The notes under the pieces were generated by a model. That model saw only the letters and a list, made by a program, of their open reading frames with translations, did not search any database and was not told the origin of the DNA. DNA of 64,000 nucleotides from Pseudolabrys sp. GTDB lineage: Bacteria > Pseudomonadota > Alphaproteobacteria > Rhizobiales > Xanthobacteraceae. The stretch is taken from NCBI GenBank assembly GCA_026125895.1, contig JAHCKG010000008.1, positions 90,798-154,797 of the forward strand, read 5' to 3'. The translations under genes and the position numbers were made by a program. This document shows positions 1-64,000 of the stretch, one piece after another; positions within the stretch are counted from its first letter, which is position 1, and each line of letters begins with the position of its first letter.

Positions 1-414
1 CAGGGTGATGTCGGAGCCCGCGGCCTTGTCGGCGGCTTTCCGCAGGTTCGTCACGTAAGTCGCGCGCGACCTGTCATCATGCGCCACGTTGCCGGCCATG
101 ACATGGATCACCGAAGCGCCGAGCGCCTTGGCGTAACGCAGCGCCTGATCGAAATCGGCATCGAACTGCTGTTCGCGGCCTGGCACCGCCGCCATGCCCC
201 ACTCGCCCTTCGCGGTGTCGCCCGGCTGCGTGTTGAGCCCAGTGAGTCGGACCTGAGCTTTGGCGAGCCGCTCTTTCAACCTCTCGATCGAGAACTCGTA
301 AGGGAAATGACACTCGACGAAGTCGAAGCCAGCGGCCTTGGCCGCGTCAATGCGGTCGAGGAACGGCCGATCGGCAAACATGAAGGCGATGTTGGCGGTG
401 AATCGGTACGGCAT
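1..414 (-). CDS. otnI: 2-oxo-tetronate isomerase (hydroxypyruvate isomerase family), 3' part cut by window edge
   Basis: The first 138 residues of a xylose-isomerase-like TIM-barrel protein are present; the gene runs off the left edge. The N-terminus reads MPYRFTANIAFMFADRPFLD, followed by GFDFVECHFPYEF and LTGLNTQPGD, which is typical of the hydroxypyruvate isomerase/OtnI (YgbM) family. In that family the enzyme converts 2-oxo-tetronate to 3-oxo-tetronate, the step before OtnK. It lies 13 bp downstream of otnK on the same strand, so it is probably the third gene of the CoA-transferase-otnK-otnI operon. OtnI is preferred over plain hydroxypyruvate isomerase (Hyi) because of the otnK and otnC neighbours; the sequence alone does not separate the two. 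Confidence 0.8.
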   Translation of the reverse strand, partial: MPYRFTANIAFMFADRPFLDRIDAAKAAGFDFVECHFPYEFSIERLKERLAKAQVRLTGLNTQPGDTAKGEWGMAAVPGREQQFDADFDQALRYAKALGASVIHVMAGNVAHDDRSRATYVTNLRKAADKAAGSDITL

Positions 415-427
415 GGGTGTCCCTGGC

Positions 428-1684
428 TTACGCCGCCTTCAGCGTATCGAGCGCCTTGGCGAAGAAATCGACGCCGCCGAAATTGCCCGACTTGAGCGCC
501 AGCGCCACGGTGGCCGAGCCCTCGGTGGCGAGCGCCGGCACGCCGGGATCGATCTCCGGACCGATGGCGACGGCGGACAGGCCGAGCCCCGTCACCACCG
601 CGCCCGAGGTCTCGCCGCCGGCGACGACGACGCGATCGAAACCGCTCTGCACGACCTTGGCGGCGGCATCGGCGAACAGCGATTCCAGCCGGTGCGAGAG
701 TTTGTCCTGACCGTACTGCTTTTGTAGCGCGCGCACCCGATCGGGCGGCGCCGACGAATAGACCAGCGGATCTCGGCCGCGATGACCGCTGACGAATTCG
801 AGGATGGCATCGGCCGTCATGCGACCGTCCAGCACCTCGGCGATGTCGATGGCGAGCGAGGGATGCGACGCCTTGAACGCCTCGACCTGCGACAAGGTCG
901 CGCGCGAGCACGACCCGGCAAGCACGACGCCGGCGCCGCGGCCGCCGCGGAACGTGCGGCGCTCGCCGCTCGCCGCGCCCTTGTCGATGATGATCTGCGG
1001 CAGGCCGATCGCGATGCCCGAGCCGCCGGTCAGCAGCGGCGCGTCGGCGCAAGCGCGGCCGATGGCGATCAGATCGGCGTCCTCGACAGCATCGACGATC
1101 ACCAGCCACTCGTCTCGCGCCGCGGCCGCATCGAGCGCGGCGCGAATGGCCTCGCCGCCCTGCCGCACCGTCGCCCACGGCACAAGACCGACCGGATGCT
1201 GCGTCTGCAACGCCAGCCAGCGGCGGATGTCGGCGTCGGTCATCGGATTGAGCGGATGGTTTTCAAGCCCGGACTCGTTGAGCGGCTTGTCGCCGACGAA
1301 CAGATGACCCTGATAGATCGTGCGGCCCGTGGTCGGAAAAGCCGGACAGGCCGGCACGCCGCGCACCTTCAGCGCGGCCGCGAGCGCCTCGCCGACCGGA
1401 CCGATATTGCCGCGCGGCGTTGAATCGAAGGTGGAGCAGTATTTGAAAATGAACTGGCGGCAGCCTTGCGCCTTGAACCAGTCGAGCGCCTCGAGCGACT
1501 GCTTGGTCGCATCGGCGGCGTCGATCGAGCGCGTCTTGAGCGACACGACGCCGGCGTCGCAATCAGCTGCGGCCCGGCTTGCCGGAACGCCGAAGAATTG
1601 CGTCGTCGAAAGCCCGCCTTTGGCGAGGGTATTGGCGATATCGCTTGCCCCGGTGAAATCGTCCGCGATCACGCCAAGATACAT
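428..1684 (-). CDS. otnK: 3-oxo-tetronate 4-kinase (four-carbon acid sugar kinase)
   Basis: A 418-residue protein of the DUF1537/four-carbon acid sugar kinase family at its usual length. The N-terminal substrate domain begins with GVIADDFTGASD (residues 4-15), the family hallmark. The C-terminal nucleotide-binding domain carries the glycine-rich VVAGGETSGAVV. Known family members phosphorylate 3-oxo-tetronate at O4 using ATP in the cytosol. It follows the CoA-transferase gene by 30 bp and precedes otnI by 13 bp, so one transcript is likely. Together with otnC at 5724-6356 it supplies the isomerase-kinase-decarboxylase route to dihydroxyacetone phosphate. No tetronate dehydrogenase (LtnD type) is visible in the window. 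Confidence 0.9.
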   Translation of the reverse strand: MYLGVIADDFTGASDIANTLAKGGLSTTQFFGVPASRAAADCDAGVVSLKTRSIDAADATKQSLEALDWFKAQGCRQFIFKYCSTFDSTPRGNIGPVGEALAAALKVRGVPACPAFPTTGRTIYQGHLFVGDKPLNESGLENHPLNPMTDADIRRWLALQTQHPVGLVPWATVRQGGEAIRAALDAAAARDEWLVIVDAVEDADLIAIGRACADAPLLTGGSGIAIGLPQIIIDKGAASGERRTFRGGRGAGVVLAGSCSRATLSQVEAFKASHPSLAIDIAEVLDGRMTADAILEFVSGHRGRDPLVYSSAPPDRVRALQKQYGQDKLSHRLESLFADAAAKVVQSGFDRVVVAGGETSGAVVTGLGLSAVAIGPEIDPGVPALATEGSATVALALKSGNFGGVDFFAKALDTLKAA

Positions 1685-1714
1685 GCGACGTCCGCCTTCT
1701 TTCGTCCCTTGGCC

Positions 1715-3331
1715 TCAATTTACCTGACGCAGCGGCGAGCGCTGCGACGCCTTGGCCCTGGCATTGGCCTTGACGTTCATGTCGGCCCGCAGATTCATCA
1801 GGCCGGGAGAGAATATCCGCTTATCCATCAGCTTCAAGTCGGCCGCGACCCTCGGGGTGAAGGCCATGTGCCGCAGGACGTCCTTTTCCAGATCGATGCC
1901 GGGCGCGATTTCGATGACCTCGAGCGCGCCATTCACCGCGCGCAGCACGGCGCGCTCGGTGACGAATAGCGCAGTGCGCCCCTCCTTCACCGCGAACGGT
2001 CCCGAATAGCTGATGTACTCGATCGCCTCGACGAATTTGCGGTGCGCACCCTCCTTGACGATCTTCAGCATGCCGTCCGCGCAGGCAACGTCGAGGCCGC
2101 CTGCCGTAAAGGTGCCGGAGAACACGACATGCCTGGCGTTCTGCGTGATGTTGATGAAGCCGCCGACGCCGACGATCTTGTCGGCGAAGCGCGTGATGTT
2201 CACGCTGCCGTAGCGATCGACCTCGGCGAAGGACAGGAAGGCAAGATCGAGGCCGCCGCCGTCGTAGAAATCGAACTGATAGGGTTGATCGACCACGCAG
2301 TCGTAATTCTGCGCCGTGCCGGAATCGGGGCCGGTGAGCGGCGCGCCGCCGACGAAGCCCTGCTCGTTGGTCAGCACGATGGTCTCGACAATGTCCTCCT
2401 CGGCCGCCACTGCGGCGATGCCGGTCGAGATGCCGGCGCCTAGGTTGCAGATCGCGCCCGGCGTGAACTCCATCGCGGCGCGGCGCGCCACAATCTTGCG
2501 CGGGCCGAACGGCAGCGGCTTCACCGACTCGAGCGGCACGCGCAGTTCGCCGGCATAGCTCGGGTTGTAGTCGGTCGCATAAGTCTGGCGCTGCTCGGGA
2601 TCGACGACGACGAAATCGACGAGTATGCCGGGGATCTTCACCGCCCGCGGCGACAGCACGCCGCGCCGCGCCATGCGCTTCACTTGCACGATGACGATGC
2701 CGCCGTTGCGGCGCGTAGCCTGCGCCATCGACAGGAATTCGCCCGGGATGGCCTCCTGCTCCATGCTGATATTGCCGTCCTCGTCGGCGGTCGTGCCGCG
2801 CAGGATGGCGACGTCGAACTTGAGCGGCTTGAAGCGCAGCCACTCCTCGCCGTCGATGGTCATCAGTTCGATCAATTCGTCCTTCGACGAGGCGTTCTGC
2901 CGGCCGCCGCCGTTGCGGGGGTCGATGAAGGTGTTGAGCCCGGTCTTGGTGATGAGGCCGGGGCGGCCGCCGGCGATGTCGCGCATCATCTGCGCCATCA
3001 CGCCCTGCGGCAGGATGTAAGACTCGATTTTGTTCTCCATCGCCAAGGTCATGAGCGGTGGCGAGTCGATCAGCGCGCTGGTGATGCTCTTCTTCAACAT
3101 CCCGGGGTGGCGGAAACGGGCGGCGCCCTTCAACTGCCGGTCACCGATGCCGACGACATGAATCAAGGTCAGGTCGCGCGGCGCGCTTTCGCTCAGGAAG
3201 CGGTGCTCGATCGCCTCGAGCACCGCTTCCGGTACGCCGTGACCGCCACCCGACCCGCTGACCAGAAGCCGCGTGCCGGAATTGACGAGTTGGGCCGCCT
3301 CGGCCGCGCTGAGGAGTTTCATGGGGGCCAC
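1715..3331 (-). CDS. Acyl-CoA:carboxylate CoA-transferase (family I, fused alpha-beta, YdiF-like)
   Basis: A 538-residue protein, the usual length for fused alpha/beta family I CoA-transferases (YdiF, propionate CoA-transferase). The N-terminal half starts LLSAAEAAQLVNSGTRLLVS and contains the GSGGGHGVPEAV nucleotide/CoA region. In the C-terminal half, TNEQGFVGGAP places the presumed catalytic glutamate at residue 323. The enzyme would move CoA between an acyl-CoA and a free acid in the cytosol; the substrate is unknown. It is the first gene of the minus operon with otnK and otnI and diverges from a MaoC hydratase. Neither CoA step belongs to the known tetronate pathway. The 14-bp palindrome at 3366-3379, 35-48 bp before the start codon, is a likely LacI-type operator. 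Confidence 0.85.
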   Translation of the reverse strand: MAPMKLLSAAEAAQLVNSGTRLLVSGSGGGHGVPEAVLEAIEHRFLSESAPRDLTLIHVVGIGDRQLKGAARFRHPGMLKKSITSALIDSPPLMTLAMENKIESYILPQGVMAQMMRDIAGGRPGLITKTGLNTFIDPRNGGGRQNASSKDELIELMTIDGEEWLRFKPLKFDVAILRGTTADEDGNISMEQEAIPGEFLSMAQATRRNGGIVIVQVKRMARRGVLSPRAVKIPGILVDFVVVDPEQRQTYATDYNPSYAGELRVPLESVKPLPFGPRKIVARRAAMEFTPGAICNLGAGISTGIAAVAAEEDIVETIVLTNEQGFVGGAPLTGPDSGTAQNYDCVVDQPYQFDFYDGGGLDLAFLSFAEVDRYGSVNITRFADKIVGVGGFINITQNARHVVFSGTFTAGGLDVACADGMLKIVKEGAHRKFVEAIEYISYSGPFAVKEGRTALFVTERAVLRAVNGALEVIEIAPGIDLEKDVLRHMAFTPRVAADLKLMDKRIFSPGLMNLRADMNVKANARAKASQRSPLRQVN

Positions 3332-3365
3332 CCCGCCTCGATTCTTGACATGAATGCGGTCATTC

Positions 3366-3379
3366 TGTAACCGGTTACA
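3366..3379. promoter_or_regulatory. LacI-family operator palindrome
   Basis: TGTAACCGGTTACA is a perfect 14-bp palindrome with the central CG typical of LacI/GalR-family operators. It lies between the divergent CoA-transferase (start 3331) and MaoC (start 3478) genes. The local LacI-type regulator (4656-5720) is the obvious candidate to bind it and to control both arms, including its own operon. Confidence 0.75.
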
Positions 3380-3477
3380 TAAGAGCTAAGCGCCAGCCCC
3401 ATGTCAACATTTTGTTTGGGTCGCGGGCCCGCGTGGTGGCGGTTTCAACAATACTTCAACGATCGATGGGGAGACAG

Positions 3478-3945
3478 ATGGGCAAGTCAGGTCTGGATAC
3501 GGTCAAGGTCGGCGACACCTACAAGTTCGCCAAGACCGTGGGCGAAACCGACATCGTCATGTTCGCCGGCATCACCGGCGATTTCAGCGACACCCACGTC
3601 AACGACCAGTACATGAAGGAGCGCTCCAATCTCGGAGGGCGGATCGCGCACGGCGCGCTGCTGGTCGGCTACATGTCCACGGTCTCGACCATCTCCATCG
3701 CCCACATCATCCACCAGGAAGGCCTGACCGACTTCCCCGTGTCGGCCGGTTACGACAAGATCCGCTTCCTCAAGCCGACCCTGCTGGGCGACACGATTAC
3801 GTGCACTTACACGGTGGTCAGCGTGGACAAGGAAAAAGGGCGCAGCGTCGCCAAGGTCGAGGTCACCAACCAGACCGGTGAGCTCAAGGCGGTTGGGGAG
3901 CACATCATGCGCTGGGCCAAGAAGCTATCGTCGAACGCAGCATAG
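3478..3945 (+). CDS. MaoC-like (R)-specific enoyl-CoA hydratase
   Basis: A single hot-dog fold MaoC protein of 155 residues. The hydratase signature is visible: MFAGITGDFSDTHVN supplies the Asp and His of the active site, and GRIAHGALLVGY follows. ATG 3478 is chosen over upstream in-frame starts because a GGGGAG ribosome site sits 7 bp before it and the family N-terminus aligns there. It would add water to a 2-enoyl-CoA or act on a related thioester in the cytosol. It is the first gene of the plus operon MaoC-REHIPER-lacI-otnC. Pairing with a CoA-transferase across the promoter suggests the substrate is handled as a CoA ester. Confidence 0.85.
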   Translation: MGKSGLDTVKVGDTYKFAKTVGETDIVMFAGITGDFSDTHVNDQYMKERSNLGGRIAHGALLVGYMSTVSTISIAHIIHQEGLTDFPVSAGYDKIRFLKPTLLGDTITCTYTVVSVDKEKGRSVAKVEVTNQTGELKAVGEHIMRWAKKLSSNAA

Positions 3946-3957
3946 GCTAAAGGCGCC

Positions 3958-4659
3958 ATGGCTTTGTTGGGACAAGGACTGCTCGCGATCTGGAACGGCA
4001 TCTCCGATGCGCCGGGCGCCGAACTCGAATTCGTGCGCTGGCACATCCGAGAGCACATTCCGGAGCGCGTCGGCCTGCCCGGCTTTCTGCGCGGCCGGCG
4101 CTATGTGGCACTCAAGGGCCATCCGAAGTATTTCAATTTCTACGAGACCGAGAGCGTCCGCACGCTGGAATCGCCGGCCTATCTGGCGCGCCTCAACGAT
4201 CCGACGCCGTGGACCAAGGCCGTCGTCAAGGAATTCCGCGATACCTCCCGCACCTTGTGCAACGTGGTCTTGTCGCGCGGCGCCGGCGAAGGCGCCGTCA
4301 TCCTGACCATCCAGGTCGGCGGCGTCGCCGACGACGCGGCGTTCGCCACGGCCATGACGCGCACGCTGATTGGCGAGGTGCACCCGATGGACGGCATCAC
4401 CGCCGTCCATCTCGTAAAGGGCACCGAGCCGCAGATGAAAGCCGCGACCGCCGAGAAGGCCCTGCGCGGCGCGCCGGACCGGACCTGCGAATGGCTCCTG
4501 CTCGTCGAGGCGGCGGGCGCCGAATTCCTCGAAGCGGTCGAGGCGGGCCCGCTTTCCGCGGCGAATCTCGCTAAGATCGCGCCCGGCGCTGGGGTCACCC
4601 ATGGTACCTATAGCTTGCAATACGGCCTGAGCCAGATCGAATTAAGGACCTCGGATTGA
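3958..4659 (+). CDS. REHIPER-family protein 1 (uncharacterised; likely tandem ferredoxin-like fold)
   Basis: 233 residues, no signal peptide or membrane segment. I do not recognise a named function. Conserved points are W12-N13, W28-H29, the REHIPER block at 31-37, PGF at 41-43 and GRRYV at 46-50, then LNDPTPWTKA and FRDT near residue 100. Two more divergent copies with the same motifs and spacing occur at 43665-44336 and 58985-59689. The two halves each look like a beta-alpha-beta unit, so a dimeric alpha-beta barrel fold related to EthD/ABM proteins is plausible (inference). The invariant His residues could be catalytic. It lies 12 bp after the MaoC gene, and its stop TGA overlaps the TTG start of the LacI gene, so translation is probably coupled. 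Confidence 0.75.
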   Translation: MALLGQGLLAIWNGISDAPGAELEFVRWHIREHIPERVGLPGFLRGRRYVALKGHPKYFNFYETESVRTLESPAYLARLNDPTPWTKAVVKEFRDTSRTLCNVVLSRGAGEGAVILTIQVGGVADDAAFATAMTRTLIGEVHPMDGITAVHLVKGTEPQMKAATAEKALRGAPDRTCEWLLLVEAAGAEFLEAVEAGPLSAANLAKIAPGAGVTHGTYSLQYGLSQIELRTSD

Positions 4660-5720
4660 GCAGCCCGCGCGACAAGCGACGAACCAAGACTGCATCGCCG
4701 GCCCCGGCGCGCAGCGTCGGTCTTCGCGATGTCGCGCGCGTCGCCGGGGTCTCGACCGCCACCGTGTCCCGCGTCATCAACAGTCCCGATACCGTCTCCG
4801 AGGAATTGCGCGCTCGCGTCAATTCCGTGGTCCGCCATCTCGGCTGGGTCCCGCATGGCGCGGCCCGCGCGCTGGCGACGCGGCGGACCCAGACCATCGG
4901 TGCGGTGTTCCCCACCCTCACCCATGGCGACTTCGCCCGCGCCATTCAGGGCTTGCAGAACGAACTGTCGAAGTCAGGCCGCACGCTGCTGCTGGCGTGC
5001 TCGGAATACAGCCCCGAGCAGGAATACGAGCAGGTGCGCATGCTGATCGAGCGCGGCGTTGATGCCGTGCTGCTCGTCGGCGAGGCGCATCACCGCGATC
5101 TGTCCGAATTGCTCGAAAAGAACCACATCCCTTACGTCAACACGTTCGTCTATAACGCCGCCAGTCACGGCACCTGCGTCGGGCCGGACAATCGCAAGGC
5201 GCTTTACGAACTTACGCGCTATCTCATCGAGCTCGGCCATCGCCGCTTCGGCGTCGTCGCGCAAACCACGGAAAACAATGACCGCGCCGCGGCGCGCATG
5301 CGCGGCATCCGCGAGGCGCTGGCCGAGAAGGGCCTCGCCATCGAGCCGCGGCATTTCGTGCACGGCTTCTGGACCATTCAGGAGGGGCGCAACCTGTTCC
5401 GTCGCCTGCTCCAGGACAAACCGTGGCCGACGGCGGTGATCTGCGGCAACGCCTATCTCACGGTCGGCGCGCTGCTCGAAAGCCAGGCCATGGGCATCGC
5501 CGTGCCCGGCCAGATGTCGATCGTCGGCTACGACGATATCGAGATCATGGCGGAATTGCCCATTCCGCTCACGACCGTCCGCGTGTTGTCCGACGAAGTG
5601 GGCCGCCGCGCCGCGCGCCTGCTCATCGCCAAGCTGGAGGGCCGCGAGATCGACGAAAGCCTCGAATGTGCGGCCGAGATCATCGTGCGCCAGTCGTCCG
5701 GCCCGCCGCCGAAAGGATAG
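4656..5720 (+). CDS. LacI-family transcriptional regulator
   Basis: 354 residues: an N-terminal helix-turn-helix (about 22-42; LRDVARVAGVSTATVSRV) and hinge, then a periplasmic-binding-like effector domain with IGAVFPTLTHGDFARAI and a C-terminal MSIVGYDDIE segment typical of the family. The start is TTG 4656, which overlaps the preceding stop codon; AAGGA lies 7 bp upstream. It sits inside the plus operon and most likely binds the palindrome at 3366-3379. A tetronate, oxo-tetronate or related acid sugar is the expected inducer, by inference from the neighbouring otn genes. Confidence 0.9.
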   Translation: MSSPRDKRRTKTASPAPARSVGLRDVARVAGVSTATVSRVINSPDTVSEELRARVNSVVRHLGWVPHGAARALATRRTQTIGAVFPTLTHGDFARAIQGLQNELSKSGRTLLLACSEYSPEQEYEQVRMLIERGVDAVLLVGEAHHRDLSELLEKNHIPYVNTFVYNAASHGTCVGPDNRKALYELTRYLIELGHRRFGVVAQTTENNDRAAARMRGIREALAEKGLAIEPRHFVHGFWTIQEGRNLFRRLLQDKPWPTAVICGNAYLTVGALLESQAMGIAVPGQMSIVGYDDIEIMAELPIPLTTVRVLSDEVGRRAARLLIAKLEGREIDESLECAAEIIVRQSSGPPPKG

Positions 5721-5723
5721 AGC

Positions 5724-6356
5724 ATGACGTCAGCCAACACCGCGGAGCGCATCGTGCGCTTCGGCAAGTCGATGTTCGATCGCGGCCTGACCGCCGGCAC
5801 GTCGGGCAACATCAGCGTCCGCACCGACAACGGCTGGCTGATGACGCCGACCAATTCCTCGCTCGGCGACCTCGATCCGGAAACGCTGTCGCGGCTCGAC
5901 GAGAGCGGCAAGCTCACAGCCGGTCATGCGCCGACCAAGGAGGCCTTCCTGCATCGCGCGATGTACGAGATGCGCGGCGACTGCAAGGCGGTCGTGCACC
6001 TGCATTCGACGCATTCCGTCGCCGTGTCCTGCCTCGCCGACGTCAACCATCACAACGTGCTGCCGCCGATCACCGCCTATTACGCCATGCGCATCGGCAC
6101 GCTGCCGCTCATTCCGTATTTCAAACCCGGCGATGTGAAACTTGCCGACGCGGTGCGAGCCCTCGCCGGCAAGCACCATGCGGTGCTGCTCGCCAATCAC
6201 GGGCCGGTGGTGGCCGGCACGTCGCTCGACGCCGCGGTCGCAGCGATCGAAGAGCTCGAGGAGACGGCCAAGCTCTTCCTGCTGCTCGACGGTCACAAAG
6301 TGCGGCACCTGACGCCGGAGCAACTTGAGGAGCTCGGCGTCCAGTCGCTGCGCTGA
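5724..6356 (+). CDS. otnC: 3-oxo-tetronate 4-phosphate decarboxylase (class II aldolase family)
   Basis: 210 residues, close to E. coli OtnC (YgbL) along its whole length as I recall that sequence: GNISVRTDNGWLMTPT, the PTKEAFLH glutamate, the HLHSTHSVAVSC zinc-binding histidines and LLANHGPVVAG. Class II aldolase-fold enzymes use a divalent metal bound by His residues; OtnC decarboxylates 3-oxo-tetronate 4-phosphate to dihydroxyacetone phosphate. The gene begins 3 bp after the LacI stop, with AAGGA 7 bp before the ATG, and is the last gene of the plus operon. A fuculose-phosphate aldolase-like role is the alternative, but otnK and otnI nearby argue for OtnC. Confidence 0.88.
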   Translation: MTSANTAERIVRFGKSMFDRGLTAGTSGNISVRTDNGWLMTPTNSSLGDLDPETLSRLDESGKLTAGHAPTKEAFLHRAMYEMRGDCKAVVHLHSTHSVAVSCLADVNHHNVLPPITAYYAMRIGTLPLIPYFKPGDVKLADAVRALAGKHHAVLLANHGPVVAGTSLDAAVAAIEELEETAKLFLLLDGHKVRHLTPEQLEELGVQSLR

Positions 6357-6362
6357 CCACGT

Positions 6363-7175
6363 TCAGGCCTTCAGCCCGAAGAATTCGAACAACGCATTCA
6401 CCTGTCCGGCGACCATCGCCTCGCCGCTCATGGTGCGGCAGCCGGATCGCCTCGCCAGCGTCAGGAGCGGCGTCGCGTCCGGACGCGGCACGATGTCGGC
6501 GACGAATAGCGACTTGTCGATGGCGTCGACCGCAAAGGGCAGCCCGTCGCCTGGCTTCATGCCGGCTGGCGTGGCGTTGACCAGCAAGGTCTTGCCACTC
6601 AGCGCCGGCGCGCCCGCTTGGGCGCGGCAATGCGGGTGCGCCTCGTTGATCATGGCGGCAAGCTTTTCCGCCTTGGCGAGGGTCTTGTCGAAGACGGTCA
6701 GTTCGGCGGCGCCGGCTTCGGCGAGCGAATCCGCGATCGCGCTGCCTGCACCGCCGGCGCCGAGCAGCATGACGCGCTGCCCTTTCGGCTCGCAACCCGA
6801 GGCGCGCAAGCCGCCGACGAAGCCCTGACCGTCGAAGATGTCACCCGACCAACGGCCGGCCGCCTCGCGGCGCATGGCGTTGATCGCGCCGGTGCGCTTT
6901 GCCGCCGGCAAGACGAGATCGACATGCTCCGCCACCGCATTCTTGAACGGCAAGGTGACGACGATGCCGTCCATGTTGGTGAGCGTCTTGAGGCCGCGCA
7001 TGCAGCCATCGAAGTCGCCGGCGGCGGCCGACAGCGGCACCATCGCCGCATTGACGCCCGCGGCAGCGAACCGTGCGTTCCACACCGCCGGCGATTTCGC
7101 CTGCGCGATCGGGTTGCCGATGATGCCGATGAGCCGGGTCGCCCCGTTGACGAGTTGAGCCGGCGCGTCCGCCAT
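6363..7175 (-). CDS. AroE-like dehydrogenase (shikimate dehydrogenase family, altered substrate motif)
   Basis: 270 residues, the normal AroE length. The frame is open further upstream, but ATG 7175 begins just before the typical AroE N-terminus (RLIGIIGNPIAQAKSPAVWN). Catalytic K78 (TLPFKNAV) and the DGQGF Asp are present, as is the LLGAGGAGSAI NAD(P) motif. The shikimate-binding SxS is altered: the first serine position is A26 (AQAKSP), whereas true AroE has SxSP. This and its operon position suggest a catabolic dehydrogenase acting on another small hydroxy acid rather than aromatic biosynthesis (inference). It is the last gene of the minus operon starting at 12194, 5 bp after the VOC gene. 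Confidence 0.8.
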   Translation of the reverse strand: MADAPAQLVNGATRLIGIIGNPIAQAKSPAVWNARFAAAGVNAAMVPLSAAAGDFDGCMRGLKTLTNMDGIVVTLPFKNAVAEHVDLVLPAAKRTGAINAMRREAAGRWSGDIFDGQGFVGGLRASGCEPKGQRVMLLGAGGAGSAIADSLAEAGAAELTVFDKTLAKAEKLAAMINEAHPHCRAQAGAPALSGKTLLVNATPAGMKPGDGLPFAVDAIDKSLFVADIVPRPDATPLLTLARRSGCRTMSGEAMVAGQVNALFEFFGLKA

Positions 7176-7180
7176 GATGC

Positions 7181-7714
7181 CTACACCTTGCGAATAGGGT
7201 CGCGGCCGTCCCAGGTGCGGGCCGCGTGATACATGCCCTCGTAGCGCTCGATCGACGCCGGGACGATCTCGATCAGTTCGATGAAGCCGGGAAAGCCGCG
7301 CCCCGCGTCGAAATGGGCGACGCGAGTGCCGGCCGGCGACTGGTCGGTGAACACCAGCTCGTAGCCGCGGGCGGCATAGTCGGCGCAATCGGCGTCGAAG
7401 TTTACCGAGGCGATGCCGTGATGATGAAACCCGTATCCGTTGCGCGCGAAGGCTTCGCGGTAGACCGAGGGGCCGTCGTCGTGCTGCTGGATCAGCTCGA
7501 TCATCATATGCCCGGAATAAGCAATCGCGATGGAGAGCCGCAGCTCCTGCGCCACGCCGCGATAGACCGGCTTGCGCGCCATCAGCGGACCGCGCAGGAA
7601 CCACGGCCCGATTTTCAACTCCGTCGCGTAGGACAGCGCAGCAGCTTCCGCGTCCGCCACGGTATAGGCGAACTGGATGATGCTGCCGGGCGGCTGTCCG
7701 GCGACGAGCGTCAT
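7181..7714 (-). CDS. VOC (glyoxalase/bleomycin-resistance-like) family protein
   Basis: 177 residues with two VOC-type beta-alpha-beta-beta-beta units: a first half with IIQFAYTVADAEAAALSYA and HMMIELIQQ, and a second with GYGFHHHGIASVNF and GFIELIEIV. These look like the metal-ligand His and Glu positions of vicinal oxygen chelate enzymes. ATG 7714 overlaps the TGA of the aldolase gene (ATGA at 7711-7714), so the two are translationally coupled. VOC proteins catalyse isomerisation, epimerisation or ring cleavage around a divalent metal. Here it probably acts on the product or substrate of the kinase/aldolase pair; the exact reaction is unknown. Confidence 0.75.
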   Translation of the reverse strand: MTLVAGQPPGSIIQFAYTVADAEAAALSYATELKIGPWFLRGPLMARKPVYRGVAQELRLSIAIAYSGHMMIELIQQHDDGPSVYREAFARNGYGFHHHGIASVNFDADCADYAARGYELVFTDQSPAGTRVAHFDAGRGFPGFIELIEIVPASIERYEGMYHAARTWDGRDPIRKV

Positions 7715-8596
7715 GCGGCGCCCGCCTGGTGCGCCGACTGCACGATGTCGATGAGCCGGCGAAGCCGCGGCACCGACTCGCGCTTGAGATCGGGGATCGG
7801 ATCGGCCTTCGCCGCGGCATCGGCCCAGATGGCGCGACCGGCAAGGAAGCCGCTGGCGCCGTTCTCGCAGCACAGCCGCACGGTTTCCGGAAAGTCCTTC
7901 GCCTCGACGCCGTTCGACAGCACGACCCAGGGCTGCTTGATCGCTCTGGTGAGGTCGCGGGCATACCGGCGCGACATCGCCGAGTTGGCCCGGCAGATAG
8001 CCCGGCACTTCGGCCTTGTAGACGTCCGGCCCGGCGGCGACGAGTTCACGCGCGGCTTCGATCACGGCTTCGCCGTGTTCGCGCGTCGTCTTGAACTTGT
8101 CGCCGTTCGCATCGCGCACGATGCCTTCGACCAGCGAGACCGTGCCGGTCTTGCGCGCCAGTTCGACGAACTTCGTCACCGTGTCGCGGCGGAAGGCCGG
8201 GTCGCTGTCCTTGTACCAGATGATGAGCAGCTTGATCGCGGCCGCGCCAAGATCGCGGATCAGCTCCGGCGTGACCTTCGGATCGAGACCTGACCTGGTC
8301 ACCGGACCGCCCGCGGCTTGCTCGAAGTCATCGGCGGACAGGATGAGCGGCACGCCCTTCGGCACCTTCTTCATCGCGTCGCGCCCAAGCCCGGAATCGA
8401 TGAGGACGGCGGACGCCATCGGCGCCAGGATCTCCGCCGCCGCCACCTTGAAGGCGGACAACTGGCCATCGGAAATCGTGCCCTCGTCGCGGCCGTTGGC
8501 GATGATGGTGCGCAACGAGCCGCGCTGGTCCAGCGCCAGCATGGTCAGGCTGCCGTTCTTCATTAGCGGCCGCAGTTTGTCCGAAGCTTGAGACAT
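7711..8596 (-). pseudogene. LacD/YihT-type class I aldolase, interrupted by a one-base frameshift
   Basis: The N-terminal two thirds (MSQASDKLRPLMKNGSLTML, LALDQRGSL, AIKLLIIWYKD, VYKAEVPGY with the likely Schiff-base lysine) is a tagatose-bisphosphate/sulfofructose-phosphate aldolase-type barrel. The C-terminal third (YARDLTRAIKQPWVVLSNGV and onward) lies in another frame. The span is 886 nt, one more than a multiple of three. Removing one C at 7966-7967 joins the parts as GDVAPYARDLTRAI and gives an unbroken 294-residue protein ending in the ATGA overlap with the VOC gene. So this is either a recent inactivation or a sequencing error. ATG 8596 has AAGGAG 5 bp upstream. The kinase gene lies directly upstream, so kinase and aldolase probably form a phosphorylate-and-cleave pair. 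Confidence 0.8.
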
Positions 8597-8605
8597 GATC
8601 ACTCC

Positions 8606-9526
8606 TTATGTCGCGCCGAGCGCCGTCGCCATCGGCGGGCTCTTCGTATTCATCGCCAAAAAGGCCTCGAGTTCGTCGCGCCGCGGCGCCATCGACTGGC
8701 CGTCCACGGCCCGGCACGACAGCGCGGCGCAGGCATTGCCCCAGAGCAATACTTCCGGCAGCGGCTTGTCGAGACAGATCGCGGCGAGGATCGCGCCGTG
8801 GAAGACGTCGCCGGCCCCGAGCGTGCTGACGATATCGACCGTGAAACCGGGAACGTGGCGGAAGTCGCCGCTGCTGAGCAGGTAGGAGCCGCGCGCGCCG
8901 TCGGTCGCCACCACCTCGCCGGCGCCGTCGTCGATGGCGCATTGCAGAAGTTGGCGCGGCGGGCGCGCGGCGCCGTAGTCGGCCGCAAGCCGGGCCATGG
9001 TCGGCGCATAGAGGTCGATCTCGGCGAGCTTCAGGTCCGGCACCGGATTGCCGGCGTCGATGCTGATCTTGACGCCCTTGCTCACGATGCCGCGCAGGCT
9101 GCGGACCTTTTCGTGCCCGACATCGTCGAAGTGGACATACTGCGCTTTCAGCGGCGGCATGCGCGACAAATCCGGGCTCGGCGCGCGCTCGGTGACGATG
9201 GCGCGGGTGCCGGCGCCGCGCGTGACGATGTTTGAGCTGCGCGAAGTGTGAACGTCGGCGCGGCGCTCGACCCAGTCGGTCGCGATGCCCTCGTCTTCCA
9301 GGCGCTGCATGATGGTGTCGCCCGGCGCATCGCAGCCAATGACGCCACAATAAGCCACCGGCACACCGAGCCGCGCGATCGCAACCGCCGCGGTGATCGC
9401 CTGGCCGCCGATGCCGTCGTACAGGTGCTCGACGAGAGTCCGGCTGTCCTGCGTTGGAAACGCATCGACCAGCGCGTTGAGATCGACCTTTGCGCCGCCG
9501 ACGCAGATCACCGCAACGTCACGCAT
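8606..9526 (-). CDS. PfkB-family sugar kinase
   Basis: 306 residues, ribokinase/PfkB fold: N-terminal VICVGGAKVDLNALVDAFP, DGIGGQAITAAVAIARLG, and the catalytic GAGD at 237-240 within STLGAGDVFHGA. It would phosphorylate a sugar, ketose or deoxy-sugar acid with ATP. The start overlaps the end of the ABC ATPase gene by 8 bp, and the aldolase gene starts 9 bp after its stop. A PfkB kinase next to a LacD-type aldolase is the arrangement of YihV/YihT (sulfofructose) and tagatose-6-phosphate pathways. The importer in the same operon is of the NitT/TauT class, so the substrate is uncertain. Confidence 0.85.
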   Translation of the reverse strand: MRDVAVICVGGAKVDLNALVDAFPTQDSRTLVEHLYDGIGGQAITAAVAIARLGVPVAYCGVIGCDAPGDTIMQRLEDEGIATDWVERRADVHTSRSSNIVTRGAGTRAIVTERAPSPDLSRMPPLKAQYVHFDDVGHEKVRSLRGIVSKGVKISIDAGNPVPDLKLAEIDLYAPTMARLAADYGAARPPRQLLQCAIDDGAGEVVATDGARGSYLLSSGDFRHVPGFTVDIVSTLGAGDVFHGAILAAICLDKPLPEVLLWGNACAALSCRAVDGQSMAPRRDELEAFLAMNTKSPPMATALGAT

Positions 9527-10382
9527 CCGCCTGGCGCCCTCCCAAAGCGGCGGTCGCGCCGTCGCGCCGGATCACGCCGAGGCGCGAGAAGTGCTCATAG
9601 ATACGTTTGGAGTATTCGACCAGCGCCGGATCCTCACCCAGTTCGAGCGGGCGCGGACGCGGAATGTCGATGCGCAGTTCCTCAATGACGCGGCCCGGCG
9701 ACGGCGACATCACCAGCACGCGGTCGGCGAGGCCGACGGCCTCTTCGACGCTGTGCGTGATGAACAGCACCGTTGGCCGGTCGTTCATCCACAACCTTTC
9801 AAGATCGTAACGAACCTGAAGCCGCGTCAGCGCGTCGAGCGCGCCGAACGGCTCGTCCATCAGGAGCACGGACGGCCGCAGCACCAGGGCCCGCGCCAAC
9901 GACACGCGCTGGCGCATGCCGCCGGAGAGCTGATGCGGATAGCGTTTGGCCGCATCGGCGCTGAGGCCGAGACGATCGAACAGCTCGCGGGTGCGCTCGC
10001 GCACCGGCGCCATCGGCAGTTTCCGGATGACGCCCTGCAGCAGGACATTGTCCTCCGCCGTGCGGAAGTACATCAGCAGATGGTCCTGGAACACGATCCC
10101 GACATCGGTCATCGCGCCGGTCAGCGGCTTGCCGCCGACGCGGATCGTGCCGCTGGTCGGCTCGAGCAAGCCGGCCACCATCAGCATCAACGTGCTCTTG
10201 CCGCAGCCGCTCGGCCCCACCACCGCGACGAACTCGCCGGGCTGTATATCGATCTTGAGCGGGCGCAGCGCTTCGAACGGCTTGTCCGTCTCCACGCCGA
10301 AGACCTTGCCGACGTGATCGATTTCCAGCCGGACGCCGCGGCCGGCGGCGTCCGTTGTTGATATGGGGCTCGTCAGCGACAT
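9519..10382 (-). CDS. NitT/TauT-family ABC transporter ATP-binding protein
   Basis: 287 residues. Walker A GPSGCGKST at 56-64, Q-loop VFQDHLL, signature LSGGMRQR, Walker B LLMDEPFGALD and the H-loop FITHSVEEA are all present. The DEPFGALD and IDIPRPRP segments are typical of SsuB/TauB/NrtD-type ATPases. It energises uptake at the inner membrane with the permease at 11481-12194 and the binding protein at 10401-11429. Its stop overlaps the kinase start, so transport and phosphorylation are made from one transcript. Confidence 0.9.
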   Translation of the reverse strand: MSLTSPISTTDAAGRGVRLEIDHVGKVFGVETDKPFEALRPLKIDIQPGEFVAVVGPSGCGKSTLMLMVAGLLEPTSGTIRVGGKPLTGAMTDVGIVFQDHLLMYFRTAEDNVLLQGVIRKLPMAPVRERTRELFDRLGLSADAAKRYPHQLSGGMRQRVSLARALVLRPSVLLMDEPFGALDALTRLQVRYDLERLWMNDRPTVLFITHSVEEAVGLADRVLVMSPSPGRVIEELRIDIPRPRPLELGEDPALVEYSKRIYEHFSRLGVIRRDGATAALGGRQADA

Positions 10383-10400
10383 GCCGCAGCTTTCCTCAGG

Positions 10401-11429
10401 TCACGACTTGCTGGCCGGACAGGCGCGCAGTTCGCTGTCCGCCGGTAGGAAGTCATAGGTGTAGTACTTCGTCGCCGGCACGTCCGCCGGCAGGATGCCG
10501 ACCTTGGCGAAGACCTTGACGGTGTCGTCCCACTGTTTCGGCATGGCCTTGCCGATGAACTTGGCGTTGTTGGCGCACATCAGGATGCGGGTTGCCTCGA
10601 TCTGCGGCGGCGACAGCTTTTCGTTGGCGTCGGGGAACATCTTCTTGAGCGCCGCGGTCGCCTCCGCGGGATTGTCGATCGCCGCGTACCAGCCCTTCAG
10701 GCTGGCGGCGACGAACTTCTTCACGACGTCGGGATGCTTGGCCAGAAACTCGTCGCTGGCGATGATCGAAGTCGAAACCGTCGGCGCGCCGTTCTCGCTG
10801 AACAGATAGCTGTCGAACTGCTGGTTCTGCGCGCGGAGCTGGATATCGTACTGGTCGACCGAGCCGAGAATGACCTCGACCGAGCCCTGAATCAGCGACG
10901 ACACCATCGCCTCCGGCGGCATATTGATCAGCTTGATGTCGCTTTCCTTGAGGTTGTTTGCCGCGAGCACGAGCGGGAACATCGCGACCTGCGAGCCGGC
11001 TGTCGGCATCGCCACGGTGCGGCCCTTGATGTCGGCGACGTTCTTGAGGCCGGTCTTCTTCAGCGCGGTGACCGCGTTCGGCGCGGCCTGCAGGATCGTG
11101 GCGATGATCTTCACCTTGGCGCCCTGCGAGATCAGCTTCATGACTGGCGAGGAATCGGCGAAGCCGATGTCGTATTTGCCGACCGATAGGAGTTGCGCGG
11201 TGGTCTGCGAACCGTTGCCCGGCTCAATGGTGACGTCGAGACCGGCGTCCTTGTAGAAGCCCTTCTGAACCGCCAGCTCGAAGCCGGCATTGTAGCCGGC
11301 CGGCGGCACGTTCAGCAGGAAGGTGAGTTTCGTCTGCGCCGATGCCGGCGCGGCGGCAAACAGCGCCGCGGCGACCGCAGCCGCGCCGACGCCCTGCGCG
11401 ATGGAAGCGAACAGGCCCTTCTTGCTCAT
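10401..11429 (-). CDS. NitT/TauT-family ABC transporter substrate-binding protein
   Basis: 342 residues with a signal peptide (about 1-31, cleavage after ASA) and the SsuA/THI5-like N-terminus KLTFLLNVPPAGYNAGFELA. QKGFYKDAGLDVTIEPGNGS is the usual family block. It is periplasmic and delivers substrate to the permease next door. GGAGG sits 7 bp before the ATG. The family transports nitrate, sulfonates, taurine, pyrimidine precursors and aromatic acids, so the ligand cannot be read from sequence. The catabolic genes downstream suggest a phosphorylatable sugar-like compound. Confidence 0.88.
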   Translation of the reverse strand: MSKKGLFASIAQGVGAAAVAAALFAAAPASAQTKLTFLLNVPPAGYNAGFELAVQKGFYKDAGLDVTIEPGNGSQTTAQLLSVGKYDIGFADSSPVMKLISQGAKVKIIATILQAAPNAVTALKKTGLKNVADIKGRTVAMPTAGSQVAMFPLVLAANNLKESDIKLINMPPEAMVSSLIQGSVEVILGSVDQYDIQLRAQNQQFDSYLFSENGAPTVSTSIIASDEFLAKHPDVVKKFVAASLKGWYAAIDNPAEATAALKKMFPDANEKLSPPQIEATRILMCANNAKFIGKAMPKQWDDTVKVFAKVGILPADVPATKYYTYDFLPADSELRACPASKS

Positions 11430-11480
11430 GTCATTTCCTCCCTTTTTTGATTGATGTCGATCAGCACTTCCGAATCTTCG

Positions 11481-12194
11481 CTAATGGCGCAACCAGGGCG
11501 CCATGACGTATTCGCAGATCTCGACGATGAGATTGAGCGCGAGACCGATGACCGTGAGCAGGAACAGCACGGCGAACACGCGCGTCGTGTCGAGATTGGC
11601 GGTGCCCTGCAACAGAATGTAGCCGAGCCCTTTGTTGGAGCCGACGAACTCCGCGACGATGGCGGCGGTCGCGGCAATGGTGGCTGATGTCTTGAGGCCG
11701 CCGAATATCACCGGAATGGCCGCCGGGAACCGCAGATACCGGAAGGTTTGCCAGGTCGTCGCACCCATGGAGCGCGTTAGGAACAGCAACCGTTTGTCGA
11801 TGATCTGGAAGCCGGCGATGCTCGCCAGCAGCAGCGGGAAGAACGTCAGCAGCAGCGTCAGCATGACTTTCGACGTCAGCCCGAAGCCCAGCCAGACGAC
11901 GAAGAGCGGCGCGATGGCGATCTTCGGGATGAGCTGCACAAAAACGAGGAACGGATAGAGCATGCGCCGCGCCAGCGGCGACAGCGCGATTAGCACGCCG
12001 AGCGGGATCGACATGACGACCGACAGCGCAAAACCGAGCAGAATCTCCTGGATCGTCACCCAGCTGTGAAAGAGGAAGCTGCTTCCGTCGGCATAGATGC
12101 GCGGCAGCACGTCTTCCGGCGGCGGCAGCAGAAACGCGGGCACCTTGAAGATTGCGACCGCGGACCACCACGCTGCCAGCAGCGCGATGAACAC
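11481..12194 (-). CDS. NitT/TauT-family ABC transporter permease
   Basis: 237 residues with about six membrane segments and the EAA loop region (TRSMGATTWQTFRYLRFPAA). The frame is open upstream to an in-frame TAA near 12260 but contains no ATG, GTG or TTG before GTG 12194, so GTG is taken as the start. The protein is slightly shorter than usual at its N-terminus. It forms the inner-membrane channel of the importer with 9519-10382. It is the first gene of the minus operon, and the FAH-family gene diverges from it over 120 bp. Confidence 0.85.
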   Translation of the reverse strand: MFIALLAAWWSAVAIFKVPAFLLPPPEDVLPRIYADGSSFLFHSWVTIQEILLGFALSVVMSIPLGVLIALSPLARRMLYPFLVFVQLIPKIAIAPLFVVWLGFGLTSKVMLTLLLTFFPLLLASIAGFQIIDKRLLFLTRSMGATTWQTFRYLRFPAAIPVIFGGLKTSATIAATAAIVAEFVGSNKGLGYILLQGTANLDTTRVFAVLFLLTVIGLALNLIVEICEYVMAPWLRH

Positions 12195-12314
12195 CGCGGC
12201 CGGCAGAAAAGCATTGAGCGACTTTGCGGTGGCGACGGTTTGACGATCAACATCGCCGATGATTTATTCCGCAACAAATTTGCAGAACAACAATCATCGA
12301 AGAGAGGAAACACC

Positions 12315-13163
12315 ATGAAGCTTGTGCGGTTCGGACCCGTGGGTCGCGAAAAGCCCGGCATCATCGGCACCGACGGCAAGATACGCGATCTGTCGAAGGT
12401 GGTGCCCGATATTGCCGGCGACACCTTGTCGCCGAAAGGACTGGCGAAGATCCGCAAGACCGATCTGAAGAAGCTGCCGGTCGTGCGCGGCAACGTGCGG
12501 CTCGGCCCCTGCGTCGGCAACACCCGGCAATTCGTCGCGATCGGGCTGAACTATACCGATCACGCGATCGAGACCAACGCGCCGATCCCGAAGGAGCCGA
12601 TCGTCTTCGCCAAGGCCGTGACTTGCATCAGCGGCCCCTACGACGACGTCGTGCTGCCGAAAGGGTCGACAAAGAGCGACTGGGAAGTCGAACTCTGCAT
12701 CGTGATCGGCAGCCGCGCGCGGTATCTCACCAAAGCCAAGGCGATGGACGTCGTCGCCGGCTACACGATCTGCAACGACATCTCGGAGCGCGAGTTTCAG
12801 CTCGAGCGCGAGACCCAGTGGCACAAGGGCAAGGGATGCGAAACCTTCGGGCCGATTGGCCCTTGGCTTGTGACCAAGGACGAGATCAAGGACGTCCAGA
12901 AGCTCGACCTCTACCTTGACGTCAACGGCAAGCGGCTGCAGAACTCGACCACGAAAAACATGATCTTCACGATCGCGCACATCGTCTGGTACTGCTCGCA
13001 GTTCTTCGTGCTCGAGCCCGGCGACCTCATCACCACCGGCACGCCGCCCGGCGTCGGGCTCGGCATGAAGCCGCCGCGCTATCTCAAGCCGGGCGATGAG
13101 ATGAGGCTCGGCATCACCGGTCTCGGCGAGCAGCACCAGAAGGTGCGGAAGTTCACGAAATAG
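12315..13163 (+). CDS. Fumarylacetoacetate hydrolase (FAH) family protein
   Basis: 282 residues with the C-terminal FAH catalytic domain. FVAIGLNYTDHAIE, the metal-binding DWEVELCIVIG and TICNDISEREFQ, and LITTGTPPGVGLG are all visible. ATG 12315 is chosen, not the longer upstream frame, because AGAGGAAA lies 6 bp before it and MKLVRFGPVG is the usual family start. Family members hydrolyse or decarboxylate 2,4-diketo acids (ureidoglycolate lyase, fumarylpyruvate hydrolase, diketo-deoxyfuconate hydrolase). It diverges from the ABC/kinase/aldolase operon and may process an oxo-acid from the same pathway (inference). Confidence 0.85.
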   Translation: MKLVRFGPVGREKPGIIGTDGKIRDLSKVVPDIAGDTLSPKGLAKIRKTDLKKLPVVRGNVRLGPCVGNTRQFVAIGLNYTDHAIETNAPIPKEPIVFAKAVTCISGPYDDVVLPKGSTKSDWEVELCIVIGSRARYLTKAKAMDVVAGYTICNDISEREFQLERETQWHKGKGCETFGPIGPWLVTKDEIKDVQKLDLYLDVNGKRLQNSTTKNMIFTIAHIVWYCSQFFVLEPGDLITTGTPPGVGLGMKPPRYLKPGDEMRLGITGLGEQHQKVRKFTK

Positions 13164-13192
13164 AAAAAGGCCCGTATCCACGGGCTTTTTCG
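13163..13192. terminator. Bidirectional intrinsic terminator
   Basis: A-rich left arm, GCCCGT/ACGGGC stem with one bulged G, loop ATCC, then a T-rich right arm. It lies between the convergent FAH (+) and HAD (-) genes and has a T run in both directions. Confidence 0.75.
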
Positions 13193-13193
13193 A

Positions 13194-13925
13194 CTATCCG
13201 ATGGCGAGCCGGTCGCCGGCGCGCGATAGCGATTCCCAGACGGGAGTCGCTGCCGGGAATGGATTGTCGAGGCCCGGCGGAACGATGCCGAGAAAGGGAA
13301 TGCCGCCGTCGCGGGCCGCCTCGAACTCCGTCATCGAGTCGCCGATCGCCAGCGCCTCGTCCGGCCGGCAGCCCTCTTCCGCCACGATCTCACCGAAGCG
13401 CTCGCGCTTGGTCGCCGGCGCCCCGCGCACGGTGACGAAGTAGCGCGCAAGCCCACGCTCGCGGACTACCTGGTTCAACTCGCTGTCCGGGGTTCCGGAA
13501 ATCACGTGCATGCGCACCTTGCCGGCGGCGTGTTCGAGCAGGTCGTAAGCGCCGTCGATGAACGGGCAGCGAAGCACCTCCGCATACACGATGTCAAAAT
13601 AGCGTTGGCACAAGGCATCGACGCTCGCCGCATCGGCCTTTCGGCCGAAGATCTCGCGCTCGTAGTGCTCGAACTTTACGCGCCTCGTGATGCCACCGTG
13701 GTACTCCGCGTGCCTGACCACCGCTTCGACCTTGGCGGCATCCTCGTTCGCGTACACTTTCGGATAGGCACTCAGTTTCAAGCCCGCCGAATCGAGAATG
13801 ACGCCGTCGAAATCGAAAATAATGACTTTGGGAGGGCGCGGGAGGGAAAACTTCGTCGCGTTCGTCAATACTTCTTCTCCCGCTCTTGCGGCTTTTCCGT
13901 TATTTATCATCATCTTAAGGCACAT
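13194..13925 (-). CDS. HAD-superfamily hydrolase (phosphatase-like)
   Basis: 243 residues. Motif I IIFDFDGVILDS gives the nucleophile and acid/base aspartates, motif II is HVISGTPDSE, and the C-terminal AIGDSMTEFEAARDGG gives the Mg-binding acidic motif. It is of the phosphoglycolate phosphatase/beta-phosphoglucomutase type with a helical cap. The N-terminus before motif I is unusually long if the first in-frame start is used; starts at 13913, 13910 or a TTG at 13868 (with GGGAGAAG just upstream) are equally possible. Its substrate is probably a sugar phosphate, but this is not determinable. Confidence 0.8.
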   Translation of the reverse strand: MCLKMMINNGKAARAGEEVLTNATKFSLPRPPKVIIFDFDGVILDSAGLKLSAYPKVYANEDAAKVEAVVRHAEYHGGITRRVKFEHYEREIFGRKADAASVDALCQRYFDIVYAEVLRCPFIDGAYDLLEHAAGKVRMHVISGTPDSELNQVVRERGLARYFVTVRGAPATKRERFGEIVAEEGCRPDEALAIGDSMTEFEAARDGGIPFLGIVPPGLDNPFPAATPVWESLSRAGDRLAIG

Positions 13926-14745
13926 TTTCGCGCTGCCGACAACCTGTCGATTTTTCGATCATGTCCAGCACAGGGCTGCAGGCCCTCGAGTGACAACAAC
14001 GCCGAATATATCTCCGGCGCGCCCGCGATATATTCTTAATGTAACTGACGATCCACCTGGTCCTGCTCCCTGAGGCAACCAATTGGGGCCATCGATGTCG
14101 AAGGCGTCATCAAGGCGCTTGAAGGCATGGAGATGAAGAACTCGCTGGCGCACCCGCAGGGCGACAAGGCCATCCGCAAGGTGGATCACGTCGGCATCAT
14201 CGACTGCTACATCAGCCGCGTGGAGAACGGGAAGCTTGAGGTCAAGAAGCGCATCCCGCACCCCTCGGAATATCGCGCCTGGCCAGACCACCCGCGCCGA
14301 CATTGTCGGGTCTTTCCTCGACGGGAAGGCCGCCGATGCCGACGGCCGGGGTTTAGCTAGACGCCTCCTGATCCATCGGGCGGTCTCGACGCCAATGCCG
14401 TGGTGCGCGGCCTGCCAAAGGCGCTAGTCTGTGAATCCGAGGCGGTTTGGCACTCGCACCGATGGCGTTCTTTTCCGTCGTTTCTTTAAGTCAATTACAG
14501 CACTCGCAGCTGACCAAGAAACGGCCGCGCGGAGAAGTGCGCGTGGCGCGCTTTCGTGCGGCTGCGGCATGTCGGTTGGATGCAGCGCCGAGCGATGTCG
14601 CGGAAGGCTTTTTGCAGGATCGAGCAGACCATTCTGCGCGCCGCGTCAGGTCCATTTTGGCTCTAACTTATTGAATATTCGGTTTTTTATTGCCCCCGGC
14701 GCTTTGCTTCCGATATGATTTTGCCCAGGATCCCCGAGGGCATTC
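13926..14745. other. Gene-poor stretch between HAD gene and glutamine synthetase-like gene
   Basis: About 820 bp without an intact gene. It holds the binding-protein remnant at 14082-14282 and otherwise only short frames without ribosome sites or recognisable domains. The last 100 bp before 14746 is AT-richer and probably carries the promoter of the glutamine synthetase-like gene. Confidence 0.6.
14082..14282 (+). pseudogene. Remnant of a periplasmic (branched-chain amino acid type) binding protein, C-terminal part
   Basis: One frame reads GAIDVEGVIKALEGMEMKNS, then KVDHVGIIDCYISRVENGKL and KKRIPHPSEYRAW, resembling the C-terminal region of a LivK/Peripla_BP_6 protein. No start, signal peptide or N-terminal domain exists upstream, and the frame becomes low-complexity after 14282. 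I read it as a decayed gene. Confidence 0.5.
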
Positions 14746-16119
14746 ATGCGTAAAATTCCTGCCATTTCTTCCGCTCAGGAAGCCGTCGATTACGTCCGCC
14801 AGCGTGACCTGCCCTATGTCCGCGTCGGCCTGTTCGACGTCGATGGCGTTTTCCGCGGCAAGTATATCGGCCGCGACAAGTTCGAGAGCTCGATCGACAA
14901 GGGCCTGGGGTTTTGCGACGTCGTCGTCGGCTGGGACAGCAACGACCAGCTCTATGACAATGTGAAGGTCACCGGCTGGCACACCGGCTACCCTGACGCG
15001 GCGGTACGCCTCTTGCCCGAGACCATGCGTCTGCTCCCGCTCGAGGACGACCTGCCGCTGTTCCTGTGCGAATTCGCCGACAAGTGGGAGGGCGTTTGCC
15101 CGCGCGGCACCTTGCGCCGGGTCCTCGCCCGCGCCGCCGATATGGGCTTCAAGGTCAGCGCCGCGGCGGAATTCGAGTTCTTCCTGTTCGAGGAAACGCC
15201 GCATTCGGTGCGCGAGAAGAACTATCGCAACCTGAAGAACATCACGCCCGGCTTCTTCGGTTATTCGATGCTGCGCTCCTCGGTGCATGCCGACTTCTAC
15301 CGCGAGCTGCTCGACCTTGCGCGCAACATGAATTTCGAGATCGAGGGCCTGCACACGGAAACCGGGCCTGGCGTGCTCGAGGCCGCGATCCGCGTCGATG
15401 AGGCGCTCATCGCCGCGGACAAGGCGGCTTTGTTCAAGACCTATACCAAAGTGCTGGCGCAGAAGCGCGGTTGGCTGGCCTCGTTCATGGCCAAGTCGTC
15501 GCATGACTGGCCGGGGCAATCCGGCCACCTGCACACTTCGTTACAGGACCGCAAGACCGGCAAGGGCGTGTTTCGCGACGACAGCAAGCCGCATGGCATG
15601 TCCGACATCATGCGCTGGTTCGTCGGCGGCCAGCAGGCGCTGATGCCGGAAATCCTGGCGATGGTGGCCTGTACGGTGAACAGCTACACACGACTGATCC
15701 CCGGATTCTGGGCGCCGACCGACTCCGCCTGGTCGGTCGACAACCGCACCACGGCGCTGCGCGTCATCGAGGGTTCGGAAAAGTCGCAGCGGGTTGAATA
15801 CCGCGTCGCCGCGGCCGACATCAATCCCTACATCGCCATGGCGGCGGCGATCGGCTCGGGGCTTTGGGGCATCGAGCATCGTGTCGAGCCCGGCGCGGCG
15901 CTGACGGGCAACGCCTACGAAGTGAAGCTGCCGGACGAGCGCGCGCTGCCTCGCACCTTGTGGGATGCCGCGCAGCGCTTGAAGGCGTCGCAGCCGGCGC
16001 GCGCGCTGTTCGGCGATGCCTTCGTCGGACACTACGCCGCGTCGCGCGAGTGGGAAGAGCGCGAATTCCGCCGCGCCATTACCGACTGGGAAATGCAGCG
16101 CTACTTCGAAATCATCTGA
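14746..16119 (+). CDS. Glutamine synthetase family protein, gamma-glutamyl-amine synthetase type (PuuA/IpuC-like)
   Basis: 457 residues with the full GS fold. The N-terminal beta-grasp carries VRVGLFDVDGVFRGKYI; the catalytic domain carries AAEFEFFLFEE, GPGVLEAAIRVDEAL and the ATP-site segment MAKSSHDWPGQSGHLHTSL, then VNSYTRLIPGFWAPT. Lengths and motifs match the GlnA-III/PuuA class, which joins glutamate to an amine with ATP rather than making glutamine for assimilation. Aldehyde and alcohol dehydrogenase genes follow on the same strand (59 bp and 39 bp gaps) and a PotABCD-type importer converges. A gamma-glutamylated route for polyamine or amino-alcohol breakdown is likely. The amine is not identified. 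Confidence 0.85.
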   Translation: MRKIPAISSAQEAVDYVRQRDLPYVRVGLFDVDGVFRGKYIGRDKFESSIDKGLGFCDVVVGWDSNDQLYDNVKVTGWHTGYPDAAVRLLPETMRLLPLEDDLPLFLCEFADKWEGVCPRGTLRRVLARAADMGFKVSAAAEFEFFLFEETPHSVREKNYRNLKNITPGFFGYSMLRSSVHADFYRELLDLARNMNFEIEGLHTETGPGVLEAAIRVDEALIAADKAALFKTYTKVLAQKRGWLASFMAKSSHDWPGQSGHLHTSLQDRKTGKGVFRDDSKPHGMSDIMRWFVGGQQALMPEILAMVACTVNSYTRLIPGFWAPTDSAWSVDNRTTALRVIEGSEKSQRVEYRVAAADINPYIAMAAAIGSGLWGIEHRVEPGAALTGNAYEVKLPDERALPRTLWDAAQRLKASQPARALFGDAFVGHYAASREWEEREFRRAITDWEMQRYFEII

Positions 16120-16177
16120 GCCGGGCGCATCATCATCCCGGCGTCCGTTCTCTCCTGTCGTTCTGGACCTCATCCTC

Positions 16178-17563
16178 ATGTCCGACGTTGTCTGCATCTC
16201 TCCCATCGATGGCAGTGAAGTCGCGCGCCGTCCTTCCGCCAGCGCCGCGGCCATCGACTCCGCGTTGCAGGCGGCGCGGCGCGCGCAAAGAGAATGGGCG
16301 CAAGTGCCGCTCGCCATACGCATGGAGAAGATGACAGCCTTCGTCGATGCGATGCTGGCGATGAACCAGGAAGTCGTGCCGGAGATCGCCTGGCAGATGG
16401 GCCGCCCGGTGAAATGGGGCGGCGAGTTCCGGCCGTTCGAGGAGCGCGCGCGGCACATGATCGCGATCGCGCCGGATGCGCTCAAGCCGCACGTACCCAA
16501 GCCCGTCGAAGGCTTCACGCGCTTCATCGACAAGACGCCGGCCGGCGTCGTGCTCGTCATCGCACCGTGGAATTACCCGTATCTCACCGCGGTCAACAGC
16601 GTTGTGCCGGCGCTGATCGCCGGCAATGCGGTGATCCTCAAGCACGCGGCGCAGACGATCCTGGTGGGCGAGCGTTTCGATAAGGCGATGCAGGCCGCCG
16701 ATCTGCCGGCCGGACTGTTCGCCAATCTCGTGCTCACGCATGACGACACCGCGCGTATTCTCGCCAGCGCTGCGGTCGATCACGCCAATTTCACCGGCTC
16801 GGTCGCCGGCGGCCGGGCCATCGAACGCGCCGCAGCCGGGACCTTCACGACGCTCGGCCTCGAGCTCGGCGGCAAGGATCCCGCCTATGTGCGCGCCGAT
16901 GCCAATCTCAAGCACGCCGTCGAGAACCTGGTCGATGGCGCGTTCTTCAACTCCGGTCAATGCTGCTGCGGCATCGAGCGCATCTATGTCCACGAAACGC
17001 TCTATGACGACTTCGCCGCCGGCTTCGTCGAACTGACTAGCACCTACAAGCTCGGCAATCCGCTCGATGAGACGACCACGCTCGGGCCGATGGCGACATT
17101 GCGCGGCGCCGAGGTCGTGCGCCGTCAGATCAGGGACGCCGTCGCCAAAGGCGCGCGCAGCCATATCGATCCGAAACTGTTCGCCGCCGACGACGGCCGC
17201 GGCACCTATGTGATGCCGCAGGTGCTGACGAACGTCGATCACACCATGGAGCTGATGACGGTCGAGAACTTCGGCCCGGTCGTCGGCATCATGAAAGTGT
17301 CGGGCGACGACGAGGCGATCCGGCTGATGAACGACAGCGCCTATGGCCTGACCGCGGCGATCTGGACCTCCGATGAGCAAGCCGCGCTGACGATCGGACG
17401 CCAAATCGAGACCGGCACCGTGTTCATGAACCGCTGCGACTATCTCGATCCGGCGCTGGCCTGGACCGGCGTCAAGGATACCGGCCGCGGCGTCAGCCTG
17501 TCGGAGATCGGCTACGACATGCTCACCCGCGCCAAGAGTTACCACCTCCGGACCTTGTCCTGA
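16178..17563 (+). CDS. NAD(P)-dependent aldehyde dehydrogenase
   Basis: 461 residues. APWNYPYLTAVNSVVPALI (cofactor-binding loop), LGLELGGKDPAY (general-base Glu) and FFNSGQCCCGIERIYV (catalytic Cys) mark a classical ALDH. ATG 16178 is preferred to an upstream in-frame ATG at 16016, which would overlap the GS-like gene by 100 bp. It is the second gene of GS-ALDH-ADH and would oxidise the gamma-glutamyl aldehyde formed in that pathway (inference). Confidence 0.9.
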   Translation: MSDVVCISPIDGSEVARRPSASAAAIDSALQAARRAQREWAQVPLAIRMEKMTAFVDAMLAMNQEVVPEIAWQMGRPVKWGGEFRPFEERARHMIAIAPDALKPHVPKPVEGFTRFIDKTPAGVVLVIAPWNYPYLTAVNSVVPALIAGNAVILKHAAQTILVGERFDKAMQAADLPAGLFANLVLTHDDTARILASAAVDHANFTGSVAGGRAIERAAAGTFTTLGLELGGKDPAYVRADANLKHAVENLVDGAFFNSGQCCCGIERIYVHETLYDDFAAGFVELTSTYKLGNPLDETTTLGPMATLRGAEVVRRQIRDAVAKGARSHIDPKLFAADDGRGTYVMPQVLTNVDHTMELMTVENFGPVVGIMKVSGDDEAIRLMNDSAYGLTAAIWTSDEQAALTIGRQIETGTVFMNRCDYLDPALAWTGVKDTGRGVSLSEIGYDMLTRAKSYHLRTLS

Positions 17564-17601
17564 GCGATCACCTCACATCGCCCCTCTCACCTGAGCCCCC
17601 C

Positions 17602-18765
17602 ATGTCCACCTCCCCGACTTCCAACTGGAATTACCCGACCGCCGTGCGCTTCGGCGCCGGCCGTATCAAGGAGCTGCCGCGCATCTGCAACGAACTCGGC
17701 TTTGCCAGGCCGCTGCTGGTCACCGACCCGTTCCTCGCCGCGCAGCCGATGACGCAGGCCGTCGTCGATGCGCTACGCGGCGCCGGCCTCGGCGTCGGCG
17801 TGTTCTCCGATGTCAGGTCGAATCCGAACGACGCCAATGTCGAGGCCGGCCTCAAGGTGCTCAAGGCCGGCAAGCATGACAGCGTCATCGCCTTCGGCGG
17901 CGGCTCGGCGCTCGACGCCGGCAAGGTCATCGCCTTCATGGCCGGCCAGACGCGGCCGATGTGGGATTTCGAGGACATCGGCGATTTCTGGACACGCGCC
18001 GATCCCAAGGGCATCGCGCCGGTCATCGCCGTGCCGACTACCGCGGGCACCGGCTCGGAAGTCGGCCGCGCCGGCGTCATCACGCAAGCGGCGACGCATT
18101 CGAAGAAGGTGATCTTCCATCCCGGCATGATGCCGAAGGTGACGATCTGCGATCCTGAACTCACCGCCGGCATGCCGCCGAAGATCACCGCCGGCACCGG
18201 CATGGACGCGCTGGCGCATTGCCTCGAGGCCTATTGCGCGCCGTCCTATCATCCGATGGCCGACGGCATCGCCGTCGAAGGCATGCGCCTCGTCAAGGAG
18301 TACCTGCCGCGCGCCTACAGCAACGGCGGCGACCTCGAAGCCCGCGCGCACATGATGTCGGCCGCGGCGATGGGCGCCACCGCGTTCCAGAAAGGGCTCG
18401 GCGCCATTCACGCGCTGTCGCATCCGGTCGGCGCGCTGTACGACACGCACCACGGCATGACCAATGCCGTGTTCATGCCCTACGTGCTGGTGTTCAACCG
18501 CGCGGCCATCGACAGCAGAATCGCGCGGCTGGCCGCCTATCTCGGCCTTGCGCCGAGCTTCGACGCCTTCCTCGCCTGGGTCATGGAGCTGCGGCGCGAA
18601 CTCGCCGTTCCGCACACGCTCAAGGAATTCGGCGTCGACGATTCGAAGTTCAAGCTGGTGGCGAAGATGGCGCCCGACGATCCGACCGCCGGCGGCAACC
18701 CCGTGCCCGTCACGGAGGCCGCGGCGCGCGCGCTGCTCGACAAGGCCTATCGCGGCGAGGTGTGA
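17602..18765 (+). CDS. Iron-containing alcohol dehydrogenase
   Basis: 387 residues, group III ADH. SVIAFGGGSALDAGKVIAFM and PTTAGTGSEVG bind NAD(P); the metal site is in GTGMDALAHCLEAY and HALSHPVGALYDTHHG. It interconverts an alcohol and an aldehyde in the cytosol. Following the GS-like and ALDH genes, it suggests that the amine substrate carries a hydroxyl, as in ethanolamine or alaninol breakdown (inference). It converges on the potC-like gene with only 9 bp between stop codons. Confidence 0.9.
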   Translation: MSTSPTSNWNYPTAVRFGAGRIKELPRICNELGFARPLLVTDPFLAAQPMTQAVVDALRGAGLGVGVFSDVRSNPNDANVEAGLKVLKAGKHDSVIAFGGGSALDAGKVIAFMAGQTRPMWDFEDIGDFWTRADPKGIAPVIAVPTTAGTGSEVGRAGVITQAATHSKKVIFHPGMMPKVTICDPELTAGMPPKITAGTGMDALAHCLEAYCAPSYHPMADGIAVEGMRLVKEYLPRAYSNGGDLEARAHMMSAAAMGATAFQKGLGAIHALSHPVGALYDTHHGMTNAVFMPYVLVFNRAAIDSRIARLAAYLGLAPSFDAFLAWVMELRRELAVPHTLKEFGVDDSKFKLVAKMAPDDPTAGGNPVPVTEAAARALLDKAYRGEV

Positions 18766-18774
18766 GGCGACGCG

Positions 18775-19593
18775 CTAGCGCCTGCTCTGCCGGCCGAGCA
18801 GCTGCGCCAGCGCCAGCAGAACGCTGGTGACTACGATCATCATGGTCGAGATCGCGGCGATGGTCGGATCGATCTGATCGCGCAAGGCCGCGAACATGTT
18901 GCGTGTCAGCGTCGAGTTCTCGCCGCCCGAAACGAACAACGAGACGATGACCTCGTCGAACGACGTCAGGAACGACAGCACGGCGGCCGTCAGGATCGCG
19001 AACTTGATCTGCGGCAACACCACCATGAAGAACGCCTCGATACGCGAGGCGCCGAGGCTGCGCGCCACGCGCTCCTGGTTCATGTCGAAGCTCTTGAGCG
19101 CCGAGGTCACGATCATGATGACGATCGGGATCGCCAGGATGCTGTGCGCCAGCACCACGCCGATCAGCGAATTCACCATCTTCAGCTTCACATAGGCATA
19201 GAAGATGGCGGTGCCGACGAGGATGACCGGAATGACGATCGGCGTGATCAGCAGTAGCGAGACCAGCCGCGCCGTCGCCAGCTCGGCGTTATAGAGGCCG
19301 TAGGCGGCGACGGTGCCGAGCGGCGTCGCCACCATGACGGTCAACGCCGCCGCCTTGAACGAGGTCGCCGTCGCCTGCATCCACGAGCGCGAACTGAAAT
19401 AGGTCTCGTACCAGCGCAGCGACAGGCTGCGCGGCGGAAACTCGAGATACTGCGATTCCGAGAACGACATCGGGATGACGATGAGCGTCGGCACGATCAG
19501 GAATGCAAACAGCAGCGCCGCCAGCGCATAGAGCCACAGCCGCGAGCGGTGCGTGATCTGCGTGTCGGTCGCGGGCCGGTCGAGCCATCCCAT
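18775..19593 (-). CDS. Spermidine/putrescine-type ABC permease (PotC-like)
   Basis: 272 residues with six predicted membrane segments and the EAA-loop segment VARSLGASRIEAFFMVVLPQI. ATG 19593 begins 2 bp after the PotB-like stop; the frame runs further upstream but only inside potB. It is one half of the inner-membrane channel with 19596-20504. It is the last gene of the minus operon that starts at 26827. Confidence 0.88.
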   Translation of the reverse strand: MGWLDRPATDTQITHRSRLWLYALAALLFAFLIVPTLIVIPMSFSESQYLEFPPRSLSLRWYETYFSSRSWMQATATSFKAAALTVMVATPLGTVAAYGLYNAELATARLVSLLLITPIVIPVILVGTAIFYAYVKLKMVNSLIGVVLAHSILAIPIVIMIVTSALKSFDMNQERVARSLGASRIEAFFMVVLPQIKFAILTAAVLSFLTSFDEVIVSLFVSGGENSTLTRNMFAALRDQIDPTIAAISTMMIVVTSVLLALAQLLGRQSRR

Positions 19594-19595
19594 GG

Positions 19596-20504
19596 TCAGT
19601 GCCCCGCCCCGAACAGCGACAGGCCTTTGGCCATACGCGAGGCAATCCACAGCAGCAGAAAGGTCAGCACCAGCAGCACCGCGCCGAGCGCGCTCGCCGA
19701 ACCCCAGTTGAGGAAGGTGTCGATATCCGTGGCGATGCGGCTCGACACCATGATCACCCGGCCGCCGCCGAGCACTTCCGGCGTGACGTAGAAGCCGAGG
19801 CACAAAATGAAGACGATCAGCACGCCGCCGGTCAGTCCCGGCAGCGACAGCGGCAGGAACACCTGCCAGAAGCTCTGCACCGGACCGGCGCCGAGGTTGG
19901 CGGCGGCCTGCAGCAGCGTGCGGTCGATCGTGCGCATGCTACCATAGAGCGGCAGCACGATGAACGGCAGCATGATGTGAACCATGCCGATCAAGGTGCC
20001 GGACAGGTTATTGACCAGCGGCAGCGGCTCCGACCACAGGCCGAGCTGCATGCCCCAGGTGTTGATCAGGCCGGTTCGTTGCAACAGCACCAGCCAGGCG
20101 TAGGTACGCACCAGCAGCGATGTCCAGAACGGCAGCAGCACCATGATCATGCACAGATTGGCGGCTCTTGTCGGCAACTGCGACATGAAATAGGCGAGCG
20201 GATAGCCGAGAACGGCGCAGATGCCGGTGGTGAGCAGGCTCACCTTGAACGTCGTCCAGAAGATTCGCACGTACGAGGGTTGCTCGATCAGCCGCTGATA
20301 GTTGACCAACGTCGCCTCGCCGCCGTCCGTATAGAACGACATGTAGAACAGCCAGCCGACCGGCACGAGCAGGCACACGACCACCAGCAGCAGCGCCGGC
20401 GCGGCGAGCGACAACATCAGCCAGCGCTCGATCAGCCGGTCCTTGTTCAGGGCGGCGGCGTGGTCGTTGCCGAGCGAAGTCTGTGCGGGGACCGTCGCGC
20501 TCAT
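19596..20504 (-). CDS. Spermidine/putrescine-type ABC permease (PotB-like)
   Basis: 302 residues; a long N-terminal cytoplasmic stretch, then six membrane segments (WLMLSLAAPALLLVVVCLLV is the first), with the EAA loop AAANLGAGPVQSFWQVFLPL. It pairs with the PotC-like protein. It sits 7 bp after the ATPase gene in the operon. Confidence 0.88.
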   Translation of the reverse strand: MSATVPAQTSLGNDHAAALNKDRLIERWLMLSLAAPALLLVVVCLLVPVGWLFYMSFYTDGGEATLVNYQRLIEQPSYVRIFWTTFKVSLLTTGICAVLGYPLAYFMSQLPTRAANLCMIMVLLPFWTSLLVRTYAWLVLLQRTGLINTWGMQLGLWSEPLPLVNNLSGTLIGMVHIMLPFIVLPLYGSMRTIDRTLLQAAANLGAGPVQSFWQVFLPLSLPGLTGGVLIVFILCLGFYVTPEVLGGGRVIMVSSRIATDIDTFLNWGSASALGAVLLVLTFLLLWIASRMAKGLSLFGAGH

Positions 20505-20511
20505 GGCCGGC

Positions 20512-21588
20512 TCAGCCTCCGTCCGGCAGCAGCGTCGTATCCGCGATGGCGAGGCCGAGCGTGATGGAGCCGCCGTCCGCCGGCAGCGATTTGAGGCCGG
20601 CGCTATTGGCCGGCACGCGCAGCGTCACGATATCGCCGCCGCCGAGGTCGATCTCGATGCGCATCGTGTCGCCCTGGAACACGCGGCCGACAATGCGGCC
20701 GCCGAAGCAGTTCATGCCGTCTTGTGCGCCATCGACGATCTGGAGCTGCTCTGGCCGGATCATCATGAGACAACGGCCATCGCGCAACGGCGCGCCGTCG
20801 GCCTTGATGACCGCGTCGCGATAGCGGCAGACGCCGGCCGCCATCGTGACGTCGAGGAACGTCGACTCGCCGATGAACTCAGCGACAAAACGGCTGCTCG
20901 GCTTCGAGTAGATGCGCTGTGGCGTGTCGAGCTGCGCCAGCTTGCCCTTGTCGATCACCGCGATGCGGTCGGACATGGTCAGCGCCTCGCGCTGATCGTG
21001 CGTCACATAGATCGTGGTGGTGCCGAGCTTCTCATGCAGGCGGCGCAGTTCGAGCTGCATCAGCTCGCGCAGCTGCTTGTCGAGCGCCGAGAGCGGCTCG
21101 TCCATCAGGATGATGCGCGGCTCGAACACGAGCGCGCGCGCAAGCGCGACGCGCTGACGCTGGCCGCCCGACAGTTCGTGGATGCCGCGGGCGCCGTAGC
21201 CGCCGAGCTGCACCATTTCGAGCGCCGCCTCGACGCGCCTTGCCGACTCGGCCGCGCCGACTTTGCGCAGCCGTAGCGGAAAGGCGATGTTGGCCGCGAC
21301 ATTCATGTGCGGAAACAGCGCGTAGTTCTGGAACACCATGCCGAGATCGCGCTTCTGCGGCGCGAGGCGGATCACCTCCTGGGTGCCGAACAGGATGCTG
21401 CCGGAATCCGGGCGGGTGAAGCCCGCGAGCACCATCAGCAAGGTGGTCTTGCCCGAGCCCGACGGGCCGAGCAGCGTCAGAAACTCACCGGCCTGAACGT
21501 GCAGATCGACCCGATCGAGCACGGCGACAGCCCCGTAGGATTTGGAGACCTGCCGGACGTGAATGTCGAGTGCCGATGCGGATGCCAT
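20512..21588 (-). CDS. Spermidine/putrescine-type ABC ATP-binding protein (PotA-like)
   Basis: 358 residues: a nucleotide-binding domain with GPSGSGKTT, VFQNYALFPH, LSGGQRQRV, ILMDEPLSALD and YVTHDQREA, then a C-terminal TOBE domain (MMIRPEQLQIVDGA and onward) typical of PotA/UgpC-type ATPases. It drives uptake of the ligand captured by the 21663-22721 binding protein. A hairpin separates it from that gene. Confidence 0.92.
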   Translation of the reverse strand: MASASALDIHVRQVSKSYGAVAVLDRVDLHVQAGEFLTLLGPSGSGKTTLLMVLAGFTRPDSGSILFGTQEVIRLAPQKRDLGMVFQNYALFPHMNVAANIAFPLRLRKVGAAESARRVEAALEMVQLGGYGARGIHELSGGQRQRVALARALVFEPRIILMDEPLSALDKQLRELMQLELRRLHEKLGTTTIYVTHDQREALTMSDRIAVIDKGKLAQLDTPQRIYSKPSSRFVAEFIGESTFLDVTMAAGVCRYRDAVIKADGAPLRDGRCLMMIRPEQLQIVDGAQDGMNCFGGRIVGRVFQGDTMRIEIDLGGGDIVTLRVPANSAGLKSLPADGGSITLGLAIADTTLLPDGG

Positions 21589-21622
21589 ATAGCCGGAGAC
21601 TGTCGCTTGTTATGAGGCCAAT

Positions 21623-21654
21623 GGCCGGGGCGCGCATTGCTTCGCGTCCCGGCC
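21623..21654 (-). repeat. Intergenic hairpin downstream of the PotD-like gene
   Basis: GGCCGGGGCGCG and CGCGTCCCGGCC form a 12-bp stem with one mismatch and an 8-nt loop. No T run follows on the minus strand, so it is probably an mRNA-stabilising or partial-termination structure rather than a terminator. Confidence 0.6.
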
Positions 21655-21662
21655 GGTGTGCG

Positions 21663-22721
21663 TTACTCGGTCAACATGTTCTGGTAGGCGGCGGCGGCCT
21701 TTTCTTCGTTCTTGATATACCAGTCGAGATCGATCGAGAGCTGGTTCTTCACGTTGTCGGGATGCGACGGCAGCTTCTTGGCATAGCCCGCTTCGATCGC
21801 GCCGATCTCATAGGCCTTCTTGTTGGTCGGGCCGTAGGTGATGTACTTGGTGAAGTCCGCCTGATATTGCGGCTTGGAGATTTCGCTCAGGAACTTCATC
21901 GCCAGATCCTTGTGCGGCGCGCCCTTCGGGATGGCGTAGCAGTCGTAGTCGAGCAGCGCCTGGTTGAAGGTGTAGGCGACCTTGGCGCCGTCCTTGGCCA
22001 CCACGTCGAAGCGGCCGTTCCAGCCGGTGATCATATCGACTTCGCCATCCTTCATGAGCTGCGCGTGCTGGGCGCCCGACGACCACCATACGCTGATATG
22101 CGGCTTGAGCTCCTTGATCTTCTTGATCGCACGCTCGATGCCGCCCGGCGCCGACAACACCTCATAGACCTTGTCGGCGGGCACGCCATCGGCCATCAGC
22201 GCCGGCTCGAGCGCCCCGGCGACGCCTTTGCGGTACGAGCGCTTGCCCGGGAATTTCTTGACGTCCCAGAAGTCGGCCCAAGACTTCGGCGGGTTGTCGC
22301 CATAGGTCTTGGTGTTCCAGGCCATCACGGTCGAGAACACGTCGCCGCCAACGCAGTAGTCCTGAGCGGTGTTCGGCACGAAGTTCGAGCGGTCGATGAC
22401 GTTATAGTCGAGCTTCTCGAGGAAGCCGCCGGCGCCGGCGCGCGCCGCGCTGCCAGAGCCGCTCGCCACCACGTCCCACGTCACCGCGCCGGCCTTCACC
22501 TTGACGACCGCGTCGGAAATGCTGGTGTAGGTTTCTTCCTTGATCTTGATGCCGAGCGCCTTGGCCGCCGGCTGGAACAGCGCCTTGCTCTGGCCTTCCT
22601 GATAGGCGCCGCCGAAGGACACGATGGTCAATTCCTGCGCACCCGCGGTCGCGCCAACCAGGCCGACAGCGCCGAGAATGGCAAGTGATGCGATGGCTAG
22701 TTTGGATCGATTGCGCTTCAT
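21663..22721 (-). CDS. Spermidine/putrescine-type ABC substrate-binding protein (PotD-like)
   Basis: 352 residues; signal peptide ending GATAGA-QE, then LTIVSFGGAYQEGQSKALF, the usual start of polyamine/opine-type (SBP_bac_8) binding proteins. The periplasmic protein captures substrate for PotABC. The FAD oxidase gene ends 185 bp upstream, so an internal promoter is possible. The family covers putrescine, spermidine and other cationic amines; the PuuB-like oxidase, ALDH and GS homologue nearby favour an amine. Confidence 0.88.
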   Translation of the reverse strand: MKRNRSKLAIASLAILGAVGLVGATAGAQELTIVSFGGAYQEGQSKALFQPAAKALGIKIKEETYTSISDAVVKVKAGAVTWDVVASGSGSAARAGAGGFLEKLDYNVIDRSNFVPNTAQDYCVGGDVFSTVMAWNTKTYGDNPPKSWADFWDVKKFPGKRSYRKGVAGALEPALMADGVPADKVYEVLSAPGGIERAIKKIKELKPHISVWWSSGAQHAQLMKDGEVDMITGWNGRFDVVAKDGAKVAYTFNQALLDYDCYAIPKGAPHKDLAMKFLSEISKPQYQADFTKYITYGPTNKKAYEIGAIEAGYAKKLPSHPDNVKNQLSIDLDWYIKNEEKAAAAYQNMLTE

Positions 22722-22906
22722 TCTGAGCTCCTCACCCTGGTCATGAATGTCAGCCTGGGTCTTCAGGGGCGACTTTTTTGTTTGCTCTTATCGCCGATCC
22801 TAAACCCGTACCGTATCGGTCCGTATTCCCCAGCGGGACAGAAGAGCCAGTCTGGAAATAGGAGGGGTCCACTCCCCGGTCGGCCACTGGCGGGCCCCAG
22901 ATCCGC

Positions 22907-24202
22907 TCAGTTGCGTCCATCGCGCCAGCGATAATACAGGATTGAAGGCGCCAGAAACCAAGGGTTTCCCGTGTAGAACGGCCGCGTCTGGAAGCTCAGG
23001 CCGTCGAGCGCCGTGCGCCCCTCGGCGAGGCCCAGCACTTTCTGGCCGACCCGCATGCCGAAATAGCTCGCCGTGCCGACCCCGGCGCCGCAATAGCCCA
23101 TGGCGTAGTACATGCCGTCGCGCTGGCCGACATGCATGAGTTCGTCGAAGGTGTAGGCGATGAAGCCGCACCAGGAGTGGCTGATCTTTTTCGCCGCAAG
23201 CTGCGGAAAGATCGCCGCCATGTCGGCGTGCAGCTTGGGGCCGCTGAGTGTCGGGTCGGTTTCGTTCAACGACACGCGGCCGCCAAACAGGATGCGCCGG
23301 CGATCCGGCGACGCGCGGTAGTAGTAGATGACGCGGCGCGTATCGCTGACGATGCGGTTCTGCGGGATCAGTTCATCGACCAGCGCGCGATCGAGCAATT
23401 CGGTGGCGATCATGTAGCTGCCGATCGGGATCACGCGGCGTTTCAGCCAGGGCGTCAGGTCGCCGGTATAGCCGTTGGTGGCGACGACGACGTCCCGCGC
23501 GTCGATGGTCCCGCGCGCGGTCCTGACGATGAACCGCTCGCCGCTGCGCTCGACCGACAACGCCGGACAATATCCGACGATCTCGGCGCCGGCGGCCATG
23601 GCGAGATCGAGCAGGCCCTGGTGATAGCGAGCCGGATCGACCGAAGCGTGCTGCTCATAGACGGCACCGCCGAAATAGCCATCGGAGCCGATCTCGCGCC
23701 GCTGCTCGCTGCGCGGCACCATGTGGGCGCCAACTTCGAGGCCCTTGGGCTGGTTTTTCACCCGCGCGGCCAATGCCTCGTATTGCGCGGCATTGTGCGC
23801 GGCGTGGAAGCGGCCGACGACGTTGAAATCGCAGTCGAGGCCGTTGTCGCGAATGAAATCGGCCATGAAGCGCAGCGAGTTCTGTCCGTCCTTGAGGATG
23901 TCGAAGGCGCGCTGGGCGCCATGGCGCCGCGCCAGCATCTCATAGGACGGCTTGATGCTGGTGGAGACCTGCCCGCCGTTGCGGGTGCTGCAGCCGAAGC
24001 CGGCGGCCTCGGCATCGAGCACGACGGTGTGGCGGCCGCCGCGCGCCGTCTGGATGGCGGCGTGCAGGCCGGTATAGCCGGAGCCGATGACGACGACGTC
24101 GGCCCGCGATGGCGGCGTCCTGGTCTCGAGCGCCGGCCGCGGCACCTGGTCCCACCAGTACGGCGCCGGTTTGAAGTCGTCGGTGAAGAGTGCTGCGTTC
24201 AC
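22907..24202 (-). CDS. FAD-dependent amine/amino acid oxidase (DAO family, PuuB-like)
   Basis: 431 residues. The N-terminal YWWDQVPRPALETRTPP precedes the ADVVVIGSGYTGLHAAIQTA dinucleotide fold, GFGCSTRNGGQVSTSIKPSY follows, and the C-terminus has HVGQRDGMYYAMGYCGAGVG. This matches gamma-glutamylputrescine oxidase and related DAO enzymes, which oxidise an amine to an aldehyde with release of ammonia and H2O2. It lies 19 bp after the ALDH gene that would oxidise the aldehyde. Confidence 0.85.
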   Translation of the reverse strand: MNAALFTDDFKPAPYWWDQVPRPALETRTPPSRADVVVIGSGYTGLHAAIQTARGGRHTVVLDAEAAGFGCSTRNGGQVSTSIKPSYEMLARRHGAQRAFDILKDGQNSLRFMADFIRDNGLDCDFNVVGRFHAAHNAAQYEALAARVKNQPKGLEVGAHMVPRSEQRREIGSDGYFGGAVYEQHASVDPARYHQGLLDLAMAAGAEIVGYCPALSVERSGERFIVRTARGTIDARDVVVATNGYTGDLTPWLKRRVIPIGSYMIATELLDRALVDELIPQNRIVSDTRRVIYYYRASPDRRRILFGGRVSLNETDPTLSGPKLHADMAAIFPQLAAKKISHSWCGFIAYTFDELMHVGQRDGMYYAMGYCGAGVGTASYFGMRVGQKVLGLAEGRTALDGLSFQTRPFYTGNPWFLAPSILYYRWRDGRN

Positions 24203-24221
24203 GTCGCCGGTCCCGTTGTCG

Positions 24222-25715
24222 TCAGATGCGCGCGACGACGCTTTTCATTTTGCAGTAGCTGCGCAGGCCCGCCATGCCTTTTTCCCGGCCGAAGCCGGAC
24301 TTGCGGTTGCCGCCGAAGGGCACCTCGATACCACCGGCGAACCATTCGTTGATGAACACCTGCCCGGCATCGACATCGCGGGCAAAGCGCAGGGCCTGGG
24401 TGATGTTCTGCGAATAGATGCCGGCGACGAGCGCGTAAGACGTGGCATTCGCCGCCGCGAGCGCCTCGTCCGGCCCATCGACGATCTGCACCACCAGTAC
24501 CGGACCGAAGATCTCTTCCTGCACAACCGGATCGTCCGGCCCCTGCGCTTCGATGATCGTCGGCTCGTAGAACCAGCCGCCCCCGGTCGCGTCCGATTTC
24601 GCCACGGCGCCGCCCACATAGACGCGGTTACCCGCGGCGACGGCGCGTCGAACATGGGCATCGATGGTCTCGAGCTGCCGCGGCGAATTGACCGGGCCGA
24701 GATCGGGATTGGTCAGGCCGTGACCGAGCCGGAAGCCTTTGACCCGCGTCGTCAGCCGGCCGAGAAACGGCACGGCGATGGAGCGGTCGAGAATGAGCCG
24801 GGAGCCTGCCGAGCAGATCTGCCCGGCATTCTCGTAGATCGCCTCGATGACGCCATTGAGGGCGGCGTCCATATCGCAGTCCGCCAGGACCACCAGCGGC
24901 GATTTGCCGCCGAGTTCGAGCACCAGACGCGTCACGTTGTCGGCGGCCCCGCGCATGACCGCGCTGCCGGTCGCGACCGAGCCGGTGAAGGTGATGTGAT
25001 TGATGCCCGGATGGGCGACCAGCGGCGCGCCGACGGCGGCGCCGACGCCGGTGACGACGTTGAGCACGCCATCGGGCAGCCCCGCCGCCGACAGAAGTTC
25101 GGCGAGCATCAGGGCGGTGAATGGGGTCTGCTCGGCGGGCTTGGCGACGACGGTGCAGCCGGCCGCCAGAGCCGGCGCGATGCCCCGGGCCGCGGTCGAC
25201 AGCGGGTAATTCCACGGGATGATCTGGGCGGCGACGCCGACCGGCTCCTCGGTAGTGAAGCCGACATACTGACGGCCGAGCGGCAGGCTGTCGCCGTGCA
25301 GCTTGTCGGCGGCGCCGGCGTAGTATTCGAAGGCGCGTGTGACCCCGCGCAGATCACCCTCAGCCTCGCTGAGGCGCTTGCCGCTGTCCAGGCTCTCGAC
25401 GACCGCGAAACGGCCGGCGCGCTCGCGCAGCAGCGCGGCGGCCTCGGCGAGGATACGGCCGCGCGCGGCCGGGCCCATCTGCCGCCAAGGACCACTGAGC
25501 GCTTTCCGCGCGGCAGTAACCGCCGCGTCGACGTCGACGGCGTCGCCGGCTGCAAAACTAGCGAAAGGCCGCCCCCGGCCGGGGTCGAAGCTCTCCATCG
25601 TGTTGCCAGACTGCGCCGGGACGAAGCGGCCGCCGATGAAATGGCCTTGCGGCAGCCCCTTGAGCGTGCCGGTCGACAGAACTTCCGCGACCAGGGCGTC
25701 GGCTGAACCGCTCAT
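24222..25715 (-). CDS. Aldehyde dehydrogenase (PuuC/betaine aldehyde dehydrogenase-like)
   Basis: 497 residues, full [41 protein letters not shown] (Glu) and [14 protein letters not shown] (Cys), with the terminal [13 protein letters not shown]. It starts inside the stop of the enolase-family gene (ATGA at 25712-25715). Together with the FAD oxidase it would turn an amine into an acid. It is distinct from the ALDHs at 16178 and 40247. Confidence 0.9.
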
Positions 25716-26827
25716 GGCAATTCACTCATCCGGTAATCAGCGGCCTCCAGCCAGGCCGGGTTGATCTCGACGCCCCAGCCGGGCCCGGCGGGGATATCGA
25801 CCATGCCGTCCTTGGCCTGCAGCGGATTGAGGAGCAGCCCTTCCTCCCACGGATAGTAGTCCAGGCCCTCGATGGAGAACTCGACATAGGGCCCGGCATT
25901 CGGGATCGCGCCCATGATGTGAAGGGTGAAGGCCGTGACCAGCGATTGATTGGCCGAATGCGGCGTGACGGGCAGTCCCGCGGCCCCGGCCCAGCGCGCA
26001 ACCTTCAGCATCCGCGAAACGCCGCCAAGATAACAGACATCCGGCTGCACGACATCGACGACCTTGTTGTCGATGATGTAACGCCACAAAGTCAGATCGC
26101 AGTCCTGTTCGCCGCCGGTGACGTCGAGGGTGAGCGCAGCCCTGACCTCGGCGGTCCACTTGTGCTCCCAGTAGGGGCACGGCTCCTCGAAATGGACGAC
26201 GCCGTAATCCTGGAGCATGCGGCCGACTTCGATGGCCTTGCCCGCCGTATAGGCGCTGTTGCCGTCGACCAGGAGCGTCGCCTTGTCGCCGAGGGCGGCA
26301 CGCACCTGCGGCACGATTGCATCGGTGCGGCCCGGCCATTCGTCGATATCGTGGCCGCATTCCTTGCCGACGCGAAACTTGAACGCGGTGTACCCGAACT
26401 CGCCCTGCAGCCGCTTGAGGCGCTCCGCCTCGGCCTCGGGCGTGATCTCGCCACGCTTCATGCTTGACGCATAAACGGGAAACGGTCGTGGTTTGCCGCC
26501 CAGGAGTTCGCAAACACTTTTCTTCTCAGAGCGGCCGCGCAGATCCCAAAGCGCGGTGTCGAGCCCCGTCAGCGCGCGAAACAGATAAGAGCCCGGAAAC
26601 TTATGCTCGCGCTCCGGGATGGTTTCGACCAGAGCATCGATGTCGAAGGCGTCGGCGCCGAGCGAATACGGCGCGATCTGGCGATGAAACACCGCGGCGG
26701 TGATGTCGGCATTGTAGGGCGAGAACTGCCCCCAGCCCTGCTCACCACTCTCCGTTGTCACCCGAACGAAGCCGATATGCTGGGTGGAAAAGGTCTCGAG
26801 CTTCGTGATCTTCATGGGCTTCGCCAT
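25712..26827 (-). CDS. Enolase-superfamily mandelate racemase/muconate lactonizing-type enzyme
   Basis: 371 residues. K150 lies in AFKFRVGK; metal ligands are D188 (VDGN), E214 (HFEEP) and E240 (GGEQD); the general base is H290 (TPHSANQS). The His plus KxR-type arrangement fits the acid-sugar dehydratase/racemase branch, which abstracts a proton alpha to a carboxylate. It is the first gene of the minus operon ending with potC and diverges from the MocR gene, whose product probably regulates it. Its substrate is unknown; a link to the amine genes is unusual. Confidence 0.85.
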
Positions 26828-26899
26828 TCAGTTCCGGCGGCGGAAGCGACGCAGTGAATGCGTTGTTTATCCGTCGTGCCGGTTTTTTAGAGTTGAAAT

Positions 26900-26926
26900 G
26901 GTCTGCTCTTAAGGTCCATTCTGACC
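26900..26926. promoter_or_regulatory. Putative MocR operator, copy 1
   Basis: GGTC...TTAAGG...GACC spans exactly 27 bp between the divergent enolase-family (start 26827) and mocR (start 27000) genes. The reverse strand contains TGGACCTTAA, close to the CTGGACTTAA repeat reported for the MocR-family TauR. A second 27-bp copy with the same conserved bases lies at 28519-28545. Confidence 0.55.
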
Positions 26927-26999
26927 GAATAAGAAGGCCACTCCGCCCTCGGGCGGGGTAATTGGTCGGTCGCGGATCGTACAGCGCGGGGAAAATACG

Positions 27000-28502
27000 G
27001 TGGTTAAGCGGGCGGGAGGCGCATTACTGCAGTCAATCGCCATCGATCGCGAGGCTTCGCACGGCCTGAGCGTTCAGATTTGCGCCCATTTGCGCGAGTT
27101 CATCATGTCAGGTTCGCTCGAGGCAGGCGGGCGCCTGCCCTCGACGCGGACGCTAGCCAACGAATTGAAGGTCGCGCGCGCCACCATCGTCGAATGCTTC
27201 GACCAGCTTGCTGCCGAAGGCCTGATCGAATCCCGCGTCGGCGCCGGTACATATGTAAGCCAGGTATTGAGGACCGAGCGCCCGCCCGTCACGCCGCAGA
27301 AGCCGGCCGTGTCGGAAAAGAGTGCGCGGCTGGCTCAGTCGATGGCATCGGCATCGAGCCGTTTCGTGCCGCGCCTGGTCCACGAGCCACGGTCGTTCAC
27401 AACGGCAATCCCTGCCTATGATGCGTTCCCGATGGCGCAGTGGGCGCGCCTCTCCGGCAAGCACTGGCGCGAGGCACGCAAAGACGTGCTCGGTTATCCC
27501 GAACCGCACGGCCACGACTTGTTGCGCAAGGCCATCGCCGGTCATCTGCGCACCAACCGCGGCATTCGCTGCGACTGGCAGCAGATTTTCATCGTGGCCG
27601 GCGCGCAGCAGGCGTTTCAGCTTATCGCTTCGACGCTCATCGATCCCGGCGACAAGGTCTGGTTCGAGGACCCCGGCGCCATCGGCGCCCGGAACAGTTT
27701 CGTTGTCTCCGGCGCCGATCTGGTGCCGGTGCGCGTCGATGACGATGGCCTCGATGTCGACGACGCGCTGCGCAAGGCGCCCGACTTCCGGCTCGCCTTC
27801 GTAACGCCGTCGCATCAGCAGCCGCTCGGCGTCAGCATGGCGCTGGAGCGGCGCTTCGCCCTGCTCGCGGCCGCCGAGCAACGCGGCGCCTGGATCATCG
27901 AGGACGACTGGGACGGCGAGTTCTGCTTCTCCGGCCTGCCGATGCCGACACTGCAAAGCATGGATCAGGCCGGCCGCATCATTTATGTCGGCTCGTTCTC
28001 GAAATCGCTGTTCCCGTCACTGCGCCTGGGCTTCATCCTCGCGCCGCCGGCGCTGACCGAGCATTTCCGGACCAGCCTCGAAGCGTTCCTGCCCGGCGTG
28101 CCGACCGCAATCCAGGCGATCGTTGCCGACTTCATCGTCGAAGGCCATTTCGCCACGCATATCCGCCGCATGCGCAAGACTTATCACGAGCGCTACCTGA
28201 CCCTTTATCAGGGCGTGCAGAAGCATCTCGGTGAAGTTCTGGACATCAGGCCGGCGACCACCGGCATGCATACGGTGGCCTACCTCGCACCGGGCCTCAA
28301 CGCCGAGGCGATCGCCCGGCGCGCTGCAGAGCGCGGCATCACGTTGACGCCGATCAGACGCTTCTGCATTGCGCCCAATGACCGGCAAGGGTTTGCCCTC
28401 GGCTTCAGCGGCTTCTCACCGGCGCAGATCGAGGCTGGCATCGCAACTCTCAAGGATCTCTTTGCCGACCTCAGGCCGGCCACTTGCGCGAAGTCGGCGT
28501 GA
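27000..28502 (+). CDS. MocR-family regulator (GntR helix-turn-helix fused to PLP aminotransferase-like domain)
   Basis: 500 residues, the typical MocR length. An N-terminal winged helix (about 18-85; GGRLPSTRTLANELKVARAT) is followed by a fold-type I aminotransferase domain with the presumed PLP lysine K335 in GSFSKSLFPSLRLGF. It begins at a GTG with a G-rich stretch upstream; a later start is possible. MocR proteins sense PLP-linked amines or amino acids (GabR, TauR, PdxR). It diverges from the enolase-ALDH-oxidase-pot operon and is followed by a GMC oxidoreductase. Near-identical operator-like sites flank it. Confidence 0.9.
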   Translation: MVKRAGGALLQSIAIDREASHGLSVQICAHLREFIMSGSLEAGGRLPSTRTLANELKVARATIVECFDQLAAEGLIESRVGAGTYVSQVLRTERPPVTPQKPAVSEKSARLAQSMASASSRFVPRLVHEPRSFTTAIPAYDAFPMAQWARLSGKHWREARKDVLGYPEPHGHDLLRKAIAGHLRTNRGIRCDWQQIFIVAGAQQAFQLIASTLIDPGDKVWFEDPGAIGARNSFVVSGADLVPVRVDDDGLDVDDALRKAPDFRLAFVTPSHQQPLGVSMALERRFALLAAAEQRGAWIIEDDWDGEFCFSGLPMPTLQSMDQAGRIIYVGSFSKSLFPSLRLGFILAPPALTEHFRTSLEAFLPGVPTAIQAIVADFIVEGHFATHIRRMRKTYHERYLTLYQGVQKHLGEVLDIRPATTGMHTVAYLAPGLNAEAIARRAAERGITLTPIRRFCIAPNDRQGFALGFSGFSPAQIEAGIATLKDLFADLRPATCAKSA

Positions 28503-28518
28503 CGTCCTCTCGGGCACT

Positions 28519-28545
28519 GGTCCGACTTTAAGGCGAGAATGGACC
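28519..28545. promoter_or_regulatory. Putative MocR operator, copy 2
   Basis: GGTCCGACTTTAAGG followed by GAATGGACC, 27 bp between the outer GGTC and GACC, as in copy 1. The shared pattern is GGTC.G...TTAAGG........GACC. It lies 56-82 bp before the GMC oxidoreductase start. Confidence 0.5.
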
Positions 28546-28600
28546 TCTGCAGCGGCGGCGAATTTGCCTAAAGTCCCGGCGCACGACAGAGGGATGCCGG

Positions 28601-30211
28601 TTGGATTCGTTTGACACCATCATCATTGGCGCGGGTTCAGCGGGCTGTGTGGTTGCCGGCGAGCTGGCGGCCGCCGGCAATCGCAAGATTCTGGTACTCG
28701 AGGCCGGCCCGAGCGATCGAAGCCCGTGGCTGCATCTGCCGATCGGCTACGGCAAGATGTTTTATAATCCCGCCGTCAACTGGATGTACGAGACCGAGCC
28801 GGAGCCGGGGCTCGCCAACCGCCGCATCTATCAGCCGCGCGGCAAGGTCGTCGGCGGCTCGAGCGCCATCAATGCCATGGTCTACTCGCGCGGCCAGGCC
28901 GAGGATTACGATGGCTGGGAAGCGCTCGGCAATCGCGGCTGGGGCTGGTCCGACGTTTTACGCCTCTATCGCCGCATCGAGGACCATGACCTCGGCGCCT
29001 CGCAATGGCACGGCGCCGGCGGTCCGCTGCATGTCACCCACATCGCCAGCACCGCGCATCCGCTTACGGCGCTGTTCATCAAGGCCGGCATGGAGGCGGG
29101 CCTCGCGTTCAATCCTGATCTCAACGGCGCGACGACCGAAGGCGTCGGGACCTACCAGATCACGACGCGCGGCGGCATCCGCGAATCCGCGGCGCGTGCC
29201 TTCCTGCGTCCCGCCTTGCGCACGGGACGGGTGCGCGTCGAAGCCGAAACATTGGTGACGCGCATCCTGTTCGACGGCCGTCGCGCGGTAGGCGTCGAAT
29301 GCCGTCAGCATGGTGAAGTGAAGACCTATCGCGCCAACGCCGAGATCATTCTCTGCGGCGGCGCGTTCAACTCGCCCCAGTTGCTGCAACTCTCCGGTAT
29401 CGGTCCCGGCCGCTTGCTGAACCAGTACGGCATCAATGTCCTGGTCGACAGCCCCGCCGTCGGCCGGAATTTCCAGGACCATCTCTGCTACGACCATGTT
29501 TACAAATCGACGAGACCAAGCCTGAACGACGATCTGCTGCCGCTTCTCGGAAAGCTGCGCGTCGGACTGTCCTACCTGCTGGCGCGGCGCGGCCCGCTCG
29601 CGCTGAGCGTCAACCAGGGCGGCGGATTCTACCGTTCAAGGCCGGACGTGACGCGGCCCGATATCCAGCTCTATTTCTCGCCCCTGAGCTACACCAAGGC
29701 ACCGCCGCGCGTGCGCGCGCTGATGAAGCCCGACCCGTTCTCGGGCTTCTCAACCAGTGTGTCGCCGTGCCGTCCCAAGAGTCGTGGCCATGTCGCCATC
29801 CGTTCGGCCGATCCGACCGTCCCGCCGGCGATCGCGCCAAACTATCTGTCGCATCCGGACGACATCGACACCCTGCTCGCGGGAGCGCGTTTTCTCTGCA
29901 CACTGGCGCGCACACCGACTTTCAACGATCTCGTCAAGCAAGAGCTGTCACCCGGCGCGGCCCGGCATTCCGATGCCGATCTCCTCGACGATATCCGGCA
30001 GCACGCCTATTCGGTGTTTCACCCGAGCGGCACTTGCCGCATGGGCGTCGATCCAGCAGGCTGCGTGGTCGACCCGGCGCTGCGCGTCCACGGCATCGGC
30101 GGCCTGCGCGTCGCCGATGCCTCGATCTTTCCGACTGTACCGTCAGGCAACACCAATGCGCCGGCGATGATGGTCGGCGCGAAGGCGGCCGAACTGATCT
30201 CCGACGGCTGA
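28601..30211 (+). CDS. GMC-family FAD-dependent oxidoreductase (choline dehydrogenase-like)
   Basis: 536 residues. DTIIIGAGSAGCVVAGELAA binds FAD; GKVVGGSSAINAMVYSRGQ and GGAFNSPQLLQLSGIGP are the two GMC signatures; the active-site His and Asn lie in HPSGTCRMG and SGNTNAPAMMVG. TTG 28601 is the start: the nearby ATG at 28594 is out of frame, and GAGGG lies 8 bp upstream. It oxidises an alcohol to an aldehyde, possibly an amino alcohol such as choline. The operator-like site upstream suggests MocR control together with the amine operon. Confidence 0.88.
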   Translation: MDSFDTIIIGAGSAGCVVAGELAAAGNRKILVLEAGPSDRSPWLHLPIGYGKMFYNPAVNWMYETEPEPGLANRRIYQPRGKVVGGSSAINAMVYSRGQAEDYDGWEALGNRGWGWSDVLRLYRRIEDHDLGASQWHGAGGPLHVTHIASTAHPLTALFIKAGMEAGLAFNPDLNGATTEGVGTYQITTRGGIRESAARAFLRPALRTGRVRVEAETLVTRILFDGRRAVGVECRQHGEVKTYRANAEIILCGGAFNSPQLLQLSGIGPGRLLNQYGINVLVDSPAVGRNFQDHLCYDHVYKSTRPSLNDDLLPLLGKLRVGLSYLLARRGPLALSVNQGGGFYRSRPDVTRPDIQLYFSPLSYTKAPPRVRALMKPDPFSGFSTSVSPCRPKSRGHVAIRSADPTVPPAIAPNYLSHPDDIDTLLAGARFLCTLARTPTFNDLVKQELSPGAARHSDADLLDDIRQHAYSVFHPSGTCRMGVDPAGCVVDPALRVHGIGGLRVADASIFPTVPSGNTNAPAMMVGAKAAELISDG

Positions 30212-30314
30212 CCGCGAGAGCGTGCAAATCGCGAATCAGCTTATGAGGCCGTTAATCGCCAGCCCTCTCGCAAACGGAAGCTTTGGGCCACAATCGGAAA
30301 CGCCGACTTTCAAC

Positions 30315-30338
30315 AAAAAAAAAGAAGTGGCCGCGCCA
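30315..30338 (-). terminator. Possible intrinsic terminator of the marR gene
   Basis: On the minus strand a short TGGC-GCG-GCCA stem is followed by CTTC and nine T residues, 60-80 bp after the marR stop. The stem is only 4 bp, so the call is weak. Confidence 0.4.
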
Positions 30339-30396
30339 ATCAGCAATCGTGTTTTTGGCGACTGGTCCTACGTGTCTGCGTACCTGTCTCAACTGA

Positions 30397-30933
30397 CTAT
30401 TCGAAGATGTAGGCTCTTGCTTCCTCCATCTGAGAGACATTGGCCTGAAGATTCTTTTGTATTTCCGACAGATACTCGAGCAATTGCTTTATTTCGGCGG
30501 GTGTCAGGCCACTTGAAGCGACCGCCACAACATCCTTGGCCAGCGGGATGAGATCGTTCCGCAGGCGAGAGCCCTTGGCAGTCAAATGAACGTGGATCCT
30601 GCGGCGGTCCGTCTTGTCGCGCACCCGGCGAACCAGACCGGACTTTTCCATATTGAGTATGGCATTCATCGTCGTCGGCTCCATGGTGCCGACTCGACGC
30701 GACAGTTCGCGCTGGGTCAGTCCATCTTCGCTCCAGAGCACACGGAGAAAGTACCACATACCGAGACTGATGCCGAAGGGCTCGACTTTCAGCTGGAGGA
30801 AGCGTTGCAACGCCCGATGAGTGGATCGGATTTGATATCCGATACTATCGGCTATTGGAAAATCCGCGTCGTTGCGCCGTAGTGTCGAAGATCGCGATCG
30901 AGCCCGCTTTTTCAGATTCTTCTTTGCCTGCAC
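30397..30933 (-). CDS. MarR-family transcriptional regulator
   Basis: 178 residues with a basic N-terminal tail (KKNLKKRARSRSS) and a winged helix-turn-helix: LTQRELSRRVGTMEPTTMNA, then the wing DKTDRRRIHVHLT. MarR proteins are dimeric repressors of catabolic operons released by aromatic ligands. It is divergent from the phthalate reductase gene. The inverted repeat ACTTAG-N4-CTAAGT found three times in the phthalate control regions is the likely binding site. It is probably released by phthalate or a CoA-free intermediate (inference). Confidence 0.88.
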   Translation of the reverse strand: MQAKKNLKKRARSRSSTLRRNDADFPIADSIGYQIRSTHRALQRFLQLKVEPFGISLGMWYFLRVLWSEDGLTQRELSRRVGTMEPTTMNAILNMEKSGLVRRVRDKTDRRRIHVHLTAKGSRLRNDLIPLAKDVVAVASSGLTPAEIKQLLEYLSEIQKNLQANVSQMEEARAYIFE

Positions 30934-31194
30934 AGTTGCCCTTTCATAGTTGCGGCCGTTCCAATCGCGCTATTTGGCTCGCGCGACTGTCAGACCGGCC
31001 GACGATTCCAACACGACGCCGGGCAGTTCCCGGCCCAAGAGCGGCCTTGGGCCGCCCCGAGGCCACATTTCTGGCAGTCTACCACCAGGCGGGCGAAATT
31101 GGTTCAGACTTTGAAGCGGCATCGCGCGGCCACGTCCGCCGCCTCAGTTTCCGTCGGGCGCAGGCTAACTCCGTCGGTCCAAGGGTTGAAAATT

Positions 31195-31214
31195 ATACTT
31201 AGTCTGCTAAGTAT
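31195..31214. promoter_or_regulatory. MarR-type operator, copy 1 (before the reductase gene)
   Basis: ATACTTAG-TCTG-CTAAGTAT: perfect 8-bp arms with a 4-nt spacer, ending 18 bp before the reductase start. The rest of the 299-bp gap back to marR (30934-31194) holds no gene that I can support. Confidence 0.75.
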
Positions 31215-31232
31215 TGCGCGTCTACACCGGAT

Positions 31233-32210
31233 ATGCCGATGACCGATGCCGAGCGGAGCGCGAAGACAATATCGCTTCTGGTTGCCCGCAAGCAGGCGGT
31301 CGCACTCGACACGTTTCTGTTCGAGCTGAAGTCCCCAACGGGTGACGATCTACCGTCCTTTACGCCGGGCTCTCACATTACCGCAAAGCCCCCAAGCGGA
31401 CAGTCGCGCCGCTACTCGCTCTGCAATGCACCGCACGAGCGTGACCGTTATCTGATTGCCGTTAAGAAGGAGACGACGGGCCGAGGCGGCTCCATCAGCA
31501 TGACAACCCAGGTGCACGAGGGTGACACCATTGAAGTCGAGCCCCCGGTTAACGAATTCGGAAACTCGCGGACGACACCCGCGACGACGATATTCATTGC
31601 CGGCGGCATCGGCATCACACCGATCAGATCGATGATCCTGCATCTCCTGCAGCAGGAAAATCGTGATTTCAGGCTCTACTATTTCACGCGAACCCCGGAG
31701 TTGATGGCCTTTCGCGACGAGTTCCTCGGACCAGGATATGCCGACAAGGTCGTCCTCCATCATGACAATGGCGATCCGGAGCAGGTCTACGATCTGTGGC
31801 CAATACTGGAAAACCAGAATGGCGCGCACCTCTACTGCTGTGGCCCGAAAGGATTGATGGACTCCGTGCGCGACATGACCGGGCACTGGTCGGATTCGTC
31901 TGTTCACTTCGAAGACTTTATCGGCGCAACTGCCGCAAAGGCGACCGATACTCCGTTCGAGGTCATCCTTGAGAAGTCGAACTCGCGCTACGAGGTGCCC
32001 GTGGGCGTGTCGATTCTCGACACCCTGCGCAATCACGGTCACATCGTTCCTAGTTCGTGCGAAAGCGGCACCTGTGGCACCTGTCGGACACGGCTGATCG
32101 CCGGGGAACCGGATCACCGCGATCTGGTGCTATCCGAAAAGGAAAAGAAGAACGAAATCATGATCTGTGTTTCGCGGGCAAAATCCCCTTCCCTGACACT
32201 CGATCTCTGA
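31233..32210 (+). CDS. Phthalate dioxygenase reductase (FMN, NAD, plant-type 2Fe-2S)
   Basis: 325 residues in the class IA reductase order: an FMN domain with R60-Y61-S62, an NAD domain with GGIGITP (124-130) and CGPKGLM (203-209), and a C-terminal ferredoxin with cysteines 276, 281, 284 and 312. This is the phthalate/vanillate/phenoxybenzoate reductase type (Pht2/OphA1/VanB). It passes electrons from NADH to the Rieske oxygenase at 34617-35957. VanB-type partners are the alternative, but the neighbouring pht4 and pht5 homologues favour phthalate. Confidence 0.88.
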   Translation: MPMTDAERSAKTISLLVARKQAVALDTFLFELKSPTGDDLPSFTPGSHITAKPPSGQSRRYSLCNAPHERDRYLIAVKKETTGRGGSISMTTQVHEGDTIEVEPPVNEFGNSRTTPATTIFIAGGIGITPIRSMILHLLQQENRDFRLYYFTRTPELMAFRDEFLGPGYADKVVLHHDNGDPEQVYDLWPILENQNGAHLYCCGPKGLMDSVRDMTGHWSDSSVHFEDFIGATAAKATDTPFEVILEKSNSRYEVPVGVSILDTLRNHGHIVPSSCESGTCGTCRTRLIAGEPDHRDLVLSEKEKKNEIMICVSRAKSPSLTLDL

Positions 32211-32216
32211 TGCACC

Positions 32217-33398
32217 ATGGCAACTCTGGGTCCATTGAAGTTGGGTGTCATCGGCCTCGGCCGAGCATTTACCCTCATGCTCCCGACGTTTGTCGGACAT
32301 CCGAAACTGCGGCTGACGGCCGCCAGCGACCCACGAAAAGAGGCGGTTGACCGCTTTTCCACCGAGTTCCAGGCCAAGGGCTTTGAGTCGCCCGAAGCGC
32401 TTTGCGCAGACGCGGACATCGACACCGTCTACATCGCGTCGCCTCACCAGTTTCACGTCGAACATGTGAAGCTTGCCGCCGCGCATGGAAAGCACATCCT
32501 GGTCGAGAAGCCGATGGCGCTTTCCGTTGACGCTTGTCTTGTCATGATCGCGGCGGCGCGCGACGCCGGCGTCCAACTGCTCGTCGGACACAGTCACAGC
32601 TACGACCTGCCTTATCTGCGCGCGCGGGAGATGATTTCGTCAGGCCGGTACGGCCGGGTGCGGATGATCACCGCCGTGAATTTTACCGACTTTCTGTACC
32701 GGCCGCGTCGGCCCGAGGAGCTCAGCACCGAGCTCGGCGGGGGCATCGTATTCAGCCAGGCCGCCCACCAGATCGATGTGGTCCGCCTCCTGGCGGCTTC
32801 GCCAGCGACCACTGTCCGCGCCTTTACCGGTAACTGGGACCCGCGCCGGGCGACGGAAGGAGCATACAGCGTACAGATGGAATTTGGTGACGGTGCTTTT
32901 GCGTCCCTCACCTACAGCGGCTACGCACACTTCGACACGGACGAGTTCAACGGATGGCGCGGCGAGCTGGGGCAAGCACGAGATGCCGGCGACTACGGCC
33001 GGGCTCGCGCCGCCTTGAAACAGGCACGCACTGTCGCCGACGAGATCGGCATGAAGAACAAGCGTGCCTACGGACCCGTCGGCACGGACGCCTTTCGTAT
33101 CGACGCCGACATGGCGCACAACCATTTCGGGCTCGTCATCGTGAGCTGCGAACATGCCGATTTGAGGCCTACGCCCCAGGGAATCGCGGTATATGCCGAT
33201 GAAAAGTGCTGGGTGGAGCCGATTGAACAGCCAACCGTGCCAAGGGCCGAAGTCGTCGATGAGCTTTATGAGGCCGTTGTCGACAACAAACCGCCGCTAC
33301 ACAGCGGTGCCTGGGGCCTCGCGACTCTGGAAGCCTGTCTTGCTGTTCTCGAGTCGGCACGAAACGGCACGACCGTCCGTTTGAAGCACCAGATCTAG
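32217..33398 (+). CDS. Phthalate 4,5-cis-dihydrodiol dehydrogenase-like (Gfo/Idh/MocA family)
   Basis: 393 residues. The N-terminal Rossmann fold has LGVIGLGRAFTLMLP, then VEKPMALS (family EKP motif), GHSHSYDLPY and GGGIVFSQAAHQIDVVRLL. This resembles Pht4/OphB, which oxidises cis-4,5-dihydro-4,5-dihydroxyphthalate to 4,5-dihydroxyphthalate with NAD. It starts 6 bp after the reductase stop. Other Gfo/Idh/MocA sugar dehydrogenases are the alternative on sequence alone; context decides. Confidence 0.82.
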   Translation: MATLGPLKLGVIGLGRAFTLMLPTFVGHPKLRLTAASDPRKEAVDRFSTEFQAKGFESPEALCADADIDTVYIASPHQFHVEHVKLAAAHGKHILVEKPMALSVDACLVMIAAARDAGVQLLVGHSHSYDLPYLRAREMISSGRYGRVRMITAVNFTDFLYRPRRPEELSTELGGGIVFSQAAHQIDVVRLLAASPATTVRAFTGNWDPRRATEGAYSVQMEFGDGAFASLTYSGYAHFDTDEFNGWRGELGQARDAGDYGRARAALKQARTVADEIGMKNKRAYGPVGTDAFRIDADMAHNHFGLVIVSCEHADLRPTPQGIAVYADEKCWVEPIEQPTVPRAEVVDELYEAVVDNKPPLHSGAWGLATLEACLAVLESARNGTTVRLKHQI

Positions 33399-33403
33399 GC
33401 TAG

Positions 33404-33586
33404 TCAGGAACTCAAATTGCCTCTCGCGGCAATCGTTGCAATAAAATCGTTCTCGGCCGCTGCCGTCGACTTGTACCGCGGCTCAGTCGTGACAAACGGC
33501 TGCCGCGCATCCGCCGGGTAATAGATCTCCAGATAGTACAAATCCGTGGAGCGATCTTTTTTTGGCTCTATGCGAATAAGTGGCAC
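33404..33586 (-). CDS. Small conserved-looking protein of unknown function
   Basis: 60 residues, MPLIRIEPKKDRSTDLYYLE then IYYPADARQPFVTTEPRY and a helical end. No signal peptide or membrane segment. A GTG start at 33586 has GAGGGAAG 5 bp upstream, and it is 35 bp after the decarboxylase stop on the same strand, so it may be the third gene of that operon. Its stop lies 5 bp from the convergent dehydrogenase stop. I do not recognise the family; the composition looks like a real protein. Confidence 0.55.
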   Translation of the reverse strand: MPLIRIEPKKDRSTDLYYLEIYYPADARQPFVTTEPRYKSTAAAENDFIATIAARGNLSS

Positions 33587-33621
33587 GCTTCACTTCCCTC
33601 GGGCGACGAACAGCCGGTTTC

Positions 33622-34620
33622 CTAAAGTGCAAACGCTTCAAGCGACGACGGGTGAAAAAGCTCTTCCGGGTCGAGGCGCCGACTCGAAAGCCCCTGCCGA
33701 TGATGGGTCTCGAGAAAGGCATTGAGGGTTGCGCGATTGGGTTCGAGGCCATAGGGCCAGAAATCGTGCCCCATTAGCTGCCGGGCGCGTCGAAGACTTT
33801 CATCGAGGAGCGGCAGCGTCACTTTCGGCGCCGACGTATCTGTCAGCGCCTCGAGTGCCATGCGCTTCGACGCCTCGAACGCCTTCATCAACGATCCGGC
33901 CAGGAACGGGTAGCGTTCGGCCAGGGACCGGCGAATGCCGATCACGTGCATAATGGGAAATATCTTCGTTCTCTCGTACCAGTCCAGAGCAGCCGCGCCT
34001 GGATCGGAAAAAAGCCAGGAAATCTTCGGATGCCCGGCGTCGAACGGCGATGGCGCCCGCGGGCCGATCAGGGCGTCGATCTCGCCTTCCGCCAGCATGC
34101 GCGACAAGGTCTGCCCCGCCGGCGCTTCGCTCACGCGGATCGCAGGCGGCAGGTTGAGCGCGATTTTCTCCGCCCGGCCCGGCACTTCGTAACCACCGCG
34201 CACCCACTCAATATCGGATGGGGCTACGCCATAGTCCGACTCCAGAATGTACCGGACCCAGACGTTGGCAGTGAGTTGATATTCCGGTGTGCCAATTCGC
34301 CTGCCTCGCAAATCTTCCGCTCGCTCAATGCCTCGATCGTTGCGGATGTAAATGGCATTGTGGCGAAAGGCCCTCGACGGGAATACCGGGATGGCGATAT
34401 AGGGGCAATCACCTCTCGCGAGCCGAACCACATAGCTCGACAGCGACAATTCCGTTACGTCGAAGTCTGCAAACCGGAAGGCGCGAAAGAACATTTCCTC
34501 CGGATAGAGCAACGAGAAGATCGGGTTCACGCCGTCGATCTGCACTTTCTCGGTCGCCAGCGGGCGCAGACGGTCGTAGTCGCCGAAGGCGACGGTCAAT
34601 GGAATATTTGTCATGATCAT
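33622..34620 (-). CDS. 4,5-dihydroxyphthalate decarboxylase-like protein
   Basis: 332 residues, N-terminus LTVAFGDYDRLRPLATEKVQ, then LYPEEMFFRAFRFADFDVTE and LSLSSYVVRLARGDCPYIAIP. This matches Pht5/OphC, which has a periplasmic-binding-protein-like fold without a signal peptide and converts 4,5-dihydroxyphthalate to protocatechuate. It starts within the stop of the Rieske gene (ATGA at 34617-34620), so the two are coupled. Confidence 0.85.
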   Translation of the reverse strand: MIMTNIPLTVAFGDYDRLRPLATEKVQIDGVNPIFSLLYPEEMFFRAFRFADFDVTELSLSSYVVRLARGDCPYIAIPVFPSRAFRHNAIYIRNDRGIERAEDLRGRRIGTPEYQLTANVWVRYILESDYGVAPSDIEWVRGGYEVPGRAEKIALNLPPAIRVSEAPAGQTLSRMLAEGEIDALIGPRAPSPFDAGHPKISWLFSDPGAAALDWYERTKIFPIMHVIGIRRSLAERYPFLAGSLMKAFEASKRMALEALTDTSAPKVTLPLLDESLRRARQLMGHDFWPYGLEPNRATLNAFLETHHRQGLSSRRLDPEELFHPSSLEAFAL

Positions 34621-35957
34621 CCAACCGCCGCGTGCGACATTTCGCGCTCGGTCTCATCCTCCTCCAGACCAGCAAGAAGGCTGACCTCTTCGTCCGAGGC
34701 CCCCAGTGTCCGCCAGGCAACGGTTTTTTCCACCACCCCTTGATAGGAGCAGAGCTTCGCCTGCGGCACGTGCGGCTCGATGCAACCGATGACCTCCTGC
34801 GTTTCCTGGAACCGCTTCACCGCCTCAATCATCAACCGCCGGAACTGCACAATGGCAATGTCGCTGGCCCCCAGCCTTTCCTGTGTCCGGTCGGCGATCA
34901 CGCCCATCGACTCCCACATGGCGATGTCCTGGTTCGGGATGCCCTGAATGCCGGTGAAATTCCCCGATTTCATCAGCTCGCGGTCCTGCAGGTAATCATT
35001 GCTCGCGTGCCGCTTGATCGGCCGAAACTGGGCATCGACATCTTCCCCCACCGAGAGCACACAGAACCTCCTCCAGGCGTCGGTATCGATACCGACCTTG
35101 TCCTCGTCTGCCCACGCGATGAAATGAAAATAGCTGCTGTCGTTGCTGCGCGGAACGATGACGCTGGCGACGTTATACGAACTGTTCGGCGGAATGAGAG
35201 CAGTGAACGGCGCGACATAGGTCGTGATACGGACGTAGTCGTGCGTATTTGCGTTGGTGATGGGCCGCCGAATGGCGGCGTAGCGCATGCCGTAATTGGT
35301 CAGTTGCACCTGAATGCGCGGGTTCTTGTCCGTCGAGGGCCGCACCCAATGGTCGCCTTTTGCGGTGGCCTCCCCCTTCGCCGGTCGCATATCGGACGAG
35401 TGCAAACTGGACGAATGAGCCGAGTCGATTTGCCCTTCCATAATCTGCGCCCAGTTGCAGGGGAGCTCGACCTTCGCGACAGCGACACGTGTCGTCGGGT
35501 TCGGCGCCCATGGCGGGACCTCAAAAGCCGGCATTGCTTCCGGGACCCCCATATAGGTCCACACGAAACCACCGGCCTCCCGGGTCGGGTACGACACGTG
35601 CTTTGCCTTCTCCTGCAGCGCGCTGCCCTTGGGCTCGGAAGGCATGTCGACGACATTGCCTTCGGCATCGAACTTCCAGCCGTGATAGAGGCAGCGAAGG
35701 CCGCATTGCTCGTTGCGGCCGAAAGCCAGCGATGCCTTGCGGTGCGGACAAAACTCGCCAAGCAGGCCGATTTTGCCATCGCTATCGCGGAACGCCACCA
35801 GCTTCTCGCCGAAAAGCTGAACGCGAACCGGAGCTCCGTCAGGCGCGGAAACCTGCTCCGATAAAAGCGCGGGCACCCAATGACGCCGCATCAGGCGCCC
35901 CATCGGCGCCTCACCTTCCACGAGACAAAGCAGCTCATTTTCGGCGGCCGTCAACAT
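34617..35957 (-). CDS. Phthalate 4,5-dioxygenase oxygenase subunit (Rieske non-heme iron)
   Basis: 446 residues. The Rieske cluster ligands are C70, H72, C89 and H92 (CPHR...CLYHGW). The mononuclear iron ligands H181 and H186 with the bridging D178 lie in GQIDSAHSSSLHSSDM. The length and the single-subunit (no beta subunit gene) arrangement match Pht3/OphA2. It hydroxylates phthalate at carbons 4 and 5 using electrons from the 31233-32210 reductase. Two copies of the MarR-type repeat lie upstream. Confidence 0.88.
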   Translation of the reverse strand: MLTAAENELLCLVEGEAPMGRLMRRHWVPALLSEQVSAPDGAPVRVQLFGEKLVAFRDSDGKIGLLGEFCPHRKASLAFGRNEQCGLRCLYHGWKFDAEGNVVDMPSEPKGSALQEKAKHVSYPTREAGGFVWTYMGVPEAMPAFEVPPWAPNPTTRVAVAKVELPCNWAQIMEGQIDSAHSSSLHSSDMRPAKGEATAKGDHWVRPSTDKNPRIQVQLTNYGMRYAAIRRPITNANTHDYVRITTYVAPFTALIPPNSSYNVASVIVPRSNDSSYFHFIAWADEDKVGIDTDAWRRFCVLSVGEDVDAQFRPIKRHASNDYLQDRELMKSGNFTGIQGIPNQDIAMWESMGVIADRTQERLGASDIAIVQFRRLMIEAVKRFQETQEVIGCIEPHVPQAKLCSYQGVVEKTVAWRTLGASDEEVSLLAGLEEDETEREMSHAAVG

Positions 35958-35994
35958 GGCGCTCCTCCTCTTTCCGGGTCAGCTCGCGTCTTTC

Positions 35995-36008
35995 CTTAGC
36001 TTACTAAG
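35995..36008. promoter_or_regulatory. MarR-type operator, copy 2 (before the oxygenase gene)
   Basis: CTTAG-CTTA-CTAAG: 5-bp arms with a 4-nt spacer. The right half continues as CTAAGTAT like copy 1; the left half is less conserved. It lies 38-51 bp before the oxygenase start on the minus strand. Confidence 0.65.
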
Positions 36009-36099
36009 TATTATACGGATGACACCCGATGACGTCTAGCTCCTGACCTGTCGAGCGGAACCGGAACGACTCGACAGCCGCTCCCGGCAATTCTATTAT

Positions 36100-36117
36100 C
36101 ACTTAGGTCGCTAAGTG
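36100..36117. promoter_or_regulatory. MarR-type operator, copy 3 (before the TAXI-TRAP genes)
   Basis: CACTTAG-GTCG-CTAAGTG: perfect 7-bp arms, 4-nt spacer, 73-90 bp before the TAXI receptor start. Confidence 0.75.
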
Positions 36118-36189
36118 TTCGGGCGTGCCATAGTCCGAACAACGCGCAAACCGGTCCAACGCCGGAAAAAGACAAGGGGAGGACGAGAA

Positions 36190-37170
36190 ATGTTGCGGTT
36201 CCTGATGGTCGCGGCTTGTTTGGCGCTTTCGAGTGGCGCTTACGCACAAGGGCAAAACTATCAACTGACTTTGGGCGGCGCGAGCCCCGGCGGCCTCTGG
36301 TCATCGCTCGGCCTCGGACTCGACAAGGTGATGAAGGCGGCCTACCCCGGCTCCACGGTCACCTATCAGACCTCCGGCGGCGGGTTTGCCAACATTCAAT
36401 TGTTGGAGAAAAACTCAGTTCAGCTCGGCATCGTCCACAACATGGAATTGCGCATCGCGCAGAATGGCGAGCCGCCATTCAAGTCAAAGATCGGCGACCT
36501 GCGCGTCATCGCCTATCTCTACAACTGGGCCCCTGTTCAGCTGCTTGTGAACAAGGACTTCGCCGAAAAATACGGCATCAAGACCTTCGAAGACCTGGCC
36601 ACCAAAAAGCCGCCTATCCGCGTGGCGACGAATCGCCGGGGCAACGTGGTCAACGAACTCGTCGACCGCATGTTCAAGGCCATCAACGTCACCGACAAGG
36701 ACGTTGCCAGCTGGGGTGGTAGTGTCGTTCCGGCCGCCTCCCAGGAACAGGACGACCTGATGCGCAACCGTCGCCTCGACGCGACATTCAACTCGCTGTT
36801 CGTGCGGCAGCGCTCGATCCTCGAAATGGCGAACTCGGTCAATCTCGTCATGCTGCCTGTTGGCGACGAGACCATCGCCAAGGTAGCTCAGAACGCCGGC
36901 GTCGATCGTTACGTCATCCCGGCGAAATCCTACGATTTTCAACCCGAGGACGTGCCGACCGTCTCACTCGGCGCCTTGCTTGTCGTCAACAAATCAATGT
37001 CGGATCAGGACGCCTATAACATTGCGAAGGCGCTGGTCGAACATGTCGATGAAATGCGCGGAGTCCACCCGGCCATGAAGGCCCTCAGCGCGAAATTTTT
37101 GACTGAGCAGAAGGCCGGCGAATTTCACCCCGGCGCGCTGAAGCTCTTCAAGGAGAAGGGTCTGCTCTGA
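36190..37170 (+). CDS. TRAP transporter solute receptor, TAXI family
   Basis: 326 residues; signal peptide about 1-19 (LMVAACLALSSGAYA-QG), then LTLGGASPGGLWSSLGLGLD and TSGGGFANIQLLEKNSVQLG, typical of TAXI receptors. ATG 36190 is chosen over an in-frame ATG at 36115, which would destroy the signal peptide. The periplasmic receptor hands substrate to the fused TRAP permease. Shared control with the phthalate oxygenase suggests that phthalate is the ligand (inference). Confidence 0.88.
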   Translation: MLRFLMVAACLALSSGAYAQGQNYQLTLGGASPGGLWSSLGLGLDKVMKAAYPGSTVTYQTSGGGFANIQLLEKNSVQLGIVHNMELRIAQNGEPPFKSKIGDLRVIAYLYNWAPVQLLVNKDFAEKYGIKTFEDLATKKPPIRVATNRRGNVVNELVDRMFKAINVTDKDVASWGGSVVPAASQEQDDLMRNRRLDATFNSLFVRQRSILEMANSVNLVMLPVGDETIAKVAQNAGVDRYVIPAKSYDFQPEDVPTVSLGALLVVNKSMSDQDAYNIAKALVEHVDEMRGVHPAMKALSAKFLTEQKAGEFHPGALKLFKEKGLL

Positions 37171-37195
37171 CCGCCCCTGCTTGAGCCCAACAAGC

Positions 37196-37222
37196 GGTCG
37201 CCGGCGCAACGGACCGGCGGCC
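37196..37222 (+). repeat. Intergenic hairpin downstream of the TAXI receptor gene
   Basis: GGTCGCCGG and CCGGCGGCC form a 9-bp stem (one G-U pair) with a 9-nt loop, 26 bp after the receptor stop. No T run follows. Confidence 0.5.
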
Positions 37223-37286
37223 GCCTTCATGTTTCACCGCAGATGTCTCCCCGGCGACGAAAGCCGCCACCACACGGCGCACACCC

Positions 37287-39191
37287 ATGATCGTGAAGCT
37301 TCTGTTTGAAACCGGAATTAGAAGGCCTCTAAGCCCGCCGGTTCGTGCGGTCACAAAGGCATATGCGGCGATTCTGGCAGTCTGGGTTCTCTATAACGTC
37401 ATCATTGCCGTCACCGATATCTTCGGAATGACGTTCATCTTTCTCGCGGCAATGTTGGCGCTGGTCTTTGTCACCTTGGCGCCGACCACCCGTTCGACGT
37501 CGATCAATCCAGGCGCGATCGACTGGACGCTGGCCGCCCTTTCGATCATTACAGGGCTGTATTTCTGGTGGAATCTGGAGACGATCGCCAATCGCATCAC
37601 GCTGTTCGACGAACTCACGCCGTGGGAGTTCGGCATGGGTCTGCTCACCATCCTGCTCGTTCTGGAAGCGACGCGCCGCTCCGTCGGCGCCGGGCTGACG
37701 TTGATCGTCCTCGTTTTCATCGCTTACAACTTGTTCGGGCATCATCTGTCCGGCGAAATATCCCACGGGTACATCTCGCTGCACCATTTCGTGGACACGA
37801 CCGTCTACACGACCGACTCCATCTATGGGGTGCCGGTGCGCGTCGCGGCCACCTATGCCTTTCTCTTCGTCTTGTTCGGCACCATCCTTGAACGGGCCGG
37901 TGGCGCGGACTTCTTCTATCGGATTGGCGCGCTTGTCGCCGGCCGCACGGTCGGTGGCACGGCCAAGATCGCGATCGTATCGTCGGGCGCCTACGGCATG
38001 GTCTCGGGAAGTCCGGTGTCGGATGTAGTGACCACCGGCTCCGTCACGATCCCGGCCATGGAAAATGCTGGCTACCGGTCGGACACCGCTGGCGGCATCG
38101 AGGTAGCTGCCTCGACGGGTGGCTCGATCATGCCGCCCGTCATGGGATCGGTCGCGTTCATTATGTCGGAATACACCGGCATTCCGTACAGCAAGATTGC
38201 AATTGCCGCGATCATTCCTGCGATTCTCTATTACCTCGGCGTCTTCGTGCAGGTACATTACATGTCGAAGAAGCTCGGCATGAAGAGCCTTTCCAAGGCT
38301 GACATACCGAGTTTCGTACAGGCCCTGCAACGCTGCGAGCTGTTCGTCGTCCCTCTCGCCGTCATCGTTGTGACGCTGTCCTACGGCTACGCGGCGACTT
38401 ATGCGGCTGCCTTCGGCTCATTGGCCGTCTTCGTGGTCGCTCTTTTCCGCAAAGGCACGCGCATCGACTTCCTCAAGCTGTACGATGTGCTGGCTGATTC
38501 AACGATCAAGGTGATCGGCGTCACTGCCGCTTGCGCTGCGGCTGGCCTCGTCATCGGCGGCTTATCGATGACCGGTCTGGCGGCCAAATTCTCGGCGTTG
38601 ATAGCCTACGCCAGTGGCGACTCCCTATTCATTTCGCTGTTCATTTCCGCCGCCGTAACGATCCTGCTTGGCATGGGCATGCCGACCCCGAGTGTCTACA
38701 TTCTCGCGGCCGCACTCGTGGCGCCGGTATTGCTAAAGCTGCAGGTTTCGGTGCTGGCAGCCAACATGTTCCTCCTTTATTTCTCGGTGCTGTCGGCGAG
38801 TACGCCGCCAGTCGCCGTCGCGGCTTACGCCGCCGCTGCGATTGCACGCGCAAATCCCATCAGCATTTCTGTCGTCGCGACGAGACTCTCGGTTGCGGCC
38901 GCGATCGTTCCATTCTCATTCGGCTACAGCCCTGAGCTGTTGCTGCAAGGCGCTTGGCTCGACGTTGCCATCGCCACTGTCACCGCTATCATTGGTGTGT
39001 ACCTGGTCGGGGTGGCGACCGAAGGCTACTTCAACGCGCCCCTCGGCAGGGTTCCACGGATACTGATAGGCATGGCGGGACTGTGCTTCGTCGCGCCTTC
39101 GATCCTTCTGGCCGCCGTCGGCACGGCCCTCGCCGTGCTCGGCTTTGCTCCAGCCCTGTATCCCCGCTTTGCACTGAAACGGCAGAGTTGA
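37287..39191 (+). CDS. TRAP transporter fused permease (4TM + 12TM)
   Basis: 634 residues, hydrophobic throughout. The N-terminal small (DctQ-like) part is fused to the large DctM-like part, the normal form for TAXI-TRAP systems. DctM-like blocks include AYGMVSGSPVSDVVTTGSVT, ASTGGSIMPPVMGSVAFIMS and LLGMGMPTPSVYILAA. It is a secondary, ion-gradient-driven importer in the inner membrane working with the TAXI receptor. It starts 116 bp after the receptor gene. Confidence 0.9.
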   Translation: MIVKLLFETGIRRPLSPPVRAVTKAYAAILAVWVLYNVIIAVTDIFGMTFIFLAAMLALVFVTLAPTTRSTSINPGAIDWTLAALSIITGLYFWWNLETIANRITLFDELTPWEFGMGLLTILLVLEATRRSVGAGLTLIVLVFIAYNLFGHHLSGEISHGYISLHHFVDTTVYTTDSIYGVPVRVAATYAFLFVLFGTILERAGGADFFYRIGALVAGRTVGGTAKIAIVSSGAYGMVSGSPVSDVVTTGSVTIPAMENAGYRSDTAGGIEVAASTGGSIMPPVMGSVAFIMSEYTGIPYSKIAIAAIIPAILYYLGVFVQVHYMSKKLGMKSLSKADIPSFVQALQRCELFVVPLAVIVVTLSYGYAATYAAAFGSLAVFVVALFRKGTRIDFLKLYDVLADSTIKVIGVTAACAAAGLVIGGLSMTGLAAKFSALIAYASGDSLFISLFISAAVTILLGMGMPTPSVYILAAALVAPVLLKLQVSVLAANMFLLYFSVLSASTPPVAVAAYAAAAIARANPISISVVATRLSVAAAIVPFSFGYSPELLLQGAWLDVAIATVTAIIGVYLVGVATEGYFNAPLGRVPRILIGMAGLCFVAPSILLAAVGTALAVLGFAPALYPRFALKRQS

Positions 39192-39249
39192 GCGGCAGGG
39201 CATCGCGGTTCGCGAGGCGCCTTCGATATCCTTCAAAGGACCACCAGCG

Positions 39250-40047
39250 ATGAGTTCCGACCATAGCTATACAGGCCCGGCATCGGTCGAAATCGCCGAC
39301 GAAGCCGCGCCATCGGAGGCGCCATCACCTGATTTGCTCAATGAACTGGTGGCCGCAAACCACATTCTGTTCGACCAGGGCGTCGTGGACGCGTTCGGCC
39401 ACGTCGCCGTTCGCCATGACAAGCGGCCTGACCGCTTTTTCCTCGCTCGGAATATGGCGCCAGGCCAGGTCACGCGCGACGACATCGTCGAATTCACCCT
39501 CGACGGAAAGGCGGTCGATGCCGGCGGCCGAAGGGTCTATCTGGAGCGCTTCATTCATGGTCAGATTCTTCGGGCGCGGCCCGACGTCAATGCGGTGGTG
39601 CACAGCCACTCTCACTCGATCGTCCCGCTCAGCGTCGTTCAGGGCGTGCAGCTAAAGGCCATATTCCATATGGCCGGCTTCATCGGGACCGGCGCCCCGG
39701 TGTTCGAGATTCGTGAAGCGGGCGGCGACTCAACCGATCTCCTGATCAGCAACAATGAGCTCGGGCGCGCACTCGCGCAGAAGCTGGACAGACATGACAT
39801 CGTGCTGATGCGCGGCCACGGGTCGACGGTCGCCGGCAATTCGGTAAAGCAGGCCGTCTATCGCGCCGTATATGCCGAGCTGAACGCACGCTATCAGCTC
39901 CAGGCCATGCAGCTCGGCGAAGTCACCTTCCTCACGCCAGGCGAAAGCCTCGCCTGCATCAAGAATGTGGAAGGCCAGGTCCAGCGTCCCTGGGACCTCT
40001 GGCTCGAGCAGGCTCGCCTGCGACGTAGCGGAAATGGCGCGCTCTAG
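39250..40047 (+). CDS. Class II aldolase/adducin-family protein (candidate dihydroxyphthalate decarboxylase)
   Basis: 265 residues. FDQGVVDAFGHVAVRHD, the zinc-binding HSHSHSIVP and RGHGSTVAGNS show the class II aldolase fold. It lies 58 bp after the TRAP permease and is probably co-transcribed. Homologues of this family act as decarboxylases of dihydroxylated aromatic acids, including 3,4-dihydroxyphthalate 2-decarboxylase of Gram-positive phthalate degraders. Its presence beside a Pht5-type decarboxylase is redundant or indicates a second substrate. It is only distantly similar to otnC in this window. Confidence 0.75.
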   Translation: MSSDHSYTGPASVEIADEAAPSEAPSPDLLNELVAANHILFDQGVVDAFGHVAVRHDKRPDRFFLARNMAPGQVTRDDIVEFTLDGKAVDAGGRRVYLERFIHGQILRARPDVNAVVHSHSHSIVPLSVVQGVQLKAIFHMAGFIGTGAPVFEIREAGGDSTDLLISNNELGRALAQKLDRHDIVLMRGHGSTVAGNSVKQAVYRAVYAELNARYQLQAMQLGEVTFLTPGESLACIKNVEGQVQRPWDLWLEQARLRRSGNGAL

Positions 40048-40246
40048 GCAGACGCCAGGCGGCGAACGCCGATTCGTCACTACGCCGCCTCAAGCGAACA
40101 TCGCTCGCGGAATAACCGTAGACGCAATCGGCGTGGCCGCCCTGCTTGAGCCATCCATGGCCGCGCGAACCTTCAGCGAGGTGGCGCGGCCGTCCGGTCA
40201 CCGCAGCAGCAGATCGCTCACGACTTGTGCCCCTTTCTGAGCCAGG

Positions 40247-41692
40247 TCAGGCCAGGTGGCTGACGAACTTGGTCTGCAGATACGCACTCAGACCTTCTAT
40301 GCCGCCTTCGTGGCCGTAGCCTGAATCCTTGATACCGCCGAACGGCGTCTCGGGCAGCGCAATGCCGAAGTGGTTGATGGTCAGCATGCCGGCATCGATA
40401 GAATCCGAAAGCTTGGCCGCCGTCTTCGCATCCCTGGTGAAGGCGTAGCTGGCGAGGCCGAACGGCAGGCTGTTGGCCTGCTCGAGCATCGAGTCGGCGT
40501 CCTTGAACGGCATCATCACCGCGACCGGGCCGAACGGCTCCTCGCTCAGGATTCGGGCATTCTGCGGCACATTGGTCAGCACCGTCGGCTCGAAGAAATT
40601 GCCGGCATTGCCGATACGCTCGCCGCCGGTCTCGACCTTGGCGCCCTTCTCTCTAGCGTCGAGGATGATGCTCTCCATCGCGTTGACGCGGCGCGGATTG
40701 GCAAGCGGGCCCATCTTGCTTGCCGGATCGAAACCGTCGCCGACCTTCACGGCCTTGGCGAGATCGATGAACTTCGACACGAACTTATCGTAGGCCTTTT
40801 CCTGCACGAAAAAACGCGTCGGCGACACGCAAACCTGGCCGGCATTGCGATACTTCAGAAAGGCCGTCAATGTCGCGGCGCCGTCGATATCGGCATCGTC
40901 GAACACCATGACCGGCGCATGGCCGCCCAGTTCCATGGTCGCGCGCTTCATATGCAGGCCGGCGAGCGACGCGAGCTGCTTGCCGACCGGCACCGAGCCG
41001 GTGAACGAGATCTTGCGGATCGTCGGATGCGCGATGAGGTATTCGGAAATCTCCGCCGGCACGCCGTACAGAAGATTGATGACGCCAGCGGGCACGCCCG
41101 CTTCCTCGAAGCACTTCACGAACTCGATCGGCGAGCCGGGCGTTTCCTCCGGGCACTTGACGATGATCGAGCAACCGGCCGCCAGCGCCGCGCTAATCTT
41201 GCGCGTCGCCTGCAACACGGGGAAATTCCACGGCGAGAAGCCCGCAACGGGACCGACCGGCTCCATCGTCACCATATTGCGCACGCCATCGGCGCGCGCC
41301 GGAATGATGCGGCCATAAGCGCGGCGGCCCTCGTCGGCGAACCAGTCGATGACGTCGGCTGAGCCCATGACTTCGAGTTTGGCCTCGCCCAAGATCTTGC
41401 CCTGCTCGAAGGTGAGCGCCGTGGCGATCTGCTCGGCGCGGGCGCGCACCAGATCGGCAGCCTTACGCAGGATCTTGGCGCGCTCGAAAGCCGAGACCTT
41501 GCGCCAAGTCTTGAAACCGGCGTCCGCCGCCTTCACGGCGGCGTCGAGGTCGGCCTTCGACGCGTGGCCGAGCTTGCCGATCGGCTGGTTGGTCGCGGGG
41601 TTGACGACGTCCTGGCTCTTGCCGGAGTTCGGCTGCACCCAGGCGCCGTTGATGTAATGGTCGAGCTTGGAAAGATACTGCGGCGTCGTCAT
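40247..41692 (-). CDS. NAD(P)-dependent succinate-semialdehyde dehydrogenase-like ALDH
   Basis: 481 residues. FSPWNFPVLQATRKISAALA, TMELGGHAPVMVFDDAD (Glu) and YRNAGQVCVSPTRF (Cys), with the GabD-like ending LPETPFGGIKDSGYGHEGG. It oxidises a semialdehyde to the acid. It follows the two orphan ABC ATPase genes on the same strand with a 41-bp gap. No transaminase is nearby. About 200 bp to the class II aldolase gene holds no gene. Confidence 0.88.
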   Translation of the reverse strand: MTTPQYLSKLDHYINGAWVQPNSGKSQDVVNPATNQPIGKLGHASKADLDAAVKAADAGFKTWRKVSAFERAKILRKAADLVRARAEQIATALTFEQGKILGEAKLEVMGSADVIDWFADEGRRAYGRIIPARADGVRNMVTMEPVGPVAGFSPWNFPVLQATRKISAALAAGCSIIVKCPEETPGSPIEFVKCFEEAGVPAGVINLLYGVPAEISEYLIAHPTIRKISFTGSVPVGKQLASLAGLHMKRATMELGGHAPVMVFDDADIDGAATLTAFLKYRNAGQVCVSPTRFFVQEKAYDKFVSKFIDLAKAVKVGDGFDPASKMGPLANPRRVNAMESIILDAREKGAKVETGGERIGNAGNFFEPTVLTNVPQNARILSEEPFGPVAVMMPFKDADSMLEQANSLPFGLASYAFTRDAKTAAKLSDSIDAGMLTINHFGIALPETPFGGIKDSGYGHEGGIEGLSAYLQTKFVSHLA

Positions 41693-41733
41693 CGGTCCAT
41701 GTCCATTTGAGAAGTGTCGTTCTTAGAGATCTT

Positions 41734-42348
41734 CTAGGCCAGCGCGCCGAGATACTGGCGCACATCAGGTTGCCGGGTCATGTCCGGCAGGTTGGCGTGC
41801 TCAGTCACCCCGCCTTTGTTGACGAACAGGAAACGTTCGCACACTTCCCTCATGATGTCGATCTGGTACGACGCCGTCGGATGCAGGCAGATGAAGACCA
41901 GCCGGTTCTCACCGCGCAGCTTGCGGAAGAAATCCAGCATGAAACCGATATAGCCATCCTGGGTGTTGAACTGCGGCTCGTCGAACAGATGGACCAGCGG
42001 ATAGGAACCAGCGGCCCGTTCCATCATGAAAGACGGCTTGCGCTTGCGGAAATGCCGGACCTGATACGATTGGTGATAGTGGATCGCCAACCGGTCCCGC
42101 TGCCCGTAGCGTACATTCTGGATGTCCTGACCGGCGACCGTCACCCTGCCCCCGGTCGGCGCATTCGAGCCGGCGATCATCTCAAACAAGGTGGTTTTGC
42201 CGGCGCCGTTCGGTCCCATGACGCCGACGATCTCGGAAGCGTTGAAGACGAGATCGACGCGCAGCGAAAAGGCCGGCGTCCGGTCGAAAACACCCCGATG
42301 GTAGACCTTCTCGACCCGGTCCAGTTGAAGAAGTGGCGCCGCGATCAT
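41734..42348 (-). CDS. Minimal ABC ATPase lacking the helical subdomain and LSGGQ signature
   Basis: Only 204 residues. Walker A GPNGAGKTT is at 45-53, the Q-loop-like HQSYQ at 92-96, Walker B LVHLFDEP at 118-125 and the H-loop H156 (FICLHPT). Only about 25 residues separate Q-loop and Walker B, where normal ABC ATPases have 70-90 including the alpha-helical subdomain and LSGGQ. It therefore probably cannot form a normal ATP sandwich by itself. ATG 42348 overlaps the stop of the LivF-like gene (ATGA), so the two are co-translated; pairing with LivF in a heterodimer is possible. There is no permease nearby. Confidence 0.75.
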   Translation of the reverse strand: MIAAPLLQLDRVEKVYHRGVFDRTPAFSLRVDLVFNASEIVGVMGPNGAGKTTLFEMIAGSNAPTGGRVTVAGQDIQNVRYGQRDRLAIHYHQSYQVRHFRKRKPSFMMERAAGSYPLVHLFDEPQFNTQDGYIGFMLDFFRKLRGENRLVFICLHPTASYQIDIMREVCERFLFVNKGGVTEHANLPDMTRQPDVRQYLGALA

Positions 42349-43046
42349 TGCAGCCCCCCGAGGAGCTGACGCTTCAGCGCCGGGTCGTCGCGCAGCACTG
42401 TCGCCTCGCCTTTCCATGCGACTTGCCCATGCGACAGCACGACCACGTGATCCGCGACGGACAGGGCGATGTCGGCGTTCTGTTCGACCACGATGCTGGC
42501 GATGCCGGCCGCCTTCAGACGGCGGATCACGCCGAGCACGTCGTCGACGATCTTGGGCGCCAGCCCCTGGCTCGGCTCGTCGAAAAGTACAAGCCCCGGC
42601 GAGCCGAGCAAGGCGCGGCCGATCGCCACCATCTGCATTTCACCGCCGGACAAGGTCTCGGCGTCACGCGCCATGAGATATTTTAGCGGAGAGAAAATCT
42701 CGGTCACCTCGCCTAGAGACCACGCACGGAAGGAGGTTCGCTTCTCACCCAGCATGAGGTTCTGACGAACCGTGAGCGTTGGACACAAGCGACGATCGTC
42801 CGGCACCCAGCCGATCCCAGCGCCAGCGATCTCGTGCGTCGGCCGCGCGGCGATCGACTTCTGCTGGAAACGAATATCGCCTTGCCGTGCCCGGGTTAGT
42901 CCGAGGATCGACCGCAATACCGTCGTCTTGCCGGCGCCATTGGCCCCTAACAAAGCCAGCACTTCGCCTTCGCGTACCGACAGCGATATGGAGAACAAAG
43001 CCTGCGTCTCGCCGTAGAAAGCCGTGATGTTGCTGACCTCGAGCAT
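42345..43046 (-). CDS. LivF-type ABC ATP-binding protein (orphan)
   Basis: 233 residues: LLGANGAGKTTVLRSILGLT (Walker A), WVPDDRRLCPTLTVRQNL (Q-loop region), LSGGEMQMVAIGRAL, LVLFDEPSQGLAPKIV and VEQNADIALSVAD. This is the branched-chain amino acid (LivF) class. ATG 43046 fits the family N-terminus MLEVSNITAFYGETQ. No LivH/LivM permeases or LivK lie near, so the system is incomplete here or works with components elsewhere. A LivK-like remnant lies far away at 14082. Confidence 0.85.
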   Translation of the reverse strand: MLEVSNITAFYGETQALFSISLSVREGEVLALLGANGAGKTTVLRSILGLTRARQGDIRFQQKSIAARPTHEIAGAGIGWVPDDRRLCPTLTVRQNLMLGEKRTSFRAWSLGEVTEIFSPLKYLMARDAETLSGGEMQMVAIGRALLGSPGLVLFDEPSQGLAPKIVDDVLGVIRRLKAAGIASIVVEQNADIALSVADHVVVLSHGQVAWKGEATVLRDDPALKRQLLGGLQ

Positions 43047-43064
43047 CAGTTCAGCCGCCCCAGA

Positions 43065-43124
43065 TTGGAAGAAACCGCGCAATGGGCGGACGTCATCAAG
43101 AAGCGCGATATCAAGCCCCAGTAA
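43065..43124 (+). pseudogene. 3' remnant of a tripartite-tricarboxylate (TctC/Bug) receptor gene
   Basis: The frame reads LEETAQWADVIKKRDIKPQ and stops. This is the standard C-terminus of TctC/Bug receptors (WxxVIKxxxIKPE/Q). Nothing upstream continues the gene; the LivF gene starts 18 bp away on the other strand. It points to a deletion or rearrangement at this junction. Confidence 0.6.
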
Positions 43125-43130
43125 CCCTCG

Positions 43131-43172
43131 CCGCGACTGCGCGCCGCGTGTCGGCACGCCCCGCAGTCGCGG
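43131..43172. repeat. Nested inverted repeat
   Basis: Outer arms CCGCGACTGCG/CGCAGTCGCGG (11 bp, perfect) enclose an inner GCGTG-TCGG-CACGC hairpin. It lies between the tctC remnant and the cupin gene. It could be the old terminator stem of tctC, though no T run follows, or a regulatory palindrome for the cupin gene. Confidence 0.6.
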
Positions 43173-43235
43173 AACGTGTGGACGCGATGGCGGCCCTTAT
43201 GACAAAATGAAGCGACCGCCACCGGGATGTGACGC

Positions 43236-43664
43236 ATGCCGACCACGCATTACGACGGACCGCTGCCGCTCTCCGACGCGAAGACGAAGCTCAAGCTCTC
43301 CAAGCCGCTCGAGGATGCCTCCTTCGATCGCGACGGGCCGCGTGCCTTCGTCGAATATCGCGATCTCGGTCTGTCCGAAGCGTCCGGCGGCAAGATCGGC
43401 GCCAGACACATCCGCGCCATCCGCCCGTTCGACAAGGAAACCGGCTGGCACTGGCACGACATGTCCGGCCACTTCGTCTACATCCTGAAGGGCTGGGTCA
43501 AATTTCGCTTCGAGGGCGTCGAAGACGAGGTCACGGTGAAAGCCGGCACCTGTCTGAGCCAGCCAGCGGGCGTGCCGCATAACGTGGTCGGGCAATCCGA
43601 CGATCTCGAACTGATCGAGATCAATCTGCCGGCCGATTACGCCACCATCGATCTTCCGCGCTGA
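43236..43664 (+). CDS. Cupin-domain protein
   Basis: 142 residues, a single double-stranded beta-helix. GWHWHDMSGHFVYILKGWVK gives the first cupin motif with its metal-binding His residues; QPAGVPHNVVGQSDDLELIE gives the second. Cupins of this size are small-molecule dioxygenases, isomerases or sensors. It converges directly on the REHIPER protein 2 gene (stops adjacent). No clear substrate. Confidence 0.8.
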   Translation: MPTTHYDGPLPLSDAKTKLKLSKPLEDASFDRDGPRAFVEYRDLGLSEASGGKIGARHIRAIRPFDKETGWHWHDMSGHFVYILKGWVKFRFEGVEDEVTVKAGTCLSQPAGVPHNVVGQSDDLELIEINLPADYATIDLPR

Positions 43665-44336
43665 TCAGGCGCGGACATCGGCGAGTGAAAACTCCAGCCG
43701 GTAAAGGCCCTTTTCCACCGCGCCGGTGCCGCCAAGCCGCGCCAGCTCGGCCGATAGCGCCTCGCCCGCAGCATCGACCGCGGCTGGCGACGAGCCTTCG
43801 ATCATGACGATCCAGTTCGGCACGTCGACCTGACGGCCTTTGCGCTCGGCGGTTTCGATGCCGCTCGCCGCGCTGTCGGCGATGCACAGATGCGTGCCGC
43901 TGATGCCTTTCATGGCGCCGATCTTATCGAGCGCGGCGACGATGCCCTGCTCCAGCCCGGCGCCGCGGTCCGCTTCCGCGTCGAAACGCACGGTCAGCAT
44001 CATGCCGCCGTCGCCGCTGCCGCGCGAATAACGCGTCGCACAGACGCCGCGCAGCGTATTGCGGAATTCGGCGGTCGCCTCCCTGGTCCAGGGCGTCGGG
44101 TTGTTGAGCCGTTCCAGATAGGCGGCGCCGGTCAGCACTGCCTGATCGGCGGCTTCATAGAGCGTGTAATAAGCCGGCGTGCCGTATTCGGCGACATAAC
44201 GGCGGCCGCGCAGGAAGCCTGGAATGCCGATGCGCTCCGGGATGTGTTCGCGGTTATGCCACTCGATGAAATTGTCCCGGCCTTGCGGCGTGATGTCGTT
44301 CCAGATCGCCACCACGGCGCTCCCAAGCAATGCCAT
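43665..44336 (-). CDS. REHIPER-family protein 2 (uncharacterised)
   Basis: 223 residues, the closest of the two relatives to the copy at 3958-4659: AIWNDITPQ, WHNREHIPER at 26-35, IPGFLRGRRYVAEYG and LERLNNPTPWTREATAEFR. No signal peptide. It is the last gene of the IclR-headed operon, 10 bp after the SDR gene. Conserved His and Arg residues suggest an active site; no function is known to me. The C-terminal half repeats a ferredoxin-like pattern, as in copy 1. Confidence 0.75.
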   Translation of the reverse strand: MALLGSAVVAIWNDITPQGRDNFIEWHNREHIPERIGIPGFLRGRRYVAEYGTPAYYTLYEAADQAVLTGAAYLERLNNPTPWTREATAEFRNTLRGVCATRYSRGSGDGGMMLTVRFDAEADRGAGLEQGIVAALDKIGAMKGISGTHLCIADSAASGIETAERKGRQVDVPNWIVMIEGSSPAAVDAAGEALSAELARLGGTGAVEKGLYRLEFSLADVRA

Positions 44337-44346
44337 TGTCGCTCCC

Positions 44347-45102
44347 TTAGTAAGTCGCGCGCCCGCCGGACAGATCGAACACCGCGCCGGTCGAAAAGCT
44401 GCATTCCGGCGAGCACAGCCAGGTCACCATCGCCGCGACTTCGGCCGGCTCGAGAAAGCGCTTCATCGGGATGCGCGAGAGAATGTCGGCCAGCCGCTCC
44501 TTCGGCGCGTCGATGCTCATGGCCGTGAGCGAGGCCGCGGGTGTAATGGCGTTGACCAGAATATTCGACGTCGCCAGCTCCTTGCCGAGGCTCTTGGTCA
44601 GCGCCACGACGCCGGCTTTCGCCGCGCTGTAGGCCGCTGCCTGCGCCATGCCTTCCTTGGCCTGGATCGACGCGACATTGACGATGCGACCGAATTGCGT
44701 CTCCGCCGCGCTCTCGATCATCAGCGGCACCAGTTCGCGGCAGACGTGGAAGACGCCCTTGAGATTGACGTCAATGATACGATTGAATTCGTCGAGCGGA
44801 ATATCCCAGGTCGGCCGCACGTCGCCGACGATGCCCGCATTGTTGATGAGTATGTCGAGCCGGCCGAAGCGGCGGCGCAGATCGGCGGCGGCAGCCGCGA
44901 TGCTGTCCGGGCTCGTCACGTCGGCCGCATGGGTCGCAAAGCGGGAGAGATCGGCGCGCGCCAGCGCGGCCTCCAGATCCCACAACACCACCGTGGCGCC
45001 GCAGGCCGCGAGCCGCTCGCGGATCGCCTGGCCGAAACCACCGGCGGCGCCCGTGAGAACGGCGATCTTGCCGGACAAATCGTAGGTCGCTGCGGGTTGC
45101 AT
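44347..45102 (-). CDS. Short-chain dehydrogenase/reductase
   Basis: 251 residues. The cofactor site TGAAGGFGQAI, NNAGIVG and the catalytic YSAAK (with upstream Ser in NVASIQ) mark a classical SDR. ATG 45102 is chosen; a TTG at 45126 overlapping the ABC ATPase stop would add eight residues. It would oxidise a hydroxyl or reduce a ketone of the imported compound, with REHIPER protein 2 acting next (inference from gene order). Confidence 0.85.
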   Translation of the reverse strand: MQPAATYDLSGKIAVLTGAAGGFGQAIRERLAACGATVVLWDLEAALARADLSRFATHAADVTSPDSIAAAAADLRRRFGRLDILINNAGIVGDVRPTWDIPLDEFNRIIDVNLKGVFHVCRELVPLMIESAAETQFGRIVNVASIQAKEGMAQAAAYSAAKAGVVALTKSLGKELATSNILVNAITPAASLTAMSIDAPKERLADILSRIPMKRFLEPAEVAAMVTWLCSPECSFSTGAVFDLSGGRATY

Positions 45103-45122
45103 GATTTGCCTTGCCTGCCCGG

Positions 45123-45905
45123 TCAATCGAACTTGTAGACGCCGAGCTTCTCGAACACCGAATAGATGCGCTTGGCGTAGGCGGCAAAGTCCGGATATTC
45201 GCCGAGATGCGCCGGGCGCGGGCGCGGCAGGTCGATCTTGATCTCATCGACGATACGGCCCGGGCTGCGCGACATCACGAAGACGCGGTCGCTCAGGCCG
45301 ATCGCCTCGTCGATGCTGTGGGTGATGAAGAGCACCGTCTTGCGCGTCTCCAGCCACAGCATTTCCAGATCGTGACGTATCTGCGTGCGGCTGATGGCGT
45401 CGAGCGCGCCGAACGGCTCGTCCATCAGCAGCATCGAGGGTTCATGCACCAGCGCCCGCGCGATCGATACGCGCTGGCGCATGCCGCCGGACAGTTGCCA
45501 CGGATAGCGATCTTCAGCACCGAGAAGGCCGAGGCGCGCGAACAGGTGTTCGGCGTGCTTGCGGCTTTCCGCGCGGTCGAGGCCGCGGATTTCCTGTTGC
45601 AGCAGCACGTTCTTCATCGCCGTGCGGAATTCGAGCAGCAAGTGGTCCTGGAAGACGATGCCGACCTCGGTGATCGGCTTGGTCAAGGGTTGGCTGTCGA
45701 TCGCGATCGAGCCGGAGCTCGGCGGCTCGAGCCCGGCGACCAGCAGCATGGTCGTACTCTTGCCGCAGCCGGACGGGCCGATGAGGCTCACGAATTCGCC
45801 CGGCTTGATGTCGAGATCAATCGGGCCAAGCGCATGGAAGGCGCCCTCCCCGCCGCCGTAGGACTTGGTGAGGCCGCGCGCATTGATGGAAGCACCGATA
45901 CTCAT
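45123..45905 (-). CDS. NitT/TauT-family ABC ATP-binding protein
   Basis: 260 residues with GPSGCGKST, VFQDHLLLEFR, LSGGMRQRV, LLMDEPFGALD and FITHSIDEA. ATG 45905 overlaps the permease stop (ATGA at 45902-45905) and is preferred over an in-frame ATG at 45920. The sequence is clearly similar to the ATPase at 9519-10382, including the RPRP...LGE C-terminal segment. It serves the permeases at 45902 and 47853. Confidence 0.9.
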   Translation of the reverse strand: MSIGASINARGLTKSYGGGEGAFHALGPIDLDIKPGEFVSLIGPSGCGKSTTMLLVAGLEPPSSGSIAIDSQPLTKPITEVGIVFQDHLLLEFRTAMKNVLLQQEIRGLDRAESRKHAEHLFARLGLLGAEDRYPWQLSGGMRQRVSIARALVHEPSMLLMDEPFGALDAISRTQIRHDLEMLWLETRKTVLFITHSIDEAIGLSDRVFVMSRSPGRIVDEIKIDLPRPRPAHLGEYPDFAAYAKRIYSVFEKLGVYKFD

Positions 45906-46714
45906 CGTGGACGTATCCATGGCATCATGATCCGCTCGGATGTCCCGAGCAGGATGTTGAAGAGCAACGCGACGATGGCGACGGCGACCAGGCCGCAAAA
46001 CAAAAGTTCCATGTTCATAAAGCTCGACGCCCGCATGATCATGAAACCGAGCCCGGCGCTGGAGCCGATGAACTCGGCGATGATGACGCCCTCGACGGCC
46101 TTGACGATGCCGATGCGCATGCCGGCGAAGATGTAACTCATCGACGCCGGCAGGCGGACATAGCGGAAGGCCTGCCAAGGCGTCGCGCCCATAGAGCGCG
46201 TGAGGTAGTTGAGCCGTGGATCGGCGATCCGGAAGCCGTGCATGCTGTCCACCAGCACGGGAAAGAAGCACATCAGGAACACGACCAGCACCGAGACCAG
46301 CGGGCTGACGCCGAACCAGATGATCAGGATCGGACCGATCACCGTCTTAGGCATGATGTTCAGGAAGACGATGACCGGGTAGAGCCCGCGCTCCAGCGCG
46401 CCGATCGACACCATCAGCAGCGCCAGCGGCACCGCGATCACGACGCCAAGGCCGAACCCGGCGGCAAGCGTCACCGACGTCGCGAGCGCGTTGCTCAGGA
46501 TTTCCCGGTAATCGACGAGAAAACGTCCAAGAAAGTCCGACGGCTTCGGCACCAGCCAGACCGGCACGTCGAACAGGCGCAGCAGTCCCTCCCACAGCGC
46601 GAGGAAGATGACGACGGACAGCACCGAATTGAGGATCGTCCACAGCCAGCCGGCGCGGATGAGCTTCTCAGCACGTGTTGGCGGCGGCGCGGCCGCAGCG
46701 GGTTGCTCGGACAT
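45902..46714 (-). CDS. NitT/TauT-family ABC permease
   Basis: 270 residues, about six membrane segments, EAA loop TRSMGATPWQAFRYVRLPAS. The N-terminus before the first segment is short and Ala/Pro-rich. It is one of two different permease genes in this operon (the other at 47853), so the channel may be a heterodimer. Confidence 0.87.
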   Translation of the reverse strand: MSEQPAAAAPPPTRAEKLIRAGWLWTILNSVLSVVIFLALWEGLLRLFDVPVWLVPKPSDFLGRFLVDYREILSNALATSVTLAAGFGLGVVIAVPLALLMVSIGALERGLYPVIVFLNIMPKTVIGPILIIWFGVSPLVSVLVVFLMCFFPVLVDSMHGFRIADPRLNYLTRSMGATPWQAFRYVRLPASMSYIFAGMRIGIVKAVEGVIIAEFIGSSAGLGFMIMRASSFMNMELLFCGLVAVAIVALLFNILLGTSERIMMPWIRPR

Positions 46715-46799
46715 GGTTGGCCTGTGACAACGGGGGCAAACGCGGTGCCCGCCTCCGCGGCCGCCCGAACATGGGTGCCGCGAAGGCGAAGCAGCGCGA

Positions 46800-47801
46800 T
46801 TACGGGCAGAGGAACGGCTTCTCGGGCAGCAGATCGTTGGTGTAGTAGCTCGCGATCGGCTGCGTGGTCGGGAAGTTCATGGCGCTGGTCATGACCTTGT
46901 AGGTCTCCTCCCAGCCTTTGGCGTCGGTCACGCCGATCTTGTCGCCTTTGCCGCCGGGGCACACCGACTCGAAGGAGAACGGCGCGCTGGTCATCAGCGC
47001 TTCCGGCGTCTTGTCCGATTCCGGGAAGACCTGCTTCATCGCGGCGACCGCCGCCTTCGGGTCCTTCATCGCCTCTTCCCAACCCTTGAGCGACGCGCGC
47101 AGGAAACGCTTGTAGAGATAGGGGTTGGCCTTGATCTTGTCCTCGCGGGCGATGAGGCTGAGGCTGATCAACGGCACGCCGTGATCGTAGAAATAGAAGT
47201 GCCCCGCCTTGATGTTCTGCGCGGCGAGCGGCACGGCGATGTTCTCGGGCGTCTCGGCGACCGCATCGACATTGCCCGAGGTCAGCAAGCCGATGCTGGC
47301 ATTCTGCGCGGCGGAAACGATCGTGACGTCCTTTTCGCTCAGGCCGTTGGCCTTGAGGAACAGGGGCACCAGCGGCACCATCGCACTGCCCGGCGGCACC
47401 GACAGCTTCTTGCCGGCGAGATCCTTCGGCGTCTTGATGCCCGACTTTTCCAGGAAGTTGATGCCGAACTGGCCGGCCTTCCACACCGTCGAGATGATCT
47501 TGATCGGCGCGCCCTTGGCAGCGACGCCGAGCGCGGCGCCGGCGTCGGCATAGCCGAGCTCGGCTTGCCCGGTCGCCACCAGTTGCGCGGCGACGCCGGA
47601 GCCGCGGCCTTCCTGGAGCGTCACGTCGAGGCCCTCGGCCTCGTAGAAGCCTTTCGTCTTGGCGAGCGCGAAACCGAGATGAGCCGAGTCGGCGCGCCAA
47701 TTCATCGTCATCGTGATCTTGTCGGCGGCGCCAGCTTGCGACGCTGCAAACAACGCGAACGCCGAAACGGCGACCGCGAGCAGAGTTTTCCGATGTTGCA
47801 T
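46800..47801 (-). CDS. NitT/TauT-family ABC substrate-binding protein
   Basis: 333 residues; signal peptide about 1-25 (AVSAFALFAASQAGAA-DK), then ITMTMNWRADSAHLGFALAK and TKGFYEAEGLDVTLQEGRGS, the SsuA/THI5-like N-terminus. It is periplasmic. It lies between the two permease genes. The ligand is unknown; the MNWRADSAH start resembles thiamine-precursor/aromatic-acid binders of this family. Confidence 0.87.
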   Translation of the reverse strand: MQHRKTLLAVAVSAFALFAASQAGAADKITMTMNWRADSAHLGFALAKTKGFYEAEGLDVTLQEGRGSGVAAQLVATGQAELGYADAGAALGVAAKGAPIKIISTVWKAGQFGINFLEKSGIKTPKDLAGKKLSVPPGSAMVPLVPLFLKANGLSEKDVTIVSAAQNASIGLLTSGNVDAVAETPENIAVPLAAQNIKAGHFYFYDHGVPLISLSLIAREDKIKANPYLYKRFLRASLKGWEEAMKDPKAAVAAMKQVFPESDKTPEALMTSAPFSFESVCPGGKGDKIGVTDAKGWEETYKVMTSAMNFPTTQPIASYYTNDLLPEKPFLCP

Positions 47802-47852
47802 TGTTACCTCCCTATGTTTTCAAGTTTTAATCTTGGCCGTCAGACGAACCGT

Positions 47853-48632
47853 TCAATGCCGTCGCCAGGGGATGGCGACCCGCTCGATGAGCACGATGGC
47901 GTAGCTCAGGAAGACGCCAATCATGGAGGCGACCACCAAGGTCGCGAAGATCAGCGCGGTGTCGTGCGAATCCATGGCGCGCAGCACGACGTAGCCCAGC
48001 CCGTTATTGGAGTTGAGCCACTCGACGACGATGACCACGGTCACGGCGACGACGATCGTGATCTTGAAGCCGGAGAAGATGCTGGGCGCCGCCGACGGCA
48101 ACTGAATCTTCCAGAAGGTCTGCCAGCGCGAGGCGCCCGTGGACCGGCTCAGGTAATAGAGCCGCGGATCGACCGACTTGAAGCCGGCGACGCTGTCCAC
48201 CAGTACCGGAAAGAACGTGATCAGCGCGGTCAGCAGGATTTTCGGAAACGTCGAATAGCCGAACCAGACCAGCATCAACGGCGCCAGCGTGATCTTCGGC
48301 ATGCCCTGGATGAAGACGAACAACGGATAGAGCAGTTGCTCGAAGATGCGGACATTCGCGATCAGATAACCGAGGATGACGCCGGGGATGGCGCCGGCGA
48401 TGAAGCCGTAGATCACCAGTCGGGTGGTAATGAGCCCCTCGTACAGCAGCCGCTGGTGGTCGGTGGCGATGCGGTACAGAAAATCCGATGGCGCCGGCAG
48501 CACGAACAGCGGCACGTCGAGTGCGCGCACGATGATCTGCCACAGCAGCAGCAGGCCGGCGAACCAAAGCGCCGGTTCGGCGATCCGGACCGCGATCCGG
48601 TAGGCGTTCCTGGCGGCCGGCGCGTCGCTCAT
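47853..48632 (-). CDS. NitT/TauT-family ABC permease (second of the operon)
   Basis: 259 residues, six membrane segments, EAA loop SRSTGASRWQTFWKIQLPSA. ATG 48632 overlaps the IclR stop (ATGA at 48629-48632); the longer open frame upstream is inside iclR. It differs strongly from the permease at 45902. Confidence 0.87.
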   Translation of the reverse strand: MSDAPAARNAYRIAVRIAEPALWFAGLLLLWQIIVRALDVPLFVLPAPSDFLYRIATDHQRLLYEGLITTRLVIYGFIAGAIPGVILGYLIANVRIFEQLLYPLFVFIQGMPKITLAPLMLVWFGYSTFPKILLTALITFFPVLVDSVAGFKSVDPRLYYLSRSTGASRWQTFWKIQLPSAAPSIFSGFKITIVVAVTVVIVVEWLNSNNGLGYVVLRAMDSHDTALIFATLVVASMIGVFLSYAIVLIERVAIPWRRH

Positions 48633-49462
48633 GCGGTCACCATCGGCCGGCCTTGCAAGCCGCTGCTGCGCGCCCCGCCCCGCTGGCGGATCCGGGTTTG
48701 CCACACGGAAGCGACCTCGTCGGCGGTGGCTTGCAGTTCGCGGCTGAGATCGTCGTAACGATCGGGCGTAATGCGCATCAGCGGACCGGCGATGCTGATG
48801 GTGCCGACAACCGCGGCGCCGGGCGCGGTGTCGGCGCGGAACGGCACGGCGATGGCCGCCGTGCCGGGCTCCGCTTCATCGACGGCGATGGCGTAACCGC
48901 GCGCGCGCGTCTCATTGAGATGCCGGCGCAGTTCGTCGACTTCGCCGACCGCCCGCGGCCCTAGCGTGCGGTGCGCGCCGAAGCCGCGCGCGCAGACGAT
49001 GCGGAGCGCTTCGTTTTCCGGCAGCGTCGATAGCCACGCCTTGCCGTTGGCCGTGGCGTGCAGGACGATTTCCTGTCCCATGTCCGGATCGTAGCGCAGG
49101 CCGGTAGTGGCACCCTGGGCGCGGGCTACCCAGACGAGGTCTTCGTGTTCGACGATGGCGAGCCGGCAATATTCGCGCGTGCGGCGCGCCAGCCGGTCGA
49201 GGATTTCCTGGACGATATCAGGGACGGCCCGGACATCGAGATTTCGGAAAGCGAGCGTGCTCAGGCGCAGCGACAGGGCATAGTTCTGGCTGGCCTCGGC
49301 CTGCACCACCCAGCCGGCCTTGACCAGGGTCGTCAATATGCGGTGGACGGCGCTGCCCGGCATGCCAAGCTTGCTGGCGAGCACGGAGAGTTCCACCGGT
49401 TCGGCCTCTCCGGCCAGAACTTCGATGAGTTGCAGACAGCGCTCGATGGCAACGACGGACAT
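48629..49462 (-). CDS. IclR-family transcriptional regulator
   Basis: 277 residues: an N-terminal winged helix (VELSVLASKLGMPGSAVHRI) and a C-terminal effector domain with VWVARAQGATTGL, LHATANGKAWLSTLP and the family-typical GYAIAVDEAEPGTAAIAVPF. ATG 49462 is chosen, with GGAAG 7 bp upstream. A start at 49495 would place the operator inside the gene. As first gene of the operon it probably regulates itself and all six downstream genes. Confidence 0.9.
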   Translation of the reverse strand: MSVVAIERCLQLIEVLAGEAEPVELSVLASKLGMPGSAVHRILTTLVKAGWVVQAEASQNYALSLRLSTLAFRNLDVRAVPDIVQEILDRLARRTREYCRLAIVEHEDLVWVARAQGATTGLRYDPDMGQEIVLHATANGKAWLSTLPENEALRIVCARGFGAHRTLGPRAVGEVDELRRHLNETRARGYAIAVDEAEPGTAAIAVPFRADTAPGAAVVGTISIAGPLMRITPDRYDDLSRELQATADEVASVWQTRIRQRGGARSSGLQGRPMVTA

Positions 49463-49475
49463 AGCCACGCTTCCG

Positions 49476-49498
49476 AATTTGGAAAATCTTTCCAAATT
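49476..49498. promoter_or_regulatory. IclR-type operator
   Basis: AATTTGGAAA-ATC-TTTCCAAATT: a perfect 10-bp inverted repeat with a 3-nt spacer and the TGGAAA/TTTCCA core known for IclR-family sites. It ends 14 bp before the iclR start. Confidence 0.8.
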
Positions 49499-49814
49499 GG
49501 AATTTGCTTGTCAACATGTATGAACTGGCGGCGATTCCAACGGGATGAGCCTATGACGGCGACGCGGCCGGCATCAATTTGACTGATGAAGGTGCGCGCC
49601 GTCTCGCAGGGCCGGATCGCGCGTGCTCAGCATCCGGTCGGCGCAGCGCAACGCCGTGACCGCCGCCTCCACCGGCTGCCCGACCGGCTCGCTCGACGCG
49701 GCGATCGATCGCACGCTGGTGATCGCCAGGAACAACGCCGTCTTAAACACGGCGGCCGGTGCGAATTCCGACTCCGCGACCGGTCGAATTGCATTTTGCT
49801 CGTAACAACCACCA
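49499..49814. other. Intergenic region between iclR and the TIMP-like gene
   Basis: About 316 bp. It contains the upstream part of the iclR promoter and short frames on both strands with no domain, ribosome site or family I can name. I see nothing certain in it. Confidence 0.5.
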
Positions 49815-51071
49815 CTAGAAGCCGCAGGCCCGCTCGAAGCGGGAGAGCATGGCAACAGCTCCGCGCATTTGAATTTCAAGCGCTTGGTCTCGTGCAACGA
49901 GCGTCACTTCCCCGCCTTTGCGCAACTGCTCCAAGAGATTCTGCGGTTTTGTAAGGCGTGCGACGACAAACCCGGCAACGTCGCCGTCGCCGAACAGTTG
50001 GATCCGGGCGGATGCGGAATATTCCTGTCCGTCAGCGCGGATCTTGAACGGCACGGCCTGACCATTCTTTGCGCCACGCGGCAGCGCGGTCGACCTCACA
50101 ACGAGGGTCTGGCGGCCCGGTTCGCAACTCAGGTCGGCCAGCAACCAGCCGGTCGCTGGTTTGCCAAACGTCAGGAACGGTGCGGCGCCGTCTTGCTGCG
50201 GGCGGAATATCCACAGCATCTGCTGGTCGTCGTCCTGGCCATACTGCCACCCGCTGCGCTGCTCGCAGTCCTTGCCGATTCTTTCGAAAGCATCGACCGC
50301 GTCCGCTCCTGCGGGAAAAGCCTTGTCGTCGATAGCGAGCCTCAATTTGCCATCCGCACGGTCGATGAGTCCGGCGGCGAGAGCATCGGCCGGGCGGTCA
50401 GCAGGAAAAGCCCATATGCCGTCGCTGGTTTCGACCAGCAAGGTCCGCGCCCCTGACGGTTCGATGGCCAGTTCCGGCCGTTTGCCGACGCCGCACGCGA
50501 GCGCGACCACGTAGCGCTTGCCGTCGATGACGCCGATGCCGAAGGCCGCCAGCCGGCCGTCCGGCAGTGTCGAAACGTGCCAGCCTTCCGGACCGCTCGC
50601 CTGTGCGGCAGCAGTTTTGAGATCGCCGGCCGGGGCTGCCGGCGCGTTCAACCTGCGCATCTCCGCGAGCAGCGCATCGCGCAAGCCGACATGCGGCAGG
50701 AACATCCAGGTCGAGCAGAGCGTCGTGGACAGCCCGGCCGCGCCCTGCTGCGCCGCGACCGTGAAGCTCTGCCCCTTTGCGAACTGCACGCCGCAGGACG
50801 CCGACGGCCCGTTCGGATGCCGCACAACGACGGTGGCATTGGCCGCGACGCCCTTGAATCCTTCGGTCACTTCAAACGTGGTGGCTGAGACATGGGGCTC
50901 GATCGCGACGCTGTTCCGCACGATGCCGGTAAACACCATCTGATGCTGCGACAGGATCCCCGCGGCGGTTGGGTTGCGTTCGCAGGAGCAAGCAAAGGCG
51001 CTGCTCGTGACCGCCGCCAGTGCGGCTACCGAGAACGCAACGACCTTAAGAGCGGCAAAAGCCAAATGCAT
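49815..51071 (-). CDS. Secreted protein with TIMP/NTR-like N-terminal domain
   Basis: 418 residues. A signal peptide (1-27, ending SSAFA) leaves a mature N-terminus Cys28-Ser-Cys30 followed by ERNPTAAGILSQHQMVFTGI. The free N-terminal CxC with a following beta-barrel pattern is the hallmark of tissue-inhibitor-of-metalloproteinase (NTR, OB-fold) domains. The remaining 280 residues have no family that I recognise (DGRLAAFGIGVIDGKRYVVA; C-terminal EIQMRGAVAMLSRFERACGF). Probably periplasmic or extracellular. It is followed by no gene within 350 bp; two other secreted proteins precede it on the same strand. Confidence 0.7.
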   Translation of the reverse strand: MHLAFAALKVVAFSVAALAAVTSSAFACSCERNPTAAGILSQHQMVFTGIVRNSVAIEPHVSATTFEVTEGFKGVAANATVVVRHPNGPSASCGVQFAKGQSFTVAAQQGAAGLSTTLCSTWMFLPHVGLRDALLAEMRRLNAPAAPAGDLKTAAAQASGPEGWHVSTLPDGRLAAFGIGVIDGKRYVVALACGVGKRPELAIEPSGARTLLVETSDGIWAFPADRPADALAAGLIDRADGKLRLAIDDKAFPAGADAVDAFERIGKDCEQRSGWQYGQDDDQQMLWIFRPQQDGAAPFLTFGKPATGWLLADLSCEPGRQTLVVRSTALPRGAKNGQAVPFKIRADGQEYSASARIQLFGDGDVAGFVVARLTKPQNLLEQLRKGGEVTLVARDQALEIQMRGAVAMLSRFERACGF

Positions 51072-51086
51072 GGTCGATACCTTCTT

Positions 51087-51716
51087 CTATCTCTGAACAT
51101 GCCGTTTTGCGCAGGCCAGCAGCGCGGATGCCGTTCCCGCATTGAAATTATAGATGGCGATCACGTCAACGTTCTTGGGTTGCGCCTGGGATTGTACGAC
51201 AACAAACTCGCGGCGGGCACGCACGACCATATCGAGGAATGTTTTGGTATCGCCTTTGGCGACCACGACAAATCCACCCCCGTAGCCGGTTTCGATGTTC
51301 GGTACATACTCAATCATGCCATCGTAAATCGAAAATGCCTCGTATTCGCCGGTGGATTTCAGATCGCCGTCGACCAGCTTGGTCAATTCCTTGCCGGCAA
51401 AAACCTTCATGGGCGGCTGTGGAATTGAGGCAGCGTCCAGCGGGCCATCGCCGCTCGCTATGCGGATGAACGCACCGAAGGCGCCGATACCGATATCCAA
51501 CTTATGGCTGCTGCCCTCCTCGCGAAAGTAACAGACCGGCGCACCCTTGGCGGAGACGGCAACATCGACATGCTGCGCTTGATCGAACGTCGACTTTTTC
51601 TTCAGTTCGCCAACCGGATCCATGCCTGATTGCGCGCATGCCGGGCCGATTGCAGCCATCGACAACGCGATCGACACAGCGAGCATGACCGATCGAAATT
51701 CCATCACTCTCGACAT
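51087..51716 (-). CDS. Secreted protein of unknown function
   Basis: About 209 residues from ATG 51716 (GGGGA 8 bp upstream; ATG 51704 also possible). Signal peptide with cleavage at about GPACA-QS. The mature part shows GAPVCYFREEGSSHKLDIGI and GYGGGFVVVAKGDTKTFLDM, with a Cys near the C-terminus (ALLACAKRH). It lies 15 bp upstream of the TIMP-like gene, so the two are probably one operon. No function can be named. Confidence 0.6.
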   Translation of the reverse strand: MSRVMEFRSVMLAVSIALSMAAIGPACAQSGMDPVGELKKKSTFDQAQHVDVAVSAKGAPVCYFREEGSSHKLDIGIGAFGAFIRIASGDGPLDAASIPQPPMKVFAGKELTKLVDGDLKSTGEYEAFSIYDGMIEYVPNIETGYGGGFVVVAKGDTKTFLDMVVRARREFVVVQSQAQPKNVDVIAIYNFNAGTASALLACAKRHVQR

Positions 51717-51761
51717 GGTGCACATCCCCGCTAAGGCCCCACTGCGCAAGACGTCGATTGT

Positions 51762-52409
51762 CTATCGTTGCTCAAAGTGAGCGGGACTTTCGACTACACC
51801 CTGTTCGCAAAATCGCTGAAACGGCCCGATCCGGGCGCCGAGGCCGGGCACGCCGACCAAGTAGCTCTTGCCCGCCAGGGTCAGTTCCAGGAAATCGGCC
51901 GTCTTGATCGACGCCAGCAACGCCGCACCGAGCTCCGCGAAATGAATATCGGCGTCCCATTCCAGACTGCGCGACAATGGCGTCTTCGTTTTGTAAAGAT
52001 TCCGGAATGTCAGCGGGGCCGGCGCCGATCCGGCCGAAGCATTCGCGGTGCGAACCGCCATCGTCGCAGTTTCGGCATCGCGCAGTTTCACCGAGGGCTG
52101 CACCAGCAGAATGTAGTAATTCGCCCTCAGGCAAACGAAATCGATCTTGCCAATTCCGGCAGCAAACGCGTTATCGTCCTCCGCCAAAAGAGTCGGGAGA
52201 TCCTTGTATTCTTTGCTGGGCTTGTGAATCAGCCAGTTGCCGGTGGTGATGGCCACCGTCTCGGCGAACGCCCCGCCGCTCGACAGGATCGTCAGAGCGA
52301 GCAAGACAGAGGCACAGCGCGCCAGCCTTGCGCCGGGGCCGCAACCTCCTCCGGCAGCAAACCCGTGACCGCTTCCTGGCATCCCCGTCCTCCCTAAAAC
52401 ACCCGGCAA
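51762..52409 (-). CDS. Secreted protein of unknown function
   Basis: 215 residues with a signal-type hydrophobic segment (ASVLLALTILSSGGAFA) after a Gly/Arg-rich N-terminal stretch, so the true start may be later. The mature part has TGNWLIHKPSKEYKDLPTLL and a C-terminal GPFQRFCEQGV, broadly like its neighbour at 51087 in size and in a single late Cys, but not clearly homologous. First gene of the small secreted-protein group. Function unknown. Confidence 0.55.
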   Translation of the reverse strand: MPGVLGRTGMPGSGHGFAAGGGCGPGARLARCASVLLALTILSSGGAFAETVAITTGNWLIHKPSKEYKDLPTLLAEDDNAFAAGIGKIDFVCLRANYYILLVQPSVKLRDAETATMAVRTANASAGSAPAPLTFRNLYKTKTPLSRSLEWDADIHFAELGAALLASIKTADFLELTLAGKSYLVGVPGLGARIGPFQRFCEQGVVESPAHFEQR

Positions 52410-52542
52410 TATGGCGCTTGGGGAGACCGCTCATCATTGATCTTGAACAAGTCGGCGCCGTCCTTGGGGATCGTCCCTCTCGAGCGGCGGCATTCCAGTA
52501 GGGCTCATCGGCCAGTATTCGGTCAGTGGCGCCTCAGGTGCT

Positions 52543-53292
52543 TCATTCCGGGGAAGGCGCCAGTTGCGCGCCGCCGCAGACGTGAAGAACGTCGCCCGTG
52601 ATGAACGAGGCCCGGTCGGATGCCAGGAACGCGATGGCGCCGGCGACGTCCTCCGGCGTCCCCAGGCGGCCGAGCGGCGTGATTTTCAGAAACATGTCGG
52701 CGAGCGAACTGTTGCGCTCAACGTTCTTCTTGTTGAACGGCGAGTTGAGGAAGCTCGGCGCCACGGCATTGACCCGGATGCGATCCTTGCCCAGTTGCAC
52801 GGCCAGCGTCCGCGTCAAACCGATCAGGCCGGACTTGCTCGAGGTATAGCCGATGCCGGTGCCGCTCAAGTAAACGCGCGACGCGACGTTGACGATGCTG
52901 GCGCCGCCGCTCGCCTTCAGCAACGGGATGGCCTCCTGGCAAAGCAGCATGGGCGCCGTGAGGTTGATATTGATCACGGCATTCCACTCGCCGACATCGA
53001 CGGCGCCGATTTTGGAAGCGCCTGTCCTGCCGGCATTGTTCACGAGGCAATCGAGTCTCTGAAACTTCTTGTCGACCGCGTCCAGTAGCGGCTTGAGCGA
53101 CCCGAGATCGGCGAGGTCGGTCAAAATCGCCATCGCCTCGACGTCGTGGTCGCGGCGGATCTCGTCGCACACGGCATTGGCTCGGTCGATGTCGATATCG
53201 GCGAGCACCACCGCGAAACCGTCCTGCGCCAGCATTCGGGCCGTCGCGGAGCCGACGGCGCCGGCCCCACCCGTGATCAACGCAACCTTCAT
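52543..53292 (-). CDS. Short-chain dehydrogenase/reductase
   Basis: 249 residues: ALITGGAGAVGSATARMLAQ, NNAGRTGAS and the YTSSK catalytic Tyr/Lys with Ser in VASRVYLSG. A typical FabG-like SDR. It is the last gene of the third NitT/TauT operon, 40 bp after the permease. Its role is likely oxidation of the imported compound. Confidence 0.87.
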   Translation of the reverse strand: MKVALITGGAGAVGSATARMLAQDGFAVVLADIDIDRANAVCDEIRRDHDVEAMAILTDLADLGSLKPLLDAVDKKFQRLDCLVNNAGRTGASKIGAVDVGEWNAVININLTAPMLLCQEAIPLLKASGGASIVNVASRVYLSGTGIGYTSSKSGLIGLTRTLAVQLGKDRIRVNAVAPSFLNSPFNKKNVERNSSLADMFLKITPLGRLGTPEDVAGAIAFLASDRASFITGDVLHVCGGAQLAPSPE

Positions 53293-53332
53293 GGAAACCG
53301 TCCAACCTGTTCTGCGGCCACGCGCTCGGTTC

Positions 53333-54424
53333 TCAGCGATCCCACGGCATCAGCCGGCGTTGCAGCGCCTGGAGGCCGTAGGTCAGCAGGACGCCCAGCA
53401 TCATGACCACCACCAGCCCGGCGTACATTCTCTCCGGGTTCATCACTTCCCAATAGTAGAAGGTCATGAAACCGACGCCCTGCTTGGCGCGCAGGAATTC
53501 CACCGAGATGATGACGATGAGCGCGGTGCCGAGCGCAAGCCGCAAGCCCGCGAAAATGACCGGCATTGCGGCCGGGAGAATGACATGGCGCAACATCGAG
53601 AAGCCCCGTGCGCCGTAGTTGCGGCCGGCCATCAGGAACACCGGATCGATGTCGCGCACGCCGGCCATGGTATTGATGGCCATCAGGAAGAATACCGACA
53701 AGGCCACCACCGCGATCTTCGGCCCCTCGCCGAACGGATCGGCGAACATCAGCATCACGATGGGGAAAATGGCGATCTTCGGCAGCACATAGATAGCCGA
53801 CAAAGTCGTGTCGAGCATCAGCCGCACCGTGCGGTTGATGCCCATGACGACGCCGAGCAGGATGCCCGGGATGGCGCCGATGACGAAGCCGGCGCCGACA
53901 CGGCCGAGCGTCGCCCAGACGTGGCTTTCGGCAAACAGGCTCCAGACCCCTGCCCAGCCGTCCGCCTGGAAGCGCGCCGGAATGAGCCATGGCCGGCCGA
54001 TCAGGCTCGTCTCCGAGAAACGATCGTAGTTCACGGTCACGTCCCAGAGCGCCTTGGCGATCCTTGTCGGCTGCGGAAACCAGAGCGGGTTCAAGATTCC
54101 GGCATCGACGATCAATTGCCAGGCGACCAGCGCCAGCAATGGAAAGCCGAAGGCCAGCGTACGTTCATAAAGCTTGCGCCGTGCCGGCGGCACGCGGCGG
54201 CCGATTTGCTCGGCGGCCATGACGATGAGCACGAAATCCGCCAGCAGCGCGAGCCACCAGAGCGGCCGCCACAGCCCCGTCAGATAAAGCGCGGCATTGC
54301 CGGCAACGAATATCGCGGCGAGCAGAAGAATCGTGGCCCACGGGCTCGAACTGAGCGCCGGTCTGGTTTTCGCGGCGGGCGCTGCGGCAGCGGCCCCGGG
54401 CGCACGCTCGACGACTTCGGTCAT
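53333..54424 (-). CDS. NitT/TauT-family ABC permease, long form
   Basis: 363 residues, about 100 longer than usual because of two additional N-terminal membrane segments (WATILLLAAIFVAGNAALYL, WWLALLADFVLIVM) before the standard core (LAFGFPLLALVAWQLIVDAG). The EAA loop is GARGFSMLRHVILPAAM. It starts inside the ATPase stop (54421-54424). Such extended permeases occur in some taurine/nitrate-type systems. Confidence 0.85.
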   Translation of the reverse strand: MTEVVERAPGAAAAAPAAKTRPALSSSPWATILLLAAIFVAGNAALYLTGLWRPLWWLALLADFVLIVMAAEQIGRRVPPARRKLYERTLAFGFPLLALVAWQLIVDAGILNPLWFPQPTRIAKALWDVTVNYDRFSETSLIGRPWLIPARFQADGWAGVWSLFAESHVWATLGRVGAGFVIGAIPGILLGVVMGINRTVRLMLDTTLSAIYVLPKIAIFPIVMLMFADPFGEGPKIAVVALSVFFLMAINTMAGVRDIDPVFLMAGRNYGARGFSMLRHVILPAAMPVIFAGLRLALGTALIVIISVEFLRAKQGVGFMTFYYWEVMNPERMYAGLVVVMMLGVLLTYGLQALQRRLMPWDR

Positions 54425-55239
54425 GCCGACATCTCCATCGCCCGCGTCACTTCCCGGCTGAGCTCGCTCCAGATGGCGCCACGCAATTCGGCGAATTGCG
54501 GCGTGTTCATCGTTTCAACCGTGCGCGGCCGAGCGATATCGATGGGAAAGGTTGCCAGCAGCCGGCCCGGATGCGCGGCCATCAGCACGACACGATCGCC
54601 GAGCAGGATTGCCTCATCCAGGCTGTGCGTGATGAACACGACTGTCTTGCGCGTCTCCTGCCAAATCCGCAGCAATTCGGCCTGCAGGACGATCCGGGTC
54701 TGCGCGTCGAGCGCCCCGAGCGGTTCATCCATCAGCAGCACTTCGGGATCGTTGGCGAGCGCACGGACGATGCTGACGCGCTGCTTCATGCCGCCGGAAA
54801 TCTGCGAGGGATAGTAATGCGCGAATTTGCGCAAACCGACGCGCTCGAGCCAGTGATCCGCAATCTCCAGCCGCTCTGCCTTGCCGATGCCGCGCATCTG
54901 CAGGCCGAACGCGACATTCTCGATAACCGTCTTCCAGGGGAAGACCGCGTATTCCTGGAACACCACGCTGTTCAACGGCTTCTTCGGATCATCGCCCGGG
55001 CGGATATAAATCGAGCCCGAACTATGCGTATCGAGGCCGGCCAGCATTCTCAGATAGGTGGACTTGCCGCAGCCGGACGGACCGACGATGCAGACGAATT
55101 CACCGTCAGCGACGTCGAGGCTGAAGTCTTCGACAACCGTCGCCGGCCCCGAGACCGTCTCATAGATCTTGCTGACGTTGCGCGTCTCGATCTTCGGCGC
55201 CGGCCTGGGCGGCGAATTGCCAACGCCGAGATCAGCCAT
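54421..55239 (-). CDS. NitT/TauT-family ABC ATP-binding protein
   Basis: 272 residues from ATG 55239 (GGGAG 8 bp upstream), which avoids reaching towards the preceding hairpin. GPSGCGKSTYLRMLAGL, VFQEYAVFPW, ISGGMKQRV, LLMDEPLGALD and FITHSLDEA are all present. The ISGG signature and VFQEYAVFPWKT set it apart from the two other NitT/TauT ATPases in the window. Confidence 0.88.
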   Translation of the reverse strand: MADLGVGNSPPRPAPKIETRNVSKIYETVSGPATVVEDFSLDVADGEFVCIVGPSGCGKSTYLRMLAGLDTHSSGSIYIRPGDDPKKPLNSVVFQEYAVFPWKTVIENVAFGLQMRGIGKAERLEIADHWLERVGLRKFAHYYPSQISGGMKQRVSIVRALANDPEVLLMDEPLGALDAQTRIVLQAELLRIWQETRKTVVFITHSLDEAILLGDRVVLMAAHPGRLLATFPIDIARPRTVETMNTPQFAELRGAIWSELSREVTRAMEMSA

Positions 55240-55266
55240 CGTCTCTACTCCCGAAAACACCGGAAA

Positions 55267-55290
55267 GCGGCCGGCGGTGTCGCCGGCCGC
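55267..55290 (-). repeat. Intergenic hairpin downstream of the substrate-binding protein gene
   Basis: GCGGCCGGCG-GTGT-CGCCGGCCGC: a perfect 10-bp stem with a 4-nt loop, 16 bp after the binding-protein stop on the minus strand and before the ATPase gene. No T run follows. Confidence 0.7.
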
Positions 55291-55305
55291 TGCGGAGTCG
55301 CAACG

Positions 55306-56352
55306 TCAGTTCTTGGCTTTGCCGAGCGTCGCGACGGCTTTGTCGATGAACTGCTCGTCGACCACTTTCTTCAGATCGATCGGCTTGTCGTAGTCGGTGC
55401 GGCCGTTCTCGCGGTAGACGCGCTCGACATCCGCCAGTCCCTTGACCGGGATGGTCATGTCCGGGTCGTAAACAGCCGGCTTGGCGGCCTTCAGCGCTTC
55501 TTCCGTCGATGCCGTATACTTCCGATAGGCGTCGAGATTTTCCTTGGACAGATAATTGTCGCCCTGCATCAGCCGCGCCGCTTCGGTCAGCGCCAGCACG
55601 AAGCGCTCGGCAACTTCCGGACGTTCCTTGATGAATTTGCCGGAGCCAACGAAGGCGACGGTCATCAGGCCGGGCGTCAGATCGGTCGCCAGCATCGTGG
55701 CGTCGCCCGACTTGATCGCCTGTTCCGAATAGGGCGGGCCGGCAAGCGCGGCTTCGATCGATCCGGCGCCGAGCGCTGCCGGGATATCCGGATTGCTGAC
55801 ATTCACCAGGTTGACGTCACGGATGGTCAGCTTGGCGCGCTCGAGCGCCTTGGCCACCAGATATTCGCCGCCGCTGCCTGGGCCGCCCGCTGCACCGATG
55901 CGTTTGCCCTTGAGATCGGCCAGCGTCTTGATGCCGGCCTCGGCCGCTTTCTTGCTGAGCAGCAGATTGGTCGGGCTGTCCGTCATCGGCTCGAGCGCGC
56001 CGGGCGCGATGATGCGGATATCGAGGCCGCGATTCCAGCTGTTCCACAGCGAGGTGACGATGGCGATGCCGCCGACATCGACGCTGCCCTGCGTGAGAAA
56101 CGCAATCGCTTCGGTGCCCGACTTGACCTTCTCCAGATCGACATCGAGGCCGTACTTCTTGAAAAGGTCGCGGCCGGCCGCGACGTACATGGTCGCGAAC
56201 TTCATGATCGGCACGTAGGCGACCTTGACCTTCTGCGGCGGATTGAGCGGCGCCGGTCCTGCTGCAAAGGCGCCTCCCGCCGGCAGGCCGGAACCAATGA
56301 CGGCGATGGCCGCCGTCGCGCACAAAGCACGCCAGATGGAACGTCGATGCAT
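55306..56352 (-). CDS. NitT/TauT-family ABC substrate-binding protein
   Basis: 348 residues; signal peptide ending GGAFA-AG, then KVKVAYVPIMKFATMYVAAG and LFKKYGLDVDLEKVKSGTEA. ATG 56352 has GGGGAG 7 bp upstream. Periplasmic receptor for the importer at 53333-55239. The YVPIMKFATMYVA start is reminiscent of aromatic or sulfonate binders, but the ligand is not determinable. Confidence 0.86.
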   Translation of the reverse strand: MHRRSIWRALCATAAIAVIGSGLPAGGAFAAGPAPLNPPQKVKVAYVPIMKFATMYVAAGRDLFKKYGLDVDLEKVKSGTEAIAFLTQGSVDVGGIAIVTSLWNSWNRGLDIRIIAPGALEPMTDSPTNLLLSKKAAEAGIKTLADLKGKRIGAAGGPGSGGEYLVAKALERAKLTIRDVNLVNVSNPDIPAALGAGSIEAALAGPPYSEQAIKSGDATMLATDLTPGLMTVAFVGSGKFIKERPEVAERFVLALTEAARLMQGDNYLSKENLDAYRKYTASTEEALKAAKPAVYDPDMTIPVKGLADVERVYRENGRTDYDKPIDLKKVVDEQFIDKAVATLGKAKN

Positions 56353-56428
56353 TGTCTCACTCCCCATGATATTATTGATCGTATTCTATATCAGACCATG
56401 TCGCCGTCATTGGCGAGCAGTGCGCACG

Positions 56429-57856
56429 TCAGCTTTCGGCCATCTCATTGAGCGGATTGAGGAAGGCCCCTTGGGCGGTCAGATTGCGTCTTAATTCCGA
56501 AATCGGCACCTTGGCAAGCGCGAGGCCACGATTGACGGCGATCGCCGCGGCCACGCCGGCGGCGTGCCCGGTCAACCAGCATTGCGGGATCTCCCGCATG
56601 AAGGAGTGGCTGGTCGCGTCGCAGGAAAGGTGACGGCCGGGAGCCAGCAGGCCTTCGATTTCGCGCGGAACGATGGCGCCGTAGGGCACCGAGACGTTAC
56701 CGAATTTCGGCGACAAGGGCGGCGACACGCCGATCTCGTCGGGCGCGACACTACCGTCCCAGTTCTCCCGCGTCAGCTTGCCAAGACCCGCCAGCCGGCG
56801 GCCGTGCCGCACGCCGAGCTGCGGCGCCGAGAGCATGATGAAGGCGTTGCTGAAGCCTGGGGCGTTCGCGCGATAGAACGCGAGATGCTCGAGCATGAGC
56901 TGGTGGCTCTTGATCTCGACTTCGGAAAGATCCTCGACCTTGAGGGCCGAATAGCCGGACAGTCGGGGGCCCATGAAGACGGCGACGTCATTGCGCCAGG
57001 ACACGACCGGCCTCTCGAAGAAGCGCATCTTCTCGCGGCCGCGCGCCATGAACTGGGTGAACTGCTCGGCAGTCTCGGAGCGGAAGCGCAGGAACGCGTC
57101 CATGTCGACGCCGCCGAACAGCCAGGCGGTGTTCATGGCGCCGTGAATGTCGCCGGGATCGATTTCCGTCTCGAAAGCGGAGCCCGCGCGCGCGTAGAGA
57201 TCGCCATCGCCCGTGGCGTCGATCGTGACTTTGCCGAGGACCGCGCGGCGGCCTTCCTTGCTCTCGAAGACACAGCCGGTCACGCGCCGGCCCTCGAGCA
57301 AAGGCCGGGCGCCCCAGGCGTGAAAAATCGGGTGAACGCCGGCGTCGAGCACCATCGCCAGCGATTCAGCCTTCAGCCACTCGGGATCGGCGGTTGGCGA
57401 GTGCGTGACAGTGCCGTGATAGGCGGCCGTGCGCAGCGCCCAATACGCGGCCTTTTCGGGATCCTTCGAGCCCCAGTCCGATTTGGCCGGCCCGGCCAGC
57501 TTATCGGGTGTCAGCCGCGACAACAGTTCCTCGCCGAAGCCGCGGATGACGTGCTTGCCGCTCCAGTCCGTCATCCGGTCGATCCAGATGACGAGGCCTC
57601 CGGTCGATAGACCGCCGAGATGATTGTAGCGCTCGAGGAGCACGACGTCGGCGCCCAAGCGGGCCGCCGCAACCGCAGCCGCGGTTCCCGATGGGCCGCC
57701 GCCGACGACCAGCACGTCGCATTCCGTATGCACCGGGATCGATTGCGCGGGCTCTTCGACGACGCGGCTCGACGGTGGTCGCCGGTCGAGCTTTTGCCCC
57801 GCGAAGGTCTCCGACTGGAAAAACAGCCTGCCGCCGTCCGTATCCTTCGACCCCAT
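56429..57856 (-). CDS. FAD-dependent oxidoreductase (PF12831-type)
   Basis: 475 residues from ATG 57856. CDVLVVGGGPSGTAAAVAAA binds FAD, then GADVVLLERYNHLGGLSTGG, TIDATGDGDLYARAG and a C-terminal SCDATSHSFMREIPQCWLTG. This is the FAD_oxidored class found with uncharacterised catabolic operons. It is the first gene of the minus operon. A 60-residue extension before the FAD fold is Arg/Gln-rich and may mean the true start lies further in. It diverges from the LysR gene across a LysR box. Confidence 0.8.
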   Translation of the reverse strand: MGSKDTDGGRLFFQSETFAGQKLDRRPPSSRVVEEPAQSIPVHTECDVLVVGGGPSGTAAAVAAARLGADVVLLERYNHLGGLSTGGLVIWIDRMTDWSGKHVIRGFGEELLSRLTPDKLAGPAKSDWGSKDPEKAAYWALRTAAYHGTVTHSPTADPEWLKAESLAMVLDAGVHPIFHAWGARPLLEGRRVTGCVFESKEGRRAVLGKVTIDATGDGDLYARAGSAFETEIDPGDIHGAMNTAWLFGGVDMDAFLRFRSETAEQFTQFMARGREKMRFFERPVVSWRNDVAVFMGPRLSGYSALKVEDLSEVEIKSHQLMLEHLAFYRANAPGFSNAFIMLSAPQLGVRHGRRLAGLGKLTRENWDGSVAPDEIGVSPPLSPKFGNVSVPYGAIVPREIEGLLAPGRHLSCDATSHSFMREIPQCWLTGHAAGVAAAIAVNRGLALAKVPISELRRNLTAQGAFLNPLNEMAES

Positions 57857-58021
57857 GGAACCTTGCCTTCCGACTTTGACGGAAAGGGCCGGGATTTTGC
57901 CAAATCCCTCGACAATCACGGCCTGAAGCCGAGATTCCCTCCCAAACCTGCGGACATTGAATGTCTTCTCGCGGCAGGTTAGTCCGCCTCACCACTTGAT
58001 CAAAGGAATTCTATTCCTTTA

Positions 58022-58042
58022 TTGATTAGCAAAACTAATCAA
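58022..58042. promoter_or_regulatory. LysR-type binding palindrome
   Basis: TTGATTAG-CAAAA-CTAATCAA: 8-bp perfect arms containing the T-N11-A LysR box. It lies 12 bp before the lysR start and 165 bp before the divergent FAD oxidoreductase gene. It is AT-rich unlike its surroundings. Confidence 0.75.
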
Positions 58043-58054
58043 AGGCGGCCGCCC

Positions 58055-58981
58055 ATGGATGTTCTGGGGCTCGATGCGTTCATCCGGATTGCAGAGTGCG
58101 GCAGCTTCCGCCGCGCCGCGACCATGATGAACCTGTCGCAAGCCGCGCTCAGCCATCGCATCAAAAAGCTCGAAGCCGACATCGGCATCAGCCTCTTCCA
58201 GCGCACCACGCGCACGCTGACATTGACGCGCTCGGGCCAGGAGTTCTTTCCGAAAGCGCGCGACATGCTGTTTCGGCTGAACGGCCTCTACGACGAACTC
58301 AAGATCGAGGGCCGGCGCGCGCATGAACGTCTGGCCATTGGCTGCCTGGCCTCGCTCGGCGAACGCTATCTGCCCGATGCCCTGCGGACATTCCGCGAGC
58401 GCTATCCAGGCACCAAGGTCGTGATCCATGACGAGACGGCTGCGACGCTGAGCGACCGCGTCGTCGCCGGCGAAATTCAGTTCGCGCTGACAATTCTCGG
58501 CGCGCAGCACTGGGCGCTGAAATCGCGGGTGCTCTTCGACGAGGATTTCGCCGCCGCCGTGCCGGCCCATCATCCCCTCGCCGATCGCGCATCTCTCAAA
58601 TGGACCGATCTCGTCGGCCATCCGCTGGCGCGCGTCGCGATCTCGACGAGCCACGGTTTCATCCTCAGCGAAAGCCTGGGCACGTTCGGTCCGGAGCTGA
58701 ACTGGTGTTACGAGGTGCAGCGGACCCACATGGCGGTGAGCCTGGTCCTCGCCGGATTGGCGATCACCGTGCTGCCGCGTGCAGCGATCGCCGATGACGA
58801 GCGACTGCGGGTCATTCCGATTGGCGCGCCGACCATCAAGCGCACGGTGGCGATCATTTCGCGAAACGCCGCACCACTGTCCCCTCAGGCGGTTCATTTG
58901 CAGCGCATATTGCTTCGCGCCGTCTCGCAGCGCGGCCCGCGCGCCTCGAGCGCGCTGAACGACCAATCAGCGGAGACCTAA
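58055..58981 (+). CDS. LysR-family transcriptional regulator
   Basis: 308 residues: an N-terminal helix-turn-helix (FIRIAECGSFRRAATMMNLS, QAALSHRIKKLEADIGISLF) and a periplasmic-binding-like effector domain. ATG 58055 is used because a TTG at 58022 would sit inside the palindrome. It probably activates the FAD-SBP-ABC-SDR operon and possibly the REHIPER gene that follows it by 3 bp. Confidence 0.9.
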   Translation: MDVLGLDAFIRIAECGSFRRAATMMNLSQAALSHRIKKLEADIGISLFQRTTRTLTLTRSGQEFFPKARDMLFRLNGLYDELKIEGRRAHERLAIGCLASLGERYLPDALRTFRERYPGTKVVIHDETAATLSDRVVAGEIQFALTILGAQHWALKSRVLFDEDFAAAVPAHHPLADRASLKWTDLVGHPLARVAISTSHGFILSESLGTFGPELNWCYEVQRTHMAVSLVLAGLAITVLPRAAIADDERLRVIPIGAPTIKRTVAIISRNAAPLSPQAVHLQRILLRAVSQRGPRASSALNDQSAET

Positions 58982-58984
58982 TCG

Positions 58985-59689
58985 ATGTTGGATATGAGCG
59001 GCGCGGCCGTCCTGGCGCTTTGGAACGGCGTCGAGGCGGCGCGGAACGAGGAGTACAATGCCTGGCACACGCGCGAGCACGTTCCCGAACGGATTTCCGT
59101 TCCCGGCATGATCGGCGCACGCCGGTATGTGAAGTCGAGCGGCCCTTTGCCGGACTACCTCACGCTCTATGCGATGGACGACACCGGCGTCCTGAAAAGC
59201 GACGCCTATCGTTCCCTGCTCGACAATCCAACCGACTGGTCGCGCGCGATGCGCCCCTCCTTCCGCGGCTTCATGCGGCTGTGCTGCCGGCGCTTGTTGA
59301 CCTTAGGCGGCGGCCTCGGCGGTGCGCTTGCGGCCATCGTCGTGGATGACAGCATCGATCTGAGAACGCCGGCCGTGCGGCAGGCGCTCGAAACACTGCT
59401 CAAGAAGCAAGGCCTGCTTGCGGCTCACGTTCTCGAACGCGACCGGGACGTGCCGGATGTGCCTTTCCAGATCGGTGGCGACAGCCCGGCTTTTCCCAAT
59501 GCGGGGGCGATTTTCCTCGAAAGCTACGATGAAAGGGCAGTGCATCGCCTTGTGCCGGCAATTCAGTCCGCCCTGGTGCGCGCGGGCCTCAGCGACGCCA
59601 TCGAGACATTCACCACTTACACTCTGACCTATGCTTTGGATCGCGCGTCGCTCGAACGCTTGACGCCGATTGCGACCGGTGAACGCTGA
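58985..59689 (+). CDS. REHIPER-family protein 3 (uncharacterised)
   Basis: 234 residues, the most divergent copy: ALWNGVEAARNEEY, WHTREHVPER at 27-36, VPGMIGARRYV, then LLDNPTDWSRAM and SFRGFMR. It keeps the W, H, R, E, H, P, E, R positions and PTxW. The second half carries AGAIFLESYDERAVHRLVPA and a C-terminal TLTYALDR. It lies 3 bp after lysR, so it is co-transcribed with the regulator and is opposite the importer operon. Function unknown. Confidence 0.72.
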   Translation: MLDMSGAAVLALWNGVEAARNEEYNAWHTREHVPERISVPGMIGARRYVKSSGPLPDYLTLYAMDDTGVLKSDAYRSLLDNPTDWSRAMRPSFRGFMRLCCRRLLTLGGGLGGALAAIVVDDSIDLRTPAVRQALETLLKKQGLLAAHVLERDRDVPDVPFQIGGDSPAFPNAGAIFLESYDERAVHRLVPAIQSALVRAGLSDAIETFTTYTLTYALDRASLERLTPIATGER

Positions 59690-59725
59690 GCTCGATCAAT
59701 GGCGAATTACTCGCCCCAAAACAAA

Positions 59726-59754
59726 GAGGCGAGGCCGGACACCGGCCTCGCCTC
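59726..59754 (-). terminator. Intrinsic terminator of the proX-like gene
   Basis: GAGGCGAGGCCGG-ACA-CCGGCCTCGCCTC: a 13-bp perfect stem. On the minus strand it is followed by TTTGTTTT. It lies 27 bp after the proX-like stop. Confidence 0.85.
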
Positions 59755-59781
59755 CGATCGAACGGCTTAACGAAACGCCGC

Positions 59782-60810
59782 CTATTTGGCCGCCTTGCCG
59801 GCCGCAACCCACTTTTCGAGCTCGGCCTTGTGACCGGCGATCCATTCGTCGGCCATCTGCTTGATCAGCGCGTTGTTGCCGCGGTTCTTGTTGATGTTGA
59901 ATTCCCACTCCGACCACGTCTCGAGCGGGAACTTGACGTTCTCGACCAGCGCCTTCACGGCCGGATTGGCGGCGACGAACTTCTTGTTGGCGACCGCGCC
60001 CCAGTTCCAGGAGGCCATGGCCATACGGCACGGATCGGCGCCGCCGGCGCATCCCTTCACGCCCTTGACCAGCGCCGAGCCCTTGTTCGGCACCGACGGC
60101 GGCAGCGCGTCCTCCGGCGTCGGCAGCCAGACGACGTCCTTGCCGGGAACGAGCGCGTTGTTCACCCAGGACGGGCTCCAGGCGTAGAAGAAAGCCGGCT
60201 CGCCCCGCTTCACCCGTGCCACGGTCTCGACCATCAGCGCCTCGTACTTGCCGCGGATCGACTTGACGGTGTCCTTGAGGCCGAACTTGTCGAGCTGGAA
60301 ATCGACGACGTCGCCGCAGCTCCAGCCCGGATCGCAATTGATGAGATCGGCCTTGCCTTCCTTGCCGAACAGCGCGGCGATCTTGGGGTCCTTCATCTGG
60401 ATCAGCGACGTGATGTTGTGCGCATCCGCCGTCTTCTTGTCGATGAGATAGCCGTTGATGCCGCCGCCGACGATCAGGCCGCTGCCGATGATCTCGGCGT
60501 CCTTCTCGACGGCGCGGAAGCCCGGTTCGCGCTGCGGAAAGTTGACGTCGGTGGCGAGGTCGAGATCGCCCTGCGCCGCCGCCTGGAAGAACAGCGTGGT
60601 ATTCACCGTCGTCAGCTTGACGTCGTAACCCAGCTCCTTGAGCGCGGCCATGACGATCTGCGCCGTGACGTAATTGGCGCCGAGGCTGTCGCTCTGCGCG
60701 TAGCGCACCGTCTTGCCCTTGCCGGGCAGGTCCTGCGCCTGCGCCGGCAGCGCCGCGAAGGCCATCACGCCGGCAGCGACCGCCGCTGTCAGCATCTTCA
60801 GTCTGGTCAT
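59782..60810 (-). CDS. Glycine betaine/proline-type ABC substrate-binding protein (ProX-like)
   Basis: 342 residues; signal peptide ending ALPAQAQ. The CDPGWSCGDV loop (two Cys and Trp, as in the E. coli ProX disulfide loop), the YAWSPSW aromatic box and VLTA-like core mark a quaternary-amine binder (OpuAC/ProX). It is the last gene of the proVWX order on the minus strand. Ligands are probably betaine-type or choline-derived compounds, consistent with the GMC and amine genes elsewhere in the window. Confidence 0.87.
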   Translation of the reverse strand: MTRLKMLTAAVAAGVMAFAALPAQAQDLPGKGKTVRYAQSDSLGANYVTAQIVMAALKELGYDVKLTTVNTTLFFQAAAQGDLDLATDVNFPQREPGFRAVEKDAEIIGSGLIVGGGINGYLIDKKTADAHNITSLIQMKDPKIAALFGKEGKADLINCDPGWSCGDVVDFQLDKFGLKDTVKSIRGKYEALMVETVARVKRGEPAFFYAWSPSWVNNALVPGKDVVWLPTPEDALPPSVPNKGSALVKGVKGCAGGADPCRMAMASWNWGAVANKKFVAANPAVKALVENVKFPLETWSEWEFNINKNRGNNALIKQMADEWIAGHKAELEKWVAAGKAAK

Positions 60811-60941
60811 GGCATCGTCTCCTTTTGTCGACCCGTGCTGGTCATGTCGTTTAAGTCCCCTCCCGCCCTGCGACGGGTCTCAATCAACTGGAGCGCCGGC
60901 GCATTCCGGCAATGCCTCGATGCGCCAGCCGGCCGGATCTC

Positions 60942-61895
60942 TCAGAGCGCCTCCTTGGTCCGCGTCACCACCTGGACCGTCTCGTCCGGACGCCCGCCGC
61001 GAAACACGCGGACGACGGTGCGCAGCAGCGCGCCGCGCTCCGCCGGCCGGCCGCTCTTCTTCGGCGTCGCCAGTTGCTGCGTGATGCGGTCGAGCACCAT
61101 GGCGAGCAGGACGATGGCGATGCCGCCGACCGCCGCGCGGCCGACATCGAGCCGGCCGAGACCTTGCAGAACCACGAGGCCCAATCCTTCCGCGCCGATC
61201 ATGGCGACGACCACCGACAGCACCATCGCCGTCAGCACGGTCTGATTGAGGCCGCCGAGAATGGTCGGGATGGCCAGCGGCAACTGGATTTCGAACAGCA
61301 ACTGACGGCGGTCAGCGCCGAAGGCGAGACCGGCCTCGACGATCTCACGCTCGACCATGCGGATGCCGAGATTGGTGAAGCGGATGAGCGGCGGCGCCGC
61401 CGCCGTCACGACCGCGACTTCGCCCGGAACGGTGCCGACGCCGAACAGCATGACCACCGGCACGAGATAGACGAAGCTCGGCGTCGTCTGCATGATGTCG
61501 AGGATCGGCCGCACGATATTCCAGACGCGGTCGCTGCGCGCGCACCAGATGCCGATCGGGATGCCGCCCACCGCGCAGAACACGATCGCGGTCGAAATCA
61601 GCGACAAGGTCGTCATCGCCTCGTTCCACACGCCCAGCATGGCGATGACGATCAGCGATATCGCGCTGAACACCGCGATGCCCCGCGTCGACAGCCACCA
61701 CGCCAGCAGGAAGAAGCCAGCGACGAAGACCGGGAACGGAATGACGTGGAAGATCCAGTCGTTCAGCCACAGGAAGTTCTCGATCGGCCATTTGATGGCG
61801 AGGAAGATCGGACGCAGGTTGAGCGCCAGCCAGCTCACGCCCTGCTGGATCCAGAGATCGACCGGGAAGATGGCGAGATCGTCAGCCTTGAACAT
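60942..61895 (-). CDS. Glycine betaine/proline-type ABC permease (ProW-like)
   Basis: 317 residues with about six to eight membrane segments. The permease core begins AVGGIPIGIWCARSD, with EAGLAFGADRRQLLFEIQLPLAIPT as EAA loop. It overlaps the ProV-like gene by 14 bp. A C-terminal basic tail (FRGGRPDETVQV) follows the last segment. Confidence 0.87.
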   Translation of the reverse strand: MFKADDLAIFPVDLWIQQGVSWLALNLRPIFLAIKWPIENFLWLNDWIFHVIPFPVFVAGFFLLAWWLSTRGIAVFSAISLIVIAMLGVWNEAMTTLSLISTAIVFCAVGGIPIGIWCARSDRVWNIVRPILDIMQTTPSFVYLVPVVMLFGVGTVPGEVAVVTAAAPPLIRFTNLGIRMVEREIVEAGLAFGADRRQLLFEIQLPLAIPTILGGLNQTVLTAMVLSVVVAMIGAEGLGLVVLQGLGRLDVGRAAVGGIAIVLLAMVLDRITQQLATPKKSGRPAERGALLRTVVRVFRGGRPDETVQVVTRTKEAL

Positions 61896-63075
61896 GGCGC
61901 TCTCCGGCGGCTTGCGCCCGGGGGGCGGTGGAAGCGATGCGCGCCAGGATGTCGTCGACGCCGAGCGAGCCGATCAGGCGGCCGTCGTCATCGACGACGG
62001 CGATGGGGCGGCCGTCGCGATAGCTGCGCGCGACCTCGATCAGCTTGGCGCCCGGCCGCACGCTGACATAATCGCTGCTGAGCGGACCGATGCCGCCGCC
62101 GGCGCGGGCGCGGCCAAGATCGCTCGCATTCAGCACTCCCAGCACCTTGCCGCTGCCGTCCACCATGAAGCCGCAGCCGCCCGCTTCGCTGACCAGAGTG
62201 CCCTGCTCCGACTGCAGGATGGTTTCGGCCGGGCGCATCGCCAGCCGCGCGTCGAACAGCCGCGAGCGGTCGATCTCTCGCGTGAAGGCCGCGACATAAT
62301 CGCTGCCGGGCTCGAGCACGATCGACTGCGGCGTACCCTCGCGCACCAGTTCGCCCTCCGACATGATGGCGATGCGCGTGCCGAGCTTGAGCGCTTCCTG
62401 GAAGTCGTGGGTGATGAACAGGATCGTCTTGTTCAGTGTGCGTTGCAGGCGCAGCAGCTCGTCCTGCATCTCGGTACGGATCAGCGGATCGAGCGCGCTG
62501 AAGGCCTCGTCCATGATCAGGATGTCGGCGTCAGTGGCGAGCGCGCGAGCAAGGCCGACGCGCTGGCGCATGCCGCCCGACAATTCGTGCGGGAAATGGT
62601 AACCCCAGCGTCCGAGGCCGACGACGGTCAGCACCTCCTCAGCGCGCCGGCGTCGCTCGGCCGCAGGAACGCCGCGCAGTTTGAGGCCGAATTCGACATT
62701 GTCGATGACGCGCTTGTTCGGCAGCAGCGCGAAGTGCTGGAACACCATCGAAATGCGCGTGCGGCGCACCTCGCGCAATTCGGCTTCGCCGAGCGGCACG
62801 ATGTCGCGGCCGTCGAGGAGCACCTGGCCTGCGGTCGGTTCGTTGAGCCGGTTGATGCAGCGCGCGAAGGTGGACTTGCCCGAGCCGGACAGGCCCATGA
62901 TCATGTACACGGCGCCCTGCGGCACGCTGAGCGACACATTGTTGAGGCCGACGACGACGCCGAGCTTCTCGAAGACCTCGCTCTTGCCGCAGCCTCTTGC
63001 CAGCATCTCCAGTGCGGGTGCGGGCGTGCTGGAGAAGACCTTGTATAAATCCTTGATCTCCAGGCGTTCCGTCAT
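61882..63075 (-). CDS. Glycine betaine/proline-type ABC ATPase with CBS domains (ProV-like)
   Basis: 397 residues from ATG 63075. GLSGSGKSTFARCINRL, VFQHFALLPNKRV, LSGGMRQRVGLARAL, ILIMDEAFSALDPLI and FITHDFQEAL form the ATPase. The last 120 residues (GCGFMVDGSGKVLGVLNASD; IAVVDDDGRLIGSLGVDDI) are two CBS repeats, the ionic-strength or ligand sensor typical of ProV/OpuA. First gene of the operon. Confidence 0.9.
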   Translation of the reverse strand: MTERLEIKDLYKVFSSTPAPALEMLARGCGKSEVFEKLGVVVGLNNVSLSVPQGAVYMIMGLSGSGKSTFARCINRLNEPTAGQVLLDGRDIVPLGEAELREVRRTRISMVFQHFALLPNKRVIDNVEFGLKLRGVPAAERRRRAEEVLTVVGLGRWGYHFPHELSGGMRQRVGLARALATDADILIMDEAFSALDPLIRTEMQDELLRLQRTLNKTILFITHDFQEALKLGTRIAIMSEGELVREGTPQSIVLEPGSDYVAAFTREIDRSRLFDARLAMRPAETILQSEQGTLVSEAGGCGFMVDGSGKVLGVLNASDLGRARAGGGIGPLSSDYVSVRPGAKLIEVARSYRDGRPIAVVDDDGRLIGSLGVDDILARIASTAPRAQAAGERHVQG

Positions 63076-63227
63076 ATCCAGACCCCTGTCCTCGGTGCCA
63101 GTTGAACCGGGCTTGCTCGATCTGGCCGCCCGGTCAGTTAAGAAGCGACTGAAGGTACCGTCTTCCTGCGATCCGGCGGATCGCCCGCACAATCCCCTCT
63201 GCCATCCGGAGGATGTTTGCACTGCCG

Positions 63228-63542
63228 TCAGCGTAACGGTGAAAAATCAGTCGGTAGAAGAATTCGGTTCTCCGCCTGCTCGATGTTCTCCGACAACTTG
63301 GGGACGAAGGCCTGCCAGCGCGCATCGTCCGCAAGTTGCTGGCGGCGGCGCGTCCGATCTTCCAGGTCGGCATAGGCCCACAGATGAACCACCTGGCTCA
63401 GCGCACCAATCTCGGTCGTAAAGTAGCCGATCAGATGGCCGAGGATCGGCTGCTGAATCGCCAGCCCTTTGTCGCGCACGAGTTGCAGATATCGTGCCAT
63501 GCGGCCGGTGCGAATACGGTAGATGCGTTCTTCGACGATCAT
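63228..63542 (-). CDS. NIPSNAP-family protein
   Basis: 104 residues: MIVEERIYRIRTGRMARYLQ, then GLAIQQPILGHLIGYFTTEI and VVHLWAYADLEDRTRRRQQL. This is the dimeric alpha-beta barrel NIPSNAP family at its usual size. It overlaps the hydrolase gene by ATGA. Members occur beside aromatic or ester catabolism genes, but no reaction is established. Confidence 0.85.
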   Translation of the reverse strand: MIVEERIYRIRTGRMARYLQLVRDKGLAIQQPILGHLIGYFTTEIGALSQVVHLWAYADLEDRTRRRQQLADDARWQAFVPKLSENIEQAENRILLPTDFSPLR

Positions 63543-64000
63543 GCGGATGACCTTTCTGTGCCGCCACCGAGGAAGTCCCCCATCAGTTCGGCAACCTGGC
63601 CGGGTGCTTCGGTCAGAATCGAGTGACGCAAACCGGGCAGGATGTGCAGCTTCGAACCGACGATGCGCTCGTGCATGTACAGCGCCATCCGCGGGTTGGA
63701 GCCGGCGTCATGCTCGCCGGTCGCGATCAACACCGGGACGCGGATCTGATCGAGCAGGCCGCCGAAATCGGTTTGCGCCAGCACGCGATAGGCGGCCGCA
63801 TAGCAGTCGGGATCGTTCTCGGCGTTGCGCAGCCGCAGCCTCGTGATCAGCTCCGGATTCTTCGCCTGGAAGTCTTCGGTGAGCCAGCGCGACAGCGACG
63901 CGTCGTAATGCGCTCCGCGATCGCCCGCCTGCAACGCGGTGAGCCGGGCGGCGACCCGCTCGCGTTCTTCGTCGGTGCGTCCGGCGACGGTGGCGAGCAG
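63539..64000 (-). CDS. Alpha/beta hydrolase (3-oxoadipate enol-lactonase-like), N-terminal part beyond the window
   Basis: The C-terminal 153 residues are present. The catalytic Asp lies in LIATGEHDAGSNPRM and the catalytic His in PGLRHSILTEAPGQVAEL. The region LRNAENDPDCYAAAYRVLAQ resembles PcaD/esterase lids. The nucleophile lies outside the window. It is upstream of and coupled to the NIPSNAP gene. Confidence 0.8.
   Translation of the reverse strand: MLATVAGRTDEERERVAARLTALQAGDRGAHYDASLSRWLTEDFQAKNPELITRLRLRNAENDPDCYAAAYRVLAQTDFGGLLDQIRVPVLIATGEHDAGSNPRMALYMHERIVGSKLHILPGLRHSILTEAPGQVAELMGDFLGGGTERSSA

Follow-up and report, generated by a model that had tools for sequence, protein, structure and literature searches.

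The window, a stretch of 64,000 nucleotides of DNA from Pseudolabrys sp., encodes three proteins (copies 1 to 3, Table 1) that share a WHxREHxPER motif, which raises the question of what kind of protein family this is and what its members do. The initial annotation regarded them as an unnamed family with no assigned function, and a literature search, with most subscription journals outside its scope, returned no title on the family among the matches listed.

Results and discussion

Three long-diverged copies in one window

All three open reading frames are present exactly where, and with exactly the sizes, that the initial annotation had given, and an alignment of the three proteins contains every shared element it had named. 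Besides the WHxREHxPER motif, these are WN at residues 12-13, PG at 41-42, RRYV at 47-50, PTxW at 82-85 and FR at 93-94 (numbering of copy 1, here and below). In the alignment of the three, copy 2 is 39% and copy 3 is 29% identical to copy 1. Searched against its own genome, a draft assembly with 50 contigs and 4.52 Mb in total, copy 1 matched copy 2 at an E-value of 4.8e-47 over residues 1-228 and copy 3 at 3.3e-24 over residues 4-154, so that their likeness is not due to chance. The same search gave two further members beyond the window, one of them truncated by a contig end, and the genome therefore contains at least five family copies. Judged by their sequences, copies 1 to 3 are clearly homologous and constitute a real multi-copy family.

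A recent tandem duplication had been considered unlikely, in agreement with a tree of 85 rows in which the three copies fall into separate groups. Copy 1 branches with Rhizobiales and further Alphaproteobacteria, and copy 2 is placed next to Agrobacterium and Arsenicitalea. Copy 3 shares a long branch with one further protein of the same genus, a placement that is unsure given that the tree tool warns on long branches. On this phylogenetic basis, the copies are old, long-diverged paralogues.

Members of the family occur in 25 of the 40 genomes of the relatives search, the window's own genome counted. A subfamily with WFQxEH instead of WHxREH is present in at least 17 of 24 genomes of the genus, again with the own genome included. 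Scanning with the pattern WHx[RGE]EH[IVM]PE yielded 257 sites encoding a relative, the best 80 of which are the 80 loci considered below. Of these loci, 29 belong to clade A (copy 1 type), 40 to clade B (copy 2 type) and 11 to Rokubacteria; nine of the 80, absent from the initial gene calls, were assigned to their clades by hand, outside the tree. One copy-2-type gene (L084) comes from a MAG bearing the label Klebsiella pneumoniae, in which its contig of 4.7 kb was probably binned by error.

Table 1. The three family members of the window and the predicted genes around them
Feature	Position	Strand	Basis and remarks
Copy 1 (W1)	3958..4659	+	233 aa; tandem ferredoxin-like protein; WHIREHIPER = residues 28-37
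Copy 2 (W2)	43665..44336	-	223 aa; same family as copy 1; motif WHNREHIPER
Copy 3 (W3)	58985..59689	+	234 aa; same family as copy 1; motif WHTREHVPER; most divergent of the three
3-oxo-tetronate kinase OtnK, DUF1537	428..1684	-	NF043035, 542.4 vs 350 bits; Pfam SBD_N/NBD_C
CoA-transferase, divergent from copy 1	1715..3331	-	PF01144; cluster 7, within 10 kb in 25/29 clade-A loci
MaoC-like hydratase, directly upstream of copy 1	3412..3945	+	PF01575; cluster 8, in 22/29 clade-A loci
LacI regulator, directly downstream of copy 1	4656..5720	+	PF00356/PF13377; cluster 5, in 27/29 clade-A loci
3-oxo-tetronate 4-phosphate decarboxylase OtnC	5724..6356	+	NF043034, 316.2 vs 250 bits
AroE-like (shikimate dehydrogenase family) dehydrogenase	6363..7175	-	Pfam; cluster 4, in 36/69 non-Rokubacteria loci
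DeoC/LacD-type aldolase fused to glyoxalase-like domain	7181..8563	-	
PfkB-family sugar kinase	8606..9526	-	
ABC importer ATPase and NMT1-type substrate-binding protein	9519..11429	-	Pfam finds no permease adjoining
FAH-superfamily hydrolase	12066..13163	+	PF01557; closest to 2,4-didehydro-3-deoxy-L-rhamnonate hydrolase, NF053535, 414.7 vs 500 bits (under cut-off)
Cupin adjoining copy 2	43236..43664	+	PF07883; cluster 16, in 11/40 clade-B loci; recurrent partner
SDR, directly upstream of copy 2	44347..45126	-	same strand as copy 2; cluster 11, in 13/40 clade-B loci
NMT1-type ABC importer and IclR regulator, copy 2 locus	45123..49495	-	
SDR, NMT1-type ABC importer and FAD oxidoreductase near copy 3	52543..57919	-	
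LysR regulator, directly upstream of copy 3	58022..58981	+	

Fold and structural matches

It had been supposed from the sequence that both halves of these proteins are ferredoxin-like. AlphaFold models of copy 1 (mean pLDDT 93.2, pTM 0.90) and copy 3 (mean pLDDT 90.6, pTM 0.88) indeed have the same fold, with two consecutive ferredoxin-like units and the same order of elements; copy 2, being 39% identical to copy 1, is represented by one row in the input alignments of both models. In the copy 1 model, unit 1 has four strands (7-15, 43-53, 58-64, 93-108) and the helices 21-38 and 67-71/73-80. Unit 2 likewise has four strands (114-121, 147-155, 179-185, 212-225), and its helices are 126-141 and 188-196.

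Foldseek searches against the PDB, represented here by the best 50 of 1252 and the best 50 of 1179 matches, gave the anthrone oxidase-like protein 5f9p as the best match of both models, with an E-value of 7e-10 and a TM of 0.65 for copy 1 and a TM range of about 0.6 to 0.66 over both. In this top rank the copies resemble the anthrone oxidase-like and ABM monooxygenases, from which they differ by a sequence identity of only 11-12% and by the lack of a match to the ABM model. Other high matches were a sulfur oxygenase reductase, the putative monooxygenases 3mcs/3f44 and PenE (9kdp), and HmoB, chlorite dismutase/HemQ and bacterial chalcone isomerase were also included. The top matches, the chalcone isomerase among them, are two-unit proteins of this kind, which we take to be members of the dimeric alpha/beta-barrel fold. 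The hallmark of this superfamily is a beta-alpha-beta-beta-alpha-beta domain whose pairing is achieved either by dimerisation or by tandem fusion, and two such units are present in each of the two models. Based on sequence and predicted structure, we assign the copies to the dimeric alpha/beta-barrel superfamily, as proteins with two ferredoxin-like units in tandem.

The two-unit reading is derived from the models and from relatives that carry the motif twice (see below), not from sequence likeness between the halves. Internal duplication was rejected at the sequence level, the N-terminal and C-terminal halves reaching just 1.3-3.7% in HHalign. A direct match to a PDB sequence was rejected as well, with nothing below an E-value of 0.4 for copy 1 or 1.3 for profile A2 and none at all for the distant relative L034.

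Relation to DUF4286 and EthD

In Pfam, copies 1 to 3 stay under every cut-off, and in NCBIfam they have zero matches up to an E-value of 10. DUF4286 (PF14114, cut-off 25.8 bits) is approached by copy 1 with 12.9 and by copy 2 with 11.7 bits and leaves copy 3 unmatched. EthD (PF07110, cut-off 22 bits), ABM (PF03992, 23.1 bits) and NIPSNAP (PF07978, 22.3 bits) match none of the three, and only 1 of 13 members matches ABM, at an E-value of 0.14.

The connection is made by distant relatives. Profile A1, built from the three proteins, matches L034 at 8.3e-14 and L029 at 1.1e-12, and both of these exceed the DUF4286 cut-off with 36.1 and 35.7 bits, respectively. L034 also passes EthD with 29.6 bits and L029 is narrowly under it with 20.9, and a tblastn search with L034 leads to family members in Paraburkholderia at 3e-8 to 2e-7. 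Because L034 and L029 link them transitively, copies 1 to 3 are tied to DUF4286 and EthD and, as far as sequence comparison tells, are a divergent tandem branch of this group.

Both L034 and L029 contain W-x3-[ED]-H-I-P in each of their halves, whereas in copies 1 to 3, aligned with them, the motif is restricted to the N-terminal half and the C-terminal half is devoid of it. At most one active site of such a kind is therefore expected, and the comparison suggests that two sites became one.

The family is not entirely unnamed, as had been claimed, since seven among 40 listed plasmid relatives go under the name 'DUF4286 family protein' and the two-motif relatives pass DUF4286, one of them also EthD. 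The remaining plasmid relatives listed are 'hypothetical protein' or unannotated under the match, one having an overlapping named neighbour too. What separates the copies from DUF4286 is that they stay under its cut-off and carry the motif in only one of their two units. The suspected proximity to EthD and ABM was borne out, and comparison with the EthD, ABM and NIPSNAP profiles, as recommended in the initial annotation, gave a divided result, with no Pfam match for the copies but a weak likeness in HHalign (13-16% for NIPSNAP against the N-terminal half). With EthD, the family shares a histidine at the matching place, mostly as H-x-P and often followed by PG and RRY, and tandem EthD proteins exist too; the differences are the absence of a Pfam-level match for copies 1 to 3 and the weakness of the HHalign likeness. 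Proteins with two EthD matches per open frame were seen in several Alphaproteobacteria (G050, G066, G078 and G106). The statement that no function is assigned still stands, as Pfam, NCBIfam and the PDB sequence matches assign no reaction.

Conserved residues

Ten residues, W28, E32, H33, E36, R37, G42, R48, Y62, Y75 and R98, are identical in all 98 aligned proteins and all of them lie in the N-terminal half; R47 is kept in 97 of 98. The 98 rows consist of the 80 loci, the three window proteins and 15 selected relatives (L007 and L113 being the same gene), and they omit the cut gene L005, nine further WFQxEH members, L012, L014-L017, L019, L021, L024 and L026 and the distant L028-L030, L033 and L034, some of which lack E36 and R37. 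In a 9-row alignment with L034, L029 and L028, W28, H33, G42, R48, Y62, Y75 and R98 are still invariant. As the search pattern covers residues 28-36 and fixes W28, E32, H33 and E36, conservation there is partly selected, and that of R37, G42, R48, Y62, Y75 and R98 is unaffected by it.

The initial annotation had called the WHxREHxPER motif invariant, which applies to W28, E32, H33, E36 and R37 but not to the first histidine, H29, which is His in 88 of the 98 proteins and Phe or Tyr in the other 10. It had also seen an active site in the conserved His, Arg and Glu residues; these are among the best-conserved ones and are likely to make up an active site. In the C-terminal half, E166 is kept in 95 and R170 in 93 of 98, and one might guess that this region could cover the active site. 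A helical-wheel argument was rejected, as the invariant helix-1 residues 28, 32, 33, 36 and 37 show no clustering towards a single side of the helix (p 0.27); part of the motif's role may therefore be structural. F29 is combined with H49 in 8 of 98 proteins, all of the WFQxEH subfamily, the others having mostly H29 with Y49 or F49, a pattern resembling a shift of the histidine from helix 1 to strand 2. As independent evidence this swap was dropped, being limited to one subfamily.

In the copy 1 model, H29 and H33 are four apart on the helix, and H29-x-x-E-H33 could bind a metal if the family were a heme- or metal-binding barrel enzyme in the manner of HmoB/HemQ or sulfur oxygenase reductase, all found among the Foldseek matches. 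We consider such an enzyme improbable: the variation of H29 weakens a metal site on H29/H33, and the query-normalised TM to the listed heme barrels is about 0.4 to 0.55.

A catalytic precedent and a tentative reaction type

Bacterial chalcone isomerase is described as having two ferredoxin-like domains, one of them catalytic (PMC9694015). Its His33 removes the proton at C3 of the flavanone, and the His33Ala variant is inactive (PMC9694015; PMC8361940). The PDB chain of the Eubacterium ramulus enzyme (4d06, 8b7u) reads RWIYKVHIPDS, in which W-x4-H-x-P equals W28...H33-x-P35 of copy 1, so that the window motif has the pattern that holds the catalytic histidine of this enzyme. The motif histidine is residue 34 in the 283-residue chain and residue 33 in the 282-residue chain, and for the latter reason it is taken to be the published His33. 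A weak HHalign alignment places the chalcone isomerase motif on helix 1, and W-x4-H-x-P, regardless of position, appears in 257 of 20,000 shuffles of the chalcone isomerase sequence. EthD domains have H-x-P at the matching place in 24 of 28 cases, and the EthD profile aligns its histidine to a histidine of 4-methylmuconolactone methylisomerase, at an E-value of only 0.04.

Beyond the motif, the N-terminal half and chalcone isomerase show no significant similarity, with HHalign values of 0.4-0.5% (N-terminal part) and 0.2-0.3% (whole chain) and about -1 bit in hmmsearch, and the gene neighbourhoods examined show nothing flavonoid-like. EthD reaches 8.9% in HHalign with the N-half profile of the family and 27% once L034-like sequences, which are themselves EthD-like, are added. 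We regard the motif likeness to chalcone isomerase and EthD as a lead to the mechanism, not as proof of descent.

With somewhat less than even confidence, we propose that the family members are cofactor-free acid/base enzymes of the isomerase/lyase type with a single N-terminal active site centred on His33. His33 in helix 1 would serve as the acid/base and take a proton next to a carbonyl, Arg48, Arg98, Tyr62 and Tyr75 would bind the carboxylate and the enolate of the substrate, and the C-terminal half, lacking the motif, would complete the barrel. The chemistry would then probably be an isomerisation, or a beta-elimination or ring opening, of a polyhydroxylated keto-acid.

It counts against an isomerase that the best Foldseek match is anthrone oxidase-like and no isomerase, and the family could also be a cofactor-free monooxygenase of the ABM/anthrone-oxidase kind, which would oxygenate an enolised phenol or quinol-like intermediate. 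Both models have 5f9p as best match, with 3mcs/3f44 and PenE ranking high too, and the C-half profile has its best HHalign match with ABM (27%), a result that favours such a monooxygenase as much as an isomerase or lyase. Asn13 in strand 1 (Asn in 61 of 98 proteins) may in addition match the Asn of the IsdG triad, described as Asn6/Trp66/His76 (PMC4835899), and two neighbourhoods contain an intradiol dioxygenase and other aromatic-ring genes. On the other hand, Trp85 varies across 13 rows, the ABM model of Pfam matches none of copies 1 to 3 and many loci carry sugar-acid-type genes, and we therefore hold a monooxygenase to be unlikely.

Gene neighbourhoods

The initial annotation placed each copy with an oxidoreductase and a regulator, which is loosely true. 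Copy 1 has the LacI gene adjacent, the AroE-like dehydrogenase at about 1.7 kb and MaoC as its nearest upstream neighbour; copy 2 has the SDR adjacent and the IclR gene at about 4.3 kb; copy 3 has the LysR gene adjacent and the FAD oxidoreductase at about 1.1 kb. For each of the 17 listed models of shikimate dehydrogenase, the AroE-like dehydrogenase scores below the cut-off and is therefore probably a paralogue. In a second genome of the genus, the counterpart of copy 3 again lies alongside an FAD oxidoreductase, a permease and an SDR, and the copy 3 locus thus looks like a stable unit.

Other genes of the window were noted in passing. Adjoining the copy 1 locus, genes for a glutamine-synthetase-like protein, an aldehyde dehydrogenase and an iron-containing alcohol dehydrogenase follow one another (14746-18762, +), and between the copy 2 and copy 3 loci there are three predicted genes without a Pfam match at 1e-4 (49818-52304, -). 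A NIPSNAP protein (PF07978, 109.5 bits) is encoded 3.5 kb from copy 3 (63231-63542, -), and on Sinorhizobium meliloti pRM41A a NIPSNAP gene is found near a family member with two genes between them.

The gene-neighbourhood analysis recommended in the initial annotation was carried out on the 80 loci, and catabolic partners recur in many of them. Within 10 kb, the 29 loci of clade A contain genes for LacI (27), CoA-transferase (25), MaoC (22), AroE-like (20) and FAH (12) proteins as well as D-erythronate dehydrogenase (10), OtnI (7), OtnK (6) and OtnC (6) types. Within the same distance, the 40 loci of clade B contain IclR (32), FAH (26), the galactarate/altronate dehydratase family (21), MFS (21), the 2-keto-4-pentenoate hydratase type (20), GFO/IDH (20) and AroE-like genes (16). 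An FAH-type cluster is present within 10 kb in 40 of the 80 loci, and the 11 Rokubacteria loci are without any named partner cluster within seven genes. All labels were taken from one or a few annotated representatives of clusters formed by single linkage at 38% identity, which leaves remoter homologues uncounted. Of the representatives from the relatives' loci, one in the D-erythronate dehydrogenase cluster scores above the cut-off of its model (393.6 vs 325) and one in the 2-oxo-tetronate isomerase cluster is narrowly under (312.7 vs 325).

The 69 loci outside Rokubacteria, one of them from Verrucomicrobiota, amount to 1.23 Mb, and AroE-like genes accompany the family in 36 of them; 0.43 would be expected from 60 Pfam matches in 169.5 Mb, the 41 genomes of the window's order. 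Of 18 annotated plasmid regions, five contain a type II dehydroquinate dehydratase, where the 46 matches in those 41 genomes lead one to expect 0.08. In both comparisons the background is the window's order, whereas the loci come from several orders, are mutually related and hence not independent, and were counted by cluster or annotation. The 18 regions, whose gene tables have gaps, were selected from 40 listed among the 74 matching plasmid records. They include one with a type I dehydroquinate dehydratase, which is excluded from the five, and three with a 'shikimate dehydrogenase'. Nine of the 18 have neither a dehydroquinate dehydratase (I or II) nor a 'shikimate dehydrogenase', and one of these nine is cyclitol-like, with two thiamine-diphosphate enzymes, Gfo/Idh/MocA, a sugar phosphate isomerase and a cupin. 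Three of the 18 are without any named partner link.

In the WFQxEH subfamily, represented by L214-L218 from five genomes of the genus, a RidA-family gene lies within two genes in 5/5 loci and the family gene is located between an aminotransferase and a CinA gene in 3/5, a context unlike that of the window copies. Seen from the genes around them, copies 1 to 3 are encoded in clusters that look catabolic, for organic acids. The variation of the neighbourhoods (Rokubacteria, three plasmid regions, WFQxEH subfamily) counts against an isomerase or lyase.

EthD-like proteins have been suspected of a non-catalytic or accessory binding role, and the family might likewise carry or sense a pathway intermediate as a ligand-binding protein, for which the widely differing chemistry of the genes around it between loci would speak. 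We think this unlikely, as ten residues conserved in 98/98, among them two Glu, one His, two Tyr and three Arg, are more than would be expected for a binder. The sugar-acid neighbours would also suit a sugar or sugar-acid mutarotase similar to RhaM, but RhaM consists of just one domain, with 105 model positions, and the N-terminal half reaches only about 1% in HHalign against the RhaM set, which holds 4 sequences only, so that this role appears highly improbable.

A possible pathway at the copy 1 locus

The copy 1 locus extends over 13 kb (428-13163). If, as tentatively proposed, the family enzyme is an isomerase or lyase, the FAH hydrolase of this locus would cleave its product, and OtnK and OtnC would channel a four-carbon tetronate into central metabolism. 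Enzymes of the FAH superfamily can cleave 2,4-dioxo acids to pyruvate and a second acid, which is glycolate in the pentose case (PMC6336799). Should the second acid be a tetronate, the substrate would have seven carbons, like quinate or shikimate.

A more far-reaching idea, and quite an unlikely one in our estimation, is that the family represents a new cofactor-free lyase/isomerase class in an undescribed route for C7 acids of the quinate/shikimate type that would bypass protocatechuate. In such a route the AroE-like dehydrogenase, or a dehydroquinate-dehydratase-like partner, would prepare a ring ketone, the family enzyme would eliminate or open the ring, and the product, a 2,4-dioxo C7 acid, would be split by the FAH hydrolase to give pyruvate plus a C4 tetronate, which OtnK and OtnC would take into central metabolism. 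This would fit because the carbon count is right (7 = 3 + 4) and both OtnK and OtnC are over their cut-offs.

Conclusion

EthD, DUF4286, bacterial chalcone isomerase and the family described here may have the helix with W-x4-H-x-P in common as a catalytic feature. In the 18 annotated regions the family gene is called 'hypothetical protein' or 'DUF4286 family protein' alone. The family is now tied to catabolic partners and to one candidate catalytic residue, which makes its function directly testable.
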